A stretch of 64,000 nt of DNA from Dendrophyllia cribrosa (lineage: Eukaryota; Cnidaria; Anthozoa; Scleractinia; Dendrophylliidae). The position numbers were made by a program, and so were the translations under genes. This document shows positions 1 to 64,000 of the stretch, one piece after another. A model generated the notes under the pieces. That model had not been told where the DNA came from. It was given only the letters and a program-made list of their open reading frames with translations, and did not search any database. Each line of letters begins with the position of its first letter. The first letter of the stretch is position 1. The stretch is from contig JAJLRJ010000010.1 in assembly GCA_024195265.1 (NCBI GenBank), forward strand, positions 581,782 through 645,781, given 5' to 3'.

Positions 1-424
1 GCCAATCAAAATCGAGCTAGTGACACCAATGTATAATAATATGGGTGAATGGTCACTTACCAGAGATTGTAAACAATAAAAAATTCAAATCGCCAGCATT
101 AAAAGTGGTTGCAGTTGTTACGAGAGGTGGTCGCATATGTTGTAGTTCAATTTTACCCTTGGTTCAATTTGGATTTTCCTTTTGTTTGACATTCATTATC
201 ATATATTAGCATAGAAAAGAACAATGGAAAATCCAAATTGAACCAAGGGTAAAATTGAATTACAACACATACATTGTACAAGAGGTTTCAACTTTAATCA
301 TTTCACTGGAAAATTTTGTTATTTTGGAAAACTGGTCGCTTAGGAAAAGTGGTTGCTAACTAGAGGTGGTCGTATATGGAGGTTCTACTGTTATTGATCT
401 TATATTTCTGTAACCCATATTTAG
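1..424. other. intron of gene 1 with an inverted-repeat MITE
   Basis: The only clear structure is a MITE at about 137-270. Its arms GTAGTTCAATTTTACCCTTG and the matching CAAGGGTAAAATTGAATTAC fold back on each other. A second copy lies at about 43111-43236. The rest contains AGTGGTTGC and GTGGTCG phrases seen elsewhere in the window as degenerate repeats. Confidence 0.7.
137..270. mobile_element. fold-back MITE, family 1 copy A
   Basis: The two ends are reverse complements over about 40 bp, ending TTGTAGTTCAATTTTACCC and GGGTAAAATTGAATTACAA, around a short AT loop (TCATTATCATATATTAGCAT). The same loop and arms recur at 43111-43236, which marks a mobile family. No coding capacity. Confidence 0.75.
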
Positions 425-3169
425 ATTATCAGGAGACAGTGGCGTTATAACTGACGGAGATGGTATATATCCCTCTTCCTCAAAATGTTCTTGGCTTATA
501 GAATCTCAGAGGTGGGACACTGTTTTTATTGTTTAATAAGTCATACATGTTTATTTATTTATTGCATGTAAAATACTCAACTGTAATTTATAACTTAAAA
601 CAAAAGAGAACTCTTCTCCCTTCCACAGTAAAAACACTTCAAACTCCACTATACACTAAACATATTTTATGTACTTGAAAAAGTATAATCATGGTTAAAG
701 TTTCTAATGCTACTCTTATTTTAGAGTGGGGCTTATTTGTAGATGGCCCTTATTAATTTCTATAATAAAGAGAAAAAAGAACAATCCAACATACAAATTG
801 TGGACTAAAAACTAAGCTCTGCATTCATGATAAGGGGTGCAATGCTTATTAATACTGTTTCAAGTTAATGTGGTATTTCACAGGTTTATATTTGTTAACA
901 GGTAGTTTCCCTGACTGTTGAGCTTATTCTCTACATGGTGCATTTTTTCAGACACCTGTAGCTAAAAAGATTAAAAGAGTTAATCAAAGGCTAGTACATG
1001 TAAATATGAGCCAACTTGTTGTGCAATGCTTGAACCCTTCCCTCTCTGAGACGTTTTGTTCCACCAACCCCCACCCTCTGCGTCCAACTCCCTACCCTCC
1101 CATCCCCTCCCTCCCATCCCCTCCCTCCCATCCCCTCCCTCCCATCCCCTCCCTCCAATACCATCCCCATGGCTAAGGCAGGTGGCCATTAAATATTGTT
1201 GGCTCATTCACCGACCCTCCACCCCTCCTCTGTCCTAGCTGTTTGGTTCAGCCAACCCCCACCCCCAACCTCCCCTCCCTCCAATACCATCCCCATGGGA
1301 ATGGCAGGTGACCATTACATACAGCTGTATCATGGACATTATAACTCATTCAAAGCATCGCATATTCACGATTTAAAAATCAAAATGATGACCTAATCTT
1401 GTCCCCAGCCGACCTTTCCTCATGAGATGAAGGTATTTGTCAGCCAGCCAAGAAATTTATATAGCGATCAGACAAATTTTTTTGAACCAAAAATTAGTTC
1501 TGATTACTTGAATCTTATATTCTATAATATTACTTTTAAATATTTCAGTCCAAATAGCACAATTCATCTAGATTTTGAGGAGTTTGCAACTGAATGCAAC
1601 TGGGATCATTTGTATATCTATGATGGCAAGTCTGTTGAAAGTCCTTTGATAGGAGTGATAAGGTAAGAACATGTTATTTTGGTATATTCCAACTACCAGA
1701 TTGAGTTACCTGTATTAACCCAGAGAAAAAAAGTCATTCTGTGAAAATAAAATAACCATGATCATAAAAAATTAATTATACCTTTACAATAGTGCTGGTC
1801 ATAACATTTGCCATTGGACACTTTATGATCACCAATTTTTTACATTGTGCTCAGACACCAATGATGTCCCAGTATTAATAGTGATATTCATTGATGTCCC
1901 AGTACTAATAATGATGTCCAATGATGTCCCAGTACTAATAACAGGATATTCCAGTACTATTAATGATGTCCCAGTACTAATAACATAACTTATTATTATA
2001 AGTTTCTGTCTTAAAACTCTTGTCATCTACATGTAGTACTCATGATATTTGCTTCTAGAAGTGGGGGGGGGGGGGGGGGGGGGGGGATGGTTAAAGGAAC
2101 ATTTGAAGCCAAGTACGAATTTTTCCATGGGTTGGGAGGGGTGGGGGGAAATTGGGGGAGAAGATTCAAACCAAAAACCTTCCATGGGGGAGTGGGGTCC
2201 AGTTATGGCTATTTTCTGAACAATAATTTTGTTTCACTTTAAAAGTCTCTTTCAATACATTTACAAGGCCTCTGATATTACGCGATGGTGCGATTTCGCA
2301 TAATCGGCCTCAAATCGCATCCGATCGCATAATTCACGAAAAATCGCATAATTCATAAAAAATCACACAAAATCGCATAATGTGAACAAACCACACGATA
2401 CACTATCGCTTTAGCTAAGAAACTTAAGCTAAAATTTGTTTTTTTCTATTGAATTATCCTGCATCAAATAAACAAACCGCCACTTTCGATCGAAGCTACA
2501 TTCGTTCTTGGCCACAACAAGCTTGGTAACTGCGAAAATTTCTTGAGCACATGTTTTATTTAGCCTGGTTACTAAGGTTAACCAAGATGGCCGCTGGTTT
2601 ACAGACTCTTTTCTTGGATTCTGTTGTTTGTTTTGAATGTTCCTTCATAGCTAAAAGCTTCAAAATGTACCACAAAGATAGCGAGCACCGTTTTAAAACA
2701 GGTATTTTCGTTTTCTTCCTCTGAAACCTAGTAAAACATGCATAAAAAAGTTCCAGAAAAAATCGCATAATTTGCATAATTTTCCGCATAATAGTCCTTG
2801 CTTATCGCATAATTTGCCACGAAAAAATCGCATAATTTCCATATTTTTATCGCGTAATATCAGAGGCCCTGCATTTAGGCTCTGAAAAGACAGTGTTAAT
2901 TCATTGTCCCAGTCTGTATGCCAAACTAGAGCTACATGTAATTGTGGATCTTCAGGCAAAGTAACCATGTACTATAGTTTGACCATTGAAGTCCTATTCA
3001 TATGTTTCTTTTCTTACTGTATGTATAGTGGGCTCGTAAAGAATGGAGCCAATCCAAAGTACCCTGACAGACAAGTTGATCTCAACATAGACGCCAAGTC
3101 TGGGGTTGCTTTTCTATACTTTTACAGTGATCAGAACTACGTAGAGAATGGTTTTATAATTAAATACAG
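425..3169 (+). CDS. gene 1 CUB-domain exons (425-511, 1549-1662, 3029-3169)
   Basis: Three phase-2 exons give a continuous CUB-type sequence. The first contains LSGDSGVITDGDG and CSWLIES, the second DFEEFATECNWDHLYIYDG, the third SDQNYVENGFIIKY. A Cys followed by a Trp-Leu-Ile motif, then an acidic EFxTEC-WDHLYIYDG core and a hydrophobic end are hallmarks of attractin-type CUB domains, which bind ligands or calcium outside the cell. All joins use the same phase (AG plus one base). The introns between them hold MITEs and simple repeats only. Confidence 0.85.
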
Positions 3170-6100
3170 GTAAGCTGCAGTATATCAGTGAGGACATTAA
3201 TGGGGTGGGGGAGGGGGGAGGGGGGAGGGGTACTCCGGATTTAAAGTAACGGGGATGTGCAAATGGGGGCAAAAATCAATGCCTAAAAAAATCCCTAGAG
3301 CCTCCAGCAAAACCCAATAAAAGCGCCTGAACCAAAATTAAACCCAAAAAACTTCCATGCTGAATTTTTGAACCTTAAAAAAAACCCAGAAGGGATTAAA
3401 TGATATAATAAGTTTGGTTGTCAGTACTGAATTTGTAGCACTGTACTTAGGCCTGCACGGCAACATTCCTTTACCACAAATCTTCATAATTGTTGGTTTG
3501 AATACCCAAAAAATCCCTACTTCACTCAATCCACCTCAAAAAATACTTGCCAAAATGTTCTTACCCAAAAAAATCCTGGAATTGAAGAATTCAAACCCAA
3601 AAAACTCCTTTGCACATCCCTGTCACTTTAAATCCGAAGTACAGTGTACCCCCATCCCCGAGGACATTTACCATTTAACATAATCATTTTTATTTCCATT
3701 CTATGTGAATTATAGTTTGAAGATCCACATTCTAATACTAAGATACATGTAATACGTACATGGGCACAAAAAGATATGAAGTTTCTCTTCAAGTTTTCAA
3801 CTTGATACCTTATGAGCCAGCACAGTGAGATATCGAGTTGAACGCAAGAGAAATTTTGTATCTTCAAACAGCCTTGCATTTTTTTGTTTGTTAATATATA
3901 ATTATATAAATGACACTAACTACAGAGTTTTATGCAATTTTCTAAAGATTTCTAAAGATTTTGGAAAATTTTTCATAACACTAAACATTTTTGATCATTT
4001 GTGACCCTCCACAGGATTCCATGTACTAAGGTGATGACACGCACACGGTATGTTAGCACGGTAAAACAAAAGATAGAAATTTAACACGATAACCGTGCCG
4101 TGCACTTCAGCCTCGTTAAAATTTTCTTTTGTTTTACGCAACACAAAAGAAACAAAAGAGGTAAATAATGAACCGTGTCAGCATTCAACAACAAAAACTA
4201 CCGTGCGAACAACACACGCTTACCGTGCGAACGCACACTTACCGTGCAAAAACACACTTACCGTGCATGAATGCACTCTGCGTGCAAAGGATTTTTTTTA
4301 AGTTTCAGAGAGAAGGTTGAAGTGTGATTACCAAGTGTTGCCTGCACTCAGAGTTTCCCGAGGTTGGACATTTTGGACGGTTCTTCCTAGATAATGGCTT
4401 CATAGTGATCGAGTTTGAAGCTGTTTATGGCTGTAGGAGGTGATCCTAATTGTCGCTTTCCAATAATATCTTTCAGTAACCTTTCCTTACTTAACTGTTT
4501 ACAATCGCCGAAGCCACCATTAAAATCCAATAACTGTGGAAAAAACAACCACGTGTAAAGGAGTTTAATTCACGTAAACAAGTGGCCCTGAGTCCTGTGT
4601 GAAATAGTCACGCTTTTGTGATCGAAACTTTCGACGGACGTTCGGCCTGTTGTTTCTAAAATAAATCTTGAATGAAACTAAAACAAATACAAGCTTGTTG
4701 TCTGCTGTTTGCTGTTGCATACTTTGAAAGCAGGCCCGGGAAAGCAGGTTTCTTTGCGTAGAAAACAGAGGCTATTGTAAACATACCTGTCGTTCGCAGG
4801 TGAACATTTAGTCTGAGCCAAATCAACATCGCTTACCAGAAGCGCTTTGTAAAACTAAACGAACATTTAATATTGTGGACCAACAAAAGTGAAAAATAAA
4901 ATCGAAAATTGTCGAAAATTTTGGACTTCCGTACGAAAACAAATCGAAGTTGGCCGTACGGGAGTATTCTTTGACGCGAAAAATTTCTAAGTGTCACGAA
5001 ATGAGTTGCTCGCGTAGTATACAGAGACTCAGTAAATTAGTCTGAGCCAAATCAACATCGCTTGCCAGAAGCGCTTCGTAAAGCTAAACGAACATATAAT
5101 ATTGTGGCCCAACAAAAGTGAAGAGTTTTGGACTCCCGTACGAATAGCAAATCGAAGTCCGCGTACGGGTGCCGTACGAATAGCCAAAACAAACATGTTT
5201 CAATCAGACCACTGATCTTCATTATGCTCACTGGTTGACTGTAGTTTTTGTTAGAAAATCAACACGTCGTCAAACTGAATTTCACTTCTGTCATATCGGC
5301 TGCCAGCGATTATTGTGATATTACTACAAGAAAAATTATTTAGCATGCCGGGGAAGTCAAAGCAGTGTACCGTGTCAGAGCTTTACTATGTCAAGGAAAG
5401 AAAACTTTACCGTGTCAAGAAAACAAACTTATACCGTGTCAAGATAACAAAGCTTTACCGTGTCAAGAAAACAAAGCTTTACCGTGTTAAGAAAACAAAG
5501 CTTTTGCGTGTTAAGCAGGTAAGAACAATAGTGACTAACACGGAACACGGTAACTTTTGTTTTTCTTTTTAAATATGCGCATATCAGAACTCTTGACACG
5601 ATTAGCGTGTCGTGTCACAGCGTGCTTAGTACATGAAATCCTGTGGAGGGTCACATTTTCCGAAAATTGCCGAAGATGTCCGCAGACGTCAGAAATTATC
5701 TGAAGAAGATTCAAAGATGTTTTGATTGACTAGGCCAACACCTTTTAGCCCATTTAACATTTTTAATAAGGGAAAACATGATAAATTATGGTAGCTACAG
5801 TAATGTGAATATAATTACGTAATATTAATATCTTCACTCTCCACAGTGAACATAAAATTGATATCTGCACATGTGTTGATTTTTCCACGATGGGAGAAAT
5901 CCTTGTATTTTGATTTCACTGAGAAGTTTATATAATAAATATATAAATAATAAATACAGATAACTTTAATTTGTGTCATTACAGCCAAATTCGTTGTATC
6001 GCGATGCGCGTAATGCAAACTTTGAAAGTTTTCTGTTTTTTCTGTTCCGTCAATCATCTCAATGGGGGGTGGGGTTAACACGGAGCGAGTTGAATTTAGC

Positions 6101-9100
6101 ACGTTGAGAGATTCCCACAAGTTTGATTCGGAGAGTTCAGTGGCGAGATATTTTATTCGAAGAGCTGGCGAGAAAGGATTTTTAATCGAACAAGATGGAT
6201 ACAGGAGAGGAATTCAGAAAGTTAATTTTATCCATCGATTTTACCTTAGAATTTGTTTCTTCGCTTGTAAATGAGATTTGCATCGGGCATATAAATAAGT
6301 GAGCTCCGCTGGCGTTGGACGTTTTATTGGCTTCAAAAGTTTGCATAAAAAAAATTTGACGACTATTTATTAAACGTTCAGTAGTTCATAATAAGAACAC
6401 AAGGGGGTGTAACAATTTTGTGGTCCCCCGTTGTAGATTGTCAACGGGACAAAGGGCATTTTACTTTCGGGGTCCAAGGGAATGGAATGGGCTAGCCGAT
6501 AATATTAAGAACACTAAAGAAATTGATAGTTTTAAAGTGCCCATAACGTTTATTTTTTTATTTTCTCATCTGAATGTAAACACCACACAAGGAACCTCTG
6601 CAAAACAATTTCACGCTTTGCACAAAATGCAAATTTTTTATGAATATTTCAAATCTTCAAAATCCTATTTTTTTTTTGCGGTATACCCGTTCCGCTGTTA
6701 AGAAGGCCAACGGGCTCGCATGTTCCTAAATCTATGTCACAGTTCCTTTGTTTGAAGTCACAAGTTCCTTTGTTTGAAGTCACAAGTTCCTTTGTTTGAA
6801 GTTACATGTATGTGTTCCTTAATCTACGTCACGGATACTCTGTTAATTATAACCGAGAGGGACCGAAAGGAGACTAATGCGAAATGGCGGCAAATTTCGA
6901 AGACTTTAAAAAATCATAAAAAATTCACGTTTTGCTGAAAATTTTATCAAAAATTTTTTTCGCAGATGTTCATTATGTGACATGTAGATTTAGACACGAA
7001 AGAAAAAAAAAACGTTATGGGCACCTTAAGCGGTCACTTTTTAATAATATGTTTCATATATGAAATAATTTTGAATATATTTTGAATTTAGTTAAATTAC
7101 TGTAAATAATAAGTTTTCTTAATTACAAGTATTATGTACATGTAGTAGTTAACATTGTGACCGAAAAGCCCTGTTGAAGGGAGTCTCAATGAAGTATGTA
7201 TGTATGTATGGGGAAAACCTTCTTCAACTTCCATGGAATATTTCATATAGATGCTGGCAAAATCAACTCCGCTGGTGAGCCGAGAAGTTCGAGCTTTTCC
7301 TTTTGTTTACATCTCCCGGGGAGCATTATTCGTTACGGTCGACCGGACATGCATCAACAGTAATAATATGCAAATGTGAACTGACAGTATGTAGAAAACG
7401 AATGTAGTAACATGGAAAATAAAAGAAAACATGCAAAAACAAGATGCAATGTAATTGAATATGAACTAAATATTTGAAAGAAATCATCTTGAAGATGATT
7501 TTGAAGATGAAATCATCGAAAGAATTTTCGGCTTTAAGTTTGTCTTACGGTACAGTACACTCTTTCGAATCGGCAGATCATGGCCCACGTAAACATCATG
7601 AATATAATTTTCGGTAAAAAAATATCCTTTGGAGCCAATGTCCTTTTTGCCACATCCTTCCAGGTGCTTTTGTATTTGTTGAGTAATAAACTTTGGCAAA
7701 AGGCGAAGACTTTTAGTCCAAATTATAGCGTTATTCTCTCCGCGCTGGAGATAGTCACTCAGTCAAAGACACCATTTTGTTCAGTTTGTTTACCCAATAC
7801 AGATCACGTGACCATAGCGCGAATAAGGTCTATTGCATTGAAACATTAACACAACTGCAACTTTCTTAAAAAGGTTTCAAAACATGACCAACTTATCCTA
7901 GCCTGACTTGCACTCAATCCCTCCTCTCCCCATCTGATGTCCTTTGTTTAAGGGTTTGTTCTTGCCATCATCTGGCCCCAGTTGTTCAAAAGGTGGATAG
8001 CGCTATCCACCGGATAAATCACTATCCAGCGGATAATACAATGGATTTTGTTAATGCTTATCCACTGGTCAGTGATTTATCCGGTAGATAGCGCTATCCA
8101 CCTTTTGAACAACCAGGGCCTGGCCGTTTAATATTTACACCAATCAGAGCTCGTTCAGTCCCATTCCTGAAATTCCTGACGAAGAAAAAATTGGCCAACA
8201 ATCATGCTGATTGGTGGTCACATGGTCAGATGACATCAAGAACAAGCCCTTAAAGAAAGGACCCCAGTTGAGACATGAAGAGAAGGGAGTCAGTGCGAGT
8301 GCCTACAAAAATCTCAGAATCAGGCTAAACCAATCCAAGTACAACCCAGGTTTTACAAAGCAACAAACCTTTAAAAATCTCATTAATTTTGTTGTTCAAA
8401 ATGATCTCATTTATAAATTTATTAAATTTTAGTCGTAAAAATCATTTTTCTTTCTTTAATTGTACAGTGTATCAAGAGATTGCTCAGCTAAATGCAGTTT
8501 TCATGGTGCCCATTGTGCCCATTGTGACAAAGATAAAAACTGTGTGTGTGACACAGGATGGACTGGTTCTTTTTGTAACATCCAAACCTGCATTGCTGAC
8601 TGTGTAAATGGATATTGCGACAACACCACAAGACAGTGTGTGTGTGATTCTGGATTCTTTGGTAAGCAAAAAGCACTTTTTTGGCAGTACTGAGATTGGA
8701 GTATTATTTTGTTATTATCACGATATTGGCAGAGATTTTTATTTCTTCATAATTATTATGCATCCACTACAATATTGGTTTTAAGCTGCCCTGCTTCTTA
8801 GCACTAGTGCAAGCATTAAGCCGGATGTTCGCGGTTATTGTTTATGTGCGTCCTTACTGCACATGCAATCCCTGTCGCAATGCAATGGTACATCATGCAC
8901 AAGTGCATGTGCAAAGGAAGGAATCTAAACATGTAAGATTGTGAAAAAATGAACAAAAAATCAATGCATGAAGTTTAAAATTATCCCATTTTTTCAACCC
9001 ACACAACATCGAATCCCGGCAGCTTGTGGTTGTCAGGGTTTGCAAATGCTGTTGTTTAAAGATTAGATTTACTTCAAGGGATGTCACCAGTTGTTTTAAT

Positions 9101-12100
9101 TTTCTTGATAGACCCACTCATTGAAAATTTGGCATAGAAATTTCCATTCTAGAGCTTCATTTGCAATATTGCTAGACTATAAACAGACATTGGGGCCATA
9201 TAGAGTGAGAAAGGCCAATTTTTTTAATTAAAAATTTATATTAATAATATTATTGTTATAAGCAGTTTAATTTGGCATTTTATTTAAATATTTGATCACA
9301 GGGCTAATGTCCCACAAGCCATTCTAATGTGAGAACTGTACAGTATAGGGACAATTAGTGCCTGTGACTAGTCTCTTCAATTTAAACCCCAGCATTACAC
9401 TGGGACCATATTTAGTCCTCATCACTGATAAGATTTTTTGATGAAAATGGGTAGTCCATAGAACGGCGAGTGAACAGCACCTAGAATATCAGCGGCTCGC
9501 AAAATCTATCAGTGCTTCATTCATGTAGGACAAATGGAAAGTACAGGCAGCCCTATCAAACTTGTTCCCAGTGTCCTGTTGATGGTCCCCTTGGGTGTGC
9601 AGACTTTAAAGTTGTTAATGCCTCACTTTGTCTTCAAACAGGTTCATCCTGTAATGTTACCAGTGATGGAGCATTCTGGGTCCAGCATTCTTCAAAGGGC
9701 CAAGGTCAGTACAATGCAGCTGAAATCACTTTTGAGAACTGCAGCTGAAACATCAACAGCAATAGAATGATAAGAGAAGAGGTAAATGGCAGGGGTACTA
9801 ATACTAAAAAGCCCATTGCTCCAGGTCGGGATGTCAGCTGAGTTGCAAGGTAACTTGCCATATACTCAGAGTTGCTTGGTCATCTTGAAAATCCTGTGGA
9901 AACATCGCACATTACTTTGACTAATGCATTTCTATGACACATGTCTTCACTACTGTTTTGTTTTAGGGTTTTATGTTGTTTATATCACCTTTATTTCATT
10001 TTCAGTTGTTTTCCTTATGCTTTGAGCTTGATGAAAGTGACCGCGAACCATCACTTTGACATCACTTGCATGTGAATTCATACTTGTGTTCATGTTTGGC
10101 CAGGGCTTTAAGACTATATGGTTTGACACTAAATTTTGAATCATTATTTGTTAATGTTAATTTTTGTTCTTGATGTTGCTTGTTACCGTACTACCCAGAC
10201 TTAATACAGGGCAGAGCATCCCATGCTGCAGCTTTGCTGGGTGACAACATGTGGGTGTTTGGAGGCTTCTCGTTAAACTCTGCACAGCACTTTGACAACC
10301 TTATCAGGTACATACTGCATTTATCAGGTACAAATTGTATGGTTGAATAAAATGTCCCTGTTAGCAAAGGGTACAAATGTAAATTCAGATGACGCCAAAA
10401 CTACAGCAACATCAGCAAAGTGAAATGATGACGGGCGACAAGTAAGATTCTGTGAAATTGTGAAATGTCCTGTGGTACCATTCAAATGAAAGCTTAATTC
10501 AGCAGTACTTTCCCGGGGTGCTGTTTATTCTTCTGGTATTTTGATAATGAATAATTATAATTTATTTTACCTTCTCTTGGCAGTGACAGTTTGCTAACAC
10601 CTCTCTACCTCGTAGGTATCACATTCCGAGTGATAGTTGGGATGTTGTATCACCTGCCGTTAACTCTGTTGAAGGTCCATCTAGGCATTATGGTCACTCA
10701 ATGGTTTCTTATCATGTATGTAGTTTCATAGGATGTTTAACTCCCCGCTCTTTACTGACACAATGGAAATTATTTCTAAGTCATTTAAACACTACATTGT
10801 ACATTATACATCGTTCTTTATCAGCTGCTATCAGGTTGCTTGTTCACATGGTAGGGGGGGGGGGGGGTTAGGGTTAGGGGGGGGGGGGGGGGGTTAAGGA
10901 ATCTGGACATCTGGGTGGGAAGGGCTGAGGGCTAAAAATTGGCAGTCGCCAGGTCACCAAAAATGACTTGAAACTCACCAGGGCCAACAATAGTTGAGGT
11001 CTGATCGCCCGATGTGCAACTGTGTTACCGAATTTCGAAAAGTTGTGATGAATCTGTACGTATCTTAATGTATATATGCAACTTCCTTTAATAGTTATGT
11101 TAATTTCTTATTTTTTTCTTGCAGTCATCTTTGTACATATTTGGTGGTAGAATCAACCAAAAGACCTCCTGTGAGCTGTGGTCATTTGACACACAGACAC
11201 TATGTTGGTCATTGTTAACCAGTCAAGGCGATGCACCTCTGTCTGTGTCTGGACACACAGCCACTCTTGTCAATTCTAAAATGATTGTTTTGTTTGGTTA
11301 TGGACCACAAAGGGGCTACACTGATAAAGTTCAAGAATATGACTTGGGTAAAATCATTTTCTTGGTGCTAACAAAAGACTCAAAAGTGAGAACCACACAC
11401 CTTACATAACATACATGTAAGGTACTGCTCAATAGCTTTCTTTGAAAATCCACATGTAAAGATGTTGTCCACAGACTCAAAAGTAAGAACTAGCCTGAAA
11501 ACAGTACCACAGGAAAGTTAACTGCCCATCAGTGGTCACGAGTCTTTAGGATCTTAACCACAGACTCACTCAAAAGTTAGAACCACCTTGTACAGCATAG
11601 TAGACATCACCACAGAAAAGTACTGCTCAGTATTTTTCATTTAAATGGTCACACTTTGGGATTTCATCCACAGACTCAAAAGTTAGAACCATCTCGTACA
11701 GCATTATAAACAGTACCACCGAAGGGTACTTCTCATGATCAGTAGGTTTCATTTAAATTGTCACAGTTAACATGTACATGAACATACATGTATGGATGTT
11801 GAATTTATTCACAGACCCAAGATCTAGAATCATGCATACAGCTTGTAATAAAAGCATACTTAGTAGACTGAAAGTTCCATGGAAAGGTACTGCTTTTAAG
11901 GTTTTTAAATTATTGTGATCTAATGTTGAAGTTTCAATTTGATTGGTACAGTAGCTGTAACTTACATGTACAGTAACTGAAAATTGTGTGGTACTGTAGG
12001 GACAAATGTTTGTTATCTGTCTTGGAGATGTGTTCATCTTAGAAGGGTGTCCTTTTAGAGAGAAAGTTAAGCTGACTTGGAAAAATGCTTTTTTACTTAT

Positions 12101-15100
12101 ATAAATACTTGACTGTTAACATAATAGAGTCTGGCAAGTGGAGTGTGTTTGAGGTGCCCACAGACATCATCAGACCATCATATGGACACAGTGCTGCTTA
12201 TGATTCTGTGCGTCGCCTAATCTACATTCATGGTGGATTTTATGAGCAAAAATGGACAATAAAACTGGCCACAGTTTTAACTTCTTATGATCCTATTGCA
12301 AGAACATGGTAGGTACCTGGTAAAGATAGATTAATAATAATAATTGAAGGGCTCCCTGCAATAACGTCCTCAGTGCGTTTTTGGAAAACTTTCACAGAAA
12401 TCTTGGATTTTTGGCCTCCAAAGGGACTCACTTGCCAAAATTATGACTGGATCATGTACATATGACTGAAAGGATTTAATCCAGGTCAACAAATCTTCTA
12501 TCTTCGAACAGAATAATTTTTTATTTTGAAAAGATACATAGGGTGTCCTGGGAGCCATAGGGTGTCATAGGAGCCCAAAACATTTTCTCAAAGATGTGGA
12601 TTTTCTTCCCCATTTTGGAGCTGTTTTAAGTACATTAACAATAATAAATCATTAATTTGACAAAACTGTGCTTTTAAAGGCCTAAAACATACAATTTTAG
12701 TGAAAGTTACCAAAAACACACTCAGGACGTTATTGCAGGGAGCCCTTCAATTATAAACCCTTAAAATTAATTCCCAGAATAAATTATGAAAGACATTAAT
12801 TAACTTTTGAGTCTGTGGATGAAATCCTATGGTGTGACCATTCAAATGAAACCTCTTCAGCAGTACTTTTGTATGGTACCATCTGTTCTAACTTTTGAGT
12901 TTGTGGATGAAATCCTATGGTGTGACCATTCAAATGAAACCTCTTCAGCAGTGCTTTTGCATGGTACCATTTGTTCTAACTTTTGAGTCTGCTGACAAAA
13001 TTCTATGTGTGACCATTCAAATGAAACCTCTTCAGCAGAACATTTGCATGGTACCATTTGTTCTAACTTTTGAGCCTGTGGATGAAATCCTATGGTGTGA
13101 GTCCATTCAAATGAAACCTCTTCAGCAGTACTTTTGCATGGTACCATTTGTTTTTCAATATTAATTTTTACAAAATGAAATTTAGAATTTTTCTTGAATT
13201 TCTTTTGAGTAATCACCATCGCCATATAAGAGGTAGGTCTGACCATGACTGACTTCCTTGTGCTGGTATTTTAGGTGTTTTAGCCTGTCTATTAACATGG
13301 AATTTCTTCTTGCTAATGATTCTATTTTATTGTAGTAGACTAGAAAAATTAAGATATATTTTTTGTAAAAATAGTATAAACTTACTACAGACATTTATCT
13401 TTCAATTAGTGATCATTCTTTGTTGTCATAATAAACTTGATCATGAAGATCTAATTTGCACTCCACCTTTCACCCAGTCCAAATTGGCCAGAAAATAGAT
13501 AACCCAGTTCATTTTTTGTGTACTCATTTTCTCTATTTCCTTTTGTAAGACATCTTTTGACATTTGTAAACTAGTGTTACAAACAACTAACAATGTATAT
13601 CAATTGAGACCGAATGGGGATTGACTGGGGGGGGGGGGGGGATTTTGTGAGGTCCAAAATGTGCTTGTACAATGAAAAGGTTAAAGAGAATGGTCAAGAT
13701 CAAAGTGGGTCTCTTGGTCCAACTGAAGCTTGCAGGGGGGTTTGATTAGAGGTTTTTGAAAAGCTTTGTTATGGAACAGCTTCAGTTCTTAGATGAGTCA
13801 TAGCTTATACAGTATATGCACCTACATGCATTAGCTTAACGACACTTACCGATTTTGTCAGAACTGGGCAGCCAGACTGGTCAGTTCATAAACAGAAGGA
13901 AGTTTTATGAAGAGCTGTTCCTACAAGTCCCATGAAATAATGCATGCTATCTACCAATAATCCCTGATCTGGAGGGAATACTATGTACCAAGAATGAACT
14001 TACATGTACTAACTGGCTGGCCAGTTCTGACAAATGGTAGTGCTCTATAAAATTTAAATTAATTTACCTTGCTAAAAATATTATTTTTAAATTTCTTTGC
14101 AGGAAATCCCTTAAAGGTAGCAGTGTGCCTCGGTTCCTTCACTCTGCAGTTTTTCTGGGTGATGTGATGCTAGTGTTTGGTGGTAATTCACACAATGGCA
14201 CAGTACAGTCACAATCTGACCAGCAGTGCTTCTCCACAGACTTGATTGCTTATGATACAGGTGTTGTAATTTTAATGTTAATACAGTTGAACCCCTATTA
14301 ATCCACCACCCCTAGCAGCCACCTAGCAAAGTTCCAGGGAAACTGTTGGCAGTGTAATGCTGTAAATAAAACCCTTTATTAAGCGACCACCGCTATTATA
14401 CCCTTTCACTCCCAGGGTCAATTATGGAGACATGTATTATAGTTCTAACTTTTGAGTCTGTGGACGAAATCCTATGGTGTGACCATCCAAATGAAACCTC
14501 TTCGGCAGTACTTTTGCATGATGCCATTTGTTTTTCAATGTTTTACAAAATGGAATTTTAAATTGTTCTTGAATTTTGATTTTTGGCACTCTTGGGAGGT
14601 AAAGGATTAAGTGGCCATACACGGCCATCTTTTGGCCTTCCTGATGAGGGTTATCCCATTATATTATTTGCTTTTACTCCTCCACGCCTTATGCTAATAT
14701 ATGACAAACACCAGTATTAAGCGGCCACTTGCCATCTCCCTTAGGGTGAGCACTTAATAGAGGTTCAAGTAAAATCTGCCATTTTGAACATCATGATGGT
14801 GAAAATCATTGTTAACATTGTCCATGTAACAATCACAGTACAGATGCAAAACCAAAGCAAATAATTATGAGCAACTTTTGACACTCAATTTTGAAAACTG
14901 CTCTTTCATTGGTTATTCCCTGCTACATGTACATGTACTGTAGAAGTAACAGCCTCTCGTCATGTTTTTTTTTAAGCTTGTGATGAGTGGAGAAGGGTAC
15001 CATATTCTGGGAATATAAAAGCTTCTGGGCGATATGGCCATACTGCTTTACTGGTCAACAGGTAACTTAAAACTACCATTGATAATGGTTCAATTTAGCA

Positions 15101-18100
15101 TCCTCCATCAAATGCAAGTGCCCCGGCTCCCCAATAGCAGCCCCCTATTTGAATGTGTTTGTTTAAATATTAGCAACCTTATTACAACAAGTAGTCAATT
15201 TATCCATAATTAGGGTCCAAGTGGAACAAAAGGCATTTATAGTGCTGCGCCAGCAAACACTATTTGTAACTGCTTTCTTGGCTGTGTTCCAGGTGTTTTT
15301 TTTTTTGCTTCGTTGAGCTCTGATCTCCAGGTTTTCACTGGCCTTCCCACCTTCCTTTCAACCAGTGAATTCCACTCCAGGGCCTGCCTGGTGATGTCAG
15401 ATTTTGGCTTTTAAAATGTGTTGTCTATTCAATTCCAACCAGTGGGCCTTTAGAACCACCGTCCTATTTCTCAATATTGTCTGCTTTTCAAAGTTCTTTT
15501 TACACAGTCATTTAATTTAGTTTTTGAATGTAAGGGGGTGTTTACATGACACTGGGGCGACTTTCGCGCCGGGGCGAGTTCACTCTGGGGCAAGTTCACT
15601 CCGGTTCTCTCTTATGGCTCTACATTTGTTTACATGATACCATGTATACCATGTATCATACCATGTATCATGTAAACAAATGTAGAGCCATAAGAGGGAA
15701 CCAGAGTGAACTCGCCCCAGCGCGGAAGTCGCCCCGGTGTCATGTAAACACCCCCTAAGTACCATACTATTGGCAGTGAAAAGGATAATGACAATGACTT
15801 AATTTCTTTTCAACAGAACGATGTATGTGTTTGGAGGATTTCAAGGAGTTCTTTTAAATGATGTGTTATCATTCACTCCCAGTGAGTCAAAGCAAAATTT
15901 ATTTAGAGGGGGGTGGGCTGGTGCAAATAGGGGAAGGGTCACTGATTTTTATGAAGGGTAAAGGGGGGACATACAAATTTATGCATACATTTAACAGATT
16001 CTTCCATTAAAGGAGTGGGTAAGTGAGGGGGGGGGGGGGGGGGTCAGCAAAAATGTGCTTTGGGGGGGGGGGGGTCAGCAAAAATGTGCTTTATATAGGG
16101 GAGGGTCATAAAAATTTGAACATGGCATTCTTAGTTGTTTTGCACCAGCCCTCCCCCCTCTAAAAGATGACTGGCCCTTAATCAATATTTGTAATAAACA
16201 AGCTGTTGATAAGTTTCATCCCATCAATTCCTTCAAGATAATGAGATAATTCATTCAACATGACAAGATCATTCAACATGACAAGATCATTCTAGAAAGC
16301 TGATCAAAAGTTATCATGAAATTGATTCATTGATTCTAATCCCTATGAGATTTTTTTAAATTTCCTTGACTACCAAAAAACATTATTGCTTGTCTTATAA
16401 AGTTAACTTATGTGTATTAAATTTTATCCGATTCTTGCAATTTTTCCCCTTCTCAATCTTTGCCTGGTACAAGTGCATCAATTCTCATCATTCTGGTATA
16501 AGAAATGGTACAAGTGAGTTTTTTTGTATTTTGCAGGCCCATGTGGTTTGATAAAAGACAAGAGCATTTGTCAAATGCAGTTATACAATTCATCTGGCTG
16601 TGTGTGGAGTGACCCCACCTCAGCATGTCTTGGACCAGAACGATGCATTAAACCACAGACAACAGGTAAGGATCAAGTGTTTAAATACAGCAGTCCAATC
16701 TCCATGTGTGACCACCTGTAGTAAGCACTGTTCTCTTACTAGATTATTTTCTCTTAATGGTAAAATTCTTTATTGTGTGTGAAAAAAGGCTGACAAAGAC
16801 AAATCAGAAATGGCATTGCTGTTGGATAACCACAGACAAAATTATCAGGGGATCAATTTTATTGTTAGTCCTGGTCATTTCTTGGGAAGAAAACAGAGAT
16901 CAGAGTTTATGAATCTATTAATATATTATTACACTCACAGTGTCACTCTGTTTTTGTTTGTTATATATTACAGCTAAAATGAAATGCAGTGAACTTAACC
17001 AAAGTTGCAGAAGATGTACATCTAGTTTACAAGGCTGCTCATGGTGTAATGGTGTATGTGTAAAGGGAAAGTGCCCTACTTCCATAGGTCATCAGGTATA
17101 ATACATTAAAAGTATATGAAATGGGTGGATTCAGTTAAGGGAAGTAGTCAAAACTTTTGTACTCGGACAGGACCCACCATCTTACAAAAAGACTGGTGGT
17201 CTCTTTTTGTACCTCCTCCCTATCTCTCCACCTAAAAAGATGGTGCTTGTTGGTATAGTCCCCATTCTATCAGAACTAGAAACTGAGAAAAAGATTCAAA
17301 TTTAATTTCCTCTGCCATTTTACTAGCAATGCAAGCTTCATGCACACAGAATATTTAAATCTCATCTCAAATTTTGAGGCCAATAAATTTTGTCCATTTC
17401 TCTCATCAGGTAGGTGGTATATCGAGTATACTTGTTAGAATTACATTGTATGGTCACTTCCCTAATGCTGATAACATTTTGAAGGATAGTTTAATTTAAA
17501 CTCTTACAAAACCACAATCGAGTACACTTACAGCAGTTTGCAAACTACTAGTTACATTTCAAAATTTTAGGTTGGTTTATTTAAACAAAGTTTACACAGT
17601 GTTTAACAAATGAATAAAGGGGTTGGTCTCTGAAGAAACTGTGGTACTGTATTGGCATGGGAGCCAAAGCAAGAAAATCTGGTTTTATCAACTGTGTTGT
17701 TAAGGTAAATTAGCCGCCGTCAAACTAAAGAGATTCAAACACTGATGTTTTGAGCACTAGTGAAACATTAGCTTTTGAATCTCTTTACGGTGGTCAATTT
17801 AATTTTATTTACCTTTGATAAAATCAAATTTTAGTGTTTAACAAAGCCAATCTGACCAGCCTAAATACTGTAGACGGTGTCAAGAAGGCATATAGGAAAG
17901 ACAAGAAAAACATTTTTCTACTAAAAAACAGTCGAGAGCTTCATTTATCGTGTTGCCCATGCTTTTCAGTACGATTTGTTCAAGGTAACATGTTCATATT
18001 TTAAGTCATTTTTGGCCATCATATCATTAAAAGTTTCTTTTCTTTTTCAGTCTAATCATTAATATAAATAATTGACCAGTTCTTGAAGGCATAACACTTT

Positions 18101-21100
18101 CCTGGCCGTTTTAGTCAGGTCACTTACCAAAGAGTAAATAGTGCATACATAAAGAATTATTTTTCCTTTCTTAGAAAAAGATAGATACTCCTGCCAAATG
18201 CCCAAAAGGTGAACTGGACAAATATACTTGCCAAGGTACAAGATCATGCTTTTATGTGTTGTAATGTGATAATAATTGAGATTTAGTTTAATCCAGACTG
18301 CAGTTGCTAGTGGTAAGCCATCAGATCTGCAGGGGTGGATCCAGGGGAGGGGTTGAGGGGGTTGCAATCTCCCCTCCCCCCTTTGAGCAGTTTTTTTTAA
18401 AAATTTGTTTCACTCCATGTCTCTCCCTTGTGGTTCATAACAATAATGGAATAACATTGTTTTATATGTAATTGTTTCACTTTCACCAGTTCTGGTTGAG
18501 AATTAAATTCCAGATTTTATATGCTGAGTTCACAAACACATTTTGAGTCTCAGGAATGCTGGAAATGGCGTTTTAGAACTTAAAATTGGAAATGTTTTCC
18601 CCCAGACCCCCCAGAGCTTGCTTCTATGGCACTTGCCGTCTGTCCACCGTTAAGGTGTACACATTCCCCCCCCCCCCCCCCTTTCAGAATTTCCTGGATC
18701 TGCCCCTGGTTCTGGTGTACTACGGATTGAGGAAAATAGGATCAAGTTGAGAGAAAAGAGAAGAAAGCCAACCTCTTTCCCAGCGATTTTTGTCGTGATC
18801 TCCATTGCAACTTTTGTCACAAGTGTGAACTAACGGCGATTTCCTGTGCGATTCTGGTGCAACATTTGCTTTTATTTGCTGTGATTTCCAAAAAATTGCC
18901 ACCAAGTTGCATATTCAGGTTTCGAATGCTCGTAAAATATTTGCTTTGGCAGTCGCATAGTTTGGTGATCACTAACACATCCAGACCAGTTGATGACGTT
19001 CATCCGAGTTATTCACTGTATGTTACAAATCGCACCCAAATCACACTGAAATCGCCGCCCGTTTATACATGCGATATGAAGATGCAACTTGTACGCTACA
19101 AAAGTTGCATTGACAAGTGCGAAAAAACTTGCACGAAAGATCGCCTGTGTAAATGGGCCTTAAAGACACCATTTCATCATGTTTCACGTGAGGAAATACT
19201 CCATGATTCTTGGAATATTTCGAAAGCCTTGTCCAGAGGTTTCACCACCGAGCCGCCATTTTGAAAACAGAGAAGGCCCTGGTGAGGAGGTTGATGAGAA
19301 AGCAAAGGGCATCATTAGGGAGGACACTTGAAGGGCCCAACAGGTAATTGGACACCTTATTGAGAATTATATGACGTATATAATGGATTAGTTGGTAAGC
19401 TTTCAATTACAGTTAGGGTTAGCAGTTCATGTAGTTAAATTAATGCCTAAACAACCCGCGAAGCTTGGTGGTACTGTGGTAGTGTAGTAGTACGGTAGTG
19501 TAGGCTCTGTAAGCCTAAGCCTAGCTGAGGTCACAGGTTCAATCCTGAGGGAGGGGATTTTAAACTTTCTCTTTTACACTTTTAAAAAAATGTATTGAAA
19601 ATGAAAGTCTAATGCCCCATTCACACCAACGGTTAAACATGTTTAAATGTTGTTTAGTTTAACTACGTTTTAGCCTTTATCTTGAACGTTTTGAAATGTC
19701 TATGACTCAAACTACCTGGAATGGTAATAAAGTCAATAAAGTTTCTTTTTGTAAAGATTTCATTCCAAATATTACGGGAGGTTAGGAGGCATTTTTCTAA
19801 ACCTGTTTTAAACTAAACAACATTTAAACATGTTTAACCCTTTCACTCCCAGAGTCAATTGTGGAGACATGTAGTGTGGTTCTAACTTTTGAGTCTGTGG
19901 ATGAAATCCTATGGTGTGACCATTCAAATGAAACCTCTTTAGCAGTACTTTTGAATGGTACCATTTGTTTTGTAATATTTTGCAAAATGAAATTTGGGAT
20001 TTTTCTTGAATTTTGATGTTTGGCACTCTTGGGAGTGAAAGGGTTAAGCGTTGGTGTGAATGGGATATAAGTTTCAACATTACGTTATATAAGTCTCAAT
20101 AAGGAGTCCGACCGCCTGTAGAGCCCTCTCATCCCTTCAAGTGCTTAAATAATTACCATTAGAAGCAACTTTCACCTGCAGACACTGCATGCAACAAGTC
20201 TTGCCGCTTAAAGATTGTCCTTTACATAATACAAAATCACTGATGCATCAGTAAATTTCTACTCAGGTAAATGTAAGGAACTGGAATGCTTCAACATGAG
20301 ATCATGCGGGGACTGCATCACATCACATCACTGCATGTGGTGTGAGTCACAGCAGCAGTGTGTGGCTATGAATGCTTATCGAGCAAATTTTCCTTATGGC
20401 CAGTGTCGCAGCTGGGTCACAGAACAGTGTTCAGGTTAGTGGTGACCCTGTGCACAATAATAAACTCAATACTTAATACACTCAAGGAGTTTGACCGTGT
20501 CGGGCATAAAGCCTCACAAGCGCTCAGTTTTAAAACAAAGTACCCAAACCTATATATCAATTAAAAGCTTATAAAACAGGACGATGAAACGACAAAACAA
20601 GGAGACGAAATGACACAACGAAACAAAGAAACAACACCACGAAATGAGTCAAACATTTTGTCTATAATTTCACTGATTTCATCTGTGTTATGTGTGTTAA
20701 GATGAGCGTTGTTCTGAGTTGAAGACATGTGATGATTGCCACACCCTTCCTGAGTGCGGCTGGTGTGACGATGGCTCAGCCACTGGTTTGGGGAAGTGTA
20801 TGGAAGGAGGAGATGATGGCCCTTTTACAAAAGCTTCAAATGCTTCAGTTAACCAGTGTCCAGGAAAAAGATGGTACTTTATAGAGTGTCCAGGTACAGA
20901 TGTACTGATATAAGCTGATATATGTGCCATATGATATATGTACCAGTGTGCAGGGAAACAATGGTACTTTATAAAGTGTCCAGAAGCTAATATGTGCCGA
21001 TATGATGTGTGCCATGTGTGTCAGTGTCCAGTGGACTATTGGTACTTTATAGTGTCCAGGTACAAAACGTTGAACTTTGAAACAGAGGTGCCCCCTTAGG

Positions 21101-24100
21101 TATAGCAATGCAGCCAAAGAATGCAGCCATGCAGCAATGGCTCGCACATGGCTGCAGCAATGCAGTCGTGTGCGACCACCTCTCCTAAGCGACCACCTCT
21201 CCTTCTAAGCGACCACCTCTTTTAAGCGACCACCCCTCCTAAACGACCACCGCTCCTCCTAAGCGACCACCCCTCCTAAATGACCACCTCTCCTAAACGA
21301 CCACCTCTCCTAAGCGACCACCTCTCCTATGTGAACACTTTTCCAAAGTACCAAAATCTTATATTTTTTCCCAGTCAAATCATTATAGTTAGACCCTCTC
21401 TTAAACGACCACCTCTCATAAGCGACCACAACCACTTTCAATGCTGGTGATTTGAATTGTTCTATTGTTTTTAACCACTGGTAACCAACCACTCGCCCGT
21501 TTTTCGATCTCACTACAACATAGGCGATATTAATATCCATTTTTTAAAACTTAATTTTTTTTTCCATTTGTTATTAAAATCGAAATTTAGACTTTGTTAT
21601 ACAACAACAACAACGACAACTTGATTTAGTCATACAGGTTAAGAGAAGGAAGCCAAAGGCTGATGTGGATTGTGGACCTGCCTAGATAAATACATTACAA
21701 TCTAATAAAATTAGAATACATTAATATAATAATAATGGAGGTTCCTTTAATGCTCGCTAGTAGAAACCAGGCTTAATTTCTTCCCATTTCTTGCAGATTG
21801 CTGGTGTAATGGACACAGCAAGTGCATCAATAAAGGCATCTGTGAAAAGTGTGAGCATCAAACACGCGGTAAGACAAACATACTCTTTAAAAATGATAAT
21901 TGTTTTGTGTTAGAGCAGTTTTCAATTGAGTGTCGAAAGTAATTTCGCAATTGCTTTGGTTTTCCATTGCTACGCTTTGTGATTGGCTAAAAAAACTAGT
22001 GCCGCTTTATCAACCAATCAGAAGTAAAACCAACACCAATGGTGCGTTCCTTTGGGATGATCCGGATCTGGATCACTGATCCAAGATCACTTGGATCATG
22101 CTGCATCAAAGGAACCGATGAATCCTTGTCCAGAGTGGATTCGTCGGTTCCTTTGATGCTTCATGATCCGAGTGATATTGGATCAGTGATCCGGATCCGG
22201 ATCATCCCAAAGGAACGCACCCCAATTGTTGCTTGTTTGCACGCGTTTTCCCGCGCTTGGCGCCGGCTACATGTATTTGCTTCGAGTTCTGATTGGTTCA
22301 TTGGCTTGTCTGCGAGTTATGTGATTGGTTAGAGTAATTGATATGGCGGCCACATGCGTTTGCTTCGAGTTCTGATTGGTTCATTGGATTGTCTGTGTCT
22401 GTTGTGATTGGCCAGAGTGATTACTTTGGTTTTGACTTTTCGACACTCAATTGAAAACTTCTCTATAACCAGGTTTAATCAGTGTTATGATATTATAATT
22501 TGTTGATGATTTTCTGATTATACAGGGTCTCATTGTCAGTTTTGTGCAGTTGGTTATTCTGGTGATGCCAAGAATGGAGGAACTTGTAAAGGTACACAGA
22601 TGCATTGTCATGATTACACATATATGATACGGGTGCGCGGTACTCGATTCTCCAAGTAGCCATGTTTTATTTGTTTGTTATATAAACGACATTATAAACT
22701 AGAAGTAATCACAGATTAAAGTGCGTCTCCTTAGGTACCTCGTTGTGATATGGCATTCGCGTTTCAGGCATGTTTCTGGTTCTTCTTAATTTAGGGCCGG
22801 CTTGTAGTTGTGGAACGTTGTACGTTGTCGAACGAGCTGTCAGAGCACGAGGCAGCAAAAAAAGTGCGCACGCAGGTCAAAACACGCGCCAAGCATGCGG
22901 GATACTATTATGACGTTTCAAGATGGCGCAGATTTGGTACCGACACTTTTCTCGATTCGTTCCGCCTAGCCGACAAGATTAGGAAGCGTCTCCTTCGTCG
23001 ACGCAATAAATTGCAAATTTTCAGCAATTTTCTGAAGATTCCCCGAAGATTTTCGAAAATTCTCCGAATCCTGTCCGAGGGTTGTACATTCAAATGAAAT
23101 ATCTTCGACTGCTCTGTATTCACAGGCTGCATTGGGCCTCACATTAAAAGATTCAGTCCATAAAATATGTTTTTGTTCATTTTATAAGCTTATAACAAAC
23201 TGATAACTGACCCTTTACCTTATGAAAATTTAATTTATCGTATCATTTTTACGTTTTTATTTCCAGCTGATGAGAGTGGAGAACAATGTCCCAAATCACA
23301 AGCCAATTTCCTCCCAAATATTCCTCCTTCAGAAAAACATTGCGATTATAGCTATCACTGTACCAAGGTAACATGTATTGCAATTAAAGGTGAAAGCCCC
23401 AAGTTAACTTTAATTGTGGAACTGAACTTCAAATGTGATGAGCCGGTTTCTGCGACTGTGTCATTAAAAGAACCAAGTACCTTGGATTGGTCGATTACGT
23501 TTGAAGATGGAGAAAAAGCGAAGCTGCCAGTCATACCAAGCGTGTTAATCATGGGACTGACAGTGGCCAATGTTTCCCTGTTTGTACATGTTGGACTGAA
23601 GAAGTTGAGTGGAGACAACTTAAACTATACAGTAAGGATATTCCTTCATTGTTTAAAAATGTCCTGCCTCATTTTTTGTATGAATTGTATAATAGAATAG
23701 AAGTCATCTCGTAACGACTTGATATATATGTTAGGAATCAAGAGTTTTCGGATTTAAGGATGTTAAAAAGATTGTTGTCTTCAGCGATCTTGGTAGGTCT
23801 TCTAAGATGTTAAATGGGCCAGTAGGGTCGCAGTTCTTAGAAGCCTCTATTTTCATTGGCCTTGTAAAACACAGCTGCTATTGTTTTTAGGGTTAGGGTC
23901 TATTGTTGTGTTGTTTGTCCTATTGTTAGGTCTATGGGTGGCAAGCCAATGGTGTGAGACCTTCTAAGAGCTGCGACATCACCCAAATGGGCCTTGCCAC
24001 CAATGTTTATCGTGACTGAAGAGCCAAAAACATATTTGTATTAATGGAAACTTAGAAAGGTCTGTTTAGTTTTGTTAACAATTACTATTAATAATAGAAC

Positions 24101-25307
24101 ACGGAAACTATTATTAATTGCCTTAGGACGGTATGTTTTCTTACGTCCTGAAAAGAATTCTAAAAGCTGATTAAAAATTAGTGACAGAGCCCTTTAATAA
24201 ACCACTCAGTCATTATAGTTAGATTTTTTTATTATTTTTAGTGATCAAACAAATGCAGTGCTCTTGTGTTAAGTTAAATCATATAGCACCCAGAAGTCTT
24301 TATAACACCTTATTTGGCATTTAACAATTGCGATACTGTCACTCGTTTCTATCCAAAAAAGGCATTCCTTTGACACGCAACGTTAAGTATTTCATACTCC
24401 GAAACACGAGCCCGGAAGGATCAAAACAAAATCCTGTCTTCATGCTCTGAATACTGATAACCATAAAGTGCGAAAAAACTATGCATTTTCAATAATCTAA
24501 CGTTGCAAACCGACGAAGGTTTGACTGTCTGCCGAACCTCGTGTTTGATATATTGCTTCTTGTTAATGAGATAATTTTGTTGATAGGTAGAGTTGGTTGG
24601 CCAATTGACGCCTCATGGTGAAACAACCCAGTAAACCTGCTGCTGCTACAGGGTACATCGGCTGTCACATCCGGGGATTGTGGTGAGTATCTTGATTGTT
24701 TGTACGAGGCTCATTATAATTTTTATGTAGAAACTAAAATGAATTCAAATACAGTGGAAACCTGTTAATACGACAACGGACGTCGTAATATTCCCTTTTC
24801 ACGATATTTAGTTGCCAGCATCTCCCTGTCGCTTTTATATTGGACCCCCTTGATGGGAGGGGTAATATGAAAACACTACATCGTCACATTCCCCGGGCAT
24901 ATTACGATATTAAGGTTTCAGCATCTCCCGTCGCTTTTATGTTGTATCCCCCCTGGAGAGGAAGGGTGATATGGAAACACTACGTCATGACTGTTTGTAA
25001 AAGCTAGTGAGCAGTGTCTGTTTGCTGTTTATATAAATGGATGAACTTTTTAAGTTAAAAATACACATCAAGTATGTTCATTTACATTTTCTTTGTTTTC
25101 CTTCAAGGTTTAAATTCCAGTAAACGTGCAGTCTCGCTCAAAGTAGTAATAATCGTTGTCCCGGTAACCATGTTGGTCTTCCTGTGCCTTGGTGTCGCCA
25201 TGTATTGTTATAGACGTCGTCGACAGCGACTGGGTTTCACAATCGGGTGCAACGAGGTACCCATGCAACGGCTCACCGAGGACGACAAGACTGATGCCGG
25301 TCAATGA
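425..25307 (+). CDS. attractin/MEGF8-like multidomain membrane protein (gene 1, 5' end off window)
   Basis: Exons placed by eye, with GT/AG boundaries and continuous phase: 425-511, 1549-1662, 3029-3169, 8468-8661, 10199-10307, 10616-10715, 11125-11347, 12128-12308, 14103-14260, 14977-15061, 15817-15881, 16537-16665, 16974-17095, 18175-18235, 20267-20434, 20702-20893, 21797-21868, 22526-22591, 23267-23631, 24587-24682, 25108-25307. The domain order is CUB, EGF, kelch, PSI, laminin-EGF, membrane-proximal domain, TM and tail. This order is typical of attractin and MEGF8, large cell-surface proteins linked to E3-ligase control of receptors. About 975 codons lie in the window; the signal peptide and the start of CUB lie upstream. 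Exon 24587-24682 carries an apparent 1-base deletion. Family membership rests on architecture; ATRN versus MEGF8 orthology is not resolved. Confidence 0.85.
1092..1157. repeat. 14-bp C-rich minisatellite
   Basis: The unit CCCATCCCCTCCCT is repeated about four to five times. A related C-rich block sits at 1250-1295. Open frames across it on either strand are repeat artefacts. Confidence 0.8.
1856..1985. repeat. minisatellite with unit around AATGATGTCCCAGTACTAAT
   Basis: Four to five imperfect units of about 27-36 bp, each with GATGTCCCAGTA(C/T)TAAT. It is within a gene 1 intron and has no coding value. Confidence 0.75.
2063..2086. repeat. 24-base poly-G tract
   Basis: An uninterrupted run of 24 G on the + strand. 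Other G/C runs of 10 or more lie at about 10854-10867, 10877-10893, 13628-13641, 16028-16042, 16063-16073, 18665-18681, 26849-26864, 27918-27931, 43470-43480 and 52506-52523. Confidence 0.9.
2264..2871. mobile_element. 608-bp terminal-inverted-repeat element with 6-bp flanking duplication
   Basis: The left end reads CAAGGCCTCTGATATTACGC and the right end is the reverse complement of CAGGGCCTCTGATATTACGC. CATTTA flanks both sides (2258-2263 and 2872-2877). Near the ends ATCGCATAAT is repeated at least eight times. The middle (about 2540-2740) is unrelated. CAGGG-like ends suggest a hAT-type derivative, but hAT normally makes 8-bp duplications, so the superfamily is left open. Confidence 0.75.
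3216..3658. mobile_element. MITE with GGGGTAC...GGATTTAAAGT ends
   Basis: The left end has GGGGTACTCCGGATTTAAAG and GGGGATGTGCAAA. The right end is the reverse complement of GTACTTCGGATTTAAAGTGA and AGGGATGTGCAAA. The interior is rich in ACCCAAAAAA phrases in both halves. Gene 1 intron, non-coding. Confidence 0.65.
4001..5654. mobile_element. 1.65-kb terminal-inverted-repeat element
   Basis: The left end GTGACCCTCCACAGGATTCC is mirrored at the right by the reverse complement of GTGACCCTCCACAGGATTTC, with CATGTACTAAG also matched. Inside are ACCGTG-based short repeats (4200-4285, 5360-5520) and a direct repeat of about 130 bp (4810-4935 and 5038-5165) starting GTCTGAGCCAAATCAACATC. The frame at 5315-5572 gives a YRVKKTKL repeat peptide that follows from the DNA repeat. 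No transposase was seen. Confidence 0.75.
6411..7212 (+). mobile_element. non-LTR retrotransposon (LINE) 3' end, split by a MITE
   Basis: The frame 6411-6535 encodes VVPRCRLSTGQRAFYFRGP and REWNGLADNIKNTKEIDSFK, matching the conserved C-terminal segment after the reverse transcriptase in many animal LINEs (RLSTGxRxFxxRGPxxWNxLP). After the inserted MITE it resumes in frame as LKRSLFNNMFHI and a TGA. A 3' tail follows, ending in (GTAT)n at 7194-7210. It is strongly 5' truncated, as is usual for LINE copies. Confidence 0.75.
6536..7025. mobile_element. 490-bp MITE inserted at TTAA in the LINE
   Basis: The ends AGTGCCCATAACGTTT and the reverse complement of GGTGCCCATAACGTTT are flanked by TTAA at 6532-6535 and 7026-7029. 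Removing one TTAA and the element restores the LINE reading frame. Inside is a 23-bp minisatellite (about 6735-6810, unit AGTTCCTTTGTTTGAAGTCAC). TTAA duplications are made by piggyBac and Kolobok families. Confidence 0.8.
7484..7730 (-). pseudogene. coding fragment of unknown protein
   Basis: The minus-strand frame reads a protein-like segment with LPKFITQQIQKHLEGCGKKD and then YFFTENYIHDVYVGHDLP, ending in a Ser/Lys-rich stretch and a stop. It faintly recalls the start of SWIM-finger proteins common in cnidarian transposon-like genes, but no zinc cluster is present here. It is isolated inside a gene 1 intron. Confidence 0.3.
7976..8130. mobile_element. palindromic MITE
   Basis: The arms CCAGTTGTTCAAAAGGTGGA and the reverse complement CCACCTTTTGAACAACCAGG pair over about 55 bp, including GATAGCGCTATCCACCGGAT. 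The loop is short (about 40 bp). Non-coding. Confidence 0.8.
8468..8661 (+). CDS. gene 1 EGF-like exon
   Basis: The acceptor follows TTTAATTGTACAG and the donor is GGTAAGC. The frame encodes a Cys-rich stretch with two EGF-like units: CSAKCSFHG, then CVCDTGWTGSFC, then CIADCVNGYC and CVCDSGFF. The second unit lacks its sixth Cys within the exon; the next exon in phase starts with a kelch repeat. It fits the EGF positions between CUB and kelch in attractins. It leaves phase 1, which joins the acceptor at 10199 in frame. Confidence 0.8.
8662..10198. other. gene 1 intron, mostly featureless
   Basis: Apart from the Cys-rich frame at 9529-9748, nothing is recognised. The DNA is AT-rich with short direct repeats (for example the GCACATG phrases near 8850-8915). 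Confidence 0.6.
9529..9748 (+). other. Cys-rich open frame in an intron of gene 1 (possible alternative or relic exon)
   Basis: An acceptor-like CATGTAG precedes 9529. One frame reads a protein-like Cys-rich sequence (motifs TCSQCPVDGPLGC, CLQTGSSCNVTSDGAFW) to a TGA at 9746-9748. A donor-like GTCAGT follows 9704. The Cys-rich frame needs phase 2, so it can follow a CUB exon but not the EGF exon. The frame that fits the EGF exon (phase 1 in, 0 out, onto an acceptor before 10210) has no Cys and looks non-coding. It may be a terminal exon of a short isoform, a dead exon or chance. Confidence 0.3.
10199..15881 (+). CDS. gene 1 kelch-repeat exons (seven exons)
   Basis: Exons 10199-10307, 10616-10715, 11125-11347, 12128-12308, 14103-14260, 14977-15061 and 15817-15881 are all in phase. 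Each blade shows the kelch pattern of a RxxHxA or YGHS start followed by a hydrophobic run and GG: ASHAAALLGDNMWVFGG, RHYGHSMVSYH-SSLYIFGG, SGHTATLVNSKMIVLFG, SYGHSAAYDSVRRLIYIHGG, RFLHSAVFLGDVMLVFGG, RYGHTALLVN-RTMYVFGG. That makes about six blades, as in the attractin beta-propeller, an extracellular protein-binding fold. Two acceptors are possible for the first exon (10199 or 10210); only 10199 fits the EGF exon directly. Confidence 0.85.
11374..11765 (-). repeat. minisatellite of the MITE core, reverse orientation (about four units)
   Basis: Units contain CACAGACTCAAAAGTTAGAA and GGTTTCATTTAAATTGTCAC, the reverse complement of the core seen at 12802-13152 and inside the TTAA MITEs at 14401 and 19838. 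The spacing is about 100 bp and units are diverged. A single diverged unit also lies near 10440-10540. Confidence 0.7.
12802..13152 (+). repeat. four tandem units (about 88 bp) of the MITE core
   Basis: Each unit reads AACTTTTGAGTCTGTGGATG, then GTGTGACCATTCAAATGAAA and CTCTTCAGCAGTACTTTTG with small changes. Long open frames on both strands here (up to 129 codons) are repeat artefacts. The same core is a single copy inside the 206-bp MITE at 19838-20043. Confidence 0.85.
14401..14609. mobile_element. TTAA-type MITE, family 2 copy A
   Basis: It starts CCCTTTCACTCCCAGGGTCA and ends with the reverse complement of a CCTTTACCTCCCAAGAGT end, followed by TTAA. The body holds the AACTTTTGAGTCTGTGG core. 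The left flank is TATA, a likely mutated TTAA. Confidence 0.75.
15533..15757. mobile_element. near-perfect palindromic MITE
   Basis: The ends AGGGGGTGTTTACATGACAC and GTGTCATGTAAACACCCCCT pair. The arms continue through GGGGCGAGTTCACTC and TTATGGCTCTACATTTGTTT to a small CCATGTAT loop. The whole 225 bp folds on itself; matching open frames on both strands follow from this symmetry. Confidence 0.85.
15902..16168. mobile_element. MITE with AGAGGGGGG...GCTGGTGCAAA ends
   Basis: The left end AGAGGGGGGTGGGCTGGTGC is mirrored by the right end GCACCAGCCCTCCCCCCTCT. The interior has two poly-G runs and a repeated GGGTCAGCAAAAATGTGCTT. Gene 1 intron. Confidence 0.75.
16537..20893 (+). CDS. gene 1 PSI (plexin-semaphorin-integrin) domain exons
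   Basis: Exons 16537-16665, 16974-17095, 18175-18235, 20267-20434 and 20702-20893 carry repeated Cys patterns of PSI domains. Examples are CQMQLYNSSGCVWSDPTSAC, SCRRCTSSLQGCSWCNGVC, CGDCITSHHCMWCESQQQC and CDDCHTLPECGWCDDG. The C-x2-C-x6/8-CxWC core is the PSI signature, small knots that space the propeller from the membrane. The small exon 18175-18235 is a linker. Exon 20702-20893 is followed by degenerate copies of its own end (see 20853-21066). Confidence 0.85.
17096..18174. other. gene 1 intron with a diverged Penelope-end relic
   Basis: 17617-17835 carries both a forward and an inverted version of the Penelope terminal motif (GAAACTGTGGT, then AGATTCAAA, and TTTGAATCTCTTTACGGTGG). The rest shows no recognisable element. 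Confidence 0.6.
17617..17835. mobile_element. Penelope-type terminal repeat relic (inverted pair)
   Basis: Phrases GAAACTGTGGTACTG, GTTTTATCAACTG, AGATTCAAA and, inverted, TTTGAATCTCTTTACGGTGG match the ends of the Penelope copies at 37838-41195, at lower identity. No RT coding is left. Confidence 0.6.
18330..18712. mobile_element. hAT-like MITE with CAGGGG(T/C)(G/A)GATCCAGG ends
   Basis: The left end is CAGGGGTGGATCCAGG; the right end is the reverse complement of CAGGGGCAGATCCAGG. C-rich and G-rich runs lie just inside both ends. No matching 8-bp duplication was found. Confidence 0.55.
18713..19440. other. gene 1 intron, open frame without recognisable product
   Basis: A 135-codon + frame (18857-19264) crosses the region. 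It has no known motif, sits between splice sites of gene 1 and contains GCGATTT/CAACTTTTGT phrases that look like repeat DNA. I do not call it a gene. Confidence 0.4.
19450..19560 (+). repeat. tRNA-derived SINE-like unit
   Basis: A tRNA-like B box (GGTTCAATCC) at about 19538-19547 lies downstream of an A-box-like TGGTGGTACTGTGGTAG. A T-rich stretch follows. It is not a foldable modern tRNA; a SINE relic is more likely. Confidence 0.35.
19616..20069. mobile_element. MITE with ATTCACACCAACG ends, interrupted by a second MITE
   Basis: The left end CCCATTCACACCAACGGTTA continues as AACATGTTTAAATGTTG. The right end is its reverse complement once the 206-bp insert at 19838-20043 and one TTAA are removed. 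Confidence 0.8.
19838..20043. mobile_element. TTAA-type MITE, family 2 copy B (nested)
   Basis: The ends CCCTTTCACTCCCAGAGT and ACTCTTGGGAGTGAAAGGG are inverted repeats, flanked by TTAA at 19834-19837 and 20044-20047. It has inserted into the right terminal repeat of another MITE. CCCT ends and TTAA fit a piggyBac-type non-autonomous element. It contains one copy of the core that forms minisatellites elsewhere. Confidence 0.85.
20853..21066 (+). repeat. tandem copies of a PSI exon 3' end plus its splice donor
   Basis: The exon end (CCAGTGTCCAGGA ... GATGGTACTTTATAGAGTGTCCAG followed by GTACAG) is repeated with changes at about 20944-20985 and 21019-21066. A GTACAAA donor-like site follows the last copy. 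Intervening text (GATATATGTGCCATATGAT-like) repeats too, so the unit of about 80-90 bp spans exon end and intron start. The later copies carry indels and have no evident acceptor. Confidence 0.6.
21172..21330. repeat. CGACCACCTCTCCTAAG minisatellite
   Basis: About nine units of 17-20 bp (GCGACCACCTCTCCTAA) with small changes, followed by a diverged tail to 21430. Gene 1 intron. Confidence 0.8.
21797..22591 (+). CDS. gene 1 laminin-type EGF exons (21797-21868, 22526-22591)
   Basis: Two phase-1 exons encode CWCNGHSKCINKGICEKCEH and then HCQFCAVGYSGDAKNGGTC. The C-x-CNGH...C...C..C...T.G..C..C..GY.GDA..GG.C pattern is a laminin-type EGF domain as found just before the membrane-proximal part of attractins. 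The intron between them holds two nested palindromic MITEs. Confidence 0.85.
21913..22465. mobile_element. TIR element with a palindromic MITE inside
   Basis: The outer ends are GTTTTCAATTGAGTGTCGAA and its inverse TTCGACACTCAATTGAAAAC. The inner palindrome 22040-22222 starts GGTGCGTTCCTTTGGGATGA and ends with the reverse complement, GATC-rich throughout. An internal direct repeat (TTTGCTTCGAGTTCTGATTG twice, about 22276 and 22349) is also present. Confidence 0.8.
22592..23266. other. gene 1 intron, no recognised element
   Basis: A + frame at 22810-23097 and the opposing frame cross a CpG-richer patch, with CGAAGATT-type repeats near 23020-23060. There is no motif and no splice fit. Confidence 0.5.
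23267..23631 (+). CDS. gene 1 membrane-proximal module, first exon
   Basis: A 365-bp exon, phase 1 in and 0 out. It encodes a Cys-containing start (EQCPKSQANFLPNIPPSEKH), a beta-rich middle (KLTLIVELNFKC, ATVSLKE, DWSITFEDGEKAKLPV) and an end with SLFVHVGLKKLSGDNLNYT. The same module occurs at 59305-59675 (gene 3), 45590-46026 (gene 2, divergent) and as a broken piece at 42835-42907. The position matches the non-EGF ectodomain segment of attractins just before the membrane. I do not know a domain name for it. Confidence 0.8.
23820..23990. mobile_element. small inverted-repeat element
   Basis: GTCGCAGTTCTTAGAAG at the left and CTTCTAAGAGCTGCGAC at the right are inverted. The centre (GGGTCTATTGTTGTGTTGTT) recurs in diverged form near 25600-25690 and 27210-27300. 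Confidence 0.55.
24587..24682 (+). CDS. gene 1 module second exon, with 1-base deletion
   Basis: The exon begins after TTGTTGATAG and ends before GTGAGT. Homologues in gene 2 (44007-44103, 97 bp) and gene 3 (61125-61218, 94 bp) are 1 mod 3, as the phase 0 to 1 joins require; this one is 96 bp. The frame opens as VELVGQLTPHGETTQ and meets TAA at 24632-24634. One base later the expected PVNLLLLQGTSAVTSGDC appears. The simplest reading is one base lost near 24628-24632, giving a protein that ends before the TM helix. A sequencing or assembly error is the main alternative. Confidence 0.7.
25108..25307 (+). CDS. gene 1 transmembrane and cytoplasmic-tail exon
   Basis: The last exon follows CTTCAAG. 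A hydrophobic helix (VVIIVVPVTMLVFLCLGVAM) is followed by a stop-transfer CYRRRRQR and a tail of about 30 residues containing VPMQRLTEDD, ending at TGA 25305-25307. Gene 2 ends with the same plan (CYRNSGR ... VAMQRLTNEI). The tail shows no MASRPFA motif, which is known from vertebrate attractin and MEGF8 tails. The preceding frameshifted exon puts this exon out of frame unless it is corrected. Confidence 0.8.
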
Positions 25308-26100
25308 GCCCATGAACCCTAAAGCTCAGAACCAAGGAGCTCGCCGGGGGTGTGAAATATTAGGTGCTCCTGTGAGGGGTGGCCTAAGGAGAGACCCTTC
25401 AATTATTCACCCACCCTACTACCCTAACACACGAGAGTCTTGTGTCGATGGAATTAGCCTTATTCACGATAGCCGCCATGTTGGTTTTTATATTATTATG
25501 CAAATTTACCACGTGATTTCTGAGGGGGCAAGCAACTCAAACTCGGAGTAGTAGTGCACCTCTTCGGAACCTCCAATTTTATTGTACCTGGATGAGGTAC
25601 ACCTCTATTGTTTTTAGTTCTAGGGTCCATTGTTTTGTTGCTTGTTCTATTGTTTTCTTAGCCAATCCGGTGAGGCGTTCCGAAAGTTGCACTTTCGGGA
25701 GATTTCAAACCAGTTAATTATGCTGATATTTTATCCACTCTCTCCAACGCCGTCACCTTAGGTAAGGCAACTGACCATAACACATCGCGGGCTCAAAGTT
25801 AACAAAAGATCGAGTGAAAATTTGCGCCACTGCTACTTCTAGCTTCCATTTGCTGTAGTGCCTGTCTTGCATTCAGTTTTGTTTTGAAACCAGCAACACG
25901 TATGTACGCATCGGGTGCCTTTTATTTGTACAGTACGATTAATGTCGAGAAGGACTGTAAACTTCTTTTCACCAGTTATGAGTTACGACTCATTAAAATA
26001 TATTTAAAACATTTTGACAAATTTTTAGGTCTAGCGCTAATTACCTGTACGTACTTATTTAAACGTTTTTTCTTTCATCGTTTTCAATAAAGTTCTAACT

Positions 26101-26530
26101 TCCAACGAAACTGTGGCCTTGCGTCGGTGGGGGAGATAAACACGAAAATTGAGTTTTATCAATTGATTTGATAAGAAAAATTGACCATCGTAAAGACATT
26201 CAAAAGCTGACGTTCAAACTCTGGTCCAGGAGGGAGTGGGCGACTCTTTTGTTTACCAATTATTTGTCGCGACCGACTCATCGCTACCAGTGTGACGTCA
26301 CAACAACGGGAAAGGACCACCCTTGGCTTGCTCAGTTTAGAGTGGGGACGCCATGACGTCACACTGGAAGTGATGACTCGACCAATGTTTTGCCTAGAGA
26401 CGCCCCCTCCCTCCTGCGCATCCTAGAGACGCCCCCTCCCTCTTGCGCTGGTCCTTCGTCAAAGCGAATCAAGGAATTGTTGGTCGTGTGTAGTTTGTAT
26501 ACGCCATTGGTGGAAACATGGTAACATAAA
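26101..26530. mobile_element. Penelope terminal-repeat relic, unit 2 copy
   Basis: CCAACGAAACTGTGGCC, the GGTGGGGGAGATAAACACGA block, ACATTCAAAAGCTGACGTTC and GTCCTTCGTCAAAGCGAATC match the ends of the full Penelope copies and the relic at 51247-51680. The hammerhead-like core is destroyed by a G/C-rich interruption. It was present before the unit 2/unit 3 duplication, since both units share it. Confidence 0.7.
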
Positions 26531-27339
26531 AAAACTCAAGATGACTTAAGTAAGCTCGGAAAGAAACGACAAGATAAAAATGACCATACGTCATGAGTGT
26601 GTGGACAAAGGTGGATTAAACGCCCGACCGGTTATCTATTGCCGACCGGGTATCTATTGCCGGCCGGGTATCTATTGTCGACCGGGTATTGGAGGGAGTG
26701 GGTTCGATACTTCGATTCCTATCGGGGACTCGGGTCGTTTGAAATCGAACGCAAATAGAAAACGTGGTATCACGTACGTGTACTGTGACCTGTCCAAAAC
26801 GTTACGTGAATCTGACCGAAATAGCTCTCCATTTTCCCACGGGGGAGGGGGGGGGGGGGGGGGGTTCCATTATGACACGTTCAGGAAAGAAAAAACTTGT
26901 TGAAGTGAAGTGTTAACTTCATTAAATAACTTACTTCCCATTTCTCGTTTTCACGTTTAAATAGTCTGCCCTTTTCTCTCTTTTTTTTGTAAGGATTCTG
27001 TTCTCAATTCTTATTAATCTGCCGAAAGAAAAGGGAGGGGTCCGGAACCCCTGCAGCCCACCCCTGGGTACCCCCTGCAGCCCACGCCTGGGTACCCCCT
27101 GGGTACCCCCTGCTAATAGTTGAGTGCCCCACTTCTCTCAGTTTTCTTTGTTTTAACAATGGATAATGCTCACTATCATTGATCTAAGAATTCACTGCAG
27201 AGTCCCTGCAAGTCTTCAAGGGTCCATTATTGTGTTGTTTGTTCCATCGTTTTCTCAGCAAATCAGAGAAGACCTTGTAAGAGCTGCGTACCGCCCTGTT
27301 CTCCACAGTCTCGATGGCCCCACGCAGTGGGGGTGGCTT

Positions 27340-27545
27340 GCCGTGAGCTTTTTGCTTTTGACGTGAGCCTTTTGCTTTTGCCGTGAGCCTTTTGCTTTTG
27401 CCGTGAGCCTTTTGCTTTTGCCGTGAGCTTTTTGCTTTTGCCGTGAGGATTTGGTTTTGCCGTGAGGTTTTGGTTTTGCCGTGAGCCTTTTGGTTTTTGC
27501 CGTGAGCTTTTTGGTTTTGCCGTGAGCTTTTTGGTTTTGCCGTGC
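27340..27545. repeat. 20-bp minisatellite
   Basis: About ten units of TTTTGCTTTTGCCGTGAGCC and variants. Two long minus-strand frames here (repeated KAHGK-type peptides) are artefacts. Absent at the matching place in unit 3. Confidence 0.9.
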
Positions 27546-27907
27546 ACTTGCGGGCCACCGTAGCCAACGGCCACATTCTGAAATCCCAACATGTATAATC
27601 CTTTATAATTTTACCCCGTTAATACGGCCGTTCGGACCAAATACGCATTAATTATTGACCAAACAAAACAAATACTGTGCAGTACTCGAGAAACAATACT
27701 GTATTTATTCACAACGCCTGCAACTTGTCATGTCATTAACTTTTGTCGTTAACGTAATCAAACAGCAATTTACTTTCCTGTCATGAAAAAGAAACGTAGT
27801 AGACCAGTCATGAAATTTGACCCTATCCCCTTAATACGGCCCGTTGATGGGGTTCCACTGTAATAAAGGTAAAATGGTCAGCGGTTGATCACTCTGTGAA
27901 AAATAAC

Positions 27908-27915
27908 GTCTTGTC
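27908..27915. repeat. 8-bp target-site duplication, left
   Basis: GTCTTGTC; the identical copy is at 41475-41482, and a single copy is at the empty site 52747-52754. Confidence 0.9.
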
Positions 27916-28000
27916 CAGGGGGGGGGGGGGGAGGTGAACTTCGTAATCTTTCCTGCAGGGATCGCGCGGCCTATGATCATGGCCATCGTGACGTCACGAG
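27916..28000. repeat. left terminal inverted repeat of the 13.56-kb element
   Basis: CAG then a G run, GGAGGTGAACT, and after a short gap CCTATGATCATGGCCATCGT and GACGTCACGA. The right end (41400-41474) is the inverse with about 10-20 bp of differences in the middle. Confidence 0.85.
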
Positions 28001-28016
28001 CAATCTCGCCCGGGAA

Positions 28017-30400
28017 ATTTAAGTGGCAGTCCCGCTAAAAGCGGTCCGCTCGATTTCGCGACCAAAAATAGTTTCCCTTTATTTTTTGCTGGTGAAAAGG
28101 CTTTGGTACACGCGTATGAAATACACAATTCTTTTTTTCAAATTCTTTATTTTCGCCCTGCTACAAGCAAAAAAACGAATTCAGGCCGTCTCGGCCTTTT
28201 CGACGGTGATCGGAAGACTAAAATTGATGTTTTTGAGAGGCGCTCTACGTAGAAACAAACGCAGTTGAAGAAATTTTGTTTAGGTCATGTTTCTAAGCTA
28301 AACTTGAGTAGTTCACAGGCAAAGTGTAAAAAATTTCAATAAAATGTTAAACAAGCTGAGGCAACTTAAAGACAACCCACTCTGAAGCCTATATTCAGAT
28401 ACTGAAAATGGCGCAAGAACGAGGGAAAATTTCTCAAACGTTGCGGCCTAAATTTGGTTTTAAAACCACGTCACAGTAAATTTCTTACCTTATTTTATCG
28501 AGTTATAAGCTCAAACGTGTGGGTATCTCCCGGGATCGCAAGCGAGAAGAGATTATAATCAGCTATTGACAGTGTGTTAACATAATTATCGGTCGTGCCA
28601 AAGGTCATTTGCATTACTCTTCGGATCTTCCAAACTGTTTCTATTGAGGCTTGAATTCAATTGTAGTTCTCCAAGATAAATGTCGACAGCTTCTTTAATA
28701 CCTCTGCGTCAGAATTAGATCGAGAACAGATGTAAAAGTTGCAATAAGATGAATAATCTTCATGGCGGCGACACGGTCCAGGCTCGACAAAACAAACAAC
28801 GAGGTATTTCAGCATGTTTCGGAAAAATCTTCATTAAAATCAGTACTTGATCCAAATTCTCTGCTCCAGTAACGAGTATTAAAGGTTTTCCATGTCCCTA
28901 CAATAAAAAGAAAGTCAAAGTTTATTCTGATCCACGATATTCACCCCTGGCGGAAACTTTAACTTGACCGTGGCATGCAAATATCGTATAATTTGAAAAA
29001 ATTAACGACAACCAGAAGTTTCACTGCGATACGTGAAATACTCACCGGTGAGAGGTTGAAATATATGAATAACTTGAGTTTAAAATTCGTTTTTAAGGGC
29101 TACTCGCCAAGCGACAGCAAAAAGGTTTTTTGCTTTAAAATGTGTAGATCCGTTACAAGGTCTTCGAGAACTTGGCTTGTGTCATAACTTGTCACACAAT
29201 GTTATCAAGGTCGCGTGACAAAGGTAGTTGGCCACTTGAATGCGCGATGTAACGGATCTACACATTTTCAAGCTAAGAAAACTTTCTGCGGTCGCTTGGC
29301 GAGAAGCCCTTATAAACGAATCTGAAACTCAAGTTATTCATATATTTCAACCTCTCATCGGTGAGTAGTTCATGTATCGCAGTGAAATTTCTGGTTGTCG
29401 TTGATTTTTTTTTAAAACAGTATTTGCATGCCATGGTCAAGTTTAGTTTCTACCACGGGTGAATTTCAACAGTATAAAATCGTGGATAAGAATAAACTGT
29501 GACTTCCTTTTTATTGTAGGGACGTGGAAAACCTTTAATACTCGTTACTGGAGCAGAGAATTTGGATCAAGCACTAATTTTGATGAAGATTTCTCCGTAA
29601 ACATGCTAAAAGCTTCGTTGTTTGCTTTGTCGATCGAGCCTTGTGTCGCCGCCATGAAGATTATTCAACTTATTGCAACTTTTACATCTGTTCTCGATCT
29701 AATTCTGAGTCAGAAGTATTGAAGAAGCTGTCGACATTTATCTTGGAGAACTACAATCGAATTCAAGCCTCAAAAGAAACATTTTGGAAGATCCGAAGAG
29801 TAATGCAAATGACCTTTGGCACGACCGATAATTATGTTAACACACTGTCAATGGCTGATTATAATCTCTTCTCGCTTGCGAACCCGGGAGATACCCACAT
29901 GTTTGAGCTTATAACTCGAGAAAATAAGGTAAGAACTCTACTGTGACGTGGTTTTAAAACCAAATTTAGGCCGCAACGTTTGAGAAATTTTCCCTCGTTC
30001 TTGCCCCATTTTCAGTGTCTGAATGTAGGCTTCAGAGTGGGTTGTCTTTAAGTTGCCTTAGCTTGCTTAACATTTTATTGAAATTTTTTACACTTTGCCT
30101 GTGAACTACTCAAGTTTAGCTTAGAAACATGACCTAAACAAAATTTCTTCAACTGCATTTGTTTCTACGTAGAGCGCCTCTCAAAAACCATCAATTTTAG
30201 TCTTCCGATCAACGTCGAAAAGGCCGAGGGCGCCTGAATTAGTTTTTTGCTTGTAGCAGGGCGAAAATAAAGAATTTGAAAAAAAGAATTGTGTATTTCA
30301 TACATGTGTACCAAAGCCATTTCACCGGCAAAAAATAAAGGGAAACTATTTTTGGTCGCGAAATCGAACGGACCGCTTTTAGCGGGACTGCCACTTAAAT
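28017..30400. repeat. 2.4-kb imperfect palindrome inside the 13.56-kb element
   Basis: The left arm 28017-29156 and right arm 29249-30400 are inverted copies of about 1.15 kb, differing by scattered point changes and small indels. The 92-bp centre is not paired. The outer ends read ATTTAAGTGGCAGTCCCGCT and its inverse. Each arm contains an exon-like block (right arm 29520-29928 with TTGTAG acceptor and GGTAAGA donor). In the right arm the frame ending FELITRENK is open from 29587; in the left arm the same frame has TGA/TAA stops. Neither arm gives a full uninterrupted protein. Confidence 0.85.
29587..29928 (+). CDS. exon-like open frame in the right palindrome arm
   Basis: The frame contains CRRHEDYSTYCNFYIC, SEVLKKLSTFILENYN and KIRRVMQMTFGTTDNYVN, and ends FELITRENK at a GTAAGA donor in phase 0. 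The next exon of the unknown gene (30383) also starts in phase 0, so the two may belong to one transcript. The upstream acceptor at 29519 enters out of frame, so the 5' part is damaged or differently spliced. The inverted copy in the left arm is broken by stops. No known family. Confidence 0.4.
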
Positions 30401-33400
30401 GGTTGGTACGACCGAAACAATTGTTTCCACCTTTTCCCGACGAAAGTAACGAGAATTCGACGCATAGCGATGAAACTGCTAAAGGTACGTGATAACCTTA
30501 TTTTTTAATGTCTGAAAAATGCGATATTTTTTCAAGAAAACCTTTTTCACCCCATCAAAACAAGAGATTTTCAAGATCGACAATTTAGAAACGCGGTGAA
30601 ATAGTGAAGGCCTCCACATCTTTCGTGACCGATAACTCGGGAACCAAATGGTTTACAAATAGGAGGGGAAAATATGACATTAATATGGTTTAGATCTTTC
30701 GAACAGTAGTAAAAGTTAATCACTTAATTTATTAATAAAAATGATCAGTGGGTTTAAAGGCATTTTTTGCTGCACGATTGCGTATAATGTTCCCGATTGC
30801 GCGACACCCGCGTAAATATGGGAAAGCCACAACATCTCATAATGCGAGCGAAAATGCTCTGTTGAAGAGTACCTAGGACTATAAATCATTTCACTGGATT
30901 CGGAGCTTATGATGGGTTGTAGGAGTTTGTTTTTTTGCTAAGTTTTCTAAAACAATCGGCAAAGAATGTATTGTTTTTGCCTGCGAGGCAAGTGGGCTGA
31001 CGCGTGCTTCCCGGCAAAAGAAATTAGTGATGTTGTCATAGGGTATATGTTTACAAATATTTCATTCTGTTCTACCAAAAACATAACATTTTAGGGCTTT
31101 GCAAAAAAAACCCACAAGCCCAGCAAAGCCAAGGAGGATCCGTTTCTAGGACTGGTACGTAGCTCTCTTGCTTTATCTTATTTAACAAGTAGTAAAATCG
31201 GGCGAAATACGAAGTTCATCTTTGCTTAAGTTTTAAAGAAAAGCTATTTCGACCATTTCATGTGTTTATTCCAAGTTAAGATAATTTCTAAGACAAGGAC
31301 AAAAGTCTCTAGACATCTGCTCTCAGACTAGAGACCAAGAAGAAGTGGAATAAAGAAAAGATTAGGCACAGTAGGGCGCTATATATATATACCGTGAAAC
31401 TTCGCATATGCCGAAATTAAGCGTTTCCTCTGGCGTCCGCACATTATATTAGCTAAAAAAAACGTGATTTACACGTGTTGTTTTGTTGTTAAATAATTCA
31501 CAAGGTTAAAAGTGGGGAATTGATTTTTATTACGCTTCTTTTCTCTTAACATGACATTCAGCAATATTCTTAGCACAATTTTCTTTGCTTTTCTTGTGTT
31601 AAGGGTACAAATGAGAATAAAATTAACAAATGCGAGTTCAAGAGTAATAACTAATTGTCTAGTCAACAAGATGCTTTACATCAAACAATTAACACCGAGT
31701 TTGAATGTGCAAACGGATTCTATCCGTGCTAAAATATTTGTGTAGCCACCTCCGCTATGTAAATTAGTTATTACTCTTGAACTCGCATTTGTTAATTTTA
31801 TTCTCATTTGTACCCTTGATAATGGCGTCATGAGGTCGCTGAAACGTCGGGATATTATATCGCTTGTTTTTACTTGTCTATGTATTTCTAAATCATTGTT
31901 AATATTTTCTTGTGTTATAGGCGAAATTGCAAACAGATCTTTGGAGGAAGCGAAAATGTTTAAAACAGAAGATGGATTCGATTGTCAAGGGAATAAAACG
32001 AATACACACTCCAAACATAAATGATCTTAAGGTTAGGAGCCTACCGTGTAGAAGCCTTTTAATTATTCGTATGGATCTGTTCGAGCTCATCTTGCCAACA
32101 TTAAGGTTTATTTGTTTGTATACATGTATGTCTTTTAAATTGACTCATGATAGGACAATTCACCGAGTCGGAAAGTAAAAACCTGGCAGAGATGTTTATC
32201 TGGGATATGAAAGTCAAATAAATACAATTTTTAATTTGTTTCTTCTGTAATCATCAAATGTTCATCTCCTCGTACACTTGGTCTAACTACAACATTCCAT
32301 CATTTTAGGCAAAACAAACACTAGAGAGAAGATGGAGACAACGAAACAAGCTTTCCAAAAAATGGAAAAAAATGGAGATTCAAGTCCAGCGAGTGGTCAA
32401 TGTCTCCCACAAGCTGTTAAAGCAGGAACCACTTTTTTACAGAACAAGAACAAAGGTCAGTGAAGGATCAGACCGTACATTCTATATGTACTCAGGTCTC
32501 ATTTTTTTGTATGATATTTATTATGTGCATGTCTGTATCTCGTAAGAGTCATTAAATACTTGTTTTTCCTTAGCAGATATCAGAGATAAATGATCCACTT
32601 GAAGATATTAAAAGTTTGTTTGAGCCTACAGCTGAATCACAACAAGAACCGAAAAACAAGACATCATCTTTTAAAGGTGTTTTACTGATTGTTGAACTGG
32701 TTAAATATTGACATGCATTGGTATTTTACAATAAAACCTAATGACACATTTTTAGTGTTTTTGGTAAAGCGTTTTTTAATGGTGCCACCATGACAATAGC
32801 TTGATCCTGTTACCATATCAACCAAACTTTTTGAATAACCATGAGATGTCTTATCAGAATGTGATAAACAGAAAGCTATCAATACAATTAAGAATTAAAC
32901 AATCAATAACACTCAATCAACTGGTTAGATTTATTGATACAAATCCACAATCACTATCCTTGTTTTTTGATTGCTATCATTTTTTATTAATTTTATTGAT
33001 TTTAATCAGTAATCATTAAATGATGGTCTATAGTTGTTGGTAAGAATAAACTTCAAAATTCCAGTTGAACAATCATAGCTTCAAACAAACTATTGCCATT
33101 ATTATATCAATGGAAATCATATTAGAAGTTGTTTTTCACTTGTAAATAATAAATTCGCTATGTTAAGGGTAAAACATAAAATTCAGTAATGGAAATTGCT
33201 CTCTTGATTATCAATCTTTATTGATTTGTAAAATTAATTGATAAACTGATAGTTGATTGACATGATTGATTTATATCGACTATAGATTTCTACCAATTGG
33301 GCATGGCCATAAGGTACATGTAATACATGAGAGACATTTGACTAGTCCCTCCACATTCAACTTCTAAAAAAACTCGTTTTTAACTGACAATAGGTCACTG

Positions 33401-34324
33401 CACTGAAGATCCTATCAAAGTCGAGGTGGAGCCTGTCTGCATACAGGATGCCTGTAAAATTAATGAAAAGAGAAAGAATATCACAGGGGGAACAGGAGAA
33501 GGTACACTATATTTAAGTTAAGTATACTGTAGTGGGAGACCAGAGATTTTACCACCAGAAATATAATACTCATGACAATAAGCAAAATGGAAAATTTTTA
33601 GGAATCTGAAAATTAGAGTTGAATATTTCATGGAAATCCTATAAATTTTCAAAAAATCATATAATATGGTATTAAAAATTAATCCATGATTAAGTTAACC
33701 CAGCATTATTATGAAATTTGAATGCTTGTAGACTTTTACAATGTGGATTCCTCCAAATCCTTTTTGATGACATTCAGTGATCTCAACTTGTAACCCAACA
33801 TATTAACTAATAGTTAAAATGGCTTTCAAACAGCTGGACCCACAAGGCTAAAACTTGGCCATTTGCTAATATTATTTGTGGTATTTTGAAAGTTTTAACC
33901 CATAGTTAATTGATTTCATGAGTGTGTAGGTAAAGCGCTTATTCACTCATTCAAGTAGTTATTATAATTTTGTGTTAGTTACAAGTAATAAGAGTACATA
34001 AAACTGATTTTTCTCCTTTTTTCTAAAGGGATTTTTGTACAACAATGTGCCATTTCTGGGTGCAAGAATAGTTGTGGAACATCAACAAAGAGTGTTAGGA
34101 CCCTAAAAGGCCTGTATGAAATTGATGACCTCTTTGCTAGTCTACAAGATAGTGAAATTAGCAACTTGAAAGTGTGCAATGTACACTACAACAGAGACCA
34201 TCGACGCCATCAGCAGTGGTCAGGAGACAGCCTTTGCCTTGCAGTCCAAACATGTTTTGCATGCAGTAAAACAGTGAAAACAACAAAATCAATCCCTGCA
34301 AAAAGCATTCTATTTCTTTATTAA
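30383..34324 (+). CDS. multi-exon gene of unknown function carried by the 13.56-kb element
   Basis: Exons 30383-30484, 31095-31154, 31921-32031, 32309-32455, 32577-32676, 33394-33501 and 34029-34324 all have AG/GT borders. Their phases agree (0,0,0,0,1,1), giving about 307 residues. The N-terminal third is very basic and helical (KLQTDLWRKRKCLKQKMDS, ERRWRQRNKLSKKWKKMEIQ). The middle is acidic (INDPLEDIKSLFEPTAESQQ). The C-terminus has CAISGC, 37 residues, then VCNVHY, which fits C-x4-C-x37-C-x2-H (THAP-like C2CH spacing), then CFAC. The THAP Trp and AVPTAF are not seen. It could be a DNA-binding subunit or cargo. The first exon and the start codon (ATG at 30470 or further upstream) are uncertain. 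TAA is at 34322-34324. Confidence 0.55.
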
Positions 34325-34332
34325 ATAATGGT

Positions 34333-34800
34333 ATGTCTTTCAGTAGTGCAATATCATGTTGCTTTTTCTCTGAACATTGCACGCAAAGTTCAAAGATCAT
34401 TGAGAATGAGAATCTATACACAACTGGTGATACTGAATCTCAGAATTCATGTTATTTATGCATGAGCTGCAAACAACCTTTTGTGCAATTAACCAAAACA
34501 CGAAAAGCATATGAAGAGCAAGAAGAAAGGATAAGGAAACTGTTAATGGATAAATCTACGGGAATTGAAAGTTGCATAAAGCCAGCAATTGCACATAACA
34601 GTCTGTTAAAGGCACATCAAATAAAGGTACAGGATGCCCTTGAAAGGGTCTTGGAAGCTTCCAAAGAAGAAGAAAACTTGATTGTAGGAATTGGTAACAA
34701 TTCTACTCTTACCCTGTCTAAAAATATCTTCATCAATGGTGTGGCTACCAGCAACAAAAAATTAATCATAAACTTCTTTATATCTACAATGTTCTTATGA
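34333..34800 (+). CDS. 155-codon ORF, Cys cluster and helical, element-borne
   Basis: Directly after the stop of the unknown gene, in another frame, an open frame contains CYLCMSCKQPFVQLTKTRKA, then EEQEERIRKLLMDKSTGIES and DALERVLEASKEEENLIVGI. The CxxCxxC cluster resembles the CFAC cluster just upstream. It may be the 3' part of the same protein after a frameshift or an unseen short intron, or a separate gene. No family recognised. Confidence 0.4.
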   Translation: MSFSSAISCCFFSEHCTQSSKIIENENLYTTGDTESQNSCYLCMSCKQPFVQLTKTRKAYEEQEERIRKLLMDKSTGIESCIKPAIAHNSLLKAHQIKVQDALERVLEASKEEENLIVGIGNNSTLTLSKNIFINGVATSNKKLIINFFISTMFL

Positions 34801-37505
34801 CTTTGTCTACCTATGTCCCTTTTTCTCTACAGTCTATCCTTATTAACTCATACATGTACATGTAGCTATCTATCTTTATCTACAAATGATCTTATGACTT
34901 TCCCACCCATATCCTTTTTATCTGCATGTAGGATACATATTCTTCTTAAATACCTAGATAAGTTTACACCCAAAATAGTTTGCACTAATACTGGGAGTGC
35001 AGAGATCTAAAGCTTGTACAAATGATAAGCACTTGTTTGAAGTGCTCTTATTGCAGGCCGAGTGGCAGCAATAAGTTTGCTTCAGCTGGAGAAGCAACTG
35101 CCCCACATATTCTTATCTTACTCGTAGCTATTTTATGACTCAGTATACAACACTTCACATTCTAATATTTTCTATTATCTACTTAACTACTTACAGCTAC
35201 TGTACAAGTACAGTGTGCCTATCCATATTTCCACAAAAATGTACCTGTGACTTCATCTAACTACATCCCAATTTATTGATTCTGGTATACCTACATTATG
35301 GTGCCACATTTACCTAACATGTACTCATGCATGTGGCTTAGTGCAGTTATCCTATTAAAATCTGCAAAATATTCTTATGATTATCAAGATATCTTTTTAT
35401 AATTTATTCTACATCTACAGTTAAGTCTCATTGAAAGGGAAAGACTTGTAATTGATAGCACTACAGCTGTACATCAACCACAAGCCATTTATATATGCAC
35501 AGTCCCAACATAAAGAATTTTGCAAATTCTATTTTGGAATTAAAATACCAAGGACAATGACAATTACACACATATGTACATCATTTACAATTAGTTTTTG
35601 CCTCAATAACGTGTAAAGCACAATGTTCACATCAAATTCAACATCAGCGTATACATACTAACATGCAAAACATTTGAAATATAAAACACAATTGACATTT
35701 CATTTACTAAGAAAAAGATGCCTGCATGTACACACTGTACATGCATCATTTCATAAGTCCCTCCCTTGGTCTGTCTAAATTGTATTACAGATCATTAATG
35801 ATACAAAGAAAAAGCAAAATAGCAGATTTAACAACAAGGGCTGCAAAATGCATATACCAGGCACGATTTAGGGGTAACACTTATTCTTTTGATAAAACAA
35901 TAGAATATAAGTCCGGAACACAAAAGAATGACAATACCATAGTGTCATAGAATACAACGCCATACAATATATTAGAATACATAATTTTACCTAATACAAT
36001 GGAAATGTACAATGTACAATGGAGCTGACACCCTAAATCGGGCATCACATGAGCAAGTAAAATACATGCCTGGATCATGCGAAAAGGGGACTTATCAACT
36101 TAGTGGTGTTTTGGAACATAGATAAGACAGTATATTCTGTGTACATGTACATGTCCCTACTCTCTACACTATCTGGGCTGCACTGTTGTTCACTTTACTT
36201 CTTTATTGCAACGTACATATACATGATTCTCCAAAACTAATGATCAAATATCTTTCTAGTGTTTGATGTCCCACAAAATGGTGAAATCGTTCCAAGTTGA
36301 TCAGGTCTTAATAGCACCTTAGTGATAAGGATGCAATAAAAAATAACATTCAGTGGTGTAAGACTTTCTATCACGATAAACATAATATTATTTACTTGAC
36401 TGTTTGATTGGCATTGTCATACGAAAATTATGAAAATTACATTCATTTTTTTTTTGCTTTTTCCATTCACCAATGAAATAACCTATATATAATAAAAATG
36501 GAAGCAAGGTATAAAACTCAGTGAATAGATAAAGTGACAGGGCTTATTTCTAGTACATGATTATTAAAAAAAACTGTGGTGCTCTATTAATGAGGGAGTG
36601 AACACAAAAATTCAGCTTTATCGACTGAATTTAAATTAAATTAAACTGGCCACCACAAAAGATTCATTGCTTCGGTGGTTTGTCTGAGCAAAATATTAAC
36701 CCTACAGCAAAAACAAGTGACATCAGGCTATCACAATTAAATTAATTGGTTCACTGAATTAAAATATATTTTTTTATGGTACTGCCAAAAAGATTGAATG
36801 AAATACATTTGTCAACATATAACACAACAAGACAGCTGATATTGAAGTGTGAATTATGAATAACATGCTTGTTAAAAATGCTATCTTCAATCTTGGACTA
36901 AGGCAAGAGTACAGAACTGAGGTCATTGCACTTGAAGCTACTGCAAGTCTACTACTGCATGGCAGTCACATGTGTAGTGTACTTGTTTGTGAATAAACAC
37001 ACATGTAACAATTAACTATTACTATATACAATGGATAAGATATCCTTTAAACAAACTATAACATACCTTTATATTAAAATAACTAAACTACATACGGATT
37101 AGTGATTAACTGTGAGAATGAACTCCTCTCAACAAGAATCAATTCCAAACAGTAAAATCTTACAAAAAACATTTCAGAGGCCAAATATGTAAACACAGCT
37201 GAGGGGTCTTAGCATTTGATATTTTGAATCATTGTAATGCAACTTATAAGTCATCAAAAGACACAACAACTCGATAAAATGAAAACAAACACATGACTTA
37301 TGATTAATAATGCTTACATGATTGTAAGCTTTTTTAATTATAGAAGCTTATAAACTACCTCCTCAAAACTGCCTGGACCGGAGTCGATTAACCTAAAGCT
37401 GTAGCCCAACATTGTGAAGTATCGCCGTTATTATAACAAAAAGCTTTTAATTTCGTAGAAGCCTCGTCAGTTTTTTGTATAGCTAGACACAGGTTGTAAT
37501 GATAA
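34801..37505. other. AT-rich non-coding part of the 13.56-kb element
   Basis: Only short chance frames are present. TACATGTA-type words are frequent. A diverged Penelope-end relic lies at about 36569-36680 (AAACTGTGGTGCTC, TTTATCGACTGAAT, GGCCACCACAAAAGATTCA). Confidence 0.55.
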
Positions 37506-37781
37506 ATGGACAGCATAAGTGTACTTGTACAAGTCCGTAAAAATATGATAAGTTTACTGTCTCAATCAAATGGACTGATCATTTTTCCTACTGATTCTTC
37601 TACATTAACTTCAATTGAAGTGTTTTTCTATGGAAATAACCTATTCCAAGACCAAGTTTCACGTTTCTATATTGAACCGATCTCGAAAAAAAGCAATTTT
37701 ATTGTGCAAGCAACCAAATTTTCACCACACAATTCTCCACTCGAGGAAAATGACCTCAACTCTTTAAATGAATGGGGTTAG
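37506..37781 (+). other. ORF cut by the Penelope insertion
   Basis: The frame (MDSISVLVQVRKNMISLLSQ, then YGNNLFQDQVSRFYIEPISK) has no recognised motif. It runs into the 14-bp duplication CTCAACTCTTTAAA and stops inside the inserted DNA. In the pre-insertion arrangement the frame would continue past 41210 for only a few codons to TGA. Coding status is unknown. Confidence 0.3.
37755..37768. repeat. 14-bp target-site duplication of the Penelope insertion, left
   Basis: CTCAACTCTTTAAA, repeated exactly at 41197-41210. Confidence 0.85.
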
Positions 37782-37889
37782 TTTCTGGAGAAACTGTGGT
37801 GCTGTGTCGGTGGGGGGATGAAACACGAGAATTTAGTTTTATCGACTGAGTCGATAAGGTAAATTGACCACCGTAAAAAGATTCAAATA

Positions 37890-37922
37890 GCTGACGTTTC
37901 GAGCGCTAGCCCTTCGTCGGAG
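37890..37922 (-). ncRNA. hammerhead-like ribozyme core in the Penelope end (left arm)
   Basis: Read on the minus strand: CUCCGACGAA, stem-loop GGGC-UAGC-GCUC, GAAAC, GUC. Hammerheads in Penelope elements use CUGANGA ... GAAA ... UH; here the U of CUGA is C (CCGACGA), which would probably weaken or abolish cleavage. Confidence 0.5.
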
Positions 37923-38018
37923 CGAATCAAGGAATTGTGGGTAGTGTGTGGTTTTATATAGTAAGCGGTGGAGCTACGCTATTGGTGGAAATTTGGTGAC
38001 GTGAAAAAGAAATGTAAA

Positions 38019-39482
38019 TTAGTTGAATGAAAAGCGTTCGTTGATTCCGTGGGGTTTGAGAGTGCCGATTTGAAAGATGATTTTTTGTTCTAGGTTTTTA
38101 CGGCTTTCTGTGTTACCCTGGTGTAGGGAAAGGCCGCAGATTGTCATGTGTTGTTTAGAATGGTTAGTAAGATTAAAATGGCGCGCGACTGGTTTGGATG
38201 CGTCTTTGTCATTTTTTTCAACGTCTCGGAGATGTTCACGAAAACGGTCGCCCAGTCTCCTCCCTGTTTCGCCAATGTATATCTTTTTGCAAAAAGTACA
38301 TGTTATGCAGTAGATAACATTTACGGAGGTGCATGTAAAACGATCAGTGATTTTAATAGATCGTTTGGGTCCTGTTATTTTGTCCGCGTTGTGAATGAAA
38401 GGACAAGTGTTACATCGTGTGCGTGTGCATTTGAAAGTTCCCGGTTTATCGTCAGATTTCAGTGCGCTCGTAACTAGAAAGTTGCCTATGTTTTTGTCAC
38501 GTTTGAATGAAATTAGTGGGGGTTGTGAAAAAATTCTGCCAGTTTCGGGGTCGTTTTGGAGTAATTTGAAATTTTTTAAAATGATGCTTTTGACTGTGTT
38601 GTTGTGTGGGTGGAAAGTGAGGGTGAATGGAATTCTCTCGTTCTCTTCCTTCTGTGGCGTTTGTAGTGCTGATTGTCTGTCGATCTGTTGTGCACGTTGT
38701 TGGCCCGTATTAACAACAGAGTCAGGGTACCCACGTTTCTTGAAAAACTGGCACATTTCTTCTGATTTGTTGGAAAAATCAGAGTCATCACTACATAGCC
38801 GTCGAAGTCTGAGAAATTGAGAATACGGAATGGCGTTTTTAACGTGCGATGGATGTGAGGATGAATGTAACAGATAACTGTGGGAATCTGTAGGTTTGTA
38901 GTGCACACTTGTGGATAAACTGTTACCGTTGATTGAAATATTAATGTCAAGAAAAGCGACTGAGGTTTCGGAAATTTCCCAGGTATATTTTAGAGTTGGA
39001 TGAAAAGTATTGACAGAAGTTATGAATTGATTAAGTTCCTCTTTACTGGAAGAGGTAGCGCCAATGCAATCATCGATGTAGCGGCCGTAGAGTTCGGGTT
39101 TGGTTCCGTGGTACTGATTAAAAAATTTGTCTTCGATGTGGCCTACAAAAAGGTTAGCGTAGCTTGGTCCCATTTTGGTGCCCATGGCGACTCCATTAAC
39201 TTGTTTGTAGTAGTTTTGGGAAAATGAAAAACAGTTAAGTGTCAAAACTAATTCGGCTAAGCGGAGCAGTGTTTCTGAGCTTGGGTTTTGAATGGAGCGC
39301 TGGTCGAAAAAATATTTAAGTGCTTGAAGTCCTTCGTCATTGGGGATGACGGTATATAAAGAGGTAATGTCCATAGTGAAAATTAATTTGTTTTCGCTGG
39401 GAAAACTGAAATTCCGGAAAATTTCGAGTGCGTGATTGGTGTCCTTAATGTACGAGGGTAGTGATTTGACAATGGGGGCCAT
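38019..39482 (-). CDS. Penelope-like reverse transcriptase with GIY-YIG endonuclease (left copy)
   Basis: 487 residues. RT motif A is at about 35-50 (FTMDITSLYTVIPNDEG), motif B at about 97-115 (GVAMGTKMGPSYANLFVG), and the catalytic YIDD at about 134-137 (YGRYIDDCIGAT). A linker with a CxxxxCNTCPF knuckle follows. The C-terminal GIY-YIG nuclease (IYCITCTFCKKIYIGETGRR, then DRFREHL) is at about 395-430. Known Penelope proteins are longer, so the N-terminal part is missing and the ORF starts at an internal Met. It acts by target-primed reverse transcription. The frame is intact and identical to the right copy. Confidence 0.9.
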   Translation of the reverse strand: MAPIVKSLPSYIKDTNHALEIFRNFSFPSENKLIFTMDITSLYTVIPNDEGLQALKYFFDQRSIQNPSSETLLRLAELVLTLNCFSFSQNYYKQVNGVAMGTKMGPSYANLFVGHIEDKFFNQYHGTKPELYGRYIDDCIGATSSSKEELNQFITSVNTFHPTLKYTWEISETSVAFLDINISINGNSLSTSVHYKPTDSHSYLLHSSSHPSHVKNAIPYSQFLRLRRLCSDDSDFSNKSEEMCQFFKKRGYPDSVVNTGQQRAQQIDRQSALQTPQKEENERIPFTLTFHPHNNTVKSIILKNFKLLQNDPETGRIFSQPPLISFKRDKNIGNFLVTSALKSDDKPGTFKCTRTRCNTCPFIHNADKITGPKRSIKITDRFTCTSVNVIYCITCTFCKKIYIGETGRRLGDRFREHLRDVEKNDKDASKPVARHFNLTNHSKQHMTICGLSLHQGNTESRKNLEQKIIFQIGTLKPHGINERFSFN

Positions 39483-39550
39483 GATTTTGTCTAAATAGCT
39501 ATTTAGGAAATTTCCGAAACCTCAGTCAAAATAGCTATTTAGACAAAATC

Positions 39551-41014
39551 ATGGCCCCCATTGTCAAATCACTACCCTCGTACATTAAGGACACCAATCA
39601 CGCACTCGAAATTTTCCGGAATTTCAGTTTTCCCAGCGAAAACAAATTAATTTTCACTATGGACATTACCTCTTTATATACCGTCATCCCCAATGACGAA
39701 GGACTTCAAGCACTTAAATATTTTTTCGACCAGCGCTCCATTCAAAACCCAAGCTCAGAAACACTGCTCCGCTTAGCCGAATTAGTTTTGACACTTAACT
39801 GTTTTTCATTTTCCCAAAACTACTACAAACAAGTTAATGGAGTCGCCATGGGCACCAAAATGGGACCAAGCTACGCTAACCTTTTTGTAGGCCACATCGA
39901 AGACAAATTTTTTAATCAGTACCACGGAACCAAACCCGAACTCTACGGCCGCTACATCGATGATTGCATTGGCGCTACCTCTTCCAGTAAAGAGGAACTT
40001 AATCAATTCATAACTTCTGTCAATACTTTTCATCCAACTCTAAAATATACCTGGGAAATTTCCGAAACCTCAGTCGCTTTTCTTGACATTAATATTTCAA
40101 TCAACGGTAACAGTTTATCCACAAGTGTGCACTACAAACCTACAGATTCCCACAGTTATCTGTTACATTCATCCTCACATCCATCGCACGTTAAAAACGC
40201 CATTCCGTATTCTCAATTTCTCAGACTTCGACGGCTATGTAGTGATGACTCTGATTTTTCCAACAAATCAGAAGAAATGTGCCAGTTTTTCAAGAAACGT
40301 GGGTACCCTGACTCTGTTGTTAATACGGGCCAACAACGTGCACAACAGATCGACAGACAATCAGCACTACAAACGCCACAGAAGGAAGAGAACGAGAGAA
40401 TTCCATTCACCCTCACTTTCCACCCACACAACAACACAGTCAAAAGCATCATTTTAAAAAATTTCAAATTACTCCAAAACGACCCCGAAACTGGCAGAAT
40501 TTTTTCACAACCCCCACTAATTTCATTCAAACGTGACAAAAACATAGGCAACTTTCTAGTTACGAGCGCACTGAAATCTGACGATAAACCGGGAACTTTC
40601 AAATGCACACGCACACGATGTAACACTTGTCCTTTCATTCACAACGCGGACAAAATAACAGGACCCAAACGATCTATTAAAATCACTGATCGTTTTACAT
40701 GCACCTCCGTAAATGTTATCTACTGCATAACATGTACTTTTTGCAAAAAGATATACATTGGCGAAACAGGGAGGAGACTGGGCGACCGTTTTCGTGAACA
40801 TCTCCGAGACGTTGAAAAAAATGACAAAGACGCATCCAAACCAGTCGCGCGCCATTTTAATCTTACTAACCATTCTAAACAACACATGACAATCTGCGGC
40901 CTTTCCCTACACCAGGGTAACACAGAAAGCCGTAAAAACCTAGAACAAAAAATCATCTTTCAAATCGGCACTCTCAAACCCCACGGAATCAACGAACGCT
41001 TTTCATTCAACTAA
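39551..41014 (+). CDS. Penelope-like reverse transcriptase with GIY-YIG endonuclease (right copy)
   Basis: The mirror image of 38019-39482 with the same 487-residue product, including RT motifs A, B and YIDD and the GIY-YIG nuclease with its preceding Cys motif. Both copies start at the same ATG about 35 bp from the palindrome centre, so both were truncated or copied at the same point. The downstream flank carries the hammerhead-like core at 41111-41143. Confidence 0.9.
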   Translation: MAPIVKSLPSYIKDTNHALEIFRNFSFPSENKLIFTMDITSLYTVIPNDEGLQALKYFFDQRSIQNPSSETLLRLAELVLTLNCFSFSQNYYKQVNGVAMGTKMGPSYANLFVGHIEDKFFNQYHGTKPELYGRYIDDCIGATSSSKEELNQFITSVNTFHPTLKYTWEISETSVAFLDINISINGNSLSTSVHYKPTDSHSYLLHSSSHPSHVKNAIPYSQFLRLRRLCSDDSDFSNKSEEMCQFFKKRGYPDSVVNTGQQRAQQIDRQSALQTPQKEENERIPFTLTFHPHNNTVKSIILKNFKLLQNDPETGRIFSQPPLISFKRDKNIGNFLVTSALKSDDKPGTFKCTRTRCNTCPFIHNADKITGPKRSIKITDRFTCTSVNVIYCITCTFCKKIYIGETGRRLGDRFREHLRDVEKNDKDASKPVARHFNLTNHSKQHMTICGLSLHQGNTESRKNLEQKIIFQIGTLKPHGINERFSFN

Positions 41015-41110
41015 TTTACATTTCTTTTTCACGTCACCAAATTTCCACCAATAGCGTAGCTCCACCGCTTACTATATAAAACCACACACTACCCACAATT
41101 CCTTGATTCG

Positions 41111-41143
41111 CTCCGACGAAGGGCTAGCGCTCGAAACGTCAGC
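41111..41143 (+). ncRNA. hammerhead-like ribozyme core in the Penelope end (right arm)
   Basis: The mirror copy of 37890-37922, on the + strand: CTCCGACGAA, GGGCTAGCGCTC (4-bp stem with UAGC loop), GAAAC, GTC. It has the same U-to-C change in the conserved CUGANGA box. Confidence 0.5.
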
Positions 41144-41216
41144 TATTTGAATCTTTTTACGGTGGTCAATTTACCTTATCGACTCAGTCGATAAAACTCA
41201 ACTCTTTAAAACTTCT

Positions 41217-41447
41217 CTACGGATGATTTTCAACTACAATGTAAATTGACTTACCTCTACAGAAAGAAACATCATAGTTACACCTTTCTGTCCAAACACA
41301 AGACACTTTGAGGCTTGAATAAGTAGAAAAACCAGCTTGAAAAAGTTGTATTTGCAAATGACGACGGCGCCATTTTCGAAAACTCGACAAACACGCACGC
41401 TTCTCTCTTCGTGACGTCACGATGGCCTTGATCATAGGGACAAACAA
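41217..41447 (-). CDS. basic first-exon-like ORF next to the right TIR
   Basis: The minus-strand ATG lies within the TIR. The frame is Arg/Lys-rich (TSRREKRACLSSFRKWRRRH) and has a strong donor (GAG|GTAAGT) at about 41253, ending CNYDVSFCR at the border. This could be a transcript from the element's right end reading inward, now interrupted by the Penelope insertion. No downstream exon was identified and no family is recognised. Confidence 0.35.
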   Translation of the reverse strand: MFVPMIKAIVTSRREKRACLSSFRKWRRRHLQIQLFQAGFSTYSSLKVSCVWTERCNYDVSFCRGKSIYIVVENHP

Positions 41448-41474
41448 ATTGACGAGTTCACCTCCCCCCCCCTG
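41400..41474. repeat. right terminal inverted repeat of the 13.56-kb element
   Basis: It reads inward as CAGG(n)GGAGGTGAACTCGTC, then CCCTATGATCAAGGCCATCG and TGACGTCACGA. The target duplication GTCTTGTC follows at 41475-41482. Confidence 0.85.
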
Positions 41475-41482
41475 GTCTTGTC
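41475..41482. repeat. 8-bp target-site duplication, right
   Basis: GTCTTGTC, 25 bp upstream of the gene 2 ATG; identical to 27908-27915. Confidence 0.9.
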
Positions 41483-41507
41483 AGACCCACACCCAATTGG
41501 CAGCGTA

Positions 41508-41562
41508 ATGGCAGCCGCTTTGCACTTTGTTCTTGTGTTGTTCTTTCTTTCAGCCATTCAAG
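41508..41562 (+). CDS. gene 2 signal-peptide exon
   Basis: ATG-GCAGCC opens a hydrophobic leader with an Ala/Ile-Gln end and donor GTAGGA, phase 1. Exon and following intron are about 90% alike to 52812-52866 and its intron in unit 3, which identifies the tandem duplication. Confidence 0.85.
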
Positions 41563-44500
41563 GTAGGATTTATATCATTTGTTTTATCCCAACTGATACT
41601 CGTGGAAACATTCCACTTTGTAGAATGCCATGTGGTGTTCAGTTCTAAGAAGTTTAATATTTCGTGCGTAAGTCCCATTACAGTAAGCTTATGTGGCCCC
41701 TGGCCACGGCCGTTTTCCGGCACAAAAACGAAGTTTCAATGAAAACGAATCTTTCCGAGATTGTTGATCTTTTTCTTTTTCTTTTTTAATCTTTGTTTTC
41801 TGCCAGAAGATTACATAAAAAACGGCCGTGGCCGGACCACGGGCACTGCCGGACAGGGGCCACATACTGTACATGTATTTTAAAACACTTTTTCCGCTTT
41901 CACCGAGACTCATGAGATCTAAAACTCTTGAGACTGAAGGACTTATTAATTTCGTTAAGATACCGTTACTAAACAGGTTATTCTGAAGTTGTAATATGTT
42001 GTGCTAAAAATCGTCGTTGCGATTCGTCCCGTGTAACATCACCTTTACGCTTTTTAAACATAAAATTATATTCCTGAACTTTTTCTTTTTTAAACCTCGA
42101 GATATAACACCGCTAGGAATGTATTTAATCTCAAAGAGATCTCAATGTCTGCTTATAAAGAAATATGCCCTGAGAAATGTGGCTCTAAACCCATAAAAAA
42201 AAGTTCAAAGCTTTGCCATTTACACTTCCTGTTTAGTGACTTCCGGCTACTCTCACTTCCGGTAAAACAGCGTTACTGAGGTGTCACGACAGCGTCTCCT
42301 ACAACCCTACTCACCTTAGAATGTTCACGTCAGGTATATATTAGTTCCATAAGAATGACTGGCTTCATTGTGGTACAGCCTTCATTTTTAAAACATTCAA
42401 TGGTAACGTGGTTTGTAGGTACGATGACTGAATGAAAGGAGTAACTCTTCTCCATGTCGGACGTCTTCTTATCGTGTTTAAAATATTAAAATATAAATTG
42501 CTTCTTTTCTTATGGTACATTGAAATATAAGACAAATGTTTCTTATGCATGCGCATGACAAACATTTTCCGTCATTTTGTCTTATTGGTGTATATGTCAG
42601 TCCTGTATTTCTCCCATCGAGGTGAACGTTGCTTCTATACACAGCATACAACTTGAGGCCGAATTTGTCGCGATTCTGAAAAACTAAGAGCTATTTTTAA
42701 TCAGAGTTCTTCCGAGGCAAAAATACCAAACATCGATCTCTCGCACTGGTAAGCATATTGTCAATTTATTCCCCTTTTTACTGCCGATTCTTAACAATGC
42801 CTGTATCGGAGCAGTCCTCGCTGCCTGTGCCAGTGCCAGTGTCTGACAGTTCCTTGTTTGTACAAGTTGGACTTAAGAAGTTGGAGGGAAACCTTTTAAA
42901 TTACACAGTAAGGGCCAAGATAACTTATAACTCAATAAATACCTACTCCTGCTTCCACGCAATGAAGGAGAACCATTTAATAATGAATTGATCAAATCAC
43001 AATGATCAATCTTTACTTAAGATCTCGTTAAAATATAGACGATATAATATTCTTTAGAAATAATTGAAAGTGACGATGATGATGATGATGACGATGGTGG
43101 TGATGTCAATGTTGTGGTTCAATTTTATCCTTGGTTCAAATTTTATTTTCCTTTGTTTTAAACTCATTATCATACATTACCATAGCCAAAAACAAAGGAA
43201 AATAAAATTTGAACCAAGGTTAATTGAACTGCAATATCAATATTTTAGACAAACACCAAATTATTTTAGCAAGAGGGATTTATTTTTGGTTTGTTTGTTA
43301 CTAAAAACTGTCACAGAAAATGGCCTTATAAATTAGTATAAGAAATGAAATAAATGATCAAGCTCTAGGCTTTCTTCTCAAAATCTAACAGTTAACCCTT
43401 CTTTAAAATTTTAGGATTGATAAAAAGTAACATTTAAGGCATTATGCACAAGCCTGTGTGTAGCTGCCCCCCCCCCCCCAAAAAAAAAAAATAAAAAAAT
43501 CAGAGAAGGGGAGATTAGAGGCCAAGGGATGCTTATAAAGAAAAAAATTGTTACTTTGTGCTCATTTTGAAAATACATAAAATGTCTCTGACAGATTTTG
43601 TTAATAACCAAGCTGCTTTGTAGCTCATTGTGGCTCATAAGATTGATATTGTTTTTCGGAATGACTTTGCAAGTTCTTTGTTTAGTGTCGGCTCTCTGAA
43701 TTTCTACCAGTGAAAGCTTACCGACATGACTTTATCCTTTATAAGTATAAAAAACGTAACTCATGGAGATGTTTTTCAGCATGCATGCATGCATGCATAA
43801 CAAAAGTTGGCATCAGAGAGGGGGTTGCTAAATAAATTTCTTCCTCCAAAAGGGGAGTCTTATTTGAGAGTGGGGCTTAATAAAAGATTTACAGAATCAA
43901 GCCTGCAGCTGCATGCAAATTGTCTCACAGAAAAACTGTTACTTTCATTCACATTTATTAGCATTTAATAATAGAAGTACTTGAATGGGAATTTGTTATC
44001 ACTCAGGTAGCGTTGGTTGGAAACATTACTGCTTATGATGTGGTTGACCCTGTGAATGTTGTATTACTTCAGGGACAAACACCTGTGAGGTCTGGGAAGT
44101 GTGGTAAGAACTGTATTTCAGTTAAACTGCACCACAACCTTAATTTTTTTTTTTTTACAACTTTATTTTAAACAATACATTATTTACATAACTACAATTA
44201 CAATATGATACTACACGAACTATGCAGATGTACAAATTATTACATTTGCAAATTTACTAATGCTAATTATAGAAGTTATAGAAGAGCTGTCCACTTTTGG
44301 CGAAAAGCAGGCAAGCATTTCTTTGCAATTGCAGTTTCTTTAATTATTTCAATTTTTTCTTGGATTCGCAGCAGGAAGTTAACTTTAATGCCTTAGGATG
44401 TCTGTGATTGAGGCTAATACAGGGTCATAATTTTGTCATTCTTTTAGCATTTTGTGTTAATAATTTCCTCTCTAAATAAAGTTAACTCACATTCAGCCAC

Positions 44501-47500
44501 TTTTCCAGCACGATAAATGAATTTTAGCAATTTGAAGAGTTTTGAGCAAATAAACAGTGACGAACTTTTACACTTACCTCGCTTCACCCCAGGATAGTAA
44601 GTGTAAAGGTCGCTCCTTCTTTCCCACCCATGGGATGAATTTATGAAATCAAAGGGCATTTTTTGTAAACTGTGACTGTTCAAAGGGGACGAACTTCAAA
44701 TAAATGTGGCTACTAAACATATCTGAATGTGCGTGACGAAAGTGGCACACGAAAGTCCAGCTACTGAGTGCCACCAAGCTTTGATTGCTGGATTTCTTGA
44801 CATTTGGGATCTCGTGCTTCGAGTTTTGGACAGATTTCAAATGTAATGGTACAAGAAGAAACCTGGCTTTCAGCTTGCCTGGTGTGTGGTTTGAAAGCTG
44901 TGCAATGCATTGTTCTTGGTAATAATCGGCGTGGTGCTGGACCGGTCCAAATCCAGCTTTTCTCCCTTGGCTCTTTACTATACGCTCAGGTAAACGTCCT
45001 GACTCAAAACCTTTCATTAATCGCTAAAATTTTCCGTTTTCAGCTACAAGAACAAAACATTTCGGGTAGAAATCGTTTATTTTGATCTTAACATTTAAAT
45101 ATTCATTTTCAATATTCCCATAAATTTCCTCTAAATTTAAAAATACAAACGGTCACACAGTTTGTGTGTACCCCCTGTGCTTTCAAAAGCTGATTCAGAT
45201 ACTCGCATTTAGACTTCAATAATTCAATCTATTGGAAAATGAATGGAATATTAGCTATAAGCTTTAATTTGATATAGGGATTATGGTATCTTAAAAGTAA
45301 TCTTGAGACACTAGTTAAGAGCTGTTACATTCTCCATTTTTGAATTGCCCATAATACACTAACCCTTTGTTCGCCCCCCAGATTTTGCATAAACTAATGT
45401 TTTGAAATGCTCTTGGGAATATGCAGTCCTCCAAAGAGCATTTACAAACAAAGTGTATTATAGGCAATTTGAAAATAGAGAATTGGAGACACCCCCAAAG
45501 GTACAAGAGATTTAGATATGTACATATTAATGTATATAGCTTTAATTATAAAGACTACTGATTTTTGAACATCTTATCATATATTACAGGCATGATTGAG
45601 GGGTCAGATAGCAGTGAGAAACACTCTGATGAAGATCATGATTGGTATCCTGATGAGAAGCCTCATGATGAAGATCATGAATGGCACCCAGATGAGAAGA
45701 GGCATGATCAAGGAACATGCTCTCCTGCCCGCTTCAGTGACGGAACTGTGTGTCCTGTCACCAACCACTGTAGTAAAATCACTTGCACATCGCCAGACAG
45801 TGATGGTGGGAGAATGGTGTTGACTGTGCAAATAAATGGATGCAGTGGACCGCTGACAGCAACAGTTACAATGGAATCATCTCTGACTAACACTTCTGAG
45901 AAATGGTCACACACTTTTGAAAATGGTGATAAAGCCAAGCCTCCTGTGCTGTCAGTGGGTGGGGTCGAAGTACATTATGAATTGAAGGTTGAATGGGAGA
46001 AAACAATTGCCAACATCGATTTCAAGGTAACAAAATTTTTTCCCTTTTTTAAAACTGAATAATTATTATTATTATTATTATTATTATTGAATTACTATTA
46101 CTAACCGTCTAACCCTGATCCTGACATGTTTACCCCCACCCTGAAGGCAACCCCTGTTACTTATAACTGCTTGTTATTGCCCTGGAGAATGAGAATTTTA
46201 ACTGAATTATCCTGGCTGGGTAGAGAAGTTGATCCACTCTATGTGAACACAGTTAAATTTGTGTGGTCATGATGGTAAAACACGGGAACAAGGGCGCTTT
46301 CCATTTAACAAAAATTTCTGGAAATTCCAGGTTGGGAAGTGAATGGAATGGAAATTTCCTGGAATAAAATTCCGGAATTTTAGGAGGTTATTCCTAACGT
46401 TCAGGTGCAATGGTGCAACCAACCGGAAAGTACTGCAGTTCCATTTGCCACACAGAATACCCAGAATTTCAATCCGCAATTTTTGGTTAAGTGGAAAGGA
46501 CTCCAAGTGTGAACTTTATTTTCTTTAGAAATGATGACAAGGAAAGAACTTTTAAAGTTTTTAAGGAACTGGCCAGTTGCCCAGTGCTTGTCCAGGAGAG
46601 GGGCCATGTTAGAGTTTTGATTTGAATTTTTTTTGACAATCAGGGTAAATGTTTATTTTGCAAGCAGGGCAAAATAATTTCTTGATCACTGATTTGTCCT
46701 GATCACTTGGCTTAAGTCCCAGTACCACCAGCAGCACATGCCGCAGCACATGCCGCAGCCCCAAGGAGCTTGTCCCAGCCCCAGTATTTTTAACTGCACA
46801 TTTAATTTTGATCATGTTCACATTTTTAACTTTTTTGTTAAGTTAACTATGTCTATCGAGGGGAAAGACGAATCCAGTGAATTTGGAAGTGTTAGTATCC
46901 TGACTGCAAAACTAGCTCTCCCTAAATGCGGTAAGTTAGAGTATTTATTTTTTAGGTTAATCATGATGCTGAGACCCAAGCTTAAAAACTTGAGCCAGTC
47001 AAAACTATTATTCTAAAAATCCAAGCCAAGACAACAAACTGACAATTTCACTCGCTTAATTATTTGTTAGTTTTGACTATTAACACCTGGGCCGCTTGTG
47101 TAATGTTTGGGCTATTAAAAAACTCAGGCCATTTTTATAGGACATGTTTCAAAATTAGAGAATACGGGATGGTCCTGTGTGTATTTTCGGTAAACTGAAG
47201 ATTCCAAAATGCCTTTTGTAATGACGAAGATTTTGAGTTTGACCAAAATTTGTCAATATCCATCATCTTTGATAAACCATTCTACACCTGTAGTGCACAA
47301 GTATGAATTAAAGTACATATTGTACATACATGTAATTATACATGTCATGTACACATGCAATGACCCTCCCAGTGCACTCCCATTAAAAACTTTAGCTCCA
47401 ATTTGTATGTATTTTTTATTTAATAGTCTGATAACTTGTACTGAAATACACAATGTATAACTTCAATCTCTAGTTTGTCGTTTGTTGTCTGCATTTAGAC

Positions 47501-48669
47501 CAAAAATGCAACTGAAATCCTAAAGTATGACCATTCAAATGAAAGCTACTGAGCAGTACTTTCCTGTGGTACTGTTTATCATGCTGTACAAGGTGATTCT
47601 AACTTTTGAGCCTGTGGATGAAATCCTAAAGTGTGACCATTCAAGTGAAAGCTATTGAGCAGTACTTTCTGTGGTACTGTTTGTGATGCTGTACAAGGTG
47701 ATTCTAACTTTTCAGCCTGTGGATGAAATCCTAAAGTGTGACCATTCAAGTGAAAACTATTGAGCAGTACTTTCTGTGGTACCGTTTGTGAGGCTGTACA
47801 AGGTGGTTCTTACTTTTGAGTCTGTGGATGAAATCCTTAAAGGGATACCGCCCGGGCTGATATATCATGTTTTCATGATTATGGCCAGGAGCTTGCTTTA
47901 AGCTTGCTTTATCATCTTGAAATTGGAAGAAACCATCACCAAAAGTGTTAGAAGCAAAGAAATGTGAACTAAACAGACAAAATAATGGCTAGAAAAGTCA
48001 AAATTTCACAAGAATTACAATTTTGATTTCTTGACCATGCACCTGTCAAGAAATCAAATTTCATGAACTGTAATCCACTTCAATCCTTGCAATCCTGCAC
48101 TTTATCTCCAAACTACTGCTTTTGTTTTGCTCTATAGAATATTTCTGTCCAACTAAGTTGTATATTTGATGGCATTTGGCAATATAACATGGAAATGAAA
48201 TCTATTGAGCTGCAGTACATTCCTCTGGTACTGTTTGTTATGCTGTTTGTGGGTGAAATCCTAAAGTGTAACCATTTAAATGAAAGCCATTGCTGGCAGT
48301 ACAAGGTGGTTCAAGCTTCCGAGTTTTTGGATTAAATAACGTGAAGTGTGGTTATTAATTTAAATAGTCATGGAAGCTTATTCGAATAAAGACTTAGTGT
48401 ATTAGTGTTGGTTGCCTAATTTTAAATTTAAAGTTGAAAATATATTATTTTTTAATTTTATATCATTAGGTCCTCACAAGTGGTTCAGTAAGCAGCCTAC
48501 CTCTGTGAAGATCTTGGTGATATTTCTCCCAGTACTTGTGCTGGTTTTTGTAGGACTTGGTGTCACCTTCTACTGTTACAGAAACAGCGGAAGAGGTGGA
48601 CGTTTCCCAGTCCACCTAAGAGCAGGTGGAAGCAAAGTCGCAATGCAGCGTCTTACCAATGAGATTTAA
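41508..48669 (+). CDS. gene 2: short attractin-related type I membrane protein
   Basis: Exons 41508-41562 (signal peptide MAAALHFVLVLFFLSAIQ), 45590-46026, 46843-46930 and 48470-48669 join in phase 1-0-1 to give 259 residues. The mature part starts with an acidic His-rich repeat (DEDHDWYPDEKPHDEDHEWH). A module related to the gene 1 membrane-proximal domain follows (CPVTNHC, CSGPLTATVTM, WSHTFENGDKAKPPV), then a TM helix (VKILVIFLPVLVLVFVGLGV) and a tail ending VAMQRLTNEI. No CUB, EGF, kelch or PSI. An older module (42835-42907 and 44007-44103) is left in the first intron. Probable cell-surface receptor or adhesion protein; function unknown. Its upstream region is displaced by the 13.56-kb insertion. 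Confidence 0.7.
41690..41872. mobile_element. MITE with TGTGGCCCCTGGCC ends
   Basis: TATGTGGCCCCTG and ACGGCCGTTTT at the left are inverted at the right (ACGGCCGTGGCC, CAGGGGCCACATA). The matching intron of unit 3 (about 52970) lacks it, so it inserted after the duplication or was lost there. Confidence 0.7.
42835..42907 (+). pseudogene. 5'-truncated module exon (relic) in gene 2
   Basis: Only the end of the membrane-proximal module is left (SSLFVQVGLKKLEGNLLNYT) with a good donor GTAAGG. No acceptor of phase 1 lies before it, so it cannot follow the signal-peptide exon in frame. Confidence 0.7.
43111..43236. mobile_element. fold-back MITE, family 1 copy B
   Basis: Same structure as 137-270: GTTCAATTTTATCCTTGGTT at the left, AACCAAGGTTAATTGAAC at the right, and the loop CTCATTATCATACATTACCA. 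It lies in an intron of gene 2, after a (GAT)n run. Confidence 0.75.
44007..44103 (+). CDS. intact second exon of the relic module in gene 2
   Basis: 97 bp, phase 0 to 1 (VALVGNITAYDVVDPVNVVL, then GQTPVRSGKC), homologous to 24587-24682 and 61125-61218. The exon itself is undamaged, but its partner exon is truncated, so it is probably skipped. Confidence 0.6.
45590..46026 (+). CDS. gene 2 ectodomain exon with His/Asp/Glu-rich repeat
   Basis: A 437-bp exon, phase 1 in and 0 out. Residues about 10-45 hold two to three copies of a (H/D)DEDH(D/E)W(Y/H)PDEK unit, then CSPARFSDGTVCPVTNHC, LTVQINGCSGPLTATVTM and KWSHTFENGDKAKPPV. The second half is the membrane-proximal module; the acidic His repeats are found only here and could bind metal ions. 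Confidence 0.8.
46060..46090. repeat. (ATT)n microsatellite
   Basis: About ten ATT units just after the donor of exon 45590-46026. Confidence 0.9.
46288..46506. mobile_element. MITE with AGGGCGCTTTCCATTTAAC ends
   Basis: GCGCTTTCCATTTAACAAAA at the left faces TTTTTGGTTAAGTGGAAAGG at the right. An internal GGAATTCC-type palindromic stretch (TTTCTGGAAATTCCAGG) is present. Gene 2 intron. Confidence 0.65.
46843..46930 (+). CDS. gene 2 module second exon
   Basis: 88 bp, phase 0 to 1. The frame (LTMSIEGKDESSEFGSVSIL, then TAKLALPKC) occupies the place of the VALxxNxT...GDC exon in the other units but is diverged; the final Cys before the TM exon is kept. Confidence 0.65.
47512..48330 (+). repeat. 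MITE-core minisatellite (about 104-bp units)
   Basis: At 47512-47835, three to four units carry TGAAATCCTAAAGTGTGACC, AAAGCTA(C/T)TGAGCAGTACTT and GTGGTACTGTTTGTGATGCT. A further diverged unit is at 48185-48330. It is the same core as 12802-13152 but a separate subfamily. The stretch 47850-48180 between them has no recognised feature. Confidence 0.75.
48470..48669 (+). CDS. gene 2 transmembrane and tail exon
   Basis: 200 bp after TATCATTAG. It encodes a TM helix of about 22 residues, CYRNSGRGGR and a tail ending KVAMQRLTNEI, TAA at 48667-48669. It has the same length as the gene 1 exon 25108-25307. Confidence 0.85.
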
Positions 48670-50295
48670 GTTTGGGTATAGTGTTATTATTGAAATACTT
48701 GGCTGTCCCCTTTTTTCTCTGTTTACCATCGAACACGTTTCCTAATTTTGGATCGTCGGTCGGATTAAATAAAAAAGTCCCCTTAAAAAAAAAACAGGAG
48801 CAATCTGGAACTAGGAGGCCCGGTACCCAAGCATCATTGCTGTGGAGCCTGGAAAAAAGACTTTGTTACAAAATCAACATGGCGGCAATGGAGAAAGAAA
48901 AGATCAATGTCGTGGTTAGACTCAGCCAAGAAAAGTGAAGGATGAACCACCAACACTTCTTCGCGATCTACCGGCATAACTTTTTTTTTTGAAAACGCAA
49001 AAATATGGGTCAGTCGGACGACAGTAAACAGAGAAAAAAAGGGGACGGCCTAACTACACAAATTTTGATGTAAGTCTGCACTGTAAAATTGGGTAGTGGC
49101 TACAAGGGATGAATGGATAGGACCTCACTAACATCCAAAACACTGGTTGACAAGTCATACAATGTTTTAGAACAGTGTTCGGCAATTTTCAGTAGAATAT
49201 TTAATGAGGTCGTTTTGAGTTCTCTCTCTTAGCTTCCACCAAAAAAATGCACTGTTCACTCGTAGGTATGTTTTCCATTCCAAAATGTTTTCTTTTTGTG
49301 TTTTCTTTTTTGGATCTACCAAGACAGAGCAGATTACATCATTATAAAGGGATATTAAAGAGGGGTTAATATATTTAATTTTTCAAGTAATTCCAAGCTG
49401 AACATATATCTTTATTTGGCAACGTAACCAATCGTGAGGGGCATACTGGGAAAACATTGACCCGGCGAGGTCTTGACAGCACATTTACTGACCACCAGGG
49501 TTCTACAACTGGGCACAATTGGTATAACGACAACCAGAGTTGTATAAAAAAAACACAGAGGGCCAATATTGTCCCAGTACAGTCCCACAAGGTTGGATAA
49601 TAGGAGATTTATATACATGACTGGAATGCTAAAAAATGTGCATGAACTTGTGCGGGATCTTTTGGGACATTACCCGGTCCAATACTTGGAAAATATCAGA
49701 TCGGCAAATGAGCATTTGATTGGTTGATTTTAGTTATCATCCCTCTCATGTATTTTAGTCACACAACAATGGTCTGTTATTTGAAATAATATTAATTTTA
49801 TAGCAAGGGACTATCTTTGGTCACCATTTTCTGGGCTTGTGCAAAAGATGATGTTACTCAATGTAATATTGATTACTTGTAAGTGTTAAAATTTTGTTTT
49901 TCTTTCTCAATATTGTTACACAAATCAGGTTAGAACATTGTACAGGGGTGGGAGTGGGGAGGGGAGGAAGTTTTTTCACTGTTCTCAAGGATTGAAGTGA
50001 GTTAGACATGCAGTTCTCTTAATGTTACTCAGTAGAAAAGCTGTTTTGCATCAGTTAGTCACATGCAACCCAGTGATTTACAACGTTGCTAAGATATCCA
50101 ACAGGTGAACGTTTGTTCATCACAGGCAGAACCTTTGTTTACATTACAGAGAAGAGTTCAACAGACATAGTTTATCAAAATCAAGTGTTCTGCAGGCAGT
50201 TATTTTTTCTGCCTTCCACCTAGTATTTCAACTTTGCAACCTACACTTGTGCTTAAAACAAGGAACTGTTACTGTATAAATACTGTAGCAGAAAC
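48670..50295. other. gene 2 3' flank
   Basis: Holds the MITE at 48699-49051; no exon, and no other structure recognised between 49052 and 50295. Confidence 0.55.
48699..49051. mobile_element. MITE with GGCTGTCCCCTTTTTTCTCT ends
   Basis: The left GGCTGTCCCCTTTTTTCTCT and the following GTTTACC are inverted at the right as GTAAACAGAGAAAAAAAGG and GGACGGCC. It lies about 30 bp after the gene 2 stop codon. The chance frame inside is not conserved. Confidence 0.75.
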
Positions 50296-50460
50296 CAGTG
50301 TTCTTACCAGGATTCTCTGCACTGGGGTACATAGAGAAGCTAAAAGGGGGTCACGAGGAAGAAAATCGGGTCACAATTTTTAGACACAATTTTTTAAGAA
50401 AGAACTAGTGAGCAGCACGTCTGCGGACCTTGTAAAACGATTTTATTTTCTCCTACATAT

Positions 50461-50496
50461 GGACGCGTTTCGTGTGACTAACGCACACTTCATCAG
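50461..50496 (-). ncRNA. hammerhead ribozyme motif, minus strand
   Basis: Minus-strand core: CUGAUGA, AGUGUG, loop CGUUAGU, CACAC, GAAA, CGCGUC. The conserved CUGAUGA and GAAA boxes, a 5-bp stem II and a short stem III fit the minimal type I hammerheads described in Penelope-like elements, which often act as dimers. Confidence 0.65.
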
Positions 50497-50673
50497 GGAG
50501 TTTTACAATACAACATAAGTGGCCTGTATATATACAGTACCTACATAAGAGACTAAAATAAATTTTACATTACATAAAACCGCACTTGCGTGCAGGAAAC
50601 AGGCAAGGGCGTGTAAGGCGCGGCATATTTCGTGTGTGACATAACTATTTGGGGCCCACAGTTTTAGCTAAAA

Positions 50674-50708
50674 CTGACGAAGTGTGCGTTAGTCACACGA
50701 AACGCGTA
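50674..50708 (+). ncRNA. hammerhead ribozyme motif, plus strand
   Basis: Plus-strand core CUGACGA, AGUGUG, loop CGUUAGU, CACAC, GAAA, CGCGU. It has the same design as the minus-strand copy with CUGACGA (allowed N at position 7). The base after CGCGU is A, an allowed H at the cleavage site. Confidence 0.65.
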
Positions 50709-51246
50709 TAAGAGAAAATAAATCGTTTTACAACGCTAAAAGTTCGCAGACGTGCTGCTCACTAGTTCAATCGTAAAAAAATCTGCTTCTTTGTGCCCTT
50801 GGGACCCCTTGGGCTTATAAATAGTGCGGCATTCCCTGAAAAAGTGCGGCAATGCCGCGGTCTGATAAGAACACTGAGAAATATAAAGACAGACCTGCAA
50901 CATTTTGATCAGCACTTTGATATAATGTGGTGCTTTGAATGAAGTCTGCATGGGGTGCGCCAAACTTTCATAAAAAATAGCAAACGGTTTATTTCTAACG
51001 TGCATAAAATTATGAGTAAAATCCCAAGGGACGCTTGGGAATAAATGCATAAATATATTAACAATAGAAAATGGTTAATGAGCTAAAAAGGGTACTCTTG
51101 GATTTTGGATTAAAACACTTGATAGACAAATTTTTAAGTCTATCTATAATCACCTGTACATACTTATTTAAACGTTTTTTTTTTTGTTTCACCGTTTTCA
51201 ATAAAGTTCTAACTTCATATCATGAAATTTTGGTAGTCTTTAAAGG

Positions 51247-51680
51247 GGTTAGTTTCCAACGAAACTTTGCCTCTGTGTCAGTGGGGAGTTAAACACGAAA
51301 ATTGAGTTTTATAAACTGATTTGATCAGAAAAATTGACCATCATAAAGACATTCAAAAGCTGACGTTCAAACTCTGGTCCAGGAGGGGGGGGCAACTCTT
51401 TTGTTTACCAGTTATTTGTCGCCACCGACTCATTACTACCAGTGTGACGTCACATGGCATCGAGACGGGGCTTCGCTTGGCTTGCTCAGTTTAGAGTGGG
51501 GACGCCATGACGTCACACTGGCAGTGATGACCCGACCAATGTTTTGCCTGGAGACGCCCCCTCCCCTCCCTCCTGCGCTGGTCCTTCGTCAAAGCGAATC
51601 AAGGAATTGTGGGTTGTGTGTAGTTTATATATCAAATGGTGGAGTTACGCTATTGGTGGAAACATGGTAACATAAAAAAA
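51247..51680. mobile_element. Penelope terminal-repeat relic, unit 3 copy
   Basis: Orthologous to 26101-26530: GTTAGTTTCCAACGAAAC, GTCAGTGGGGAGTTAAACAC, CATTCAAAAGCTGACGTTCA and GTCCTTCGTCAAAGCGAATC. It shows that unit 2 and unit 3 share an older insertion. Confidence 0.7.
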
Positions 51681-51689
51681 ACAAGATGA

Positions 51690-52811
51690 TATAAAAAAAG
51701 AGAAAGAAACGAAAAGATGAAAGGGACCATACGTCATGATCGTGTGGACAAAGATGGATTAAACGCCCGACCGGTTATGTCGGTTATCGGAAGGAATCGA
51801 TTCTATTCCCATCGGGGACTCGGATTGTTTGAAATCGAACGCAAATAGAAAACGTGTTATCACATACGTGTTCTATCATCATCCTGTACAAAACGTTTCA
51901 TGAATCTAACCAAAACAATGCTGTCCATTTTTGCAAGAGAGAGAGAGAGAGAGGGCGGGATTCCATTTCTTTCGAAACAATGTGCATATCACGTTAGTTC
52001 CTTCGTATCTATTTGCTTACTAGATCCACCAGGATCCGACGCTTTTGCATTGTCCGTTCACCGTTGTCCCTTGCAGATATTTCCTAAGTGTTCATTTGAA
52101 GTGGAGTGTTAATTTCGTAAAATAGCACTTACTTCCCATTTCTCGTTTTCAAGCTGAAATAGTCTGCTCTTTTCCCGTTTTTTTTTGTGTGTACGGATTC
52201 TGTTCTCAATTCTCATTAATCTGCCGAGAGAAAAGCCGGGGGGAGCAGAGGGTACGGAACCCCTGCAACCCACCCCTGAGTACCCCCTTACTAATAGTTG
52301 AGCTCACTATTTCTCTCAGTTTTCTTTGTTTTAACAATGGATAATGGTCACTACCATTGATCTAAGAATTCACTGCAGGATTCACTGTAAGTCTTGATAC
52401 GTGCACACACTCTCTTAGCCTTCTCCGCAGTCTCGATGTCTGCAGTAATTTCACTGATTTCCTTCAAAACCACTCTGCATTGAGGTTCTTCACTCCGGGG
52501 TGGAGGGGGGGGGGGGGGGGGGGTGGGGTTGGGCTCCCTATGTAAGACGGAGGTGTTCGTCGTACCTTTTAGAGGTTTTTACTGTTGTCTCCATCGCTAT
52601 TAAAAGTGTGAGTTCATGTGTTGTTTTTTAGAATTGGTACCTCTGTCCCCCCACTTCCCCCTTCCCCCTCGCTCGGGTTTCACCGATTTTATCGTATTAT
52701 GAAAGGCTCTCGATTGTCAGCGGTTGATCACTCTGTGAAAAATAACGTCTTGTCAGACCGACACCAAATTACACATCGCGCGAAGTCAGCAGAATTTTGG
52801 GAGGCAGCGTT
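51690..52811. promoter_or_regulatory. unit 3 upstream region with the empty site
   Basis: The segment matches 26560-27915 with indels (ATTAAACGCCCGACCGGTTA, ATCGGGGACTCGG, TTTAACAATGGATAATG). It lacks the 27340 minisatellite and the 13.56-kb element. The single GTCTTGTC at 52747-52754 is the empty site. A G tract is at 52506-52523. By position it is the presumed promoter and leader of gene 3; no specific motif is claimed. Confidence 0.6.
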
Positions 52812-55800
52812 ATGGAAGCCGCTTTGCACTTTGTTCTTGTGTTGTTCTTTCTTTCAGCCATTCAAGGTAGGATTTATGTCATTTGTTTTATCTCAACTAA
52901 TACTCGTAGAAACATTCCACTTTGTAGAATGCCATGTGGTGTTCATTTCCAAGAAGTCATTCGTGCGTGACTGCCAATTTTTTTCCGCTTTTAAATTTTT
53001 GTCGAGACGCATGAGATCAAGAACTCTTGAGACTCAAGGACTTAACACTTATTAAATAATTTCGTTAAGATACCGTTACAAAACAGTTTATTCTGTAGTT
53101 CGGTTTAGCGTCTTCACTGAGAGCGGCAATAAGCTAATATTCAGCGGATATGATTTACTTTAGATAAATATAAGACTTGAGCTTAGCAATAGTAGCCGCG
53201 GTTACACGAAGCACTTTTACCTGGGTAAATTTAATTTACCAAGGTAAAATCAATTTACCTGGGCTTTTCGGCGACGGCAACGAGAACGTGGAAAAAACAA
53301 TAGGTTTAATTAGCAAAACAACTGCTCTGCACATGCATTACACACTTTGAAAAATTTCTTTGCCGTTCTCTGCAGAACGTGTGTGAACAATTTGAGACAT
53401 TTCGGAGCACTCAGCTCCCCAGGATTGAATGGATTGTGACTGATTTCCATGCGGATGGCGTAAACTTGAAAAATGGCCACCGGACGTTTTTTCAAGTTTG
53501 TAGCGTTGCGTGACACTTCGCGACTTAGCCCCTTTAATGTACAGCATTCACGAGCAATCCGTCCCAACTAATCTTTTTAACCAATTCACCAAAATCTGAA
53601 AAGTAGGATCTGCAAGCGTCAAATAAATGTTTCTATATGAAAGCTTCTAGAACTGACCAAATGAAAAAATCTTTTGCAGGTTTGTATTAATCTTTCCTCC
53701 GCCTTAATTAGCCTTTTTTGCTATTAGCAGTGGGCAAGTATCTCTATTTCTTACTTTTATTAATTATCCGAAATTGTCTCTACTGTTGTAATTGGAAGGT
53801 GTGAAATAAAATTGTTCTTGTTGACGTAATAACTAATTACAAATCTGTGAGAATATTACATCATACGGGATACAACAATGGACAAGACGAGCCAACAGGA
53901 AAGTCTGATATCACGTGGGATTAGAAAAGGGGCAGCATTGTGAATTGTGGGTCATTTGCTATCCTGTGGCATGGTTGAAATGCCCGAAATCAGAAGTGCT
54001 TCCAGACTTATTGTAATTTTGTATAGTTTTTGGGCTGGAACTCCATTTCGGTTTTGCCATAGAATTTTCTGAAATGCCTTGCAACAGTGGCAGATCAGTC
54101 TGCTGTGTGTGGTCAGGCACTTGAAATACAGCTTTGGGCAGCTCAAAGTGAGTTCTTACTGGCTAGACAAAATTGGGCAAGGTGGGCAAATGCTATGAGG
54201 CTGGGAGGTCTGTAAGGGAGTTACCATGAAACTTAGTGGCTGACTATTGGCAATAAAATGAAGCCATTTTGAGGAAATGGACTTCAGATTTTTTTTTTCT
54301 TGAGTGGGATTTAGCAGCACAGGCCCAAAGTTGGGCCATCTGAAGTTAATAATTGACATAAAAGTGAGAAATTTGGGTAAACTTTGGGATTCATTTTCTG
54401 GCAAATAGCGAGTCTGGGATAGGGTGGGGATTTGTGGTGTATCTCGTCTAGAATAGGATTGCAAAATACAGCAAAACATGGTCTGGTAAAGGGTAAGGGT
54501 TTAAGAGCGGATGTCTGTAAATATCGACCAGGGGTGGGAATTATAAAAATTTTGAAAAATCCCAAAAAAATTCTGTAGACTACCCTAGGTATTCTATTAA
54601 TGAAAATATAAATTTTAGTTTGATCGGATAAATATTTTGGCGATACGGCGGGTGTCAAGTTCGGGCGCTTCACGGCCCTCGCCAGACTGCTTTTTCGGGA
54701 CCCGAGACCGGGCTATGAAAAGAGCCCGATTTGAATCTAATTCAAATATCATTCAATCCAGAAAGCTTCTTATCGTACTAAAGGGATTTTAACAGACATT
54801 TTGAGTGGTCATGTGCTTGAATTGATTGCGACTAGATTATTTTACAGATTTTTAAATATTTACAAAATTTTGAGGATTTCACACGAGCAAAATTTGTCGA
54901 AATTCGAAGGCCTAAAATAACGCCCGGTACCTAGTTTCAAACAGCAAAAGACATACTACATTAAAAAGCAATCTCTAAGCTTTCAAAATATGGTTTTAAA
55001 ACTTTGGGCAACACGTGAAATGAATTTTTGGGAACGCGAAATTCAGGGAGCACTTGAGTGAAATTTGACCTTTCTGACTTGACAGTTTGAGGTTCGGCGC
55101 GACACACAAATCAATACTCAAACAAATGTTTCAGCCAAAATACGTTTAATTTAGGCAATTTCAAGTCCCACAGTGATACATACATGCTTCATAGACATTA
55201 GGTGGAAATTTTACACCAATTTTCTGCCGAAAAGAACTCATATCCTGGCTTTCAGGTATTTGAACTTGCCTCGCTAATGTAAACATGTGGGTCGCGCATC
55301 AAGTTCTTATCACGACACAGCGAAGTGTTCAAAATCTTTACCAAATATCTATCCTGTCTAGTATATAATCAGGTCTACATTATGTTTGTTTGTACCTTGT
55401 GTCCTTGTTTGTCTTCATTTCCGCAAAAACTGAGGTAAACTACAGCGAAATCTCCGCGTGCTTGACGTGTCACGAGTCTTGTGAAAGTGCTGTTACGTGA
55501 GTCGAGATTGCGTTACATAACATGACAAACAGGGAGACCAAAAGCAGGAAGACCGACAACACGGGCACTCGTTTACAGGAGATTCTTAGGAAAAAATGAA
55601 TTCTAGATTTAAAACATGCAAATCGCAGTAGAATCCTGATAACTTGAACTTGGCAAACTCAAATTCCTTTGTTTATTCGCGCTGATTCCTTTTTACTTGT
55701 GATAGTCTTGATAGGAAGTTAAACCAAGCCCTTACTCGAAGCGCTGACTCCAACTGCTTTTGCTCCCGTCAATTGTTCGTCAAGAAATAAAACGACCTAT

Positions 55801-58800
55801 CAGTTACACAATTGTGAGTTATCTGTCTTCCCTTAAATAGGGTGCCATTTCTTGGTTTTTGGCCTTAAAAAGGGTATCAAATCTCGATTTTCTACCCTAA
55901 AATAGGATCAGGGTTTGAGAACCTTGGCGGCACACACCTTTCCTAAATTGTCGGGAGTACCCCCACCCCCCGGGCGTAGTATCACTCTTGTTTCATTACA
56001 TCAGAGCACAGGCAGCCCAAGCTCACTATCACTATCACTATCACATAACCGGGACGTGACCCTAGCTGTATGAGCGGTATTGTGTTAAAAAGATTCGATT
56101 TGTAAAGGTTTGTATGGGAACACAACGGTTTTGTTTCAAAACTTTAAAATTTGAATGTTTTGTGAATAAGATTGAGTCTTTTTCTTAGCAGTGGAACATC
56201 CAAATAACGACAACTCGCAAAAATTGCGTTAAATTACTTCTCCTTTCAGTACCAAGCAAGCTACCATGTCAGTCGTACAGATTCGAATTGTCACCTGGAG
56301 ACTTTGTCCCATGCTGGGCAAAGAAACCATCAAAAGCATTCGAAGCCAAGAGCAGCGACGACAAGGCCGATGAAGAGAGTGCTGAAGAAAGTGGCCTTTT
56401 CTGTTGCCCTGAAGATGGCTGCATAAAGAGCTACCAGCGGCACTCGAACCTCGAGAACCATATCATGTTTGGTCTGTGCTGCTTGCAACCTCACAGAAAA
56501 TACAGCTCACTATCGATTACTAGACCAGGCAGGCGGTTCTACTTCTCGCCGTCCAGGCTGAACAGTGTGGGGCCGTCGAGTCACCACAGAAAGGCTGGGC
56601 CCTAAAGGATCCGAAAAAGGCAGCCAGATTAACGGACAACCAGAGGAAGTACCTGGAGGACAAGTGGAGACGGGCCATAAAGCTGACTCCGAACAAGTTT
56701 CACGGGAAATGCGGTATACGCGGCGCAACGAAAGAGGCGAGCACCGATTCAAGGCGGATGAGTTCCTGGCCGCGGGGCAGATCCAGAGCTTCTTCTCCAG
56801 AACATCCGCCAAACTTCGCCACGCTGTCGCCCCAGAAGACGACGACGAAGAAACGGATGACAACAACCGAGCAGCCGAAGATGAGAAGATGAGAAGGCTT
56901 TCTCAGATGCGCACAACACCATCCTGATGCAATTCGCACCAGTGCACCCCATAGTCTACGACACGTGGAACCTCTATGCGATGAGCTCGTCCAACAAGCC
57001 CAGTAAGCTGACAGTAACCCAGCTACACGAGATTTGCTCACACTTCAACATGGAGGATAAACCCTATGGACGCAGGAAGAAGCCCTATCTGGATTTTATT
57101 TCGGAACCGTGTAGGTGCCTGCTCTTGCGCATCCTGGAACTTATCATAGTAGAACCAGTGTAACACGAACTCTTGACGGGAGCAAAAGCAGTTGGAGCTG
57201 AGCGCTTCGAGCAAGGGCGTGGATTTAACTTTCCTATCAAGACTATCACAAGAAAAAAGGAATCAGCGCGAATAAACGAGGGAATTTGAGTTCACCGAGT
57301 TCAAGTTATCAGGGTTCTACTGTGATTTGCAGGTTTTAAATCTAGAATTCATTTTTTCCTAAGAATTTCCTGTAGACGAGTGCCCGTGTTGTCGGTCTTC
57401 CTGTTTTCGTTCTCCCTCTGTTTGTCATGTTTATATGTAACGCAATCTCGACTCACGTAACAGCACTTCCACAAGACTCGTGACACATCATGCGCGCGGA
57501 GATTTCGCTGTAGTTTGCCTCAGTTTTTGCGGAAAGGAAGACAAACAAGGACACAAGGTACAAACAAACATAATGTAGACCTGACTATACACTAGACAGG
57601 ATAGATATTTGGTAAAGATTTTGAACACTTCGCTGTGTCGTGATAAGAACTTGACTGCACATGTTTACATTAGCGAGCTTGAAGTTCAAATACCTGAAAG
57701 CCAGGATATGAGTTCTTTTCGGCAGAAAATTGGTGTAAAATTTCCACCTAATGTCTATGAAGCATGTATGTATCACTGTGGGACTTGAAATTGCCTAAAT
57801 TAAACGTATTTTGGCTGAAACATTTGTTTGAGTATTGATTTGTCAGATTTGTGTGTCGCGCCGAACCTCAAACTGTCAAGTCAGAAAGGTCAAATTTCAC
57901 TCAAGTGCTCCTGAATTTCGCGTTCCCAAAAATTCATTTCACGTGTTGCCCAAAGTTTTAAAACCATATTTTGAAAGCTTAGAGATTGCTTTTTAATGTA
58001 GTATGTCTTTTGCTGTTTGAAACTAGGTACCGGGCGTTATTTTAGGCCTTCGAATTTCGACAAAATTTTGCTCGTGTGAAATCCTCAAAATTATGTAAAT
58101 ATTTAAAAATCTGTAAAATAATCTAGTCGCAATTAATTCAAGCACATGACCACTCAAAATGTCTGTTAAAATCCCTTTAGTACGATGAGAAGCTTTCTGG
58201 GTTGAATGATATTTGAATTAGATTCAAATCGGGCTCTTTTCATAGCCCGGTCTCGGGTCCCGAAAAAGCGGTCTGGCGAGGGCCGTGAAGCGCCCGAACT
58301 TGACACCCGCCGTATCGCCAAAATATTTATCCGATCAAACTAAAATTTATATTTTCATTAATAGAATACCTAGGGTAGTTTACAGAATTTTTTTGGGATT
58401 TTTCAAAATTTTTATAATTCCCACCCCTGGTCGATATTTACAGACATCCGCTCTTAAGAGTCCTATCAACCCTGGGGGTGGGGGGGGTACTTGACAAAGT
58501 TTTGTGCGGGGATGCTCCGCCCCCTTTCATAAAAAATGGTACCCCTTTCACTGTACCTTTCATTAAAAATGGTACCCCTTTCATATAGCCTTTTCGTGCT
58601 TATACTTAAGTGGCAGTTTTTCCTACCTTTTTTATGCTTCAACTCGTGTTTTAGCTACCCTTTCCTATACTTTGTGAAATCCCTACCCTTTCATATGCTT
58701 CCAGCCTAAAAAAGATACCCCTTTCAGTGTTCTTACCAGACCGCGGCATTGCGGCATTGCCGCACTTTTTCAGGGAATGCCGCACTATTATAAGCCCAAG

Positions 58801-61218
58801 GGGTCCCAAGGGCGCAAAGAAGCAAAAAAAAAAAAAAAGAAAGAAAGAAAGAAAGAAAAAAAAAGGGGGGGGGGAAGAAAACGTATTACTAACATACATT
58901 TCTCCATAATATAAGCCAAAATTTGATTGGTTATGGCCTCTTTAGAAAGCACCCAGAACATTTATTATCTAAGTTTGTTTGGGGTATTTGCTGGAATAAA
59001 ATGTTGAGTTAATTGTGTCTAAAAATTGTGACCCTCTTTTTTCCCTCATCACCCCCTTTTAGCTTCTCTATGGGTCCTGTGGACCCAAGTGCATAAAATC
59101 CTGGTAAGAACACTGCCCTTTTGGTTAGAGCATCCCTGTGTAGCCCATTATAGGGAGTACCCCCCCTGGGCTAGCCACACATACCACCCCCCTAAAATAT
59201 ACAGAGTACCCCCCTTGGATTATGGTTTTCTCTGCAACTAAAACTCTTTCTATCTCCACCTTGCTGATCTCCACTAAAAAACTTGTACATTGTGTATTTT
59301 GCAGCTGACGAAAAGAGAGTTTATCGCTCAACAGACCAATGCCCTCAAGCTGATTTCTTGCCAAGTCTTCCTCCTTCAGGCAAACACTGTATTTTCAGTG
59401 ATAATTGCAGCAGGGCAGAATGTGTTGTGACACAAGGTCATCATAAGTTAACAGTTATTCTCAAGATAAACCAGTGCCACAGTCCATTGACTGCAACTGT
59501 GACGTTGCAGCAACCTGAGAGTAGCCTGGATTGGTCATATACTTTTAAAGATGGAGAAAAAGCTAAATTGGATGTAACACCAAGCATGTTTTCTGGAGGA
59601 CTGCCAGTTGCTAATGCTTCATTGTTTGTGCAAGTTGGACTTAAGAAGACCGAAGGAAACAGCATGAATTACACAGTAAGAGCTAAAACTACAATAACTG
59701 CATGCAATAAGGGACTGGTCAAAAAGTGTGGGGGGATCCCCTTGCAAAATGGTGGGTCATGTGTGTTTAATCCATGAATATGCGCAAGTGTAATGAACGG
59801 GTTATTGGTAATGGTGGCTAATCACTCACTCACTTGCTCACTCTCCTTCCATCGGCTGTAAATTTAGTGACATAATGCTTTGTTACGAATGCATTTCGTA
59901 ACAAGTACAGTGTGAATCCAGCGATAACAATAACTGATCTGTTTTAAACAAATATAAACAACAATAATAGGGGTATCGAATGGTCTTTGCAAGCATTTGC
60001 GAGCATGCGAGCACTGTGTTTTTTCTTGTGAGCATGAGCAGTCAACAAATTTCTCTTGCGAACAGCGAGTACTTTAGAAAAAACAACAGGCGAGCGGCGA
60101 GCACTTGGTAAATTTGCAATACTGTATTAGCCTACAAGTATCATTATAATGACAAATTTCATTTCTGAGAGCCACCTCTCCCCCGGACCTCTCCCCCGGA
60201 CCTCTCCCACGTTATTCAAATCAGAATTGATATGCCCCGTCCTTTCAATCCATAGACGCTCTGTGATCTATTGCTCTCTGTAAGTTTTCCGATAGAGCGC
60301 TTTCACTCATGTGACCTTCAGTCCCGTGGGACTCAAATGACAAAGGCCATGGCACCAATATGGCGGCTATGACGTCAAGTGAAAACGCTCTATTGAATAG
60401 TATGATATTTGATGGCATTTGACAGAACATTTATTTCTGCACCAAGAAACCTACAAAGCACGATTTACGAAATTTCGAACAATCAGCAAATTTTAACAAG
60501 AATCTGAGCGTTCGAGCAATTGCAAAAATTTTGCGAGCACGAACAAGCGAGCACTGGTCAAAATTTTGCGAGCAAATCAAGCAAAGGCCACATTTTGCGA
60601 GCACTTGACAATTTTAAGGGACCGTTCGATACCCCTAATAACCTTAAAGAATGTTTCACATTTGGAGTCTTCCATGCAACACTAAAATCGATCTTAAAGG
60701 TTTTTCCAATCGAGACATGCATTTTGATGCATATTTACCTTAAAATAACAACATTTAAGTCTAACTGAGTTTGTGTTCCTCGATGGTCTCTTGGGTTACA
60801 CTGTAGCACCAGGATTTGCACTCGGGAGACCCAGGTTTAATTACCCCCGGTACCCTTTTTTTTCGAACTGGACATTGTGAAAGTGATTTACTTCTTTTTG
60901 CATTTGTCAAAAACCTTGCGTTTAATTTTAAAAAAATATTGAACCATGTCAGTGTGAAAACATAAGCTAATTAACCGCAATATTTCTTATTCATGAGTTG
61001 GCTCTTAGGAGCCTTTCATTTATTCACCACATTTCCAAATGCTCAGTGAAGCCTCATTATTCTGCCCACTGTTAAGCCACCAAAATCTGAATTATAAATT
61101 AATTAATTTGACTTTTGTTTTCAGGTGGCATTGATTGAAAATGTAACTACATCAGTTGTTAATCCTGTGAATGTTATGTTGCTGCAAGGAAACACAGCTG
61201 TCTGGACTGGGGATTGTG
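52812..61218 (+). CDS. gene 3: short attractin-related protein (3' end not found in window)
   Basis: Exons 52812-52866 (signal peptide MEAALHFVLVLFFLSAIQ), 59305-59675 and 61125-61218 join in phase 1-0-1. The mature chain starts ADEKRVYRSTDQCPQADF, continues with a Cys-bearing beta module (HCIFSDNCSRAECVV, SPLTATVTLQQ, DWSYTFKDGEKAKLDV, SLFVQVGLKKTEGNSMNYT) and ends VALIENVTTSVVNPVNVMLL to WTGDC. A TM exon is expected next but is not seen before 64000; gypsy DNA begins at 62333. Module exons are intact. The first intron is 6.4 kb and holds the TTAA element. Confidence 0.65.
52867..54500. other. gene 3 first intron, left part
   Basis: The first 230 bp match the gene 2 intron. A short inverted ACCTGGGTAAATT/AATTTACC block lies at 53220-53265. 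Further frames have no motif. Confidence 0.5.
54501..58457. mobile_element. TTAA-flanked element with long (about 1.28-kb) terminal inverted repeats
   Basis: TTAA at 54501-54504 and 58454-58457 flank ends GAGCGGATGTCTGTAAATAT and its inverse. The left TIR 54505-55780 and right TIR 57164-58453 are inverted copies with scattered changes, ending at TTTTGCTCCCGTCAA. The core of about 1.38 kb (55781-57163) holds a broken zinc-finger gene. TTAA targets fit Kolobok or piggyBac; no DDE transposase is seen, so it is probably non-autonomous. Confidence 0.85.
56288..57163 (+). pseudogene. broken transposon-associated zinc-finger gene
   Basis: Frames switch at least three times. The first (56288-56605) has an acidic stretch and a finger CPEDGCIKSYQRHSNLENH followed by a Cys. 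A short block in another frame (about 56590-56660) reads GWALKDPKKAARLTDNQRKY. The next (to about 56890) contains TGHKADSEQVSREMRYTRRN, then DEFLAAGQIQSFFSRTSAKL and a poly-Asp/Glu run. The last (56927-57163) reads TWNLYAMSSSNKPSKLTVTQ. This order resembles uncharacterised proteins I associate with cnidarian transposons. It lies between the long TIRs. Confidence 0.6.
58458..58724. repeat. diverged tandem phrases with GGTACCCCTTTCA
   Basis: AAAATGGTACCCCTTTCA occurs twice, with further CCCTTTCATA variants up to 58724. It is probably part of an old element; nothing coding. Confidence 0.5.
58725..59115. mobile_element. CAGTGTTCTTACCAG element, copy B
   Basis: The ends CAGTGTTCTTACCAG and CTGGTAAGAACACTG are perfect inverted repeats over 15 bp, flanked by CCCTTT on both sides (58719-58724, 59116-59121). 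It has an A-rich (GAAA)n centre. Opposite orientation to copy A and without its nested insert. Confidence 0.8.
59305..59675 (+). CDS. gene 3 membrane-proximal module, first exon
   Basis: 371 bp, acceptor TTTTGCAG, donor GTAAGA, phase 1 to 0. Motifs shared with gene 1 exon 23267-23631 are QCP.AnFLPxxPPSxKHC, LTVIxxxNxC, DWSxTFxDGEKAKL, VANxSLFVxVGLKK and NYT. No stop or frameshift. Confidence 0.85.
59968..60640. mobile_element. TIR element with AGGGGTATCGAA ends
   Basis: AGGGGTATCGAATGGTC at the left and GACCGTTCGATACCCCT at the right are inverted. The interior is full of GCGAGCA words in both halves. The fold-back 60293-60397 (ATAGAGCGCTTTCACTCATG against AAGTGAAAACGCTCTAT) lies inside. Confidence 0.75.
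60790..60875 (+). repeat. tRNA-derived SINE-like unit
   Basis: An A-box-like TGGTCTCTTGGGTTACA and a B-box-like GGTTTAATTACCCC are followed by a run of T. Anticodon and stems are not intact; a SINE or tRNA pseudogene. Confidence 0.35.
61125..61218 (+). CDS. gene 3 module second exon
   Basis: 94 bp, phase 0 to 1, acceptor GTTTTCAG, donor GTGAGC. The frame VALIENVTTSVVNPVNVMLL then QGNTAVWTGDC aligns with 44007-44103 and, after its frameshift, with 24587-24682. Confidence 0.85.
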
Positions 61219-62332
61219 GTGAGCATGTTTTTCTACAGTGTTATTGAAGGGCTGAGGGCACAACCTGCCTTGCTAAACTTTGAAATATTTCACTGACAAC
61301 TTGTGTTTATTTGAGCCTAGAAGGCACTCTCTTACAAAAATATAAATGACAGGATCATGTTAGTTAAAGTAAAAGAGAGCCAATCAGGTCTAAAGATCCT
61401 GTATTGTTACACACCAAAAAGACAAAATAAATTTACATTTTGGCTATGTCAATAAAGCATGCTCTATGACTCTTGAGGTCAAAGCATTTTTTGGGATGTT
61501 AATTGGTCTAAATGAATCTCTTTTACTTCAACTGATAGGAGGATGACAGTACCTTCAGAAAGACCATTTTTTCAAAACTTGCTTTTGGGAGGTTAAAATA
61601 AATGTTTCAGAACGATCTTTCATCCAGAAAGAAATTATGGAAAAAGAGTAAAAACTGATGGAGAGATGATGGTATGATTTGTTTGATCAGACGTTTGTTT
61701 ACATGTACATGTATGAGACGCAATATTTTTTAAGCGCTGTTTTCTTAAACTGAATGTTTGGTTTGTAGGGGACACTTTAAAGAGCTACAACTCAAAGGGA
61801 ATTTGACGACATGGTTTTTATTAAAAAAATTTAACAAAATAATACATTTAAGGTGGCTCAACTGAATTTTTTGGGGAGAGGGGAATTGCTTTGGCTGATT
61901 GCGAGAAAGGATTTGAGTGGTGTGTGTTCAGCTGCTTTTGTTGCCATTTTTGTAACTATGTAATTTGGTTTATGCCTACAATATTAATGTGATGATAATT
62001 TGAAAACTGCTCGATAAATTTTTTTTTTTTAAAAAATTAGACAGTCTCGAGATTAATCATCAATTTATATGACCTGCAACTTTCAAGGACATTGAAAATA
62101 TGTATGGCAATAAAATACATGTAGGGCCTCCAATGTACCAATTTTTCCCACAGATTTTGTGTCCAGCTCAAATGTATTAGCGACACACACATTGAAGATA
62201 TTAATAGCAACAATTAGTAAATCATTCCTCATGCACGATATGGCAAGCTGTTTGATTGTCTGAAACCCGTGAATGTCACTTAACCTGTGAATACGTGCAT
62301 GCGTAGTAAACAGGTTATTGGTAACTGTAACG
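61219..62332. other. gene 3 intron, no recognised feature
   Basis: AT-rich. The end (about 62295-62325, GTAAACAGGTTATTGGTAA) resembles 59797-59815 (GAACGGGTTATTGGTAATG), so the same host-type repeat precedes the gypsy break. Confidence 0.5.
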
Positions 62333-63420
62333 AGTAAGGATCTCAACCGTGCCATTTTACGGGAAAACTACCAGATGCCCACAATTGAAGACATTGCGAC
62401 ACGCTTACATGGGGCAAAGGTGTTTACAGTGTTAGACGTGTGCAACGGATTTTGGCATGTGAGCCTGGATGAGGAATCATCATTCCTCACGACATTCCAG
62501 ACACCGTTTGGGCGTTACCGTTGGAAACGTATGCCATTCGGGATCTCCTCGGCTCCAGCGTTTTTCAGCGGAAAATGCATGAGTTAATTGAGGGGCTAAA
62601 TGGCATTGAAGTAGTGGCGGATGACTTTATCGCTGTTGGATACGGTGACACATACGAAGAAGCATCGCAGAATTACGACCGGTGTCTGTTAACGTTCCTC
62701 GGGCAATGCGAGGAACGGAACGTCCGTCTCAACCCAGAGAAAGTTAAGCTGAGACAGACCAAGGTGCTCTTCATTGGCCATGTTGCAACCGACAAGGGTC
62801 TCCAGGTGGACCCAGCGAAGGTCAGAGCAATCACTGAGATGCCAACGCCCACTGACAAGGCAGGAGTTCAGCGACTGTTAGGGCTTGCACAGTACCTTGC
62901 AAAGTTCCTACCTAACTTGTCAGACATTACAAAACCTCTGAGGGAATTAACATAGCATGATGTGGACTGGATCTGGGACAGTGCTCAGCAGACAGCTTTC
63001 GAGAAGCTGAAGGAAGCGGTGACGAGAACTCCAGCGTTGCGGTACTACAGTTTGGACGAAGAGGTCACACTCCAGTGTGATGCATCCCAGTCAGGCCTTG
63101 GGGCAACGCTAATGCAGAATGGGCAACCAGTTGCCTACGCATCGCGGGCGCTGACCCCCGCGGAAACAAGATATGCACAGATAGAGAAAGAACTTCTCGC
63201 AATAGTCTTTGCATGTGACTGTTTTGATGCATATGTTTATGGTCGCCATCTGGTCAAGGTTGAGACCGATCGCCGACCGCATCAGCCCCACAGCGTCTGC
63301 AGCGAATGCTCATGGGTCTTCAGAAATACAGCCTACAGGTCAAGTATAAAAAAGGAACGGAGATGTGGCTCGCAGACACGCTCAGCCGAGCGTATCTCCC
63401 CGAGGTGAACGCAAGCGATT
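62333..63420 (+). pseudogene. broken RT/RNase H region of the gypsy element
   Basis: The RT frame shifts near 62565-62587 into the frame of 62521-62955 and meets TAG at 62953-62955. The same frame continues as RNase H from 62962 and shifts again near 63265-63300. From about 63322 the integrase-side frame is open to the window edge. The element is therefore inactive as written. Confidence 0.8.
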
Positions 63421-64000
63421 TCACATGGGAACTGGAGGAAGTTGACCACTGCGCCAGGCTCCCGGTTACCAAGGAGCGGTGGCAACAACTGAGGCATGCA
63501 TCAGCCGATGACCCAGTGCAGCAAACGCTCAGAGGGATCATACTACAAGGGTGGCCAGAGATTAGAGCTGAGGTTCCTGAATGTGTGCGGCCATACTTTG
63601 ATGCCCGCCATGAGTTGACCGTCCAAGATGAGCTGATATTCAAAGGTCAGCAGTTAGTGGTCCCTACGGTGCTAAGGAAAGAGCTGGTTGAGAAGACGCA
63701 TTCCTCACATATCGGTATAGAGGCATGTATACGCAGGGCTAGGGACTCTCTCTATTGGCCACGTATGGCGACAGAGATCCGGGAGTACATTGCAAAGTGT
63801 GACGTATGCTTGGCTCACAGCAGGGGTCAAGCAAAGGAGCCAATGGTACAACATGAGTTTGTGGCACGCCCTTGGGCTAAAGTGGCCGCTGATTTGTGTG
63901 ACCTTGATGGAAGGACACTACTAGTGATTTGCGACTACTACAGCAATTATATTAAAGTAGCCCGTTTGAGTTCAGTCACTTCGCGAACAGTTATCAAGGA
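62333..64000 (+). mobile_element. Ty3/gypsy retrotransposon pol fragment, 5' truncated, running off the window
   Basis: Reverse transcriptase begins at KDLNRAI and continues through TVLDVCNGFWHVSLDEESSF, PFGRYRWKRMPFGISSAPA and the VADD catalytic motif. RNase H follows (LQCDASQSGLGATLMQ, AYASRALTPAETRYAQIEKE), then integrase with an H-x-H/C-x2-C zinc motif (HSSHIGIEACIRRARDSLYW, KCDVCLAH) and the start of the catalytic core (WAKVAADLCDL) open to 64000. There is no LTR, gag or protease at the left, so the copy is truncated. Confidence 0.9.

Follow-up and report, generated by a model that had tools for sequence, protein, structure and literature searches.

Introduction

Among eukaryotic DNA transposons, P elements are the textbook case of an element that depends on host repair to be copied back into the donor gap, and in Drosophila incomplete donor-gap repair gives rise to internally deleted P elements. 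The 2.9-kb Drosophila element makes 8-bp target site duplications, has terminal and subterminal inverted repeats, exists in numerous non-autonomous, internally deleted copies (PMC7776569), and encodes a transposase in which a GTP-binding domain interrupts the RNase H domain (PMC10983969). The zebrafish Pdre2 (THAP9) transposon is described as having a short terminal and a separate subterminal inverted repeat, 8-bp duplications, and internally deleted relatives (PMC10983969). Its terminal sequence is CATACCTGTCAAC, and in the available text of that account the term 'YqaJ' has no occurrence and no exonuclease is mentioned. Galileo is a further P-superfamily element with unusual anatomy (PMC3688188). 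Outside the superfamily, the ISL2EU group (PHIS superfamily) combines its transposase with a YqaJ exonuclease; there the exonuclease is encoded on a second ORF, the target duplication reads 5'-AT-3', the mean length of autonomous elements is 4.8 kb, and a PIF/Harbinger-type DDE transposase is present (PMC4482050).

Here we analyse an insertion in the coral Dendrophyllia cribrosa. The window, by which we mean the whole stretch analysed, comprises 64,000 nt of assembly GCA_024195265.1 (contig JAJLRJ010000010.1, 581,782-645,781, forward strand). The insert and its relatives have 8-bp duplications, terminal and subterminal inverted repeats, and internally deleted copies in common with the Drosophila and zebrafish elements; long relatives add an RNase H domain and, in the sister family, a GTP-binding domain, as in the Drosophila element. 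The ends, by contrast, read CAGG(n)AGGTGAACT, complete relatives reach 12.8-12.9 kb, no THAP domain was found, and the transposase shares one frame with CCHC knuckles, a YqaJ exonuclease, and an additional C-terminal domain. Taken as a whole, the insert very probably belongs to a P-superfamily DNA transposon family with recent activity, of which it is an internally deleted, non-autonomous copy.

Results

Insertion site and element ends

The inserted element spans 27916-41474 (13.56 kb in this copy). On the plus strand of the window, GTCTTGTC occurs three times, at 27908, 41475, and 52747: twice as the exact duplication flanking the insert and once at an uninserted paralogous site, where about 30 bases directly 5' of the target match the pre-insertion flank. 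CAGGGGGGGGGGGGGGAGGTGAACT starts at 27916; at 41455-41474 it recurs in inverted orientation with fewer Gs in the run. The first-pass annotation had claimed the inverted ends, the 8-bp duplication, the empty site, and a right end 25 bases ahead of the gene 2 start codon (41508), and each was located as described; the subterminal inverted repeats (30 bp, 29 identical) were absent from its list.

27908..27915, + strand: target site duplication GTCTTGTC, left copy, 8 bp, exact
27916..27940, + strand: left terminal inverted repeat (CA, 14 G, AGGTGAACT), an end common to seven other copies with differing G-run lengths
27970..27999, + strand: left subterminal inverted repeat, containing TGACGTCA
41409..41438, - strand: right subterminal inverted repeat
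41455..41474, - strand: right terminal inverted repeat
41475..41482, + strand: target site duplication GTCTTGTC, right copy, 8 bp, exact
41508..41562, + strand: host gene 2, first exon according to the first-pass annotation, with the signal-peptide-like MAAALHFVLVLFFLSAIQ
52747..52754, + strand: empty paralogous target site, upstream of gene 3

CAGGG-type ends also occur in hAT elements, and the 8-bp duplications and CAG..CTG ends seen here would suit that superfamily. Duplications of 8 bp are usual for hAT and are also made by Zisupton (PMC12730594); a large Zisupton/KDZ-type element with cysteine-rich clusters would fit both the size and the duplication. The encoded domains, described below, decide against both.

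Genomic copies and recent mobility

Queries with the two ends matched the 627-Mb genome above chance (16 matches for the left end, 23 for the right). The first-pass annotation had named a search for further copies with both ends and 8-bp duplications as its check, and seven near-identical copies were found (L071-L077), with 0.52-0.76% substitutions relative to the window copy across some 5.8 kb of common sequence (4.1 kb for L075). Both ends were located in all eight copies, and perfect 8-bp duplications, each different, flank six of them, namely the window copy and five of the other seven; the exceptions, L074 and L075, have their own flanks without a matching duplication. An 8-bp duplication is also present at a relative (L079) and at a sister element on C3. 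Given these near-identical copies with perfect, mutually different duplications, the family is recently mobile and the insert is not an assembly join. Scans of IMG/VR and GTDB yielded no relative; 46 IMG/VR stretches matching a loose end pattern were regarded as chance.

Nested insertions in the window copy

Three nested insertions account for 6.1 of the 13.56 kb and leave a residual element of 7.4 kb.

28023..30394, unstranded: nested insertion 1, a 2,372-bp palindromic element with TTAA flanks at 28019-28022 and 30395-30398
31602..31904, unstranded: nested insertion 2, 303 bp, between 13-bp repeats TTTTCTTGTGTTA at 31589-31601 and 31905-31917
37755..37768, + strand: left copy of the 14-bp duplication CTCAACTCTTTAAA around the Penelope-like insert; right copy at 41197-41210
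37769..41196, unstranded: nested insertion 3, a 5'-truncated Penelope-like retroelement arranged as a head-to-head palindrome
38019-39521, - strand, and 39485-41014, + strand: Penelope-like reverse transcriptase (RT) and GIY-YIG frames

Insertions 1 and 2 are missing from all seven other near-identical copies. One part of the TTAA palindrome is high-copy. While Galileo has long foldback-like terminal repeats, the long palindrome near the left end here is this foreign TTAA insertion. Two segments at 29.2-29.9 kb (E1 and E2), initially assigned as transposase-gene exons, were dropped, both lying inside it.

The Penelope-like insert matches RVT_1 in Pfam (E 4e-8, 33.6 bits, cut-off 29.6), and its GIY-YIG match falls slightly under the cut-off (E 2.4e-4, 21.8 bits against 22.6). 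What we take to be a hammerhead-like string stands at both outer ends, and Rfam returned no hammerhead ribozyme in 26000-42000 or 41060-41215. TATATAAAA of the Penelope repeat lies near 41073. The arms differ at just two positions outside the centre, and fold-back reads could mimic such a structure, so that the palindrome or a mis-join might have created the insertion during assembly. We regard this as extremely unlikely: the duplications, the empty site, and the copies elsewhere fit transposition, and the Penelope-like insert is bounded by a 14-bp duplication of its own, and none of the six other copies with sequence across the site contains it (the stretch for L075 does not reach that far). 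Head-to-head inverted copies have, moreover, been described for Penelope-like elements (PMC3846280).

It is nested insertions that make the window copy so large. The 13.56 kb noted by the first-pass annotation stand as the span of the insert, whereas the element proper measures 7.4 kb here and 12.9 kb in L074; its impression of unusual size applies to the complete elements.

A truncated transposase gene

Comparison with the long copies L074 (12.9 kb) and L075 (15.6 kb) places an internal deletion in the window copy. The 5.48 kb absent here hold the RNase H, CCHC, and YqaJ regions, and a multi-exon gene is predicted upstream of the junction.

30470..30484, + strand: predicted first coding exon (MKLLK) with donor GTACGT; the sister element has a comparable start, MKRPK followed by GTATGT
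31095..31154, + strand: predicted exon GFAKK..FLGL; no sister-element counterpart found
31921..32031, + strand: predicted exon AKLQ..NDLK; sister-element counterpart 38% identical
32309..32455, + strand: predicted exon AKQTLERR..RTRTK; sister-element counterpart 50% identical
32577..32676, + strand: predicted exon ISEIN..SSFK; sister-element counterpart 52% identical
33394..33501, + strand: predicted exon GHCTED..GTGE; sister-element counterpart for the second half only
34029..34775, + strand: 5' part of the large terminal exon, cysteine/histidine-cluster region, frame-broken and ending at the deletion
34775..34776, unstranded: junction of the internal deletion, where the window copy lacks 5.48 kb that L074 and L075 carry

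The first-pass annotation had read this as a cargo-bearing element with a captured host gene, and a multi-exon gene without a Pfam match does lie inside the window copy. However, the sister element contains counterparts of four small exons in unchanged order, and in L074 the large exon continues into the RNase H frame, which makes captured cargo very improbable. By comparative annotation, the gene is the 5' part of the element's own transposase gene in truncated form, and the right-hand frames at 38.0-41.0 kb belong to the nested Penelope-like retroelement; the term "cargo-bearing" is therefore abandoned.

The deletion junction of L073 is that of the window copy. Two deletion classes exist, each at more than one insertion site: the window copy with L073, and L071, L072, L076, and L077. 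From this distribution we infer that internally deleted copies were mobilised in trans. One derivative class carries along a broken Crypton-type gene. The family of the window copy itself yielded no intact autonomous element, because both long copies, L074 and L075, are broken in frame and lack matching flanking duplications.

In a public protein collection the family of the large exon comprises 25 ORFs, no long relatives of the truncated exon were found among 649 candidates, and in 16 of the 26 proteins found all Pfam matches fell short of the curated cut-offs; for such genomes the collection appears to contain chiefly exon-sized ORFs. A structure prediction (P0015) was poor (mean pLDDT 50.7) and was left out of our conclusions.

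Encoded domains and selective constraint

Full-length relatives (12.8-12.9 kb) contain a single predicted spliced gene. Its last exon by itself accounts for about 2,000 aa, comprising a cysteine/histidine cluster, a P-type RNase H, two CCHC knuckles, a YqaJ exonuclease, and, at the C-terminus, a conserved domain bearing boxes of cysteine and histidine. In the complete gene the P-element-type RNase H, the knuckles, and the exonuclease form a single frame. The sister element (12,824 bp, 65% identical, perfect duplication ATCGGACG) has a frame open for 1,993 aa or more and adds a P-type GTP-binding domain. The zinc cluster of the most distant family is preceded by a ubiquitin-like stretch with RLIGG at its end.

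The RNase H N domain (PF21787) scored over the curated Pfam cut-off in all four copies scanned (L074, L075, L092, and L093, representing three families; E 1.9e-10 to 3.9e-7), and the RNase H C-terminal profile matched none of them. The GTP-binding insertion domain (PF21788) exceeded its cut-off in the sister family L092 (E 1.3e-6), with no match listed for L074, L075, or L093 (one family of three). Searched against PDB with E up to 10, the transposase part of L075 had a sole match, the P element transposase 6p5a (E 0.0011; 3e-6 for L092). The sequence match to the solved transposase is modest. The motifs SDPPHMIKKLRN and NQDDVENYF fall inside the HMMER alignment with it and may hold residues of the catalytic D, D, E set, the first D of which is unaligned. 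The exonuclease matched YqaJ PF09588 (E 2e-14 and 2e-16) and structure 3syy (E 1e-9 and 3e-10). Pfam scans, including those of the long copies and the sister family, gave no match to the profile of THAP, a domain that P transposases usually have; a C-x4-C-x37-C-x2-H cluster is present, with a spacing presumably compatible with that of THAP ligands.

Six-frame Pfam scans of the window copy returned Penelope RT and GIY-YIG only, since the catalytic part is absent from it. The profile search against transposase families proposed in the first-pass annotation accordingly returned no transposase for the window copy and P-type domains for the long copies, L092, and L093. No hAT profile appeared in six-frame scans of the window element and L071, in three sense frames and one antisense frame of the long part of L074, or in the sister-family scan. 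A hAT assignment, largely refuted by the match of the long copies' transposase to P-type profiles and to the P transposase structure, is thus very unlikely. A Zisupton/KDZ assignment has an equally slim chance, given that no KDZ or CxC profile was found in scans of the window element, L071, the L074 part, or the long and sister copies, and that P-type RNase H and GTP-binding domains were found instead. Nor do the traits of ISL2EU agree with this family, which has 8-bp rather than 5'-AT-3' duplications and P-type domains.

In all five regions compared, pN (0.18-0.26) lay well under pS (0.65-0.82), a sign of selective constraint; dN/dS is only indicative because dS is saturated.

Discussion

The 8-bp duplications, the CA..TG terminal and the subterminal inverted repeats, the TNP-like RNase H, and the GTP-binding insertion domain of the sister family L092 are features of the P superfamily. 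P-type was among the families that the first-pass annotation had named, and the RNase H, GTP-binding, and 6p5a matches single it out. Its suggestion of a new or little-described large family holds for a large lineage with a fused exonuclease, which nonetheless lies within the P superfamily. Both the exonuclease fusion and the element size look new, although the lineage may already be catalogued in Repbase. In the literature searched, no paper linked YqaJ with P elements or with cnidarians.

We propose that a transposase encoded elsewhere would have excised a shortened copy and inserted it into the gene 2 leader through 8-bp staggered breaks, the internal deletions probably deriving from incomplete repair of donor gaps. 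The window copy would have gained the TTAA palindrome, the 0.3-kb insert, and the Penelope-like element, which the other copies examined lack. The fused exonuclease could act on donor-site DNA ends, resecting them for gap repair. More tentatively, and with the odds against it, this giant P lineage could have united an entire set of DNA-processing activities in a single polyprotein, some 2,000 aa long or longer: the transposase, the CCHC knuckles, the YqaJ exonuclease of lambda type, and the C-terminal domain, which may be a ubiquitin-specific-protease-like enzyme. If so, the element would excise itself and resect the gap, repair would copy the element back, and its own protease would free the parts of the polyprotein.

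The recent insertion in a gene leader, next to an empty paralogue, offers a natural test of how such an insertion affects expression. One animal genome here shows long copies, two classes of deletion derivative, and a class with a broken Crypton-type gene. With a constrained exonuclease inside a P-type protein it becomes possible, finally, to test directly whether donor-site repair is steered by the transposon.

Ends, duplication and copies of the element

The insertion in the leader of gene 2 is a stretch of 13,559 bp (27916-41474) bordered on both sides by the 8-bp string GTCTTGTC, which is present once more, unbroken, at 52747-52754, ahead of the neighbouring gene copy. Its left end reads CAGG(n)AGGTGAACT and its right end is the inverse of the same, with a G-run whose length differs from copy to copy; an extra 30-bp inverted repeat (29 identities) lies 54 bp in from the left end and 36 bp in from the right end. 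The gene 2 start codon follows 25 bases past the right copy of the duplication. The inverted ends, exact 8-bp duplication and empty paralogous site reported in the first-pass annotation are therefore correct, and the coordinates bear out its placing of the right end 25 bp before the gene 2 ATG.

The window corresponds to G000:C2:581782-645781 in an assembly of 627 Mb and 22 contigs. Used as genome queries, the two ends yielded 16 matches (left 87 bp) and 23 matches (right 264 bp), with every one of the 16 and 23 candidates scored. Eight near-identical copies were found including that in the window, from which the seven others (L071-L077) differ by 0.52-0.76% substitutions over ~5.8 kb of common sequence (4.1 kb for L075, whose retrieved stretch ends early). 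Further copies with these ends and with 8-bp duplications thus exist: five of the seven carry a perfect duplication, each different from the others.

8-bp flanks of the seven other near-identical copies
L071: GAGCCAGG, perfect duplication
L072: GGTTGCTC, perfect duplication
L073: ATTGCGGG, perfect duplication
L076: CTTTAATA, perfect duplication
L077: CTTTTCTG, perfect duplication
L074 (C2:9753468-9766360, minus strand): left TGCGAGAC, right CATAGAAC, non-matching
L075 (C2:9703717-9719303, plus strand): left TCAAAAAT, right TGCGAGAC, non-matching

L074 and L075 are inverted neighbours on C2, and TGCGAGAC borders the former on its left and the latter on its right; the other two flanks, CATAGAAC and TCAAAAAT, do not match. 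Sharing of TGCGAGAC points to an exchange, or a hybrid-end event, that involved both: a left and a right end from different copies may have entered a single insertion, or an inversion may have swapped them. Among the eight more diverged left-end matches, both ends and a duplication were identified in L079 only (GTCCGAGT, 2.1 kb). For right-end matches on other contigs, our account covers the one on C3 and three short flank reads.

Foreign insertions in the window copy and a possible promoter for gene 2

Three stretches of the window element are missing from the other near-identical copies (checked in seven of seven for the first two and six of seven for the third, as the L075 stretch ends before the site).

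Nested insertions
28023-30394: 2,372-bp palindrome, arms ~90% identical, flanked by TTAA
31602-31904: 303 bp between 13-bp repeats (13-bp duplication)
37769-41196: Penelope-like element, 14-bp duplication CTCAACTCTTTAAA

Together with their own duplications they amount to 6.13 kb, so the element proper measures 7.43 kb in the window, in agreement with the 7,407 bp of L073. Part of the first palindrome occurs at high copy number (genome search, 40 of 377 candidates scored), and it holds exon-like frames. The 303-bp insert shows a short inverted repeat (31601-31817 region) and, in its right part, GCTGAAACGTCGG, which we take to be reminiscent of Penelope/retrozyme ends. The Penelope-like element is a head-to-head palindrome with reverse transcriptase and GIY-YIG frames on both strands; leaving the centre aside, two positions distinguish its arms. 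Penelope copies arranged head to head are described in a rotifer, where the junctions are palindromic, one of the inverted repeats bears a tail, and self-priming is given as the explanation (PMC3846280). At 41073 its right arm carries TATATAAAA, oriented toward gene 2 and ~435 bp before the ATG, which could serve as a candidate replacement promoter.

An attractin-type beta-propeller gene was recognised, in keeping with an animal, perhaps cnidarian, host. Elsewhere in the window, 62291-63408 holds a broken reverse transcriptase (RVT_1, E 1.2e-12; LTR-retrotransposon-like by eye). An inverted pair of 1.3 kb, 95% identical (54501-55780 / 57165-58457), surrounds an ORF (56189-56605) that is zinc-finger-like by eye and without match in a Pfam scan.

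Exons and deletion classes

Exons were placed by hand, with consistent phases.

Exons of the window element
30470-30484: exon
31095-31154: exon, without counterpart in the related C3 element
31921-32031: exon, counterpart in the C3 element
32309-32455: exon, counterpart in the C3 element
32577-32676: exon, counterpart in the C3 element
33394-33501: exon, second half with counterpart in the C3 element
from 34029: large last exon

The four counterparts stand in the same order in the C3 element. The family of the large last exon appears as exon-sized ORFs in a public protein collection (6 matches in one search, 25 in another), where these ORFs bear no precomputed Pfam domain. This exon is frame-broken in the window, where its homology ends at ~34779, and open over 373 aa in L071; at the exact point where the window homology ends, L074 and L075 have 5.48 kb extra.

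The internal deletions would stem from repair of the donor gap that was cut short, as in Drosophila P elements. The deletion junction of the window copy is identical to that of L073, and the two therefore represent one deletion class, at two sites with different duplications. A second class, with another junction, comprises L071, L072 and L077 (exact string) and L076 (BLAST break points). All four share, at the same point, a 1.1-1.5-kb insert (about 3380-4860 in L071) with a broken frame of DUF3504 (E 3e-12 in L071), which we take as a mark of Crypton-type recombinases; this insert is amplified along with the second deletion class.

The protein of the long copies and its relatives

There is good support for placing this family in the P superfamily; its ends, duplications, deletion classes and domain architecture are read directly from its copies. 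The open frames in L075 are 441 and 1,563 aa long, and those of L074 are broken at other places. Sense-strand profile scans identified the TNP-like RNase H domain PF21787 (E 1.9e-10 in L074, 1.5e-8 in L075) and, in L075, zinc knuckles (PF00098, E 2e-12) and YqaJ (PF09588, E 2e-14). Among solved structures, 6p5a, the transposase of the P element, was the sole match of the L075 transposase part (E 0.0011); the YqaJ part matched exonucleases of the lambda type (3syy, E 1e-9).

When the genome was searched with L075, 137 candidates came up, of which 37 were scored, and 44 matches resulted. They include two further families that align with nearly all of L075, one on C3 (65% identity) and one on C17 (40-44%). 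The C3 element spans 12,824 bp, with a perfect duplication ATCGGACG, ends related to those of the window family, and a frame that stays open for 1,993 aa or more within the stretch read (the L075 search counts 2,034 aa). The C3 copy additionally contains the GTP-binding insertion domain known from P-type transposases (PF21788, E 1.3e-6) and matches 6p5a at E 3e-6. Between L075 and C3, pN is 0.18-0.26 and pS 0.65-0.82 in the five regions compared, ratios that are only indicative because dS is saturated; selection thus appears to have preserved these regions, YqaJ and the C-terminal part among them.

The C-terminal domain contains NSCHxDTFLE and YDLxAxIYHHNxHFWC..GWYLYNDMW (each fully covered by two of three aligned sequences), which we take to be reminiscent of ubiquitin-specific proteases; the profile scan gave no match backing this assignment. 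Matches of this part to the PDB were weak (best, hepatocyte growth factor, E 0.0047) and are taken as chance. In the C17 representative (L093, C17:15852800-15860300; 40-44% identical), a 1,896-aa frame matches ubiquitin weakly, below the cut-off (PF00240, E 0.062, 13.5 bits against 25.4), and RLIGG follows shortly before the zinc cluster.

Seven other loci (C1, C4, C6, C16) have frames of 553-565 aa that lack YqaJ and are 27-30% identical to the RNase H part, in two of the seven with one stop inside the match; these are apparently ordinary P-like transposases. Frames of 384 aa at six loci (C12, C4, C6, C21) match YqaJ only.

Proposed mechanism and the fused exonuclease

By analogy with P-element biology (PMC7776569), the family would move by cut-and-paste with an 8-bp stagger, and its non-autonomous copies would be moved in trans. 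No paper joining YqaJ with 'P element' or 'P-element' was found in the literature searched. ISL2EU is described as a transposon with YqaJ as a second ORF (PMC4482050), whereas in the long copies of the window family YqaJ belongs to the same gene as the transposase. We propose that the fused YqaJ exonuclease may resect the DNA at the donor site and so prepare the gap for repair.
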